Virus record (IMG/VR): IMGVR_UViG_3300020172_005239
Coordinates: 1-31,769 of that record
From: a virus
Length of the DNA stretch: 31,769 bases
Reading direction: 5' to 3' (one strand)
In this document: positions 1 to 31,769 of the stretch, piece after piece
Layout: the number at the start of each line of letters is the position of its first letter
Position numbering within the stretch: the stretch's first letter is position 1
Translations under genes and position numbers: made by a program
Notes under the pieces: model-generated
What the model was told of the DNA's origin: nothing
Databases searched by the model: none
The model's input: the letters and a program-made list of their open reading frames with translations, nothing else

Positions 1-1255
1 CAGCACGCATGGCGCTCTCGCGCTCTAAACCGCCAGTCGTAACAACAGGTGCCGGGGCTGTGGGATCAATATTTCCAGGAGCGGGAGGATTCGGAGGTGC
101 GGCAGCAGGAGTTCCACCGCCAAGGGGAGTTCCATCCGACTCAGCGAATAGTGGCGCGTTCAACGAGGGAGGCAGGGGAAGCTCGGGAGGCGCTCCAGCC
201 GTTGTTTCACCAGTGCGATTACCACCCATCGACATACCCGCAATGCCGGCACCGAAGAGACCCAAACCAGCTGCACCAGTAGCAGCACGGAGAGCAGGAT
301 TATTTAAGAGAACACCTAAATCAACTAGTTCTGCACCGCTAGCAGCGTTGCGTGCAAATGCTGCAGCGACAGCGGGGTCCACAGGAGCCGGACCTGCGTC
401 AGCACCGAAAGCAGGACGTGGTGCAACAGGACCTAAATCGGCTGTTTCGCGCATCATCGTAGTGCCAATGCGCTCTTGCACTTCTTTAGGAAGTTGCTGG
501 ATTAGTTCTGGGCGCAGCCGGAAGCTACCGCTCCAAATGTCAGGAGCGTTATCAAGGAAAAAAGAACCTTGCATCGCCTCACCTTCCGCAGGTCCTTGCA
601 TCGGAGCACGGCCAGGACCTTGTAAAGCGGGGGGATTAAAGACTTCTAAGTTTGCTTGAGAAGCAACAGGGCCGCCACGATAGGGTTGACCACCAATCGG
701 AGTACCTTCCGGACGCAGGGCGCCTTTAGCCGTGGTGAATCCAGTAGTCGAACGTGCTCCAGGAGGGAAACGCAGATCCAGTCGACCCTGGACAGGAGTA
801 CCCGTCATAGAAGGTCCCTGCATCGGAGGACGCGAGGCACCCTGCATAACAGGCTGACTGATTAGATCTTCAGTAAACTGCGTGCGGGTGACTGGGCTAG
901 GAGCCGAAGATCGAGTGGTAGCAAGCTCGCCACCGTGGGGGCGTGGGCCTTGGAAAGACTGAGGAATAAGAGTATTAGTGGGACGCGCTCCGGCAGGTGG
1001 AACAGGATTACCTGAACCAGGGCCAAAAGTAGGCTTTGGTGCTTGTCCTAATTGACGAGAAGTTTTAACGTCTAATGTCCCAAGTAGGCCAGCACCAGGT
1101 TGGCTCGGTACGTTGGCACCCATGTTTCGGAGAGCCTTTGTGGTGTTCTCCACCAAGACACGATCACCAGTCTGCAGAACAAGAGGCATAACCCGTTCTG
1201 CAACATCCTGAGCGGACCGAAGACCAAGCTTGGCCAACTTACCGAGTAAGGACAT
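1..1255 (-). CDS. Pro/Gly-rich probable virion protein, 3' end cut by window edge
   Basis: An open frame runs from an ATG at 1253-1255 to the window edge with no stop, so only the first 418 codons are present. The N-terminus (MSLLGKLAKLGLRSAQDVAE) is amphipathic. The rest is low in complexity and rich in Pro, Gly and Ala. A short Met-Gln-Gly-(Pro/Ala) motif recurs several times near residues 145-220. A hydrophobic Ala/Gly stretch (GAAGLGLFGAGIAGMSMGG) lies near residue 380. It is the last gene of the minus-strand head module, 42 nt after a 206-residue gene. I do not recognise the family. Composition and position suggest a virion component, perhaps an internal or ejected protein. No clear Shine-Dalgarno site precedes the ATG. 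Plus-strand frames across this stretch are antisense shadows. Confidence 0.75.
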   Translation of the reverse strand, partial: MSLLGKLAKLGLRSAQDVAERVMPLVLQTGDRVLVENTTKALRNMGANVPSQPGAGLLGTLDVKTSRQLGQAPKPTFGPGSGNPVPPAGARPTNTLIPQSFQGPRPHGGELATTRSSAPSPVTRTQFTEDLISQPVMQGASRPPMQGPSMTGTPVQGRLDLRFPPGARSTTGFTTAKGALRPEGTPIGGQPYRGGPVASQANLEVFNPPALQGPGRAPMQGPAEGEAMQGSFFLDNAPDIWSGSFRLRPELIQQLPKEVQERIGTTMMRETADLGPVAPRPAFGADAGPAPVDPAVAAAFARNAASGAELVDLGVLLNNPALRAATGAAGLGLFGAGIAGMSMGGNRTGETTAGAPPELPLPPSLNAPLFAESDGTPLGGGTPAAAPPNPPAPGNIDPTAPAPVVTTGGLERESAMRA

Positions 1256-1297
1256 AATTTAAACGCCCGCTAGAACTGATGATTCTTAAGTCACAGT

Positions 1298-1918
1298 TTA
1301 GCGCCAATTAGCATAAAAGTAGAGTCGGTCTGCGCGTGAAACGTCAGGAGGACCAGGAATAGCTTGTATGAACTCGCCGCCACTTCTCTCAAAGCGGTAA
1401 CGTGCTGCCACGGGGTCACGATAGTTAGGCACGTAGAGCATGTGAGCTAAGCGCTCGCACTCAAACTGATAGTTCTCCCGCCAGATCCGTGCTGTTTCCC
1501 TCTTGTCTTGAATGTTGATCGAACGAGACACATCACCAAGAATTGTTTCTTGGCGGCTCGTGGCACGTCCTGTCGCTAGCTCAGTTAAACGCTCAGCCTC
1601 TTCACAGCGCTCAACCTGCTGAACAATCTTATCAAAATAAAACTCACTAGGAACGCTATTGCAAGCCTCTAGTAACCTGGCATAATCTCCGGCAGGTACA
1701 GTAGCAATGTTGTAACCTAAGTGATACGCAACACGACTAAAGTTAAAGTCGTCTAAAGCGTACCCAAATACCTGCGCAGGGTTTCTAGTTAGCTGATTAA
1801 CAGCTGAGTAGATTACTTCTCGCTTAGCGGCATCAGTAGTTGTCGGTTGAAAGACAACACCTTGCTGAGCCAGATAAGACTGAATCTGCTCTAACTCATT
1901 CTGGCTTAGCTGCGCCAC
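1298..1918 (-). CDS. Hypothetical protein, possible head-tail connector component
   Basis: This encodes 206 residues from a GTG at 1916-1918. An in-frame TAA lies just upstream, so the GTG is the furthest possible start; an AAGGG about 9 nt upstream may act as ribosome-binding site. The protein is soluble-looking and predicted mostly helical, with many charged residues (for example RCEEAERLTELATGRATSRQ near residues 103-122) and aromatic residues near the C-terminus (RADRLYFYANWR). No family is recognised. It sits 22 nt after the helix-hairpin-helix gene, in the stretch following the major capsid protein where head-completion or adaptor genes usually lie. That location is the only support for a connector role, so the functional guess is weak while the gene itself looks secure. 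Confidence 0.75.
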   Translation of the reverse strand: MAQLSQNELEQIQSYLAQQGVVFQPTTTDAAKREVIYSAVNQLTRNPAQVFGYALDDFNFSRVAYHLGYNIATVPAGDYARLLEACNSVPSEFYFDKIVQQVERCEEAERLTELATGRATSRQETILGDVSRSINIQDKRETARIWRENYQFECERLAHMLYVPNYRDPVAARYRFERSGGEFIQAIPGPPDVSRADRLYFYANWR

Positions 1919-1940
1919 AACTAGAAACCCTTACATTTCT

Positions 1941-2396
1941 CTATTCTACGTACACAACCCCAGTAGCAAAAACTTCAGACCATTCGACTCGTTTAATGCT
2001 TTCCAACTGCTCGAGCTTAGTAAAACGCTCGCCAGGAAGAGATTGACGTAATTCGACAATTTCTTTGGCTGTCTTAAGCCCAACCCCAGGCAAGCACTGA
2101 GTTAATCCTTCAGGAGTCAAATTATTCAGGTTAATACGGTTGTCGACAGGAGGAAGCGGCTTAACTACAGCAACTTCATCACCATCTTTTTTAACCGTAC
2201 GGCGTCCACGGCGTGTCTGAACCGTATTACCTGCAGGCTTTGGGTCCAGATCTTCCTTAAACTCATCAACTTGATCTTTATGAGCAAAAAAGACCTTACC
2301 CGTGGTGCTCGAACGCACCATGAAGTACTCACCATCATCATGAGTGGAGATTACGTCGATCTTCACCCCACTGGGCCTATAAACTTTGGCGGACAT
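1941..2396 (-). CDS. Helix-hairpin-helix (ComEA-like) protein
   Basis: This encodes 151 residues. Residues 88-117 form a clear helix-hairpin-helix unit: INLNNLTPEGL, then LPGVGLKTAKEIVELR, with the GxG hairpin (PGVGLKTA). A second half-motif (FTKLEQLESIKRVEW) follows at 125-139. This matches the ComEA/HHH_3 pattern, which usually binds the DNA backbone without sequence specificity. Residues 1-50 look like a small beta domain (VKIDVISTHDDGEYFMVRSS). Residues 55-80 are a basic linker (TRRGRRTVKK). The gene lies in the head module downstream of the capsid genes, so the protein could contact packaged DNA at the vertex or be a late-expressed nucleic-acid protein; this is inference. The ATG at 2394-2396 lacks an obvious Shine-Dalgarno site. 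Confidence 0.85.
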   Translation of the reverse strand: MSAKVYRPSGVKIDVISTHDDGEYFMVRSSTTGKVFFAHKDQVDEFKEDLDPKPAGNTVQTRRGRRTVKKDGDEVAVVKPLPPVDNRINLNNLTPEGLTQCLPGVGLKTAKEIVELRQSLPGERFTKLEQLESIKRVEWSEVFATGVVYVE

Positions 2397-2439
2397 CTGA
2401 AAAAGTCAGTATGTGAGCAGTAGTTTAGGGCAGATTAGC

Positions 2440-2703
2440 TCACTCCTCACGCATACGCTTAAGGTCTTTCTCGAAGTTACCCAAAAATTCTGCTCGTTTC
2501 TCCCAAGTGTCACCTCCAGTGCATCCTTTTTTTGGATTTATGCACTGAGGATCAGAAACACGATTGCAGACCAACCCTGCCAGATCTAATTCATTGCCTC
2601 TGTAGCCCGTTTTCCAGTGGTGGACCCCGTTAAGCCACGTGGCACCACATCTGGGGCACTCTTTGCGTTCTAACTTAAGATCCGAAAGCTCCCGATCGTC
2701 CAT
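2440..2703 (-). CDS. Small Cys-rich, probable zinc-binding protein
   Basis: This encodes 87 residues with ATG at 2701-2703. It carries CPRCG at residues 16-20 and further cysteines at about 46, 54 and 61 (CINPKKGC). That is enough for one zinc ribbon or knuckle. The C-terminal third is charged and helical (EFLGNFEKDLKRMREE). The spacing does not let me name a family. It is the first gene after the terminator at 2794-2820, so it probably needs its own promoter or read-through transcription. It precedes the helix-hairpin-helix gene by 43 nt. Several other small CxxC proteins occur in this window (near 21.8, 23.7 and 25.1 kb). They are common in phages and often remain uncharacterised. Confidence 0.7.
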   Translation of the reverse strand: MDDRELSDLKLERKECPRCGATWLNGVHHWKTGYRGNELDLAGLVCNRVSDPQCINPKKGCTGGDTWEKRAEFLGNFEKDLKRMREE

Positions 2704-2793
2704 AACTTGGATAAATACGGTGTGCTTTATTAACTCTGGCAGCGGAATGCGTTAAATACTGTAAAAACTTAATTAAGAACAGCGAATAAAGAC

Positions 2794-2820
2794 AAAAAAA
2801 ACCCCTTCCGAAGAAGGGGC
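2794..2820 (-). terminator. Rho-independent terminator after the capsid operon
   Basis: Read on the minus strand this is CCCCTTC, a TTCG tetraloop, GAAGGGG, then eight T residues. The 7-bp perfect stem with a stable UUCG loop and U-tract is a textbook intrinsic terminator. It lies 26 nt past the stop of the abundant structural gene at 2846 and should end the capsid transcript. Confidence 0.93.
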
Positions 2821-2845
2821 CCCCTGGTTTCGCGATCTGACTATA

Positions 2846-3724
2846 TCAGGTCGGCGAGGTCGAGGTGTAGATCTGAGATTCGATGACACCTGCGGGCTGC
2901 AGAGCCAGATCAGAACGCTCGGGCGGCTGATCAGCAACAATCCAGCACACTTCACAGATAGCAAGAGCTTTGTTCTTGCCAGACAGTTTGCCAGCACCAG
3001 CACGGGGATCATAGATACCCGAACCTTGAGCCAGACCAGAAGCAGCAGCGCCGCCCAGGTTGGTGGTGGTGAACAGTTTCCACTGAGTATCAGCAGTCAG
3101 AGCAGACAGGCTGCTCGAGTTGATGATGTTAGTGGAGGCAACACTGCCATTAGCGATGCGGCTGTCCGAACCGGTGACGGAAGTACCGAACTGGCCGGAA
3201 ACCACGGTGGTGGTGTTGCGCAGACCCTGGCCCACGGCGGGGATCAGAGTCAGCTGAGGTGCGGCAGCGCCGCCGGCAACGCCGGAGCTCACCACATCGC
3301 CGCCGTCCACACGCAGAGAAGTGCGGTACACGAAAGCACCAGAAGGCACGGTAATGCCATTGGTGATATCGGCCCGGACATCCTTGTGGAAATCGGGGGA
3401 CGGGATGATGACGTTTGCGTTCAGGAAGGGCTGGTTAGCCCCGTTCTGACCGGAACCATAAGGCTGGGTGTAATAATCCAGCTGGTTATTGGTACCAAGA
3501 GCCTGATAGCTCAGGTCAACGTAACCGATGGCTTGCTGAGCAATCCAACCGGGACGAAAAACCACGCCCACGGGGCCACCAACAGGCTGGTTGGTGTAGC
3601 TCGTTTGAACACCATTGGCGTTCTCGAACTGAATGGTTTTTTCTTCGTGCCAGTAACGAAGAACGTTGGTGTAGTTACCAGGATAAATCTTGGCAACCGA
3701 GATCTGGTTAGGGTTGATCGTCAT
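2846..3724 (-). CDS. Structural protein downstream of the capsid gene (decoration or head protein)
   Basis: This encodes 292 residues from ATG at 3722-3724. An excellent ribosome-binding site (AGGAGGT at 3733-3739) overlaps the last base of the capsid gene, which ends only 14 nt upstream. The sequence is rich in Gly, Ser, Thr, Asn and Val with few charges, typical of beta-rich virion proteins: short strands such as GVVFRPGWIAQQAIGYVDLS near residues 52-71, and a Ser/Thr/Gly-rich middle. There is no signal peptide or transmembrane segment. It shares the GC-rich codon bias of the capsid gene and is followed by a strong terminator. High, coupled expression with the capsid protein suggests a head decoration protein or another abundant head or tail subunit. 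The family is not recognised. Confidence 0.8.
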   Translation of the reverse strand: MTINPNQISVAKIYPGNYTNVLRYWHEEKTIQFENANGVQTSYTNQPVGGPVGVVFRPGWIAQQAIGYVDLSYQALGTNNQLDYYTQPYGSGQNGANQPFLNANVIIPSPDFHKDVRADITNGITVPSGAFVYRTSLRVDGGDVVSSGVAGGAAAPQLTLIPAVGQGLRNTTTVVSGQFGTSVTGSDSRIANGSVASTNIINSSSLSALTADTQWKLFTTTNLGGAAASGLAQGSGIYDPRAGAGKLSGKNKALAICEVCWIVADQPPERSDLALQPAGVIESQIYTSTSPT

Positions 3725-3738
3725 TGTTAGTTACCTCC

Positions 3739-4854
3739 TCAAGCGTCGAAAGAGTAACCAACGGTGACGAAGTCAGCGTTCAGAAGTTCGAAACCTGCGT
3801 ACAGGCTCCAAATCATCATGATGAAACGGCTGAAGTCGTCGTTGTTGTTGAGGAGCACCTGGGCATTGTTGCCACCGATGCCAACACCAACGGCCTGAGG
3901 ACCAAAGAAGATACCAACGGCTGCGTTGTAAGCCTTGGTAGAAGATGCGATGGTCGCGTTCTGGGTTTGAGTAGGCATGTTGGTGCTTTCGAAGAAGCGC
4001 ACGCCTTCAAACACAAAGCCCGTGGGCATGATCGGCTCGCCAGCCACGAAGGTGGCTTGGCCGAAGCCTTGACCCATGTACAGAGCAGCGTTGGGCTGCA
4101 TCCCGGACATGAGGGGGTTGATTTGACCGTTGCCAGGATAACGAGCAACCTCGCGGAAGTCGCTGTTCTGACGAAGGTGCATCAGGAAGGTCGGATCGCA
4201 AACGCAGCGATAGAAACCGTCCTGGAAGGTAGGAGTGTTCCGCTTACGCAGGCTCTTCACCACGCGCAGCAGGTCATCCTTAACGTCGAACTTAGCTTGT
4301 TCGGCGTTGGTGTAGGTCAGAGCGCCAGTGGCGAGATCACCAGGGAAGTAATAACCGCCTTGGGTATCAGAAGCTTGACCTTTGGAGACAGCCTTCAGGA
4401 GTTCATTGATGAACACCCGGTCGCGCCAACGACGATAGTCGTCGAGCAGCGTCAGGCTACCGATGGATTGGTGGAAGGTGGTGAGATTGCCAGTGTCCAG
4501 CAGAAGGCGCTGGGCAGTGATCAGGGTCTCACGCGCAATCTTGAAGGTGCTGGGCTGAGTGGGATCACTCGGGTCAGCAGGACCGGTGTACTCGCGAAGC
4601 GTCACGAGCACCTTATCCTTCACGATATTGCGGCTGTTAGCAGTACCGATGGTCTGCTCAGCAGTACGCTCGCGAGATTCTTTGGAGCCGGGGTTACCGA
4701 AGAAGCGGTAACGGTCAAGCTGTACAGTCTGGCCGGGTTGCTTCGAAAAATCGTGAACAACCACAGGCTCCGCAGCCATCTCAACGATGTATGCGGGGTG
4801 AGGACGGTACAGTTCAGCACCAAGAATCTTCGGGAAGTCGTTGTCGATAAACAA
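3739..4854 (-). CDS. Major capsid protein, N4 gp56-like HK97 fold
   Basis: This encodes 371 residues. The pattern fits the N4 gp56-like capsid family: an N-terminal arm with PGQTVQLDRYRFFG near residues 39-52, a helical segment (TFKIARETLITAQRLLLDTG), the conserved YRCVCDPTFLMHLRQNSDF block, then GEPIMPTGFVFEGVRFFEST, and a C-terminal block ending NADFVTVGYSFDA. The product would self-assemble into the icosahedral shell. The start is unusual. An in-frame TAA lies two codons upstream, so the furthest start is TTG at 4852-4854, preceded by GGAG with 7-nt spacing. The first in-frame ATG is at codon 26 and has a poor ribosome-binding site. The opposite strand is open over almost the whole gene, a by-product of strong codon bias, as expected for a very highly expressed gene. 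Confidence 0.88.
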   Translation of the reverse strand: MFIDNDFPKILGAELYRPHPAYIVEMAAEPVVVHDFSKQPGQTVQLDRYRFFGNPGSKESRERTAEQTIGTANSRNIVKDKVLVTLREYTGPADPSDPTQPSTFKIARETLITAQRLLLDTGNLTTFHQSIGSLTLLDDYRRWRDRVFINELLKAVSKGQASDTQGGYYFPGDLATGALTYTNAEQAKFDVKDDLLRVVKSLRKRNTPTFQDGFYRCVCDPTFLMHLRQNSDFREVARYPGNGQINPLMSGMQPNAALYMGQGFGQATFVAGEPIMPTGFVFEGVRFFESTNMPTQTQNATIASSTKAYNAAVGIFFGPQAVGVGIGGNNAQVLLNNNDDFSRFIMMIWSLYAGFELLNADFVTVGYSFDA

Positions 4855-4882
4855 CGCTTATCTCCGAAAAAACTACCTCTTA

Positions 4883-4909
4883 ACTATACAACTCCAAAAG
4901 CCCTGTAAA
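4883..4909 (-). promoter_or_regulatory. Candidate promoter for the capsid gene
   Basis: On the minus strand, TTTACA (4904-4909) and TATAGT (4883-4888) each match five of six sigma-70 consensus bases. The 15-nt spacer is shorter than ideal. Transcription would begin about 20-25 nt before the TTG start of the capsid gene and include its GGAG site. This is a prediction from sequence only. Confidence 0.4.
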
Positions 4910-4937
4910 CTGTCTGCTGTCGCACTCTTAGCGGTTT

Positions 4938-5399
4938 ATGGTGAGGTTCAATAAGAAAACCGGTCTATCGCGGTCTAAGACATATAAAGCGTGGGCAGAC
5001 ATGAAAGATCGCTGCTCTAACGCAAGTACTAAAGAGTCAAAATATTACCTAGGTAAAGGTGTAACTGTGTGCGAAAGATGGTGGAGTTCGTTTGAAAACT
5101 TTCTCGAAGACATGGGAGAAGCACCAGAAGGAACATCTCTATCTAGGCACAGAGATAAAGGAAACTATGAGCCTGGAAATGTCTCGTGGAAACCACGATC
5201 AGAAAACTCTTCCGAGGCACTTAGAGGCGAGAAGAATGCTAAGGCCAAGCTGACCGAAGAACAAGTGCTTTGCCTACGAGCGCTAGCAGAAGGAGCAAAC
5301 CCTAAGTACTACAAAGCGCCTTTAATAGGACAAGAATTAAATACGTCCAGGCAGTCGATAAACAATATCTTGCAGCGACGGACCTGGACGCATGTTTAA
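4938..5399 (+). CDS. HNH-type homing endonuclease with C-terminal DNA-binding repeat
   Basis: This encodes 153 residues on the opposite strand to the capsid genes. Residues 16-86 fit the common phage HNH family: YKAWADMKDRCSN, then KGVTVCERWWSSFENFLEDMG, then the GNYEPGNVSW block at 76-84. The usual (L/I)DR or (I)GR before that block reads SLSR (67-70), so one catalytic-region position departs from the DR form. Residues 104-153 (KLTEEQVLCLRALAEG, then an HTH-like segment ending RRTWTHV) resemble the NUMOD/IENR1 repeats of homing endonucleases, which recognise DNA. The gene is free-standing between the capsid gene and the preceding structural gene, and its stop overlaps the convergent gene by 4 nt. 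It probably nicks or cuts a related phage lacking it and spreads by repair. An effect on capsid-gene expression is possible but unseen. Confidence 0.85.
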   Translation: MVRFNKKTGLSRSKTYKAWADMKDRCSNASTKESKYYLGKGVTVCERWWSSFENFLEDMGEAPEGTSLSRHRDKGNYEPGNVSWKPRSENSSEALRGEKNAKAKLTEEQVLCLRALAEGANPKYYKAPLIGQELNTSRQSINNILQRRTWTHV

Positions 5400-6199
5400 A
5401 TCTTAGTCCCAGGACTAAACGTACGCACCATATTACGCACACCTTCACCAAGCACACCATATACAGATCCGTAATTCGGAGCGTAACGCAACGATTTACC
5501 CCTGTAACTATTGCGAGCCGGCGAACCCATCTGGCCAGGGACGCCCGTATACCTTGTTTCAGTAAGAGACTGGCAGTAGACGGGATAGTGATAAACCCAA
5601 GCAGCACGAGACCCGGAGGTATCGTTCGTGGGGTTTGTCAAAGTGGGTGATTGATTTGTGGGGTGGGTAACTCCACCACCGGTGATACCGCCTCCGTCAA
5701 TCGTGTTGTCGTTCGAACCTGGTGTCTGGAACGGGCTATAAAGCTGGTTGTCCGGTATCTGCTCGCCGTACCAAGTATGCGTGCCAAAGTTCCTGAGACC
5801 TGGCCGTGGTCCGAAAGCGGTTTGAACAGTTGCGTTAGCAGTGCTGTATAAACCCTGCGCCCTGAAACCAACGTAAGTGTCTAAAAGCCCAGAAGCGTGA
5901 GGAAGCGTATTCTCGTAGTTTGTCCAATAACCAGATACGGCAGGAGGAACGGCTCTCCACTCAGTAGTGAAGTAACCACTCAGGTTCGGGGGACCTACAG
6001 GGATACGCCCAAAATCAGCCCCTTGATCATTAACCCCGTACCAAGTTTGAGTAAAGCCTAAAGGCGTAACATACCCACTAGATACAACCAAGTAAGTATC
6101 GGTTAAATCAAGATCGTCACCCGTACGTTGCGGACCAGATTGAATAGGGTGGTACAAACTCTTGTCATATTTCCAATTAGTCTGCGGCGTATACACCAT
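5396..6199 (-). CDS. Gly/Tyr/Pro-rich structural protein of unknown role
   Basis: This encodes 267 residues from ATG at 6197-6199, with GGAG 7 nt upstream. The sequence is rich in Tyr, Gly, Thr, Asn and Pro with few Lys. A Gly/Thr/Asn-rich linker lies near residues 168-193 (NTIDGGGITGGGVTHP), and aromatic-rich segments flank it (AAWVYHYPVYCQSL). There is no signal peptide or membrane segment. The composition matches phage beta-rich virion proteins such as head decoration, neck or fibre subunits. It lies between the scaffold gene and the major capsid gene on the same strand, separated from the capsid gene by the HNH insertion. Before that insertion the two were probably adjacent. I cannot assign a family. 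Confidence 0.75.
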   Translation of the reverse strand: MVYTPQTNWKYDKSLYHPIQSGPQRTGDDLDLTDTYLVVSSGYVTPLGFTQTWYGVNDQGADFGRIPVGPPNLSGYFTTEWRAVPPAVSGYWTNYENTLPHASGLLDTYVGFRAQGLYSTANATVQTAFGPRPGLRNFGTHTWYGEQIPDNQLYSPFQTPGSNDNTIDGGGITGGGVTHPTNQSPTLTNPTNDTSGSRAAWVYHYPVYCQSLTETRYTGVPGQMGSPARNSYRGKSLRYAPNYGSVYGVLGEGVRNMVRTFSPGTKI

Positions 6200-6263
6200 G
6201 ATGACACTCCGAATAATTTAATTTTACTTGGTCTAAAATATTTAAGAGCTTTTAGCAGGGCGA

Positions 6264-6599
6264 ATGTCGTCGCACATAGAGAAAGCCCTGACAATGTTTT
6301 TCGAAGACCCCGAAGCCTCTATAGCCTGTTTCTCAGGATCAATTACTGAAAGTTTGACGCACCCACGGGGCATCAAAAAAGTAATTCCTTATTTAATAAA
6401 AGCTTCTTTAGTCGGCTGGATGCTTGCTACTTTTGTAAGCCCTGCTATAGAAGAACGGTTTAAACTCACAAAAAACGAATCCATAGCCATTTCTTTCATA
6501 ATCGGATACGCCGGCATCCGGATATTGGCCGCTGCCGAACGTCTCGCGGAAAAGGAACTAGAAAGAAGGGTGGGTAAGAGCGACGATGAAATCAGCTAA
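6264..6599 (+). CDS. Small membrane protein, holin-like
   Basis: This encodes 111 residues on the plus strand from ATG at 6264; an AGGG lies about 4 nt upstream. Residues 41-63 (YLIKASLVGWMLATFVSPAI) form one hydrophobic segment. Residues 73-92 (ESIAISFIIGYAGIRILAAA) form a second. A charged C-terminal tail follows (ERLAEKELERRVGKSDDE). Two transmembrane helices, small size and a charged tail are the general pattern of class II or related phage holins, which permeabilise the inner membrane for lysis. No endolysin is adjacent, so the role rests on topology only. It could instead be a superinfection or host-modifying membrane protein. It faces the structural genes, its 5' end is back to back with the structural gene starting at 6199, and its stop overlaps a small minus-strand gene by 8 nt. 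Confidence 0.65.
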   Translation: MSSHIEKALTMFFEDPEASIACFSGSITESLTHPRGIKKVIPYLIKASLVGWMLATFVSPAIEERFKLTKNESIAISFIIGYAGIRILAAAERLAEKELERRVGKSDDEIS

Positions 6600-6732
6600 T
6601 AACAATCGACTCATCAAAAGTTTCTGAATTCTCGACAAGAGCAGGCGAAGACTCTTGCTCTACCGGAGTAGAAACTTCTTCTTTTTTAGACTCAACAGGA
6701 GTTTTGCGACGAGGGTCGGTAAGAGTCCGCAT
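6592..6732 (-). CDS. 46-residue acidic hypothetical protein
   Basis: This small frame starts with ATG at 6730-6732 and ends with TGA at 6592-6594, giving 46 residues. An AAGGA sits about 8 nt upstream as ribosome-binding site. The protein begins with a basic segment (MRTLTDPRRKTPVESKK) and becomes Glu/Ser-rich and probably disordered (VEQESSPALVENSETFDES). It lies between the scaffold terminator (6764-6788) and the plus-strand membrane protein, which it overlaps tail to tail by 8 nt. No family is recognised. The good ribosome-binding site and the fit into the gap support it as a real gene. The short length and low complexity keep confidence moderate. Confidence 0.5.
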   Translation of the reverse strand: MRTLTDPRRKTPVESKKEEVSTPVEQESSPALVENSETFDESIVIS

Positions 6733-6763
6733 GACGATAATCCTTGTGGTTAAAGATTAGCAA

Positions 6764-6788
6764 GAAAAAAGCCCTCATTTCTGAGGGC
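6764..6788 (-). terminator. Rho-independent terminator after the scaffold gene
   Basis: On the minus strand this is GCCCTCA, a 4-nt loop, TGAGGGC, then TTTTTTCTTG. The 7-bp perfect stem with a U-tract lies 30 nt past the scaffold stop. It probably ends or reduces the terminase-portal-scaffold transcript before the capsid operon. Confidence 0.9.
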
Positions 6789-6817
6789 TTAGTGGGAACC
6801 TTGACTTTTTTAGTCTA

Positions 6818-7744
6818 TCAAGCAGGATCCATAAAGAGAAGTTTGCTACGAAGAGCTTCAGGACCCATCTGACTCAGATAACGCCAGGCGTTCTCTGGGC
6901 TGCGGTTCATGACTTCGCTGAACTGATTCCACTGTTGCTCAGGCTGTGCACCAACCGTTGAACCGCCGGCACCAGCGGGGGGAGCGGGCATGTCGTAGCG
7001 AGGTTGGTAAGCCTCGGCTTGCTGCTGATAGCCGTAGGAGTTATCACCATCGATGTCCACGGGGACAACTTCAGTGAAGTAGCGATCAGTGTAGTTAGCC
7101 AGGTGATTGGGGTCAGTCAGGATAGTCTGCATCGCATCGTGGCGAGCAGAAAGAACATCCATTTGCTGAGCTTGCTCCACCAGAAGATCTTCCAGGGAAC
7201 AAGCGTACTGATTGAGGATACCAGGAGCCTCAATACCAAAGTGACTAACGACCTCGGCGGTTACGGGGCTTACGCTCGTTTGCGGGGCCGTAGAAGTTTG
7301 CGAGGAAGTTTGGGTCTGTGAGACGCTGGTAGGCCAGGTCTGCGCTGCCTGCTGTTCCTGGTAAGCCCAGGGTTGGGCCTGTAAATTCTGACTGCTCAGT
7401 TGAGTAGCCAGTTGCGGAGTTGCCTGGTAAGGCGACTGTTGAACCTGGCTGGGGGACTGAGAGTTCACCTGCGACAGCACCCGTTCCAGGGTACCCATCG
7501 CTGCCTCCCAGGGATTGCTGGGGGAGGATTGAGACGTTAACTGGTTGTACTGGCTGTTGGTAGAAGGGCCCGTAGCCGGTGCCACCTGCGACGGCGGTTG
7601 GGCTGTAGGTACCGAAGCTACCGCCGGGGTAGAGGTTTGCGCCACCCACTGCGGGTAGGCGGTTGAGCCCTGGTCCGAAGTTGCCGCCGGGGCTACCGCC
7701 GGGGAGACCGGGCTCGGGATCGAAGCTTGGATCTGCTGGCTCAT
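6818..7744 (-). CDS. Gln/Ser/Pro-rich scaffold-like protein overlapping the portal gene
   Basis: This encodes 308 residues if it starts at the ATG 7742-7744, or 226 if it starts at the in-frame ATG 7496-7498 (codon 83). The second start has GGGAGG five bases upstream; the first has no good site. Residues 1-165 are rich in Gln, Ser, Thr, Pro and Ala, with a helix-like patch (NPWEAAMGTLERVLSQV) around the internal Met. Residues 165-225 look folded and helical (SLEDLLVEQAQQMDVLSARH). The C-terminus (RSKLLFMDPA) is basic to hydrophobic. Position directly after the portal, disorder, Gln richness and a helical C-terminal part suit a capsid scaffold, but the family is not recognised. Its 5' end is read in the +1 frame relative to the last 84-166 codons of the portal gene. 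Confidence 0.78.
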   Translation of the reverse strand: MSQQIQASIPSPVSPAVAPAATSDQGSTAYPQWVAQTSTPAVASVPTAQPPSQVAPATGPSTNSQYNQLTSQSSPSNPWEAAMGTLERVLSQVNSQSPSQVQQSPYQATPQLATQLSSQNLQAQPWAYQEQQAAQTWPTSVSQTQTSSQTSTAPQTSVSPVTAEVVSHFGIEAPGILNQYACSLEDLLVEQAQQMDVLSARHDAMQTILTDPNHLANYTDRYFTEVVPVDIDGDNSYGYQQQAEAYQPRYDMPAPPAGAGGSTVGAQPEQQWNQFSEVMNRSPENAWRYLSQMGPEALRSKLLFMDPA

Positions 7745-9470
7745 AGCTACCCGAGTAAGTTAGTTCTTCCGCGAGGTGGTCGAATGTCCTGTAAAGGAGC
7801 GGAGTTATGTTCAGTCTAGGATCAGCCGCAAGTGGCTGATTAGGCGCAAGTGGATGCGGCGACTGCAACATCTGGCTTAATAATACCAGAAATTGTTGCA
7901 TTGCTGATTGTGTCTGTTGCACCATGCGGAAGGGGAAACCCTTCAACATTTCAGCTCGCTCAGAGTCAGTTTTTTCAGGAAAAAGGAATTTAAGAGCTTC
8001 GATGCTGTCCACACCAAGCTCTTGCAAGTTACGGACAACGATGGACTTCTGGTTTATATCGTAAGCGGTGTCTTCGTAAACATCGCCTTGATATCGGTAC
8101 GTCACTGTCCGATCTCCGTCTTCAGGGAGTCCGATAACTCCAGGAGGAACCTTATTTTCCTGTAGAGCTAGTTGAATAGTCTGAGTAACTTTTGACTCGA
8201 ACTTAGACAGCGCGTTTTGATATTTCTCAATATTCTCTTCTGTTTCTTCTTTCGGCGGCTTTGGTTCTTTGATCCCAGCAGCCGCGATAAAAGACTCACG
8301 GAAAATAATCTCTTGGTGGTAGATCATCATCTCTAGGAGACGATTAAAACCATACGCAAGGAAGCTCTTATTCTTCCGAAGAGCCGTGGCTTGGGCCCTG
8401 CCCATCAAACCTTTAATTTCCGTAGCGGTAGCGCCAGCGGAAATCGAGATTTCGTCCACGCCGCCTAAAGCAGTACGGATTTCTTCGCGCAAAAGAAGTG
8501 CGTACCGGTTCATATCCCCGTTAACGGGGTCCGGTGTCATGTAACCGACTCGGTCGGAGGGTTCAACGTTCGCGATAATACGCGGAACACGCAAACCACC
8601 GCCCATGCTCGAGCCAAAAGGCTCACTTACACGAGTCGAGGGGCTATCGACACCAGCAAAACCACTCTGGCTGCTGATTGTGGGTCGAAAAGTGCTCTGA
8701 GCGTCACTAGCTTCGACCAGATCACTCCGTGGACGTGAACTAATCAGCGTCGGATTGCCGAAAAACTCAATATTCTTGGCAATATTGCGTGTCAGCTCAT
8801 CGTGTAAGCAAATTTGTTCCATAAAAGGATCAAATTCGCCTTCACCTTCAGTACCACTCGCGTTTGGCTTGTTTAATACCTCAACAGCGGGGATAAACCC
8901 AAGATTATTAGGTCTTTTCTTAGCTGGAGTAAGTACAGCACCAGGTTCTAAGTCAAAACTGAGCTCAGTATCAGTCTCAACTTCACTAATTTCGTCTGCG
9001 GTAATCGTTAAACGCACATAACGCTTATTTTGCCCATACGAGTTACTAGGTAAGCCTAAGTTCGCGTTCTTTACCTTATAGCTATAAACAATAATGACTT
9101 CTTCTACGTTGCCGTTAACGTCGTGATAGACACGATATTGGTTTTTATTAAAGAAGTAGATCTGATATTTAAGCTTCGGGTCCGGTCGAAAGTAAAACAG
9201 GCCGCAACCGTCAATTAAGAAGTTACGAATAATCGCAGGAAAACGAATATCTAACTTATTTAACGTAATTACGTCTTCTAAAAACCGTGTACGGCTTTTA
9301 AACGTATCCTGATCACAATAAAAAGCTAAACCTTTCTTAATCATCAGCAGAGTCATCTGCTGAAGATGGCTTAAAACAACCATCGTCGAAGCTTGGTTGC
9401 TTCGATCTTGAGTGCGCGAGGCTTCTAAGATTTCAGTAAATCTTTTTCGTGTTTCGGTCGAGCTAGCCAT
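7245..9470 (-). CDS. Portal protein
   Basis: This encodes 741 residues, starting at ATG 9468-9470. It fits a tailed-phage portal: a mixed alpha/beta clip and wing region over about residues 60-300 (for example IRNFLIDGCGLFYFRPDPKL near 80-100), then a long helical stem. The stem block DEISISAGATATEIKGLMGR, followed by AQATALRKNKSFLAYGFNRL, recalls the conserved portal helix region. A charged helical segment (KEETEENIEKYQNALSKFES) follows near 410. The product is the dodecameric ring at the packaging vertex that works with the terminase. Residues from about 576 are Gly/Pro/Ser-rich and end in a basic tail (ERKPRNRRGR). This tail is encoded by DNA that also encodes the scaffold N-terminus in another frame. 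Neighbours are the small basic gene upstream and the scaffold downstream. Confidence 0.87.
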   Translation of the reverse strand: MASSTETRKRFTEILEASRTQDRSNQASTMVVLSHLQQMTLLMIKKGLAFYCDQDTFKSRTRFLEDVITLNKLDIRFPAIIRNFLIDGCGLFYFRPDPKLKYQIYFFNKNQYRVYHDVNGNVEEVIIVYSYKVKNANLGLPSNSYGQNKRYVRLTITADEISEVETDTELSFDLEPGAVLTPAKKRPNNLGFIPAVEVLNKPNASGTEGEGEFDPFMEQICLHDELTRNIAKNIEFFGNPTLISSRPRSDLVEASDAQSTFRPTISSQSGFAGVDSPSTRVSEPFGSSMGGGLRVPRIIANVEPSDRVGYMTPDPVNGDMNRYALLLREEIRTALGGVDEISISAGATATEIKGLMGRAQATALRKNKSFLAYGFNRLLEMMIYHQEIIFRESFIAAAGIKEPKPPKEETEENIEKYQNALSKFESKVTQTIQLALQENKVPPGVIGLPEDGDRTVTYRYQGDVYEDTAYDINQKSIVVRNLQELGVDSIEALKFLFPEKTDSERAEMLKGFPFRMVQQTQSAMQQFLVLLSQMLQSPHPLAPNQPLAADPRLNITPLLYRTFDHLAEELTYSGSYEPADPSFDPEPGLPGGSPGGNFGPGLNRLPAVGGANLYPGGSFGTYSPTAVAGGTGYGPFYQQPVQPVNVSILPQQSLGGSDGYPGTGAVAGELSVPQPGSTVALPGNSATGYSTEQSEFTGPTLGLPGTAGSADLAYQRLTDPNFLANFYGPANERKPRNRRGR
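7504..7509 (-). promoter_or_regulatory. Strong internal ribosome-binding site for the scaffold
   Basis: GGGAGG on the minus strand lies inside the portal gene, 5 nt before the ATG at 7496-7498. It is the best Shine-Dalgarno match near the scaffold gene and argues for this start, or for two scaffold forms made from two starts. Confidence 0.5.
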
Positions 9471-9502
9471 TTATACGCACAAATAGGGTGACCCAAAAAG
9501 GA

Positions 9503-9661
9503 TCATTTACGGAAAGCGCCTTCCTTTGCCTTACGGGCTTTAGCCACAGCTCGCTTACGCGTGGCGGAACCACCGGTAACTTCTTGGCCACTGGGAGCTT
9601 TTTTAGCTTCCCTATCGGCTGCGAACTTCTTCAGAAGTTCCGCAGGCATGTTATTCGCCAT
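9503..9661 (-). CDS. 52-residue basic protein
   Basis: ATG at 9659-9661 and TGA at 9503-9505 give 52 residues. It overlaps the end of the GT17-like gene by 11 nt and lies 32 nt before the portal start, so it fills the gap exactly. The sequence is Lys/Ala/Arg-rich and helical (MPAELLKKFAADREAKK, then TRKRAVAKARKAKEGAFRK). The net charge is strongly positive. It could be a small nucleic-acid-binding protein or an internal head protein. The family is not recognised. The overlapping plus-strand frame here has no supporting features. Confidence 0.6.
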   Translation of the reverse strand: MANNMPAELLKKFAADREAKKAPSGQEVTGGSATRKRAVAKARKAKEGAFRK

Positions 9662-10466
9662 CGGGAAGAAGATAGTTTTTGACTCTTTCCAGTTTAACCG
9701 CTTCCTCGGGTAAATCTCCGATGGAATAGTAGGTAATCAAATGATCCTCACGACCCAACATATCTGTACTACCCTCACTAGGCTCAAACTCATCACATAA
9801 CTTCTGAACCTCTGGTTTATCCCAAATATAATACTCAGCTATAGACCGCAGCTTTGTACGGCGTTTATCGGAATCACCCATCCAGCTTAAGTGCCAACCC
9901 GCATCGCGATTACCGAAATAAAGATTATTTTGACTAGCACGCATAGAAGATAACGTACCTAACTCCTTTAACTGCTTAACAGTGCTTACAACGCCACAGC
10001 GCCAATCAAACAGCTCTCCTTCTGGGGAGACGAGCTGACGATCAGCTCGGCCGTAGTGCATAGACATACTCAAACGCACTATTTTATCCGTATTATTTTT
10101 CACTGCTTCCAATAACTCGGGAAACTTCTTAGGGTTAGCTATCTCGTCGCAATCAGAACATATAAAAACAGTGTCGTCAGGCATCATGTGGAGGCCGACG
10201 CCTAGAGCGTCACGCTGACCCCGCTCTCTAATCCAAGGATCAGGGGCTTCCTGACAGGAAGGAAGCTCAACATGAAGCACCTGAATTTTATCTTCGTTGA
10301 GGCCGAGCTCACGAATGGTGTCTAAGCAAGTAAAAGGCTTCTCTTCCCCACGATGCGTTCTATTTGCATCGGTGATCAAGAAGCCGTCAACGTGATCTTC
10401 TAATGTCTTAATTCGTAACTCAAGAATTTCCCGCTCGTTGAAATAGGGGAAAGCGTCAATAAGCAC
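9651..10466 (-). CDS. Glycosyltransferase family 17-like protein
   Basis: This encodes 271 residues from GTG at 10464-10466; an in-frame TAA lies 9 nt upstream and no better start exists. The N-terminus DAFPYFNEREILELRIKTL (residues 4-22) and the following VDGFLITDANRTHRGEEKPF are the hallmark of GT17, the family of beta-1,4-N-acetylglucosaminyltransferases related to animal MGAT3. SDCDEI at 104-109 supplies the acidic metal-binding motif. There is no signal peptide or membrane anchor, so it would act in the host cytoplasm on a nucleotide sugar. The acceptor is unknown: virion protein, host glycan or another phage sugar. It sits directly upstream of the portal genes in the same direction, an unusual place for a sugar gene, and so is probably expressed late with virion genes. 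Confidence 0.82.
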   Translation of the reverse strand: MLIDAFPYFNEREILELRIKTLEDHVDGFLITDANRTHRGEEKPFTCLDTIRELGLNEDKIQVLHVELPSCQEAPDPWIRERGQRDALGVGLHMMPDDTVFICSDCDEIANPKKFPELLEAVKNNTDKIVRLSMSMHYGRADRQLVSPEGELFDWRCGVVSTVKQLKELGTLSSMRASQNNLYFGNRDAGWHLSWMGDSDKRRTKLRSIAEYYIWDKPEVQKLCDEFEPSEGSTDMLGREDHLITYYSIGDLPEEAVKLERVKNYLLPDGE

Positions 10467-10496
10467 TAGAGTTTACGGAGCTAGCAATATGGTAGC

Positions 10497-10790
10497 TCAG
10501 TCTCGCTCCTGCAGGTACTTCGCAACCTTGTGTTTAGCACGCATTAAAGAGTTGCCGTTGCTCTGCTCTAAAATGCTGCCGCCGTCAGGCTCCATTCCAG
10601 TGTACTGCTCAGATGGAGGAGCAGGTGCCTGTGGCTGAGGCGAGTAGTTATAGTCAGTCTCCTCGTCATTTAAAATCTGAGCAAATGCGCTTGAAGAAGG
10701 TGCATTAGCTTGCCGCTGCGCATCAGCAGCCTGCATATTCATTTGGTATGCTTTAGCAAAACCAAAACCAGCTCGTGCGTAAGGGTCCAT
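10497..10790 (-). CDS. Hypothetical protein, 97 residues, coupled to upstream gene
   Basis: ATG at 10788-10790 overlaps the TGA of the gene upstream by one base (TGATG), so translation is probably coupled. The N-terminal half is Ala/Gln/Met-rich and helical (ARAGFGFAKAYQMNMQAADA, residues 5-24). The middle is Pro/Gln-rich (NYSPQPQAPAPPSEQYTG), and the tail is basic and helical (LMRAKHKVAKYLQERD). The order of a glycine-containing helix, a proline-rich linker and a charged helix resembles several other small proteins in this window that may be internal virion parts. No family is recognised. Confidence 0.65.
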   Translation of the reverse strand: MDPYARAGFGFAKAYQMNMQAADAQRQANAPSSSAFAQILNDEETDYNYSPQPQAPAPPSEQYTGMEPDGGSILEQSNGNSLMRAKHKVAKYLQERD

Positions 10791-11074
10791 CAGAAAAGAA
10801 CAAAAACGCCGTTAACACTACCGCTAATCATAGCAGTACAGGCTAGTGGTATTAAAGTGTTGCCTTCTAAGTTAACTGCTGTGGCGTGCTGGCCTGGAGC
10901 ATCAGAAAGCTCAACAGTCAAATAATCTTTGCTTGAGGTTGCCTTACCCTCGATGTAGATAGCACGACAGGTAGCAAAGTTTTTACGACCTTGAGCAGGA
11001 GCCCAACCAAATCCACTCGCGTAAGGCAACGCAGCAGATTGTCCGTATACAGATCCGAAAGCGCGGATATCCAT
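10790..11074 (-). CDS. Small beta-rich virion protein, spike-base-like
   Basis: This encodes 94 residues with ATG at 11072-11074. The pattern CRAIYIEG, then a polar loop, DYLTVELSDAP, a loop, AVNLEGNTLIPLACTAMIS and a hydrophobic C-terminal strand (VNGVFVLF) resembles a widespread small phage family. In that family a Cys-Arg-Ala-hydrophobic strand is followed by a 'G-T-hydrophobic-P' turn, as in spike-base proteins of gene transfer agents and siphophages. That would place it on the virion surface at the tail tip or head. The similarity is by eye only. It is translationally coupled to the following 97-residue gene. Confidence 0.55.
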   Translation of the reverse strand: MDIRAFGSVYGQSAALPYASGFGWAPAQGRKNFATCRAIYIEGKATSSKDYLTVELSDAPGQHATAVNLEGNTLIPLACTAMISGSVNGVFVLF

Positions 11075-11098
11075 TCGAAAAGATTATTTTGTTCTAGT

Positions 11099-11392
11099 TT
11101 AACGTGGCTGCTCGTTTTTCTCTAGATAATTAATCAGTCTGTCCAAGTACCACCGAGCTTTTTTTAGGTCTTCCAATCCGTTCTTATGTCTCTCACGAGA
11201 CACATACTTCAGAACGTTTAATTTATAACCACCGCGAATTTCTTCCTCCGTCAGGCACGACTCCATGTAATCGATGGTCTCGATTGTTCCGTGAGTGTAG
11301 TGATGGGGATGGTTAACAGGATCAGCAGCAGAGTCCACAGTGATGAACTGTGGGTCTGTGTTAGATCGATCAAAACTGCTTGATTGCATCAT
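11099..11392 (-). CDS. DUF3310 family protein
   Basis: This encodes 97 residues with tandem ATGs at 11387-11392. The core PVNHPHHYTHGTIETIDYME (residues 25-44), then LNVLKYVSRERHKNGLEDLK and KARWYLDRLINYLE, is the DUF3310 signature: Asn-His-Pro-x-His-Tyr, Gly-x-Ile-Glu, and the Lys-Tyr...Lys-Asn-Gly block. DUF3310 proteins are very common in phages, sometimes called nucleotide-kinase-like, but their biochemical role is not established to my knowledge. The protein is soluble and has no metal cluster. It usually sits among nucleotide or early genes, so its place inside a virion module is mildly unusual. Confidence 0.9.
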   Translation of the reverse strand: MMQSSSFDRSNTDPQFITVDSAADPVNHPHHYTHGTIETIDYMESCLTEEEIRGGYKLNVLKYVSRERHKNGLEDLKKARWYLDRLINYLEKNEQPR

Positions 11393-11444
11393 AGGTAAGA
11401 CCTAGAGGTACAGCAGTTTACGGTGACTTATCGGTAGAAACTGA

Positions 11445-12650
11445 TTATTTATTTTTACCGCCACCACCTTTGCCGCCACCACCTTTGCCGCCACCTTGAC
11501 CACCACCTTGGCCGCCACCTTGACCACCACCTTGGCCGCCACCTTGACCACCACCTTGGCCGCCACCTTGACCACCACCTTGGCCGCCTCCACCGCCACC
11601 CTGGCCGCCGCCGGATAAAACACTCCGAGGAACAACAATCGGACTAGTGGTAGTTATTGCAGGCTGACCTCCTTGATCTTTAGTTGAAGGAGTCGCGGGC
11701 TTAGTGGTAGTACTAAAACCTGCGTAAGCTGACCCCTGATTGAGTCTTAAACCTTGCATAGGAGCCAGTGCTTTTGCAGCTGCGCTAAACGGAGTGGCGG
11801 AGATTTTTCCACTCGTGAAGGCGTTAACTAAACCAGCTCCCATCGCAACATTTTTATTCTGTGCACTCGCCATCACTTGCGCAACACTACGCCCTTGAGA
11901 TTTGGCGATGCTCTCAGCTTCTTTCTTACTGAGCACAGGGCCAGCGCCAGCAAGTGCTTTAACTTTCTGACCTGCTAAACGAACAGTTGGCTCAGTGGTA
12001 CCAGGCGTAGAAGTAGTATCTGTAGTGGTAGTAGTTTGCGTCGGTTGAGTAGCTCCACCCTCACCCACAGTGGCAGCAGACGACGGGAGGAAGCCAGGGA
12101 ATTTAACATCACCAGCCATCATCTCATCGTAAAGACCACCTTTGCCAGGCTTATTACCCTCACCTAGTAATCCAGTATTTTGAGTAATCCAATCTTTCAG
12201 ATATTCTTTCGGTACTCCAGCTTCAAGATTCCTGAAATAATCTTGATGACCAAATAAGGTAGAACTCTGGCCCTTAGATACATCAACGTTATACGTCTTC
12301 TTGGCCTCTTGCTCAGGCTCAAAACGAGGCATATTGATTGTTATGTTTTGACCGCCACCAAGGGGAGCTGGTTGCGGAGCAGCACTAGGTGTGGGTAGTA
12401 CTTCCGTGGGAGCAGTCAAGCTAAAAGTTGTTTCCTGCGCAGGAGTTTTCGGTGTTTCATACGTCAAAGTCCCAGGGCTACGACCCTTTAAAAAACTAGT
12501 AACTTCAAACGAAGGCACTAAACCGCCGAAACTAGTAGCTTCTCCTTCCCCTTCCTCAAACAACCCACTAAGATCAAGACCGAATAGAGTACCGGCCTTG
12601 CGCAGCACATCAAAACGTTGCTTATCGGATGCGCTAGGAGTTGCAGTCAT
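11445..12650 (-). CDS. Pro/Thr-rich protein with a Gly-Gln repeat tail
   Basis: This encodes 401 residues with ATG at 12648-12650. Residues 1-110 are Pro/Thr/Ser-rich. Residues 120-200 look partly folded (STLFGHQDYFRNLEAGVPKE, then YLKDWITQNTGLLGEG). A helical Ala/Lys segment (GAGPVLSKKEAESIAKSQGR) with a QVMASAQNKN patch follows near 235-270. The last 55 residues are Gly-Gln repeats ending GGGKGGGGKNK. The tail is encoded by exact 24-bp tandem repeats and can probably change length by slippage. The family is unknown. Location between terminase and portal, size and low complexity suggest a virion protein, possibly with a flexible surface tail. The neighbouring same-strand frame giving Ala/Lys/Val repeats is a by-product of the repeat. 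Confidence 0.7.
   Translation of the reverse strand: MTATPSASDKQRFDVLRKAGTLFGLDLSGLFEEGEGEATSFGGLVPSFEVTSFLKGRSPGTLTYETPKTPAQETTFSLTAPTEVLPTPSAAPQPAPLGGGQNITINMPRFEPEQEAKKTYNVDVSKGQSSTLFGHQDYFRNLEAGVPKEYLKDWITQNTGLLGEGNKPGKGGLYDEMMAGDVKFPGFLPSSAATVGEGGATQPTQTTTTTDTTSTPGTTEPTVRLAGQKVKALAGAGPVLSKKEAESIAKSQGRSVAQVMASAQNKNVAMGAGLVNAFTSGKISATPFSAAAKALAPMQGLRLNQGSAYAGFSTTTKPATPSTKDQGGQPAITTTSPIVVPRSVLSGGGQGGGGGGQGGGQGGGQGGGQGGGQGGGQGGGQGGGQGGGKGGGGKGGGGKNK
11488..11583 (-). repeat. Four exact 24-bp tandem repeats in the coding sequence
   Basis: The unit CCGCCACCTTGACCACCACC plus TTGG (plus-strand sense) is present in four perfect copies at 11488, 11512, 11536 and 11560. Degenerate Gly-codon copies lie on both sides. 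Each copy encodes eight residues of Gly/Gln repeat on the minus strand, so copy-number change keeps the frame. Confidence 0.95.
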
Positions 12651-12745
12651 AGTAAAAAGCCGGAACGCTTAGCCGAAACCAGTCTCTATCACACCAGTAT
12701 AACCGCAACCCCTAGACGAATTTAAAGTTCGTCAACTAAGTAGGA

Positions 12746-13627
12746 CTAGTAAACATCAAACATTTCCGATAAATCCAAGACACTACCTTCTTTTTCCAGG
12801 CACTTACTGTACTTAGTATCGCAGTGCTCAACTAAACCGCACGGGGCTATGTGTACCTTATTGCCCGCTTTAACCACAGGTATTACGCGGCGGTGCTCCC
12901 CTCCTGCAGACGGTTTTTCAAAAGCAAGTCCCATAGAACTGCGGTCAGCTAGCGGCCAGCAACGAAACTGAGTTAGCTCAAAACTTCTTACAGGATCAAA
13001 GCTTGTAGATATTATGTAACGCTCTGCCATTTCCTGATCAAGAATCATCATTCCCATATAGGGATTGCCAAGAGACACGAAACCAATAAACCAGTCGTCG
13101 CGAGGGGCGAGATAAGTAGCAACTTTATAAGGGCGGTCCCCCCAAACACTTTCAGTTAACCTGTTTAGTTTCCATACCCGATGGTTGTCAAAAGGAACCA
13201 TTTTTGATTTGTAAGACTCATATCTACAAAAACCAGGCTCTAGGTTTAACTTCTTGAGCTTATCTTTATATAAAAACCAATAGATAAAGTTTTCACTATT
13301 AAAGACCATATCATTCTCTGTATACACATAGAAGTCGTAGTATTTGTTGATTACAGCTTCTCGAAGCAACCCTTTATGAGCCCACGTAAGAGAAAAACCC
13401 TCCCACTCAGCAGACGCAACAACAATGCTCAAGTTGTTAAAACTTACGTTAGGTTCCAGCAGATCCACTAACTCGGATTTGTCACCCTCGTGCTCTGCGT
13501 CTATATAGATAAAAACATCTTTAACACCAGGTATCTCTTCGTATCCGTGGAGCGTTTTCAGTAGTGCATCGAACCGCGAAAGTGGATCGTGTGCTGTGAC
13601 AATAATGAGAAATTTATAGTCGTTCAT
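12746..13627 (-). CDS. GT-A-type glycosyltransferase
   Basis: This encodes 293 residues. Its ATG at 13625-13627 shares a base with the terminase TAA (TAATG), so the two are translationally coupled. The N-terminus FLIIVTAHDPLSRFDALLKT (residues 6-25) is a Rossmann-like beta-strand and loop as in GT-A enzymes. VFIYIDAEHEGD follows near 38-49. YTENDMVF at 102-109 is the expected acidic metal/nucleotide-sugar motif at the end of a strand. The C-terminal part has a conserved-looking WFIGFVSLGNPYMG block and several cysteines near the end. There is no transmembrane segment. The substrate is unknown. Direct coupling to the terminase means it is made with late packaging genes. I am fairly sure of the fold and unsure of the CAZy family. 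Confidence 0.72.
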   Translation of the reverse strand: MNDYKFLIIVTAHDPLSRFDALLKTLHGYEEIPGVKDVFIYIDAEHEGDKSELVDLLEPNVSFNNLSIVVASAEWEGFSLTWAHKGLLREAVINKYYDFYVYTENDMVFNSENFIYWFLYKDKLKKLNLEPGFCRYESYKSKMVPFDNHRVWKLNRLTESVWGDRPYKVATYLAPRDDWFIGFVSLGNPYMGMMILDQEMAERYIISTSFDPVRSFELTQFRCWPLADRSSMGLAFEKPSAGGEHRRVIPVVKAGNKVHIAPCGLVEHCDTKYSKCLEKEGSVLDLSEMFDVY

Positions 13628-15150
13628 TAGAACTCCATCTCGAAGTTACCGCGCCGCTGCAGATAACACACCAGGTGCGTGTAGGCATCTAGTAAGTCAT
13701 CATGAGAAGTAGCACCAATATTAATAAGCTGATCAAACAAGACATCAAATTTACGAAAACGATTAAAGATAACTTTCTTATTCTCCAGCAGACCTAGTGT
13801 GCCCCTAAAGCGTGAAACCTTATCCCCTCTAAAACCTTTAACCTCGTGGATATGGAGGTTGCCCAAACCCCACTCGTTCAACATTACTCGCCTGAGGTCT
13901 GCCGCGAGTGAAGCTTGATAAGCAACAGATTCAACAACCAAAGTACAAGTGGAGTATGTAGGGAAGTATTTGCCATCGTTATCTTCCTGCAGGATGCCCC
14001 ACTCAACCAGCATCTTACATAGTAGATCTATCTTTTCAAGGTTACCAATAGAACGCACCTGGTGAGCGTCAATGATGTAGTACTTATCTTTTAATCTGCC
14101 TCCTAAAACAAAAGCTGTGTAGTCAGACGTTTCGTTCTTACTGGCGGACAAATCGACGCCCACGGCCAAGCTGTCAAACTCAGTTACAACATCGCCTTTA
14201 ACTAGTAGATCTGGAGAAAGAACCAGATCCGATGTCATAACCGGTTGTTGCTGGTACTGGAACGCAAAAGCAACAGGGTCAAGCTCTTTCTGACCTAATA
14301 AGTAGTCAACGCTCCACTGCTCAGGCCAATAGCTAACGGGTTCGCTATCGTCGTCATAAGTAAGAGCTTCCTGCTGTACTTGTTTCCACCCTTTATCAGG
14401 AACAAACATCGTCTTATGGATATCTAAAGGGTGGAAACGAGTACCCAGACAGATAGCCCGACCACCTTCAAAAATAATCGGAGCAATAACGGAGCTCCAG
14501 TTGTTGTTCATCTCCTCTCTAATAGTAGGGTTTTTAATATCCGTACTAGACTTGATAGGGTCATCTACAATCACAAGGTGTGCACGCTTAGAGGTGATAG
14601 AGCCTCGAAGTCCTGCCGCCCTTAGGGTGAATTCTTCATCGCCCACACGGCTGATTCCGGCGTAATCAAAATCGATACTCCAGCCGATATCCGACTGCAT
14701 ACCCGACCGAAGCTGCACCTTCGGAAAAATCTTTTTGTAGGTAGACGAATCGATAATCTGTTTAATGATTCGGCTTTTGGGGATAGCTGTGGCGATGTTG
14801 TAAGAACAGTAAATAATTTGAAGCGGTAAGCCTGCTGTCGTATGCCTACCTATGATCCAAGCCGTAAACATATTAAGCACAGTACTTTTAGCACTACCTC
14901 GTGGAGCCAGAATATCAAGGTTTGGTCCCGCGATATCGATTAAATAACGATTACTATCTCCCGTTATCAGATGCTTGTGCCACTCCAGCATATGAGCTGC
15001 TGGGGCTTTATCCATAATTGTACAGAACGTATGAAAATCATCAGCAGCTCTCATAAAGATATTATCTATAGTAGAGCTCTCAGAATCAACTGCTTTAGCA
15101 GCACGCAATTTAAGTGCACGGCGATATGCAAATGTCTCTCTGCTTGGCAT
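13627..15150 (-). CDS. terL: Terminase large subunit
   Basis: This encodes 507 residues with ATG at 15148-15150. The ATPase domain has Walker A APRGSAKST at residues 82-90 and Walker B LVIVDD at 192-197. LGTRFHPLDI near 235-244 is the usual post-Walker block with the coupling motif. The RNase H-like nuclease begins AVGVDLSASKNETSDYTAFV near 329-348, where Asp333 is the first catalytic acid. VVESVAYQA supplies the next acidic position, and the last is in HDDLLDAYTHLV near 484-495. Length and domain order are normal. The protein pumps DNA through the portal ring and cuts concatemers. Its start region faces a plus-strand sugar cassette across a 48-bp gap. No small subunit is directly upstream; a candidate lies at 17542-18072. 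Confidence 0.95.
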   Translation of the reverse strand: MPSRETFAYRRALKLRAAKAVDSESSTIDNIFMRAADDFHTFCTIMDKAPAAHMLEWHKHLITGDSNRYLIDIAGPNLDILAPRGSAKSTVLNMFTAWIIGRHTTAGLPLQIIYCSYNIATAIPKSRIIKQIIDSSTYKKIFPKVQLRSGMQSDIGWSIDFDYAGISRVGDEEFTLRAAGLRGSITSKRAHLVIVDDPIKSSTDIKNPTIREEMNNNWSSVIAPIIFEGGRAICLGTRFHPLDIHKTMFVPDKGWKQVQQEALTYDDDSEPVSYWPEQWSVDYLLGQKELDPVAFAFQYQQQPVMTSDLVLSPDLLVKGDVVTEFDSLAVGVDLSASKNETSDYTAFVLGGRLKDKYYIIDAHQVRSIGNLEKIDLLCKMLVEWGILQEDNDGKYFPTYSTCTLVVESVAYQASLAADLRRVMLNEWGLGNLHIHEVKGFRGDKVSRFRGTLGLLENKKVIFNRFRKFDVLFDQLINIGATSHDDLLDAYTHLVCYLQRRGNFEMEF

Positions 15151-15168
15151 TTGTTTTAAAAAAGTGTC

Positions 15169-15198
15169 TGTATACTGTTAGCAAGATTCTACTGCCAA
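15169..15198. promoter_or_regulatory. Candidate divergent promoters between terminase and GT4 cassette
   Basis: The 48-bp gap holds a GTATAC palindrome at 15170-15175 that could give a -10 element in both directions. For the minus strand, TTGGCA (15193-15198) and TATACA (15169-15174) are 18 nt apart. For the plus strand, TATACT (15171-15176) has no good -35 at normal spacing. Overlapping -10 elements would make the two transcripts compete. This is a prediction by eye. Confidence 0.35.
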
Positions 15199-16371
15199 AT
15201 GGCAAAAATTCTTTGGTACGGCGACATTCTCTCTAACACCGGTTTTGCTAGAGTTACACACAGTATTTTAGAGCACCTAGGCCGCACACACGAAATAGTG
15301 GCTTACGGTATTAATTACACTGGCGATCCCCACGGGCTTCCGTTCAGGATTTACCCAGCAGGTACTCACAATCCCTCTGATCGTTTCGGGATCGGTCGAC
15401 TGCCTCAAGTAGTCGAGGCAGAAAAACCGGATTTTATTATCTGTTTAAACGACATCTGGGTCGTTAATCAGGTGTGGGAGCGAGTTCATCTTTTAAAAGA
15501 TTCGCTGAAGTTCAAGTTCATAGCTTACTTCCCAGTTGACTCAGCTTACTACGTGAGCTCTATGCTCGCCTATATCAAAGACTGGGATTTCGCTGTTACC
15601 TTCTCAGTCGAACAGGCTCATCGCCTAATGGCTCAAGGCGTGCAACCGAAGTTGTTAGGTGTGATTCCCCACGGCTTGGATCAAGGGAAGTTCTTCCCGA
15701 TAGACCAAAACGAAGCGCGTCGGATGCTTCGTCTCCCCGAAGATAAGTTCATCGTTCTCAATGCGAACCGAAATCAACCTCGCAAGCAGATCGATCTCAC
15801 GATTAAAGCTTTCGTTGAGTTTGCTGTCGATAAGCCAGACACTCTCCTCTATCTGCACATGAGCGAGAAAGATCTTGGATGGGACGTGCGGGCCATCTTC
15901 GATGCAGAAATGAGGCGAAAAAACTTAAAGTCAGATAATCGTATGATCATGACAACAAGCAATATCGACTACACGAATGCACCGCCTGATGAACTCTTAA
16001 ACAAGATCTATAACGCTTGCGACGTGGGCATCAACACCGCAAACGGTGAAGGCTGGGGTCTAGTTCCCTTTGAACACGCCTCCTGTAAAAAACCGTTAGT
16101 CCTGCCAAACCACACGTCATTTATCGATATCTGGAAAGGCAGCGCTCTGCTGGCGGACGTCGCAGCTTGGATCTACGACAAGGACCTGAGCGTTGAACGA
16201 GGCATCGTAGATATTCATGACGTAGCCGTAAAACTAACAAAACTGTACTCAGATAAAACTTTTTATAACCAAGTAGCTGAGGACTGCTACAAAGTCACCC
16301 AGAACCCCTCATACAGGTGGGATCGCATCGCTGAAGGATTCAACAAAGCTATGGAGGAACTCAACAAATGA
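15199..16371 (+). CDS. Glycosyltransferase family 4 (GT-B fold)
   Basis: This encodes 390 residues. The N-terminal Rossmann domain starts KILWYGDILSNTGFARVTHS (residues 3-22), with the glycine-containing acceptor-site loop typical of GT4. LLGVIPHGLD near 152-161 begins the C-terminal domain, and NANRNQPRKQIDL at 188-200 supplies the Arg/Lys pair that binds the nucleotide-sugar phosphates. GEGWGLVPFEHASCKKPLVL at 283-302 is the E-x7-E motif (Glu284, Glu292). All catalytic landmarks are present, so it should be an active retaining glycosyltransferase using a nucleotide sugar in the cytoplasm; the acceptor is unknown. It is the first gene of a two-gene plus-strand cassette and overlaps the next gene by 4 nt (ATGA). 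There is no signal peptide or anchor. No strong Shine-Dalgarno site is seen. Confidence 0.93.
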   Translation: MAKILWYGDILSNTGFARVTHSILEHLGRTHEIVAYGINYTGDPHGLPFRIYPAGTHNPSDRFGIGRLPQVVEAEKPDFIICLNDIWVVNQVWERVHLLKDSLKFKFIAYFPVDSAYYVSSMLAYIKDWDFAVTFSVEQAHRLMAQGVQPKLLGVIPHGLDQGKFFPIDQNEARRMLRLPEDKFIVLNANRNQPRKQIDLTIKAFVEFAVDKPDTLLYLHMSEKDLGWDVRAIFDAEMRRKNLKSDNRMIMTTSNIDYTNAPPDELLNKIYNACDVGINTANGEGWGLVPFEHASCKKPLVLPNHTSFIDIWKGSALLADVAAWIYDKDLSVERGIVDIHDVAVKLTKLYSDKTFYNQVAEDCYKVTQNPSYRWDRIAEGFNKAMEELNK

Positions 16372-17456
16372 GCACACAATTTCACCGCTATCGCACGTAT
16401 CACAACAATGTGATTCAGAGGGCTTTCGCTCCTACTAAATCAGGATTCCCTTCTGTATTCGATCAGGCTTACGAAATTGGGGGAACTTTCACAAAGATCG
16501 TTTCTGGCTTACCTGAGAATAGTTTCGCCAACTTCAGCCCTTGCGTTATCAACCATCGCGGCGCGACTTTGATTGCGTGGCGATCACAGCCCGAGCATTT
16601 TGTGTTCAGGCATGATATGAAATACTTCTACTACAACAACACTCCTACAGACATCTGGGTCGGACAATTGTTGGCGGACGACGCTATCGTCGCACCGAAA
16701 AAGCTGATCGACAAAAAACATCGATTGAGTTACGAAGATCCGAGAATTTTTATCTCTCCCGACGATAGTCTTCTCTGTCAGTTTGTAACAAGCACTTACG
16801 CGACAAAATGGGATATCACGAATCACAGAATGCTTAAAACACCTAAGATTTGCACTGGTGTCGTTAACGAGTTCGGTCAATTAGAAGATCGTTTTTATCC
16901 TCCGATCGGAGATAACTTCAAAGAAGGTAAGTCAGAGAAAAATTGGTGTTTCTTTTCTGATGAAAATAACCTGCGTCTTCTCTACTCAACGCAACCCATC
17001 GTTATCAAGACGCCAAACGAGGCGGATAAAGTAATCGACTCGACCTGTTTAAAACAGGTAACTAGTGAGCATCCTACGTTCAACTCCACAGCGCCTATTT
17101 TGGTCGGTGACGAGTGGCTTGTATTTTTCCATTGGAAGTTTATGGCCAGAGAAACTGACCGCCGTCCCTATCTTCTTTATGCACTAGGTGCGTATACCTT
17201 AGATAAAGAACTGACAAAAATCACACGGATGATGAAAGAACCTTTATTTGTAGGTTCTACTAACGATGACCTTGTGACGTGGACAGACTCAGTAGGCAAC
17301 GACGTATCGAATCAACCTGCCTGCATACTGCCCTTCGGTTGCTTTATCGACGAGAGCGATGATTTAGTTATGTCACTAGGTGTAAATGATTATTACATGG
17401 GTATATTTAGAACTCCTGTGCTTAACGTGTTAAGCTTATTGGAGCCCGTGGAATAA
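16368..17456 (+). CDS. GH130-like five-bladed beta-propeller protein
   Basis: This encodes 362 residues whose ATG overlaps the preceding stop (ATGA). The strand-rich sequence has blade-like repeats. YEDPRIF at 122-128 matches the 'EDPR' motif of GH130 phosphorylases and related propellers. SEKNWCFF at 189-196 matches the 'EKNW' motif that follows it, and NSTAPILVGDEWLVFFHWKF near 237-256 corresponds to the later substrate-side blade. GH130 enzymes cleave or phosphorolyse beta-mannosides; some relatives of this fold only bind sugar. Here it is paired with a GT4 enzyme, so it may trim, recycle or recognise the glycan made by that enzyme, or be a sugar-transfer enzyme with a propeller fold. Family assignment is by motif; activity is inference. 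Confidence 0.68.
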   Translation: MSTQFHRYRTYHNNVIQRAFAPTKSGFPSVFDQAYEIGGTFTKIVSGLPENSFANFSPCVINHRGATLIAWRSQPEHFVFRHDMKYFYYNNTPTDIWVGQLLADDAIVAPKKLIDKKHRLSYEDPRIFISPDDSLLCQFVTSTYATKWDITNHRMLKTPKICTGVVNEFGQLEDRFYPPIGDNFKEGKSEKNWCFFSDENNLRLLYSTQPIVIKTPNEADKVIDSTCLKQVTSEHPTFNSTAPILVGDEWLVFFHWKFMARETDRRPYLLYALGAYTLDKELTKITRMMKEPLFVGSTNDDLVTWTDSVGNDVSNQPACILPFGCFIDESDDLVMSLGVNDYYMGIFRTPVLNVLSLLEPVE

Positions 17457-17522
17457 GAGGTCTTCTAACACCTCTAATATTCTGTGAAGCCAGACGGGTC
17501 AGAGGGTAGGCTTTTGTCTACC
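17456..17522. other. Two short inverted repeats between convergent genes
   Basis: AGAGGT/ACCTCT with an 8-nt loop begins at the last base of the stop codon (17456-17475). GGTAGGC/GTCTACC with a TTTT loop, including one G-T pair, lies at 17505-17522. Neither is followed by a real U-tract. They may form a weak bidirectional transcription stop between the sugar cassette and the gene ending at 17542. Confidence 0.3.
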
Positions 17523-17541
17523 TTCGCAACCCCAGCAGAAT

Positions 17542-18072
17542 TTAAGACTTTTCTTCTTTCTCGATCGTACTCCACACGACGAGGGAAGCGTCTTCTAGCA
17601 GGGAAAACATAGTAGGGGCGTCTTCAAAGCTATTTAAAAGTTCACGCAAACAACGATCAGCACCGGCTAGTAACAAACCGCGTCGATCTAGACCATCAGT
17701 AAGCTGACGAACAGCTTGGATATGTGATCGAATCTCTTTTTGCAGCACTGCAATCTTTGTAGCCGCAGTGGCGTAATCCAACATCCCCGTAAGGGTCATC
17801 TGCCTTACGTTATGCAAATCGGTTTTTAAAGAATCGATCTCAATGAGTAAGACCTTGCGTAGATCTTCTTTGGGGTATTTCTCCTGGACCCACGCTGTTA
17901 GGTCGGCAATCGAACCTGTGTAGCTTGGTTTTAAAAATCGTGCATAAAGGTAAGCCTCGATGTCACTCGCGGCATTCTTCGCATAATGCTTAAAAGCATC
18001 TTGCTGAGACTTATCTAGTGAACTTAACCAAGTACCAACAGTTGTTGAGTCACCAATCGTTGACTTAATCAC
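17542..18072 (-). CDS. Helical protein, possible small terminase subunit
   Basis: This encodes 176 residues from GTG at 18070-18072, overlapping the previous TGA (GTGA). The N-terminal 60 residues could be a DNA-binding helical domain (TVGTWLSSLDKSQQDAFKHY, residues 11-30, then SDIEAYLYARFLKPSY). The middle is a long helix with heptad-like leucines (VLLIEIDSLKTDLHNVRQMT, then TKIAVLQKEIRSHIQAVRQL). The C-terminus is acidic (SLVVWSTIEKEEKS). This order of a DNA-binding head, oligomerisation helix and acidic tail is what small terminases show. The gene is the last minus-strand gene before the cassette that now separates it from the large subunit. The assignment is inference from architecture and position; a different helical virion protein is equally possible. 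Confidence 0.6.
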   Translation of the reverse strand: MIKSTIGDSTTVGTWLSSLDKSQQDAFKHYAKNAASDIEAYLYARFLKPSYTGSIADLTAWVQEKYPKEDLRKVLLIEIDSLKTDLHNVRQMTLTGMLDYATAATKIAVLQKEIRSHIQAVRQLTDGLDRRGLLLAGADRCLRELLNSFEDAPTMFSLLEDASLVVWSTIEKEEKS

Positions 18073-18824
18073 GCAAACATCCGGGTCCCGGCAAGCGCTT
18101 GGTTAGCTCCAAATTTCTTAAGAGCTAGTTGACCTTTAGTTGCCGCTTGGGTGCGAGCAAGATCTCCAAGCGTACGCACTCTATCTAACTGAGCCGCACT
18201 TTCAAACTGTTGAGTACCGAGAGCCAGACGACCTTCGTTCGAAGCTCGAGTTTCAAAGACATCGTTCAGAGTAGTGGCCTGATCTTTGGCTACATCTCCA
18301 CGGAGTTGCTCTTGGTAAGCCCGTACTCCAATATTGGTATTACCCAATTGGTTAGCGAGTGCGTTTTCACCGGCCAACGCCGCCGAACCGGCTTGAGCTA
18401 AAAGTTGAGGTGCGCCGAGCTCAGTAGAAAGCTTGGCTTGTCCTAAATTATATAAAGTATCTAAACCTTTGCCTGATGCGTAGCCTGCCACAGAAGCTTG
18501 AAGCGTGGCGTCTTTCTGAGCTCGCTGAAGCGCCTCAGTCAACATGCTGAGTTGAGCCGAAGCTTTAGTTGTTGCCTCCTGACCGATAGCACCAGCTAAA
18601 GCACCCTGAAGAAGACTTACTCCTTGATAAGCAGCTGTTAAGGGGTTGTTCTGTGCAGCAATCTGAGCAGCAAACTGCTGATATGGGCTGGTTTGTGAGC
18701 TACTACTACCACCACCGCCAAACAAACTACCTATCCCACCGACAACAGCTCCTATCCCAGTCCCCCAAGGGCCAAAAGCCGAACCCGCAGCAGCTCCTTG
18801 CGCAGCACCACCAAGAAAAGACAT
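18069..18824 (-). CDS. Gly/Ala-rich internal virion (ejection-type) protein
   Basis: This encodes 251 residues with ATG at 18822-18824. Residues 1-41 are Gly/Ala-rich and hydrophobic (GTGIGAVVGGIGSLFGGGG), like the membrane-active N-terminus of T7 gp14 and P22 gp7 ejection proteins. The remainder is a long helical, Ala/Gln/Leu-rich region (SAQLSMLTEALQRAQKDATL, then QQFESAAQLDRVRTLGDLAR) with little Cys or Trp. Such proteins are carried in the capsid and ejected to form a trans-envelope channel. It is the third of three consecutive genes with the same build and overlaps the following gene by 4 nt. No direct family match is claimed; the assignment is by composition and order. Confidence 0.72.
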   Translation of the reverse strand: MSFLGGAAQGAAAGSAFGPWGTGIGAVVGGIGSLFGGGGSSSSQTSPYQQFAAQIAAQNNPLTAAYQGVSLLQGALAGAIGQEATTKASAQLSMLTEALQRAQKDATLQASVAGYASGKGLDTLYNLGQAKLSTELGAPQLLAQAGSAALAGENALANQLGNTNIGVRAYQEQLRGDVAKDQATTLNDVFETRASNEGRLALGTQQFESAAQLDRVRTLGDLARTQAATKGQLALKKFGANQALAGTRMFA

Positions 18825-18826
18825 GA

Positions 18827-19474
18827 CTAGCTAATAGTGGAGGAAGGGGCAGCAAAACCGGCACGACCTTGCCCAGCCAAAGATGCTCCGGCTTGCAGAA
18901 CATTAGGATTGGGAACGCCGGCAGAGTAAGCCAGGTTCATCATGCCAAGCCCAATTTGAGCGTTGGCGTTAATCTGAGCTTGAGTGATACCTTGCCATGC
19001 AGCGATTGTGTCGCTCTCAATCTTGCGGCGAGAGAGCTCACGGGTTTGCTCCATCCCCGCTTGGCGAGCTAGCTCAGACTGACGCTCGTAGTTGGCAAGA
19101 TCAATCGCAGCACGCTCGGCATACAGCTCAGGATCAAGCAGACGATCGTAAAGCTTGGCCCGATCTGCTTGCTCAGCCTGAGACATCTCAGTGCTTTGAG
19201 CAGATAAACGCTCTAATAAAGCGATCAATGCAGCGTTCTGATCAACAGTCGCTGCTTGTGCTGGCGTACTAGGAGTACCAGGTGCGGGAGTATTTACAGT
19301 ACCGACAGGAGGAGTAGCCGTGGGGTCCGCTCCAGGCTGACCGAAACCAGCAACAGATTGGCTAATCTTGGCTAAGTGAGGCAGTGCTCCAAGTCCCACA
19401 GCGCCAGCAATCGGAATACCGATATATTTACCGGCTAAACGGAGGCCACTACCAGCAAGAGTTCCTAAGCTCAT
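18827..19474 (-). CDS. Ala/Gln-rich helical virion-type protein
   Basis: This encodes 215 residues. Its ATG overlaps the previous TGA (ATGA), and its TAG lies 2 nt before the next ATG. The N-terminus is hydrophobic and Gly-rich (GKYIGIPIAGAVGLGALPHL, residues 15-34). A Pro/Thr linker (TPPVGTVNTPAPGTPSTPAQ) follows, then a charged helix (AERAAIDLANYERQSELARQ, then TRELSRRKIESDTIAAWQGI). Its middle resembles that of the gene upstream in layout: a D-x-(E/G)...AER start, an Arg/Glu helix, then an Ala/Gln/Asn-rich end. The two may be diverged duplicates or proteins under the same structural constraint. It is a probable internal or ejection protein. It has no enzyme motifs. Confidence 0.7.
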   Translation of the reverse strand: MSLGTLAGSGLRLAGKYIGIPIAGAVGLGALPHLAKISQSVAGFGQPGADPTATPPVGTVNTPAPGTPSTPAQAATVDQNAALIALLERLSAQSTEMSQAEQADRAKLYDRLLDPELYAERAAIDLANYERQSELARQAGMEQTRELSRRKIESDTIAAWQGITQAQINANAQIGLGMMNLAYSAGVPNPNVLQAGASLAGQGRAGFAAPSSTIS

Positions 19475-19965
19475 CGTCCCGTTGCCATCGCTGCGACCGC
19501 TGGGTCAATACTAGGACGATTTAAGAACGATGCGACACCTTGCTGACCTAATCCGCTAGTTGCTTGTGCTTGAGTTCCGGCTAATTGTGCCATCGCAGGA
19601 ACAACAGCTTGTTGAACTTCTAACTGTTTACGAGCAAAATCACGTTGGCCGGCCTGAGCCGCAGATTCCCTGAGAGCTTCCTCACGTTCAGCGAGAAACT
19701 GGCCAGCATCTAAAGGCTCGAGTCCGAGCATACTGCGGCGGAAATTCTCACTCGCAAAAGCAAGCTCGAGACGCTGAGCCTCAGGCAACGTAATCATGTA
19801 CTTGCTGCCTTGTCCGCCACTCTCCGTCATGGGCTCAAGCCCTGAACGGGTAGCACCGAATAACCCCGCAGCGCCCTGACCGATTAATTCGGCAATGATC
19901 GAATTAAGCAACTGGCCGCCGCCGATAAATTCAGCACCCTTACCAGCAACCGTTTGAATGGTCAT
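19471..19965 (-). CDS. Ala/Gln-rich helical virion-type protein
   Basis: The start is ATG at 19963-19965, giving 164 residues; a TTG six bases upstream would add two residues and overlap the previous stop. A hydrophobic Gly/Ala N-terminus (LLNSIIAELIGQGAAGLFGA, near residues 19-38) is followed by a central patch (GSKYMITLPEAQRLELAFAS) and a charged helix (AEREEALRESAAQAGQRDFA). The tail is Gln/Ala/Gly-rich. Its build matches the next two genes downstream, and all are linked by overlaps or gaps of a few bases. It is likely part of an ejection-protein set. The family is not recognised. Confidence 0.68.
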   Translation of the reverse strand: MTIQTVAGKGAEFIGGGQLLNSIIAELIGQGAAGLFGATRSGLEPMTESGGQGSKYMITLPEAQRLELAFASENFRRSMLGLEPLDAGQFLAEREEALRESAAQAGQRDFARKQLEVQQAVVPAMAQLAGTQAQATSGLGQQGVASFLNRPSIDPAVAAMATGR

Positions 19966-19967
19966 AA

Positions 19968-20210
19968 TCAAGAAAGACCAGGATTGTCGTAACCAGTGCC
20001 CGACTTAGGCTTAGTCTGCTTTAATTTTAAACTATCTGCTAGCTGTTGGTTATCTAAACCACGCTGCATCTGTTGTGCAGAAGGAAACGCAGCTGTTTGA
20101 GGAAAATTACTTTCCATATACATCTGCATAAACGTATCCGGATTTAACTCCGGTGAGAGCTTACGCACATCGCGCTCTCGCAGTTGTTGTTGGCGAGCGT
20201 TAAGTGTCAT
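19968..20210 (-). CDS. 80-residue hypothetical protein in the coupled operon
   Basis: The ATG at 20208-20210 shares a base with the preceding TAA (TAATG), and its stop is 2 nt before the next ATG. The sequence is polar and Gln/Leu/Asn-rich: MTLNARQQQLRERDVRKLSP, then DTFMQMYMESNFPQTAAFPS, then a Lys-rich segment near the end (KLKQTKPKSGTG). It has no metal site or membrane segment. I do not recognise it. Its position inside a chain of overlapping virion-type genes is the only functional clue. Confidence 0.65.
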   Translation of the reverse strand: MTLNARQQQLRERDVRKLSPELNPDTFMQMYMESNFPQTAAFPSAQQMQRGLDNQQLADSLKLKQTKPKSGTGYDNPGLS

Positions 20211-20707
20211 TAGCCGAGAGCTTGATAGGCGCGAGAAGGCTCGATACCGTTAGAGGACGGTGCGTTCAGAACGCTATAGTTAGACCCCATGTTCGGAGTG
20301 TCATACTCCAAAGGCCGCTGAGAGGACAGTCGATCAGACTCTTCATCCTCTTGATCAGCCAAACGCTCCAGAAGAGCCATGATCAGACTGAACTCATCCG
20401 GGTCCAGCATGTTAACCAGCTCCATCAGATAAGCATCCTCGTGAGGACGCTCAGGCTCAGTCCGCAACCGAGAAGCGAGCTGAGCCTTCTGCATAGGCAT
20501 CGTGTTATCCGGATACCCGTTCAGCGAACGAGTAGCTCCGGTATAAAACCCGTCACTCTCTTGACCAGGCATCGGGGGCAGTCCTTGCCCAAAACGACGA
20601 ATAACCTGAGCCGTGGCGGGAGTAGCCGCAGCCATTTCTGCAGGAGTCTGGGGCACAGGAAGCCCAAGAATCCGAGCAGCTAATTCGTAATCGGCTTTAG
20701 AAAACAC
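20210..20707 (-). CDS. Hypothetical protein with acidic helical centre
   Basis: This encodes 165 residues from GTG at 20705-20707, which lies inside the 3' end of the HTH gene (11-nt overlap, different frame). The N-terminus is helical (SKADYELAARILGLPVPQTP). A Pro/Gly linker follows (FGQGLPPMPGQESDGFYTG). Residues 90-125 are an acidic helix (EDAYLMELVNMLDPDEFSLI, then MALLERLADQEDEESDR). The C-terminus looks disordered (NMGSNYSVLNAPSSNG). The family is unknown. Its TAA overlaps the next ATG. It may be a structural or chaperone-like protein for the downstream genes. Confidence 0.65.
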   Translation of the reverse strand: MFSKADYELAARILGLPVPQTPAEMAAATPATAQVIRRFGQGLPPMPGQESDGFYTGATRSLNGYPDNTMPMQKAQLASRLRTEPERPHEDAYLMELVNMLDPDEFSLIMALLERLADQEDEESDRLSSQRPLEYDTPNMGSNYSVLNAPSSNGIEPSRAYQALG

Positions 20708-20969
20708 CGGACACCACCACGGCTGATTCTTCTATATTACCGCGAATATTTAAGATATCGCCAGGTAAACACTCTAGAGTCATACACAACTTCTCAAGTA
20801 CGTCAGGAGATGGTATGTAGTCTGGATCGGTATAGATCTTCCTTGTCGTAGTCGGCGACAAGTTCGCCTGTTTACTTAACGCAAATGAAGACAGCCTCTT
20901 GGTGTCGAGCAGCGTTTTAAGTGTATTAACTAGCTTACCTGAAGCTGTGTGCGAGGAATAAAAAGGCAC
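20697..20969 (-). CDS. Cro/C1-type helix-turn-helix regulator
   Basis: This encodes 90 residues from GTG at 20967-20969, with an in-frame TGA two codons upstream. Residues 10-75 match the HTH_26/XRE pattern: a first helix (GKLVNTLKTLLDTKRLS), the turn and recognition part (SSFALSKQANLSPTTTRKIY), then PDVLEKLCMTLECLPGDIL, which is typical for this family. It would bind DNA as a small repressor or activator. It heads the row of coupled virion-type genes, so it may control that operon or act earlier as a lysis-lysogeny or superinfection regulator. A Cro/C1-like gene inside a late virion operon is uncommon. The DNA target is unknown. Confidence 0.82.
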   Translation of the reverse strand: MPFYSSHTASGKLVNTLKTLLDTKRLSSFALSKQANLSPTTTRKIYTDPDYIPSPDVLEKLCMTLECLPGDILNIRGNIEESAVVVSGVF

Positions 20970-21015
20970 GACTCATACACCCGATTCGCACATAATACTT
21001 CGAGATTTAATAAAG

Positions 21016-21789
21016 TTAAAAGCCCAGATGCTTACGACGGCAAAACCCGAGATCGAACGTTGTAAAGCTGTTGGGGAACTCTGGGTTATTAAACGGATGC
21101 TTATGTGTAGGCTCGTCGATATGAGCTTGCCAGCCCTCACCCCACTTCATGTGCAAATACCTTTTATTGAGTTCATGAGCAATGTGGATCGGCTGAGCTA
21201 GAGATGGATCCGAGCGCCAGGTCTGAGAACCATCGGAGTAATCATTTTTACAAGTCCCATGAAAATAACCATGCTTCAGGGACAGTACACGCTTGATATC
21301 ATCATGTATAAAACGCATACCGTAATCCATGTCTTCTGTATAAGCGGGATATAAGTTCTCGTCAAACAAACCGTACCGCTGCACCATCCAGTCTTTAAGA
21401 AGAAAGATATCCCATCCACCGCCACAGCCGTGAACAATACCGACGTCTTTTTTCTGCGCCTCCTCGTTCATTTCCTCAAGAAAACCAGCCTCAAACATCA
21501 CATCGTGATTTGATATAACCCAATATGGCGCTTGCATAAAGCACTTAATAATTAAGTTCCATGCACCAGAGCAGCCCACGTTTGCGGGCATGTGCGTTAC
21601 GTGTACTTTTTTTACGAACGGATTAGACAACTTACGAACACTTTCTACCGCGTCCGTAATCTGACCCCGACCGTTGTTGTTAAATACGACAAAGTTATCG
21701 ACCGGATAGTCGATGCTCATAAAAAGCCGGTGGAGCCAGTAAGGGTTATTAACGATTGCTGTGCCGAGCACAGGAATAGAAGAACTCAT
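21016..21789 (-). CDS. GT2-like glycosyltransferase
   Basis: This encodes 257 residues with ATG at 21787-21789. The N-terminus VLGTAIVNNPYWLHRLFMSI (residues 7-26) and NFVVFNNNG (32-40) follow the GT-A/GT2 strand-helix pattern. NVGCSGAWNLIIK at 70-82 is the usual 'N-x-G-x-x-x-A-x-N' nucleotide-sugar helix, and SNHDVMF at 93-99 takes the place of the DxD metal site. DYGMRF, near the C-terminal third, resembles the region of the catalytic base. There is no membrane helix, so it is a cytoplasmic enzyme with unknown donor and acceptor. It lies between a zinc-ribbon gene and the HTH gene, away from the other glycosyltransferases. The family is good by motif; exact specificity cannot be read. Confidence 0.78.
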   Translation of the reverse strand: MSSSIPVLGTAIVNNPYWLHRLFMSIDYPVDNFVVFNNNGRGQITDAVESVRKLSNPFVKKVHVTHMPANVGCSGAWNLIIKCFMQAPYWVISNHDVMFEAGFLEEMNEEAQKKDVGIVHGCGGGWDIFLLKDWMVQRYGLFDENLYPAYTEDMDYGMRFIHDDIKRVLSLKHGYFHGTCKNDYSDGSQTWRSDPSLAQPIHIAHELNKRYLHMKWGEGWQAHIDEPTHKHPFNNPEFPNSFTTFDLGFCRRKHLGF

Positions 21790-21801
21790 TAGACAGCTGA
21801 T

Positions 21802-22251
21802 CTATGTCAGCATGTTATCAGAAAATATCGATTGGAACAGGTTGCACCCACGAGCATCCTCAGTGTGAGCTTCTGGTATATCAAACGAGCAGCCGTTAAG
21901 CGTTAGGTGCACACAATCACAGCAAGGGATACCCTCAGGTACTTCGGCAACCGACTCAAGCTGTACAGGTTGTTGTACAGGTTGATGCACACTGTTAAAG
22001 ATCTGCTCCAGCTGATTAAGCTTGTTGCGAAGAGTGCGCAGCTCTTCATAAGCCTCAGAAGTTATCTCATATGTTGTGTATTTATGATCACACCCAAAAC
22101 AGCTGTAACGCCTCCTAGTTCCTTCAAATATCTTTCTGCTTTCTTTTACCTTGGCTTTAAGCTCGCCGCATAAAGGACACTCTTTTGTCTTGTGGAATTC
22201 GTAGAGCCCCTGGAGTTGATTGTTGTCATGCTTTTTCTTTTGAGCTGCCAT
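21802..22251 (-). CDS. NrdR-type zinc-ribbon protein with second Cys cluster
   Basis: The start is the ATG at 22249-22251, giving 149 residues; a longer frame would run into the tRNA-Leu gene. Residues 25-62 are very like the N-terminal zinc ribbon of the NrdR repressor: CPLCG, KVKESRKIFEGTRRRYSC, FGC and HKYTTYE. NrdR's ATP-cone domain is absent. A helix with Gln/Leu heptads follows (RTLRNKLNQLEQIFNS, then QPVQQPVQ). The last 45 residues hold a second cluster (PCCDCVHLTLNGC, then ARGCNLF). It may bind DNA as a dimer. A role in nrd gene control is only suggested by the ribbon. It is 14 nt past the tRNA. Confidence 0.75.
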   Translation of the reverse strand: MAAQKKKHDNNQLQGLYEFHKTKECPLCGELKAKVKESRKIFEGTRRRYSCFGCDHKYTTYEITSEAYEELRTLRNKLNQLEQIFNSVHQPVQQPVQLESVAEVPEGIPCCDCVHLTLNGCSFDIPEAHTEDARGCNLFQSIFSDNMLT

Positions 22252-22265
22252 TAGATGTTTGTTAA

Positions 22266-22347
22266 TGCTGCAGGTGGGACTCGAACCCACATGAGTGAAA
22301 CTCAGCGCATTTTAAGTGCGCAGCGTATACCATTCCGCCACTGCAGC
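22266..22347 (-). tRNA. tRNA-Leu (anticodon TAA)
   Basis: On the minus strand the acceptor stems are GCTGCAG and CTGCAGC with discriminator A. The anticodon stem is GCGCA/TGCGC with loop CTTAAAA, so the anticodon is TAA. The long variable arm (TGAGTTTCACTCAT) is typical of Leu, and the T arm (GTGGG/CCCAC) is canonical. CCA is not encoded. Length is 82 nt. It reads UUA and UUG codons and is embedded between protein genes of the same strand. Confidence 0.95.
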
Positions 22348-22367
22348 GGCATGAGGACTATAGCAAC

Positions 22368-22607
22368 TTACTGACTGTCCGAGGGAGGCTCGTTAGAGTT
22401 TTTCCAGGTTTGATCGCCAGGCAGCGGCTCTGTACCATACTCAAACGTATCGTAGTCCTCATCATTACGAGGATCTTCTACAAACACGTAGTGCGTGGTC
22501 TCCTCCTCGATAAAAGACTGCAAGTTTTTAATCGCACCTTCGAGAAGCTCTTGCTCTTCCGGCGTGAGCTCAAGGGAATCTGACACAGACCGCAGGCGAC
22601 TGCTCAC
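22368..22607 (-). CDS. 79-residue acidic hypothetical protein
   Basis: GTG at 22605-22607 lies 3 nt after the stop of the membrane-protein gene. The N-terminal half is a charged helix (SDSLELTPEEQELLEGAIKN, near residues 9-28). The C-terminal half is acidic and Tyr/Pro-rich (DPRNDEDYDTFEYGTEPLPG). There is no Cys or membrane segment. It is followed, 20 nt later, by tRNA-Leu. The family is not recognised. Small acidic proteins in phages sometimes mimic DNA or inhibit host enzymes, but nothing here shows that. Confidence 0.65.
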   Translation of the reverse strand: MSSRLRSVSDSLELTPEEQELLEGAIKNLQSFIEEETTHYVFVEDPRNDEDYDTFEYGTEPLPGDQTWKNSNEPPSDSQ

Positions 22608-22610
22608 AGG

Positions 22611-22895
22611 CTAACGGTGCTCATAAAAATTCAGGCGAGCATTAACGGCGGCTTTACAAGTCCGAACGTCACGCCGTCCGTAGACCTCGACCTGACGGAC
22701 AAGACACTCCCCAACAGCTTGGTTGAACTGCTTCATGCGGGTTGCGTACGAGCTCTGATTGGTTACGAATTTTGGAAACAGCGTGGCGAAAGCGATCAAT
22801 GTGCAGACCGAAACAGTCAGACCAAAAGCATGAGAGAAGATCGCGTACGCAACGGCGTCGCTGGAGTTGGCTCTGATTTGGATGTCGTTTGTCAT
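22611..22895 (-). CDS. Small single-span membrane protein
   Basis: The start is ATG at 22893-22895 (94 residues), because AGGTGA lies about 6 nt upstream; a GTG three codons earlier is possible. Residues 17-40 (IFSHAFGLTVSVCTLIAFAT) form a hydrophobic helix. A longer basic C-terminal part with two Cys follows (QVEVYGRRDVRTCKAAVNAR). It could be a small envelope-inserted phage protein. It is driven by the strongest sigma-70-type promoter in the window (22919-22947) and heads the minus-strand operon that contains tRNA-Leu. The function is unknown. Confidence 0.68.
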   Translation of the reverse strand: MTNDIQIRANSSDAVAYAIFSHAFGLTVSVCTLIAFATLFPKFVTNQSSYATRMKQFNQAVGECLVRQVEVYGRRDVRTCKAAVNARLNFYEHR

Positions 22896-22918
22896 GTGAG
22901 TCACCTAGTGACACTGCA

Positions 22919-22947
22919 AGCATACAGCCCAAAGGGCAGCGTGTCAA
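22919..22947 (-). promoter_or_regulatory. Sigma-70-type promoter
   Basis: On the minus strand, TTGACA (22942-22947), a 17-nt spacer and TATGCT (22919-22924) give a perfect -35 with a four-of-six -10. The start of transcription would be near 22912. TGACAC/GTGTCA (22909-22914 and 22941-22946) and GCCC/GGGC (22927-22930 and 22934-22937) inverted repeats lie over the core and could be operator half-sites. Confidence 0.6.
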
Positions 22948-22986
22948 CAAAATGCTGCTACCATAACGACATTTAGAATCGGGCAG

Positions 22987-23700
22987 ATGACCACGGCCAG
23001 CAAGCAGAGCTTTAAAGATCTCATGGCTCAGCTCGGCAATGAAGCCGAAGAAGTTGTGCCGACTGTCCAGATCCAAGGCAAGAAGCAGCTGAACGAGCGG
23101 TATAGCCTCAATCAAACTTGGTATGACGCTCTGCTGAACACCGATATGGTGCTCTGCACTCGCGACGAAGCGGCTGAACTGCGTTTAGACCCTTCTGCAA
23201 AGCGTCAAATCGTCGAAATCGGTGTTTACGAAGGCGCTTCTAGCTGTTTCTGGTCTGATTTTTATCTTTCGCATCCCGAATCCCGTCTAATTTCAATCGA
23301 TCCGTTCACCGGAAGCTCTGAGCATCACGAAAAGCCCGAAAACTACCCCGAATTAGCGAAAATCGAGCTCACAGCTCGCGGAAATATTGCTAAATCCGAT
23401 AACGCTGCCAAGATTGAAGTAATTAAAGGTTGTAGCTGGGACGTTTTCCCTGAACTCAACCGTCGTAGCGGCGGCGAACCCTGGATCGATGTCCTGTATA
23501 TTGATGGTGCACACGATCCTGCTTCTGTCGCACGGGATACCACGCTGTTTGTCCCAATGGTTAAGTCTGGTGGAATCGTTATTTTTGACGATTACGGCCA
23601 CCCTGACGTTCAACGCGGTGTTGATGGCGCCCTCACTGCCTTCGCTTCGATGAAACTTGCAATCTTCACTGGCTGGCAACTCGTAACCAAAGTCGCATGA
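22987..23700 (+). CDS. Class I SAM-dependent methyltransferase (Methyltransf_24-like)
   Basis: This encodes 237 residues with ATG at 22987. IVEIGVYEGASS at residues 75-86 is the glycine-rich SAM-binding motif I. LISIDPFTG at 101-109 is motif II with the acidic residue for the ribose. LYIDGAHDPASVARDTTL near 170-187 and GGIVIFDDYGHPDVQRGVDG near 196-215 are the post-I blocks shared by the Methyltransf_24 family, often found with sugar or cephalosporin hydroxylases. The N-terminal 70 residues are an extra helical cap. Close neighbours of this family often modify sugars or glycan tails, which fits the many glycosyltransferases here, but the substrate is inference. It overlaps the next small gene by 4 nt (ATGA) and is followed by a terminator. 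Confidence 0.88.
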   Translation: MTTASKQSFKDLMAQLGNEAEEVVPTVQIQGKKQLNERYSLNQTWYDALLNTDMVLCTRDEAAELRLDPSAKRQIVEIGVYEGASSCFWSDFYLSHPESRLISIDPFTGSSEHHEKPENYPELAKIELTARGNIAKSDNAAKIEVIKGCSWDVFPELNRRSGGEPWIDVLYIDGAHDPASVARDTTLFVPMVKSGGIVIFDDYGHPDVQRGVDGALTAFASMKLAIFTGWQLVTKVA

Positions 23701-23891
23701 ATACAGAAGATCGCTGCAGAACCTGTCGCTTCTTTCAACTAACACACGATGTTGAAGTTAACGCGACAGGACAATGTCGTCGGTTCTCTCCGATTCCCGT
23801 CTATATTCAATCTGCACTACTACCACGGGCGCAGTGGCCTCAGGTCAACGCCGATAAAGACTGGTGCGGGCAGTTCAAACCAATCAAATAA
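23697..23891 (+). CDS. Small Cys-rich protein coupled to the methyltransferase
   Basis: This encodes 64 residues; the ATG overlaps the methyltransferase TGA (ATGA). The pattern CRTCRFF (residues 7-13), GQCRRFSPIP (25-34), WPQV (47-50) and DWCGQF (55-60) is a recurring small phage and bacterial protein with four Cys positions that probably bind one zinc or an iron-sulfur centre. Its biochemical role is unknown to me. The tight coupling suggests the two proteins are made in fixed ratio. It is the last gene of this plus-strand pair. Confidence 0.8.
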   Translation: MNTEDRCRTCRFFQLTHDVEVNATGQCRRFSPIPVYIQSALLPRAQWPQVNADKDWCGQFKPIK

Positions 23892-23965
23892 AATCTCAAA
23901 TAAGACACATGAGACTGGCGCTTAGGGGTTTTCGACGCGCCTCCCACACCTTTCCCCACTAGTAG

Positions 23966-23988
23966 CTGCGCACTCACGCAGTTTTTTC
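23966..23988 (+). terminator. Rho-independent terminator after the methyltransferase pair
   Basis: CTGCG (23966-23970), a 6-nt loop, CGCAG (23977-23981), then six T residues. The short GC-rich stem with U-tract on the plus strand lies 75 nt past the stop. A further imperfect GGCGC/GCGCC pair is upstream at 23917-23941. Confidence 0.75.
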
Positions 23989-23997
23989 TTATACCCT

Positions 23998-24210
23998 CTA
24001 CCCTTCGTCTTTTACGGCCTGCTTACGGGCCTCTTTTTTTGCGTCCCAGTCCGCTGGCTTTGTCCTTCGCGTCAACTGGATTTTCCTCTCATCTACTAGG
24101 TGCCAGCTACTAACAAAACTCTGCTCACCCCACGCTGCCTTAACCAGGATCCCATAATCATCAACCCCGATCACTTCGAAATCATCTTCATCTACTACTA
24201 CATAAGTCAT
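23998..24210 (-). CDS. 70-residue hypothetical protein
   Basis: The start is chosen at ATG 24208-24210, giving 70 residues; a TTG eight codons earlier would also be open. The first half is a small beta-like domain (VVVDEDDFEVIGVDDYGILV, near residues 4-23, then KAAWGEQSFVSSWHLVDERK). The tail is Lys/Arg-rich (TRRTKPADWDAKKEARKQAV). No family is recognised. It is convergent with the plus-strand methyltransferase pair and divergent from the M23-like gene. Confidence 0.6.
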   Translation of the reverse strand: MTYVVVDEDDFEVIGVDDYGILVKAAWGEQSFVSSWHLVDERKIQLTRRTKPADWDAKKEARKQAVKDEG

Positions 24211-24281
24211 GTACTTCACAGTGCCCCCAAACAAACATAAATGCTAGAGTGATATTACACCCTTAAAACCAAGGGAAAGCA

Positions 24282-25118
24282 GTGACTAACGGCGTTCAAT
24301 ACTTACCGACATTTCGCTCCAGCTATACCGGCGAAAGCAGAAACATCGGCGGCTCATCACCGTTTCACGTCGACTTTAGAGTTCTCAGTAACCTCCCCGA
24401 CGAAGAAAAAATTCGAGCTGTGGATTCACTGGCTCGCGAATACGCAAAGAATGGTCGTGTAATTGAATTTTCAAATCAAGCCGTTTCAGGTCGCATATGG
24501 AACCCAGACGCTAGCTTCGAAGAAAAAAAGGCTTTATTCAAAACGGCATCTAGTGCCCACGCAACTCGGCCCGGCTGGGATCCTCTAGATTTTTACGTTC
24601 CATTCAAAGGCAAATCCCGTTTCGACACAGGTGCAGTCGAAGGCGCCTCGATTTACATCCCAGGTGTACCTGGCGGCAAAATCCGCCGTGGTGCAGGTGG
24701 TGGTTACGGCTACTTCAGCGAAGCCATGGACCCTAGTGGCCGCGTGGTATTCCGTGTTGGCCACGGTGACATCAACCGCCCTGAGCAAGAAACTGAAATT
24801 GCTGTCGCTCAACAAGCAGCACCGCAACCAGGCACAACAAAACCCGAAACCAAATCAGCTGAAGAACTCCTGCTCGAAAAGATCGATGAGCTCATGAAGC
24901 CCAAGATCGAAGTCAGCAGCAGCTACGCAGGCCCGAGCCCAGAAACATTCCGCAAAGCACGCGAAGAGATCGATCAAACCATGATGCAGCTTCTGCTAGA
25001 AAAAGCTGCTCAAAAGCCTGAAGAAAAACAAGCCCCTCAGTACGTACAAAACCAGGGAGGCGCTGCTGCAGCCGCTTTAGCCCAAAAAGGCTTCGCAACT
25101 CCAAAATCCTTAATCTAA
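24282..25118 (+). CDS. M23-peptidase-like (LytM fold) phage protein, possibly degenerate
   Basis: This encodes 278 residues from GTG at 24282, with AAGGGA 8 nt upstream. Residues 28-75 (PFHVDFRVLSNLPDEEK, then GRVIEFSNQAVSGRIW) form an N-terminal domain found with phage LytM-like proteins. Residues 115-165 follow the LytM beta-roll: DTGAVEGASIYIPGVPGGKI, RRGAGGGYGYFSEAMDPSG, RVVFRVGHGDI. The usual first metal-binding His is not visible and the end reads GHGD instead of HxH, so peptidase activity is doubtful. Residues 170-278 are a Pro/Gln linker and charged helix (KSAEELLLEKIDELMKPKIE). It may degrade, bind or only recognise peptidoglycan at entry or lysis. It is alone on the plus strand and overlaps the convergent gene by 9 nt. 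Confidence 0.65.
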   Translation: MTNGVQYLPTFRSSYTGESRNIGGSSPFHVDFRVLSNLPDEEKIRAVDSLAREYAKNGRVIEFSNQAVSGRIWNPDASFEEKKALFKTASSAHATRPGWDPLDFYVPFKGKSRFDTGAVEGASIYIPGVPGGKIRRGAGGGYGYFSEAMDPSGRVVFRVGHGDINRPEQETEIAVAQQAAPQPGTTKPETKSAEELLLEKIDELMKPKIEVSSSYAGPSPETFRKAREEIDQTMMQLLLEKAAQKPEEKQAPQYVQNQGGAAAAALAQKGFATPKSLI

Positions 25119-25340
25119 GGATTCACCACGGCTGAGTTTCCGAATACCCGTAATGAGGTACGCATAGTCACGTGCCTCAGTTACAGGCTTCGACTCCCCG
25201 CAAACATCGCAGTCGCCCTCCCAAATCGAGCTGCACCCGACTGAATAAACGCCATATTTGCAGCCGCAATCAGAACAGACGACATAGGCATCCTCAAGCT
25301 TACGTAGGAGTTCCTTCGTTGCTGAACTGAGTCGGGGCAT
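25110..25340 (-). CDS. Small zinc-ribbon protein
   Basis: This encodes 76 residues with ATG at 25338-25340; GAGG lies 3-4 nt upstream. CSDCGCKYG (residues 22-30), a Cys at 36 and GDCDVCGESK (42-51) give a CxxC...CxxC zinc ribbon, followed by a helix (ARDYAYLITGIRKLSRG). This type of short zinc protein is common in cyanophage and other phage genomes, with unknown role. Its start lies within the end of the upstream gene (41-nt overlap), and its end overlaps the convergent M23-like gene by 9 nt. Confidence 0.75.
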   Translation of the reverse strand: MPRLSSATKELLRKLEDAYVVCSDCGCKYGVYSVGCSSIWEGDCDVCGESKPVTEARDYAYLITGIRKLSRGESLD

Positions 25341-25539
25341 AACCCTCGCCAGGAAAAAGAGAATTCATGACGGACTCTACCTGGTTCACTCGAGCACGAC
25401 GATCCGCCAGCTCCTGACATAAAGCTTTCTTTAGATGGGGTATCAGTTTGCTTGTCATCTCCTCGTCCATATACTCACACACAGTTTCCTCTAGCCTCTT
25501 ATACACACCTTCTTCATAGGTGCACACTTCAAAAGGCAT
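25300..25539 (-). CDS. 79-residue helical hypothetical protein
   Basis: The start is ATG at 25537-25539. A TTG nine codons upstream is also open but would run further into the neighbouring gene. The sequence is mostly helical and acidic (MPFEVCTYEEGVYKRLEETV, then MDEEMTSKLIPHLKKALCQE), with a flexible end (GEGYAPTQFSNEGTPT). There are three Cys but no pairs. It overlaps the upstream membrane gene by 11 nt and the downstream zinc-ribbon gene by 41 nt, so the three are probably one translational unit. The family is unknown. Confidence 0.62.
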   Translation of the reverse strand: MPFEVCTYEEGVYKRLEETVCEYMDEEMTSKLIPHLKKALCQELADRRARVNQVESVMNSLFPGEGYAPTQFSNEGTPT

Positions 25540-25711
25540 CGTTCCAATGGCGGATGACACCCGCAACGATAAAGCAGTTCGTCACGAAGTAGGTAACGAA
25601 TATGAAAGTCCTAACCCAAGCAACATGGTCTGCGACCTTTTGACTCTCAGCACTTTTAGGACCTAAGGCGTTAGCCCAGATCTTAAAAATCTTTTGACGA
25701 CGTCGATTCAT
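25529..25711 (-). CDS. Small single-span membrane protein, 60 residues
   Basis: ATG at 25709-25711. A basic N-terminus (MNRRRQKIFKIWANALGPKS) precedes a short linker and one hydrophobic helix at about residues 35-56 (FIFVTYFVTNCFIVAGVI), ending in a short polar tail. The positive-inside rule puts the N-terminus in the cytoplasm. It could be a spanin, holin-like or host-envelope factor, but nothing in the sequence decides. It lies 12 nt after the second methyltransferase. Confidence 0.62.
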   Translation of the reverse strand: MNRRRQKIFKIWANALGPKSAESQKVADHVAWVRTFIFVTYFVTNCFIVAGVIRHWNDAF

Positions 25712-25723
25712 CTAATACAGTCT

Positions 25724-26302
25724 TTACTGGAAATCACTAAGGTTCCTGCGTTTATACACATTGCCGTAGCCACGGCCAACACAACCCGCCTCGTTCAGAT
25801 CAGCAACAATCCCTTCATTACCAATCCACCCATCTAATAGATCCTTTGTCAAAGCAACCGGATGCCCTTCGTGGGGCGGGATATCAATCCACTCAAACAA
25901 CCGAAGAACAGGAGCTGCAGCCAACGCATTCTTGATTATTCGCTCAGGGTCTTCCGTGTGCTGCAAACAGTTATAAATCCAGACCTCATCCCAACCACTC
26001 TCATCAACATCCTCTCCGCGCCCAACTTTGACACGTATATTTTTTGTGGCGTACCGAGCAACAGTCCATTGCGGATAACTGATTGGGTCAACAACAAGAC
26101 CTTCTAGCAGGCTGACGCACTTCAAAAGCATCGAAGTGGGACCACCTCCGATATCTAAAATCCGCTTACCTGCTGTTTCAAAATGATACCCACGCGGGAT
26201 TAACTCGAGGAAACGCGCGTAGACGTAGTGTTTTTGATCCTCGCTGAACGTATTACAGCAATCACCCCAAAACTGACGCTCAAAAACTAGATCGTCCTGC
26301 AC
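25724..26302 (-). CDS. Class I SAM-dependent methyltransferase
   Basis: This encodes 192 residues from GTG at 26300-26302, with AAGG about 5 nt upstream. KRILDIGGGPTSMLLKC at residues 46-62 is motif I. GLVVDPISYPQW near 69-80 is motif II. VGRGEDVDESGWDEVWIYNC near 93-112, followed by LQHTEDPERIIKNA, is the active-site side, with the typical 'N-C-L-Q-H' block of small-molecule methyltransferases. The C-terminus covers the pocket (LFEWIDIPPHEGHPV). It is not close to the first methyltransferase in motif sequence, so the two are probably of independent origin. The substrate is unknown; sugars, lipids or small molecules fit better than DNA because no DNA target-recognition part is present. Confidence 0.85.
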   Translation of the reverse strand: MQDDLVFERQFWGDCCNTFSEDQKHYVYARFLELIPRGYHFETAGKRILDIGGGPTSMLLKCVSLLEGLVVDPISYPQWTVARYATKNIRVKVGRGEDVDESGWDEVWIYNCLQHTEDPERIIKNALAAAPVLRLFEWIDIPPHEGHPVALTKDLLDGWIGNEGIVADLNEAGCVGRGYGNVYKRRNLSDFQ

Positions 26303-26351
26303 GTTGACCTTGCAAATATGGACCCAGACTACAGATTTACAAGCTTAAAAA

Positions 26352-26537
26352 TCAACGTATGTCTAACTCGCCGTCCTCATCCCAAGTCATGCTGTGCATT
26401 AAATGGTATTGAGGGCCTTCAGCTTTTCGAGTTGTAACCGAAACTGATGCGTGGCCAGGCTTCTGCTCGGCGGACAAAGCCAACAGTTTTGCTAGTTGAC
26501 TTGTAATCCGATCGAATGCTTTGCAGGGGTCGCCCAC
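26352..26537 (-). CDS. 61-residue hypothetical protein
   Basis: GTG at 26535-26537; no clear ribosome-binding site (an AAGGA lies too far upstream). The N-terminal half is a probable amphipathic helix (CKAFDRITSQLAKLLALS, residues 5-22). The rest is beta-like and polar (SVSVTTRKAEGPQYHLMHSM), ending in an acidic tail (WDEDGELDIR). No family is recognised. It is placed between the second methyltransferase and the low-complexity protein at 26611. Coding is likely from residue make-up but not certain. Confidence 0.5.
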   Translation of the reverse strand: MGDPCKAFDRITSQLAKLLALSAEQKPGHASVSVTTRKAEGPQYHLMHSMTWDEDGELDIR

Positions 26538-26610
26538 GACAGGATTTGCGTGTCCTTAACTTTACGTAAATTAAGCAAACTGTGCTTACTGTCGTTGCAA
26601 AACGACGTAC

Positions 26611-27159
26611 TCAAGCTGCCTGGTCTAAGCGCTTGCGAGCTTTTTTAACAGCAGCTTGTGTAGCAGATCTCGATTTAGTACCCTTAGGCGCAGCAGCACC
26701 CCTCGCGAAAAGCTTAAGGCTTTCAGCACCGCCACCTAAAACCTCAGAAAACTCAGAACCAGGGGTCGTGGTATTTGAAACAGGAGATGCAGGTTGTCCA
26801 GTAGGGGCTGGTTGAGCACCAGTAAAGACGGGACTACCTTGATAACTAAAACCGCCGCGTCGAGGTTTCTTCGAAGAGAACAACGATGCAAGTTTTTCAG
26901 CGCCCACGAAGGCAGGGGTTGAGGTAGCTGCTGGAGTAGTTACTGTGTCAGTAGGGGCTGCAGTAGCACCAGAAGCAGGTGCTGGCACAGAAGGAGCAGG
27001 AGTCTTTGCTGCAGCTAGACCCTGCAAGAAGTTTTCTAAGAAATCTCTAGAAGGTACGCCAAGCTTTGAGCGACCAGAGCCCTGTTTGCCAGAAATAGGG
27101 AACATGTAGTCCCCAAAGCCAATGGCAAACTCACGTGAAGGAGCTCGGCGACTAGTCAT
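26611..27159 (-). CDS. Pro/Ala/Thr-rich protein with basic C-terminus
   Basis: This encodes 182 residues with ATG at 27157-27159. The N-terminus (SREFAIGFGDYMFPISGKQG) looks folded. Residues 50-85 are Pro/Ala/Thr-rich and disordered. Residues 88-105 carry Lys/Arg (EKLASLFSSKKPRRGGF). The end is strongly basic (KGTKSRSATQAAVKKARKRL). It could bind nucleic acid in the particle or be an internal virion protein. The family is unknown. A GTCGTT/AACGAC inverted repeat with 4-nt loop lies just past the stop (26591-26606) without a U-tract. Confidence 0.65.
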   Translation of the reverse strand: MTSRRAPSREFAIGFGDYMFPISGKQGSGRSKLGVPSRDFLENFLQGLAAAKTPAPSVPAPASGATAAPTDTVTTPAATSTPAFVGAEKLASLFSSKKPRRGGFSYQGSPVFTGAQPAPTGQPASPVSNTTTPGSEFSEVLGGGAESLKLFARGAAAPKGTKSRSATQAAVKKARKRLDQAA

Positions 27160-27188
27160 CTCAGACGTACCCTTTAAATAACTTTAAT

Positions 27189-27773
27189 TCAAACCCCACC
27201 TAAGGGGTATCCCATTTTCCTGAGGTTCCCCCGAGCACGGTCAATGTGACCGCTTTCACGGCGAGTCCTTAGCCAATCAGCCAGACGGGCATAAGCTTCG
27301 GGTGACTCAGGACCGCCGGGATCAACATCTGCAGGGGCTACTCCTTTAAAAGGAACATACCCAGCCATCAAACCGCGATCAAGCATAAACAACTCTAAAA
27401 AAGTTTTTGCAGCTTGATCAGCTTGTTCAATCTTGCGTAAAAAGTCTGAACCTAGTGGATCAGAATCCGCCGTTGTAGGGATTTCACTGATCCCGTAGTC
27501 ACGAGGAGTATCAGCGACAATACCACCGCCGCTTCCGGGACCCGGTTTCTCCCAAGGACGACGACGAGCTTTCTCAACAAGATCTATTTCCATCGTGTAT
27601 TTATCACGAGGGCGGATGTCGTAAGGATCTCCACTGTTTGGGTTTAATGGTGTGTGCGTGCGAGGTATATAAGGAACTACCTCGGCAAAGCTTTTATCGA
27701 TACCAGGACGGAACACAAGATCTCGTGTACCGTAAGAATCTTCACCAGGACGATATACGAGATCCCGAAACAT
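27189..27773 (-). CDS. Hypothetical protein with N-terminal internal duplication
   Basis: This encodes 194 residues with ATG at 27771-27773. The first 26 residues contain a tandem duplication: RDLVYRPGED, then a short link, then RDLVFRPGID. The middle is Pro/Arg-rich (RPRDKYTMEI, then KARRRPWEKPGPGSGGG). Residues 105-145 are a probable helix (SDFLRKIEQADQAAKTFLEL). The C-terminus is basic (RTRRESGHIDRARGNLRKMG). No family is recognised. Its ATG overlaps the ATG of a small plus-strand frame in the sequence CATG, so the two starts share bases. A virion role is likely by neighbourhood only. Confidence 0.62.
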   Translation of the reverse strand: MFRDLVYRPGEDSYGTRDLVFRPGIDKSFAEVVPYIPRTHTPLNPNSGDPYDIRPRDKYTMEIDLVEKARRRPWEKPGPGSGGGIVADTPRDYGISEIPTTADSDPLGSDFLRKIEQADQAAKTFLELFMLDRGLMAGYVPFKGVAPADVDPGGPESPEAYARLADWLRTRRESGHIDRARGNLRKMGYPLGGV

Positions 27774-27957
27774 GCTGCTCTTCGGTAATAAACCTCAGTC
27801 TATTTTAGAACCTCCTAAGGGGATTAAACGATCAATTATTGTCATCCTCGCGTTATGGGCTATTGGAAGCTGTTTCATGCTTCTATCCGAAGCATGTGCT
27901 CGCTTTAGGAACTTCTTAATGTCCGTTAGCATCAAGAATTACAGCCGCAACAATTAA
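27772..27957 (+). CDS. Possible small membrane protein, 61 residues
   Basis: The frame starts with ATG at 27772, sharing CATG with the minus-strand gene. There is no Shine-Dalgarno site, since upstream bases encode that gene. It holds one hydrophobic helix (SIIVILALWAIGSCFMLLSE, near residues 21-40) and a basic tail. Its last 42 nt lie opposite a coding minus-strand mini-gene. It could be real, but the lack of a ribosome-binding site and this overlap keep confidence low. Confidence 0.35.
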   Translation: MLLFGNKPQSILEPPKGIKRSIIVILALWAIGSCFMLLSEACARFRNFLMSVSIKNYSRNN

Positions 27958-28017
27958 CGCTATAAGCACAAAAGAAACACCCATTAGCCCAATGACAGGC
28001 CAGACCACGTGAGTCAT
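27916..28017 (-). CDS. 33-residue single-span membrane mini-protein
   Basis: ATG at 28015-28017 overlaps the TGA of the upstream gene (ATGA), and TAA is at 27916-27918. The product is almost wholly one hydrophobic helix (VIGLMGVSFVLIALIVAAVI, residues 8-27) with short polar ends. ATGA coupling and the clean hydrophobic pattern make it a credible gene despite its length. Such peptides can be pore-forming or membrane regulators. No family is recognised. Confidence 0.5.
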   Translation of the reverse strand: MTHVVWPVIGLMGVSFVLIALIVAAVILDANGH

Positions 28018-28871
28018 TGGGCGTAGTCAGCGAAACCAGCAAATTCCTCAGCCAATCTCTCCTTTCGTCCTAGGCGATCTTTAATAAGGTTCTGAGCTAA
28101 GACTGGGTTTTTGGAGACCCACTCACGCATGTTGTCCGCAGTCATCCCTCCAGTAGCGCCAAGCTCAATCATGCTGCGCATCAACTCGGCAGTACGTTCC
28201 TGATTTGCCGCTTTTGCCAGCATTTCCTCTTCAACAGCTTTTCTAACTTGCTCGGTAGACTGAGGGGCTGGGCTCGCAGGAATAGTCCGACTCACAGGAG
28301 CGTGAGATTCTTCTAGGGGACGGCGGGATGCAGGAGCTACTGCACTACGTTGAGGTTGAGGAGCTGTGGTTTCGGCCTGAGCCACGGTTGGATTAAACCG
28401 ATCAACACGGTAATCACCAATTAGTACAGACCCATCGTTGTACCTCACAGGACGCGGGGGGCCGTAATCATCAGCAATGTAAGTATTAGGAGGGCGACTA
28501 GCCAAAGCCGTTTCAAAAGCTTTCTGCTTCTCGATGCGAGAGATCATATCCTCTCGAGACTTGTATCCTAAATTTCTCCAGTTTCCGTATTGATCATCGG
28601 TTTGGGGTGCGCTACCGGCCAAACCAGCCGTCATCATTAAAGGACCTGACGCTAGATATAAACCAGCATCCACAAGTTTTTTAACAGGGTTTTCCTCAGG
28701 CAGCACAGCGCTGACAATAGCTCCACCGATCTCAGGCTTAAAACCAATCATCGGACGCACAAAAGGTGCATCCATAGTTTTCAAAGCTTGTCCAGCTAAA
28801 CGCTTAAGACCAGAAGTTCCCTGGGCGGTCGTTCGCGTAACTGTGTTTCTGAGATCTTCGAACCAGCCCAT
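28014..28871 (-). CDS. Hypothetical virion-type protein, 285 residues
   Basis: ATG at 28869-28871. The N-terminus (MGWFEDLRNTVTRTTAQGTS) is amphipathic. Residues 48-85 hold a hydrophobic Gly/Ala region (GGAIVSAVLP, then YLASGPLMMTAGLAGSA). Residues 90-165 look folded (YGNWRNLGYKSREDMISRIE). A Pro/Ala/Arg-rich linker follows (RSAVAPASRRPLEES), then a charged helix (TEQVRKAVEEEMLAKAANQE). This build is similar in outline to other window proteins that may be internal or ejected virion parts. No family match is claimed. It overlaps the 33-residue mini-gene by 4 nt and is read after the terminator and tRNA-like element upstream. Confidence 0.68.
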   Translation of the reverse strand: MGWFEDLRNTVTRTTAQGTSGLKRLAGQALKTMDAPFVRPMIGFKPEIGGAIVSAVLPEENPVKKLVDAGLYLASGPLMMTAGLAGSAPQTDDQYGNWRNLGYKSREDMISRIEKQKAFETALASRPPNTYIADDYGPPRPVRYNDGSVLIGDYRVDRFNPTVAQAETTAPQPQRSAVAPASRRPLEESHAPVSRTIPASPAPQSTEQVRKAVEEEMLAKAANQERTAELMRSMIELGATGGMTADNMREWVSKNPVLAQNLIKDRLGRKERLAEEFAGFADYAQ

Positions 28872-28912
28872 TTAATCTGATTACCCCTGAAAACTAATTA
28901 TAAGCCAGCTAT

Positions 28913-28943
28913 AAAACCAAATAAATAGGGGCCGTTAGGCCCC
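28913..28943 (-). terminator. Hairpin with T-rich tract, probable terminator
   Basis: GGGGCC, a 4-nt loop and GGCCCC (28928-28943) form a perfect 6-bp GC stem. On the minus strand it is followed by TATTTATTTGGTTTT. It lies past the tRNA-like element and before the gene starting at 28871, so it would end the transcript from the DUF4278 region. The U-tract is interrupted. Confidence 0.6.
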
Positions 28944-28991
28944 AGTAGTCCCCTTGTCCAACGTCCCTAGGCAGGAACACACTCAGTATAG

Positions 28992-29063
28992 TCGCAAGGG
29001 GCGGAATCGAACCGCCCGTCTCTGAGCTGTCTGCTCAGCGTTCTTCCCCTTGAACTACTCACG
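28992..29063 (-). tRNA. tRNA-like element, atypical or decayed tRNA-Val (GAC)
   Basis: On the minus strand there is a canonical T arm (GGCGG TTCGATT CCGCC), a D arm (GTTC AAGGGGAA GAAC) and an anticodon arm (CTGAG CAGACAG CTCAG), which would give anticodon GAC. Two features are not normal. Position 33 is A instead of the near-universal T. The acceptor stem pairs only over six positions (CGTGAG with CTTGCG, including two wobbles). It may be a decaying tRNA, a tRNA with unusual structure, or a tRNA-shaped processing signal. The region 28872-29109 holds no protein gene that I can support. Confidence 0.5.
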
Positions 29064-29109
29064 CAACCCCTCCGTACAACAGAAGGCACGTTTTGGGGCG
29101 AGCACACTT

Positions 29110-29193
29110 TTATGGGTGAACTTCGTTTAAGACAACCTCAGTCCAGGGTTTGTCCCCCGCAGCCCGATGCCGAAGCAGAGCGGGAACGCTCAT
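29110..29193 (-). CDS. Possible 27-residue peptide
   Basis: ATG at 29191-29193 shares a base with the TGA of the DUF4278 gene (TGATG), and TAA is at 29110-29112. The predicted peptide is MSVPALLRHRAAGDKPWTEV plus seven residues. Only the coupling supports it, so it may be a chance frame. Confidence 0.3.
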   Translation of the reverse strand: MSVPALLRHRAAGDKPWTEVVLNEVHP

Positions 29194-29354
29194 CACTTTA
29201 GCGTGGTGTTCTCGTGCGAATAACGGGGATCAATTTCCACGCCGCGATAGACACACCGGGGGCTTGCTTCACGGGTCGTTTTTTGCCACTCAAGCACCTC
29301 CTCCTGGTGCTTAACAGTGTCATACTGTTTGCCGCGATACGTTAAAACAGCCAT
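29193..29354 (-). CDS. DUF4278 family protein
   Basis: The start is ATG at 29352-29354, with AGGA 6 nt upstream, giving 53 residues; the longer open frame upstream has no such site. The sequence begins MAVLTYRGKQYDT and later has CVYRGVEIDP. These two 'Y-R-G' elements are the short signature of DUF4278, a family found chiefly in cyanobacteria and their phages. The function is not known to me. It is the best single pointer to a cyanobacterial host in this window. It stands back to back with a plus-strand gene. Confidence 0.75.
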   Translation of the reverse strand: MAVLTYRGKQYDTVKHQEEVLEWQKTTREASPRCVYRGVEIDPRYSHENTTLK

Positions 29355-29486
29355 GGGTATCCTGTAACTTCCAATATTGTAAGAATTGGTAGCGATTGAT
29401 ACTGTATTACTGCTATACAAAACACATATTAAACTGTTAAACCCAAACTTCAGTCGTAGAATTTATTTGTACTCTGCACTCCTCCC

Positions 29487-29681
29487 GTGGCAAGGGAGTG
29501 GAACACGCCTGTTCGTGAGCCTTGGAACGGTATGATTAAAGCATCACTGGATGCTATAGACCGACATAACGACCACTATTTAAAGACAAACAACTATAAG
29601 CACCTTGTAGCAGCGCATTATCTAAGACAATATGTAACTTATGTAAAAGATATGATCCTAGAATTAGAAGCTAAAACTTAA
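29487..29681 (+). CDS. 64-residue hypothetical protein
   Basis: GTG at 29487 starts a helical protein: EWNTPVREPWNGMIKASLDA (residues 4-23), then IDRHNDHYLKTNNYKHLVAA, then LRQYVTYVKDMILELEAKT. Regular spacing of hydrophobic residues suggests two to three helices. A start at the ATG 29532 would give 49 residues. No Shine-Dalgarno site is clear. The well-formed helices and the 4-nt convergent overlap with the next gene support real coding. I recall similar short proteins in cyanophages but cannot name a family. Confidence 0.6.
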   Translation: MAREWNTPVREPWNGMIKASLDAIDRHNDHYLKTNNYKHLVAAHYLRQYVTYVKDMILELEAKT

Positions 29682-30007
29682 CTTAAAGGGCTTCGTGGGT
29701 TGGTAAGCAGGAAACGATCTCGGTCTAGGAACTCGCCAGGGTACGCAGGACCGGGATTACGGAACTCGTCTAAGTTAAGTTTGTTGGGATCGACGCGAAA
29801 ACTAGGCGTAGGGTTTTGCTGATTAATCATATATTCAAAAAATTCTTGCTCACGAGGATCGCCTAACTGACTGGGGGTGTTTAACCCTTTGTTCAAATAC
29901 TGCTCCAGGAAGGAGTACCGGTCCACTTGCCCTGAATAATCAGGAGCGACGCCATACCCACGCGGTGCATCGGTATGCCCAAAGACATCAGGAGCGTAGT
30001 AAGACAC
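29678..30007 (-). CDS. Tyr/Pro/Asp-rich hypothetical protein
   Basis: This encodes 109 residues from GTG at 30005-30007. It is polar and rich in Tyr, Pro, Asp, Arg and Phe (YSGQVDRYSFLEQYLNKGLN, near residues 24-43; then PAYPGEFLDRDRFLLTNPRS near the end). There is no hydrophobic core of membrane type, no Cys and no enzyme motif. The make-up suggests an extended peptide that binds a partner, as for small virion or assembly proteins. It follows the 521-residue gene after 43 nt and overlaps the plus-strand gene by 4 nt. The family is unknown. Confidence 0.62.
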   Translation of the reverse strand: MSYYAPDVFGHTDAPRGYGVAPDYSGQVDRYSFLEQYLNKGLNTPSQLGDPREQEFFEYMINQQNPTPSFRVDPNKLNLDEFRNPGPAYPGEFLDRDRFLLTNPRSPLS

Positions 30008-30050
30008 TTTAATGAATAAAAACCGTGCTGTAGATCAGTCTAGAACAGAA

Positions 30051-31616
30051 TTACCGCCCAAAAAACAACTCACTAAGTCCAAATTCACCTTTACTAGGGT
30101 TAAAGACCTCTTTTGCACGATCTAAACGACGTTGCATCTCGTTACGAGTTTGATTTTTATACATTTGATCCTTCTGAGCAGCTGTTAAAGGCTTAATTTG
30201 AGCTACAAGGGGCTTCTCGCCTTGTCTCGCAGGTGATGCAATACCAGTTCGAGGTGCGGTTCCAAGGACTTGGCGTAATTTAGGCACAATTCCTTCGCCA
30301 GTTTCCTGTCGAACAACCTCGTTTAGCGCCCGAGCACCTGCAGTCCCGACTAAACCGGCACCAATTCCAGGTGCAAAAGGTGCTGCAACCGGCGTGGACA
30401 GCAGCATTGCAGCACCAGCAGCAGTAGGTAAACTTTGTGCAAACTCCTGCGCCATCTGTTTGCCCATTGCCACGGGGCCTTGAGCATATCCAGTGCGGAT
30501 CGCTTCGGGACTTGGGATTAAATCAGCTGCGCCGGGAAGGAGAGAAGATGGTACTTTTTTGATGTTCTGCAGAACACCCGGAACAGCAGACGCAGCAGCA
30601 GAAACTGGGTCACTGGAAAAGTAATAGTTACCTAGGTCTGATACGTTCCCACCAAACGCTTTATCCATTCGCTCAAGCGTGGGCTTGTAAAGGTAGGCGT
30701 ACAAAAACTCACCAGCATCTTTTGGAATACCGGGAAATTGTGTTCTAATTAAACCCTGCATTTGGCTAAACGCAGGACGTACATACTTTTCTGTAAACAA
30801 CTCACCTGCTCTAGCTACATCAGCCTCTAGTGCAGGGTTACGAACCTGAGCTTCTCTTGTCCCTAAGTTTTCAGGGTAAGCTAAACCCAGTCTTGTTTCT
30901 AATAACTCTTGAGAAGCAGGGTCTAGCGCCCCACGTCCACTCTGATTTTTTCGAAGATCACCTTCAAGTAACGCAACGTTATTACGCTCAATAGCTTGCC
31001 GAAAAATAGAAGAAGGAGGCAATTCACTTTTAGTTCTACGTAACCTATCCCAAAGCGTATCCACAACACCCGCTAGGTTCTCGTTTAAAGGTGTAACTGT
31101 GTTAGCAGGAACAATAATTCGATTACCTTCAACGTCACGGCCGGCATTAAACGGTCGGTAGTCAAGAGCAAACCCTTCCTCATACGGAATTTGATGAGAG
31201 TAAGACTCGTGTTCTGCAGCTTGAAATGCTCCAGAATTGTTGTAGGTAGATACTGGACTGTAGTCATCAAGTCCAGTACCTTCCTCAAACGCACGAAAAC
31301 GCTCTCGAATAGGTACGGCTCCTCTATTTTTGAGCTCATTTTTAACTAAATCTTGATATTTGGAGTACGCGTCGTAAAACTCACGAGCTTCAGGAACCCC
31401 AGTTGGATTGTAATAAACGTCTGCTCGCTTCTCAGGATCAGCATATATCGCTTGATATAACTCAGCAACTCGTTCCCGTTCCCGAGAAGGTATACCTTCT
31501 TGTGAAACAACAGGTACGTAAGGGTCAATCGCCTCTAATCTCTCTCTCCAGTCACGAATTAAGCCAGCAAACTGCCCCCTGGTATCAAAATCGTATTCTT
31601 CAACCACTTTAGGCAA
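30051..31616 (-). CDS. Large helical protein with hydrophobic region, virion-type
   Basis: This encodes 521 residues from TTG at 31614-31616; a GTG three codons later is the alternative, and no ATG is available near the N-terminus. Residues 1-120 are charged and helical (RGQFAGLIRDWRERLEAIDP). Residues 130-330 look folded (RNNVALLEGDLRKNQSGRGA). Residues 390-430 are hydrophobic and Gly/Ala-rich (AQSLPTAAGAAMLLSTPVAA, then FAPGIGAGLVGTAGARALNE), like a membrane-active region. The end is basic (NEMQRRLDRAKEVFNPSKGE). Size and this hydrophobic patch suit an internal or ejected virion protein. No lytic transglycosylase or protease motif is seen. The family is unknown. It is first after tRNA-Met. 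Confidence 0.68.
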   Translation of the reverse strand: MPKVVEEYDFDTRGQFAGLIRDWRERLEAIDPYVPVVSQEGIPSRERERVAELYQAIYADPEKRADVYYNPTGVPEAREFYDAYSKYQDLVKNELKNRGAVPIRERFRAFEEGTGLDDYSPVSTYNNSGAFQAAEHESYSHQIPYEEGFALDYRPFNAGRDVEGNRIIVPANTVTPLNENLAGVVDTLWDRLRRTKSELPPSSIFRQAIERNNVALLEGDLRKNQSGRGALDPASQELLETRLGLAYPENLGTREAQVRNPALEADVARAGELFTEKYVRPAFSQMQGLIRTQFPGIPKDAGEFLYAYLYKPTLERMDKAFGGNVSDLGNYYFSSDPVSAAASAVPGVLQNIKKVPSSLLPGAADLIPSPEAIRTGYAQGPVAMGKQMAQEFAQSLPTAAGAAMLLSTPVAAPFAPGIGAGLVGTAGARALNEVVRQETGEGIVPKLRQVLGTAPRTGIASPARQGEKPLVAQIKPLTAAQKDQMYKNQTRNEMQRRLDRAKEVFNPSKGEFGLSELFFGR

Positions 31617-31671
31617 CGCTAATACGCTTAAAACATTTTACAGCAGCCACGTGGCGCCGAAAATTTTTTTA

Positions 31672-31744
31672 TGGGGGTCGCGAGGATCGAACTCGCCTGA
31701 AATCGATTATGAGTCGACCGCTTTCACCAGATAGCTAGACCCCC
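31672..31744 (-). tRNA. tRNA-Met (anticodon CAT)
   Basis: On the minus strand the acceptor stem is GGGGGTC/GACCCCC with discriminator A, the anticodon arm is GTCGA CTCATAA TCGAT, so the anticodon is CAT, and the T arm is GCGAG TTCGATC CTCGC. Length is 73 nt. CCA is not encoded. It could be elongator Met or, if its C34 is modified, Ile. The 55 bases between it and the next gene hold a GCCACGTGGC palindrome (31646-31655). Confidence 0.95.
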
Positions 31745-31769
31745 AGCCCTGCCACTATACTGACAATGG

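Follow-up and report, generated by a model that had tools for sequence, protein, structure and literature searches.

The window, by which we mean the whole 31,769-base virus record analysed here, carries seven minus-strand open reading frames at 17542-20969, just before the block of terL, portal and capsid genes. In 5' to 3' order they encode HTH90, p165, p80, p166, p215, p251 and p176. A sequence-only reading of this DNA had described a coupled set of seven genes with helical bodies, and the ORFs and junctions are as it described them, with one probable correction. HTH90 and p165 overlap by 11 nt, p165 and p80 by 1 nt, p166 and p215 by 4 nt, and p251 and p176 by 4 nt, and 2 nt separate p215 from p251. 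The p80/p166 junction, listed as a 4-nt overlap on the basis of a TTG start at 19971 (166 residues), becomes a 2-nt gap if p166 begins at the ATG at 19965; because close relatives start at the ATG with this 2-nt gap, p166 is probably the 164-residue product of 19471-19965. The set also lies, as that reading implied, in the late, structural half of the window.

Judged by its gene sequences, the window represents part of the genome of an S-EIV1-like cyanophage. Its TerL (13627-15150, minus strand) shows 53% identity to the TerL of Synechococcus phage S-EIV1 (KJ410740), against about 25% for the phage records that rank next, and its capsid and portal proteins are 70% and 43% identical to their S-EIV1 counterparts, so that TerL, portal and capsid are all homologous; further window genes also match S-EIV1. 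With the window's capsid or p176 as query, S-EIV1 was the only matching record in the phage collection searched, which holds one sequenced isolate of the lineage. S-EIV1 is placed among the podoviruses in PMC9382816, and the S-EIV1 paper, going by its cited title, reports a cyanophage lineage that is both distinct and widespread. Annotation is sparse: among the terminase, portal and capsid genes of the deposited S-EIV1 record, TerL alone carries a name, and the titles and abstracts of the S-EIV1 literature yielded no description of the seven genes. What is delimited here is a conserved seven-gene module in a poorly annotated phage lineage.

Some member of the module was found in 186 viral loci and all seven in 128 of them. 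The 128 full loci reduce to 65 clusters made distinct by DNA sequence (the counts of 186 and 128, and that of 153 given below, include the same contigs fetched repeatedly), and in 65/65 of these the seven genes stand in the same order on one strand. Where members are missing from a locus, they are mostly the fast-diverging p166, p215 and p251, or lie past the end of the locus. The overlap of p251 with p176 is 4 nt in every one of the 65 clusters, and the HTH90/p165 overlap is always 8, 11, 17 or 23 nt. Tight packing of genes is by itself ordinary in phages. Comparison with the nearest relatives (L002, L005 and L028) gives a dN/dS of 0.01-0.13 for all seven genes where it could be computed, and the genes are under purifying selection. 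Given the constant order in all distinct clusters together with the low dN/dS, the module is not a chance arrangement; it is a real, conserved late unit of S-EIV1-like cyanophages, and it probably encodes small virion, DNA-delivery and DNA-packaging proteins. Rates differ among its members, with p166 and p215 evolving fastest (median identity 41% and 50%) and p176 slowly (84%), compared with 91% for TerL and 98% for capsid. Peptide-pattern scans of genome contigs with p176 and HTH90, whose reach is close relatives only, found no host or prophage relatives, and a scan for sigma-70 promoters did no better than on shuffled sequences.

The gene at the head of the module (20697-20969, minus strand) encodes the 90-residue HTH90, in which the sequence-only reading had seen a Cro/C1-type helix-turn-helix protein. 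Residues 17-74 match Pfam HTH_26 at E 7e-11 and 42.6 bits, above the cut-off of 22, like other regulators of this type, and there is a weak match to CylR2 (PDB 2xiu/1utx, E 0.0025); S38-R43 are invariant among 20 aligned members. The same reading found such a protein odd at the head of a late operon, and it turns out to be a conserved member of it. In contrast to Cro/C1-type regulators beside an early switch, HTH90 heads a late structural module and the next gene begins inside its own: in all 153 loci with HTH90, the next gene is p165 (20210-20707, minus strand), which overlaps it and starts with GTG. HTH90 is therefore a fixed, genuine member of the module. It is single-copy in 13 of the 14 long records searched; in the remaining one, a contig of 66 kb, 870 bases separate the start of the p176 locus from the contig end. 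The gene upstream of HTH90 differs between relatives, as read from the sequences compared, and an ungapped comparison of the DNA just upstream of HTH90 gave no conserved operator (at most 0.7 bit per column). HTH90 may control the neighbouring packaging genes.

The GTG start of p165 holds in 65/65 distinct clusters as well, while start codons vary across clusters in every other gene of the module, and p165 itself is conserved (dN/dS 0.03-0.11). An invariant GTG, together with a p165 frame that is always +1 to that of HTH90 (offsets of -8, -11, -17, -23 and -71), might be expected if the two were read as one protein through +1 frameshifting, the GTG then being a mere valine codon. We find this hardly credible. 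The junctions inspected contain no slippery motif, and the distance from the GTG to the HTH90 stop ranges from 5 to 68 nt. In the same junctions the third base of the serine codon preceding the GTG varies, so the constraint there appears to act at the protein level, on the HTH90 C-terminus, and slipping by +1 at TCN or GGT would probably disrupt codon pairing. With no slippery motif in those junctions and a variable distance to the stop, we reject a frameshift fusion as the mechanism.

In the course of this work we found a conserved, single-copy element of about 30 nt (15163-15192, minus strand) upstream of terL; it lies in the 48 nt that separate terL from a divergently oriented glycosyltransferase gene. 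Among 170 loci having both the exact core of the element and a TerL match, 169 have the element 10-15 nt before terL, and no locus carries two copies; 34 more loci have the core with no TerL match, which may be due to chance or to their coming from other viruses. Scored with a matrix derived from 31 loci, 64 of the 76 distinct sequences upstream of terL reach a high value (at least 22). The 12 low-scoring sequences include a one-base-shorter copy (L135) and S-EIV1, which lacks an element of the window's type; the others have a different sequence upstream of terL, mostly with a TAATATAGC core. We distinguish a first, TATAcAGaCA-type class of element and a second, TAATATAGC-type class. It may serve as a late promoter, as an operator or as the packaging site (pac).

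The class of the element corresponds to the identity of HTH90 residue 30, which falls within helix 1 of the predicted helix-turn-helix. In the 69 loci where both parts could be read, an alanine or glycine at this residue goes with the first class in 56/56, while with a lysine or arginine the first class is absent in 13/13 and the second is present in 11 of those 13. On a tree of p165 and p176, the HTH90 class and the element class each show exactly one change, and both changes fall on a single branch. Co-evolution of the protein and the element is thus suggestive only, since a single joint event gives no statistical proof. One might go further and suppose that HTH90 serves the late phase as a dedicated DNA-binding protein and targets the element between terL and the glycosyltransferase gene, working as a two-way late switch or in pac recognition, but this more specific proposal we regard as doubtful.

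At the other end of the module, p176 (17542-18072, minus strand; 176 residues) is a slowly evolving, all-helical protein. It is the one member with a recognizable homologue in S-EIV1 (AHV82217; hhalign E 2e-63, 41% identity), whose gene lies just upstream of terL with two small ORFs between. S-EIV1 lacks the divergent glycosyltransferase pair that stands between p176 and terL in the window. A search for S-EIV1 counterparts of the six other genes detected none for HTH90, p165, p80, p166, p215 or p251, although several Ala/Gly-rich ORFs occupy the same place in that phage. The AF2 model of p176 has eight helices with a long hairpin at 71-125 (pLDDT 73). Foldseek searches of PDB and BFVD with it returned nothing significant, and VIA-align 2 mainly matched residues 69-127, the hairpin, to coiled coils of unrelated proteins, with no TerS among the matches listed. 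Relatives of p176 resemble the phycodnavirus minor capsid P4 family of Pfam (17 of 21 members, best E 7e-4; the window protein itself gives no match), which we take to be helical chance. Small terminase subunits adjoin terL, have about 140-180 residues, and are helical; their N-terminus binds DNA and their core forms a ring. From its position, size and predicted helicity, a small terminase subunit is our leading guess for p176.

Between p165 and p176 lie p80 (19968-20210, minus strand), a small polar protein recognized as an ORF conserved across the clusters, and three Ala/Gly/Gln-rich proteins: p166, the fastest-evolving of the module and also on the minus strand; p215 (18827-19474, minus strand), Ala/Gln-rich, with a variable N-terminus and a conserved helical C-terminal part; and p251 (18069-18824, minus strand), with a glycine-zipper N-terminus followed by long Ala/Gln-rich helices. 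Their A+G+Q fractions of 0.44 (p251), 0.39 and 0.36 rank first, second and joint third among the 41 window ORFs. The Gly-rich hydrophobic N-termini ascribed to all three from the sequence are present, but their hydrophobicity is modest: the best 19-residue Kyte-Doolittle mean reaches at least 1.6 in 3 of 24 orthologues of p166, 1 of 29 of p215 and 11 of 31 of p251. An AER-type centre common to two of them had also been taken as a hint of duplication, and this idea did not survive comparison of the families. The profiles of p166 and p215 gave a probability of 0.08% in one comparison and 0.93% over 3 columns in another; BLASTP of the two window proteins gave E 43; and the profile of p251 showed no relation to either, all three pairs being at or below 0.93%. 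We reject duplication among the three, and on these comparisons the AER likeness is compositional.

The same reading had compared the set to the ejection proteins that phages pass into the cell. The 56 profile-to-sequence comparisons with T7 gp14-16 and P22 gp7/16/20 gave no full-length relation: the best scored 36% over 17 zipper columns and the other 55 at most 2.2%, so that neither sequence nor profile ties the module to ejection proteins already known, a tie that membership of such a set would call for. Among PDB entries there was no match below E 0.5 for any of the three. Size also differs, since the ejection sets listed in PMC8954989 have, besides a membrane-inserting member of ~200 residues, gp15-like proteins of 431-982 residues and gp16-like proteins of 609-1318 residues, while p166, p215 and p251 (164, 215 and 251 residues) are all within 300. 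In relative G001 a 586-residue Ala/Gly/Gln-rich ORF lies outside the run. A complete ejectosome of the T7 or P22 type, with gp14-, gp15- and gp16-like members wholly within the run and two of them arising by duplication, is on this evidence very improbable. Three Ala/Gly/Gln-rich genes in succession and the gp14/gp7-like size of p251 would be in keeping with it, but no protein of gp15 or gp16 size is present, the duplication fails, and all profile comparisons but the one of 17 zipper columns are negligible; protein size and lack of paralogy largely refute it.

A more restricted likeness does hold for p251. It is close in size to P22 gp7 (229 residues) and T7 gp14 (196 residues) and has a comparable A+G+Q fraction (0.41 in gp7 and 0.34 in gp14), although the run lacks the gp15- and gp16-like partners of those sets. 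Its zipper, PWGxxIGxxxGxxGSLF, aligns with the C-terminal end of P22 gp7 over 17 columns at 59% identity, a score equalled in 0 of 150 shuffles. The stretch is N-terminal in p251 but C-terminal in gp7, and the two proteins have no further similarity. The zipper segment also gives weak matches (E 0.004 to about 10) to tail lysin, endolysin, tape-measure and many unknown families, and an internal virion protein family matches it weakly at the same N-terminal position; having matches in so many phage families, the zipper marks membrane-active phage proteins in general. A tblastn search with the p251 N-terminus found no match, perhaps on account of low-complexity masking, and the AF2 model is poor (pLDDT 54), with a disordered Gly-rich start and then long helices. 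PMC8954989 describes ejection proteins as more variable than the rest of the virion proteins, and the rapid divergence of p166 and p215 fits this. In two near-complete relatives no ORF exceeds 935 residues, which implies that those two have no classical long tape measure and likewise speaks for ejection. Ejection is a plausible role for p251 and a less plausible one for p215 and p166.

Taken together, we tentatively favor, at a probability of about 0.42, a late module in which p251, probably with p215 and p166, is ejected, p176 is a packaging partner and HTH90 is a late regulator. p251, and probably the other two Ala/Gly/Gln-rich proteins, would be minor components of the virion interior that exit the head together with the DNA and traverse the cell envelope through a glycine-zipper segment, while p176 would partner TerL in packaging. 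HTH90 would be made in step with p165 through overlapping translation and would regulate late genes, its likeliest site being the conserved element in the terL/glycosyltransferase spacer. Sequence searches, and fold searches with p176, brought no match to a known ejection protein or small terminase. Somewhat less probable, but to be taken seriously, is that these are ordinary head-tail joining, minor capsid or tail-assembly parts that are not ejected, the Ala/Gln-rich helices acting as scaffolds or plugs and HTH90 being an unrelated small regulator fixed at the head of the module. Location beside the terL, portal and capsid genes and the low-complexity helical make-up are consistent with this, as is the strongest PHROG match of p251, to a tail-associated lysin family (E 7e-6, in 2 of 24 members), but it does not account for the conserved glycine-zipper N-terminus, and adaptor or tail families were not matched. 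The module supplies testable DNA-delivery and packaging candidates and a regulator with a candidate DNA site.

Two minus-strand ORFs at window positions 6818-7744 and 7245-9470, one for the portal and the other following it in a scaffold-like position, share about 500 nt in a +1 frame relationship. This overlap is kept in all 32 distinct loci examined, with a length of 485-551 nt, an ATG start, and from 3 to 12 stops in the third frame. The isolate S-EIV1 is among these loci and has the same overlap, although the downstream CDS is given as shorter in its annotation. On these reading frames, the overlap is predicted to be a long and conserved dual-coding stretch.

The genes 5' of the Cro/C1-type HTH gene that heads the conserved module (window 20970-25700) differ among relatives, and by reading of the relatives' upstream sequences at least three different gene ends lie directly upstream of it. 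The HTH gene is therefore the edge of the conserved module. The ORF at 21802-22290 carries an NrdR-like zinc ribbon (PF22811, E 1.6e-9), beyond which the Pfam search found no other NrdR domain.

Apparent glycosyltransferase- and methyltransferase-like genes are dispersed throughout the late region (9651-10466, 12746-13627, 15199-17456, 21016-21789, 22987-23700 and 25724-26302), most of them read from sequence. The only one tested, 21016-21789, matches a PHROG galactosyl transferase (E 4e-22) and Pfam GT2. The product of 15199-16371 is 39% identical to that of an S-EIV1 gene annotated as glycosyl transferase group I. The other assignments, including the remainder of 15199-17456, come from inspection of the sequence. 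Between terL and a divergent glycosyltransferase gene lies a single-copy conserved element (15163-15192), for which the relatives fall into two sequence classes.

In a relative, a 586-aa Ala/Gly/Gln-rich ORF on the capsid strand (L327 15741-17501, equivalent to 72741-74501 of the near-complete record G001; Ala+Gly+Gln fraction 0.34) may be a larger internal virion protein.
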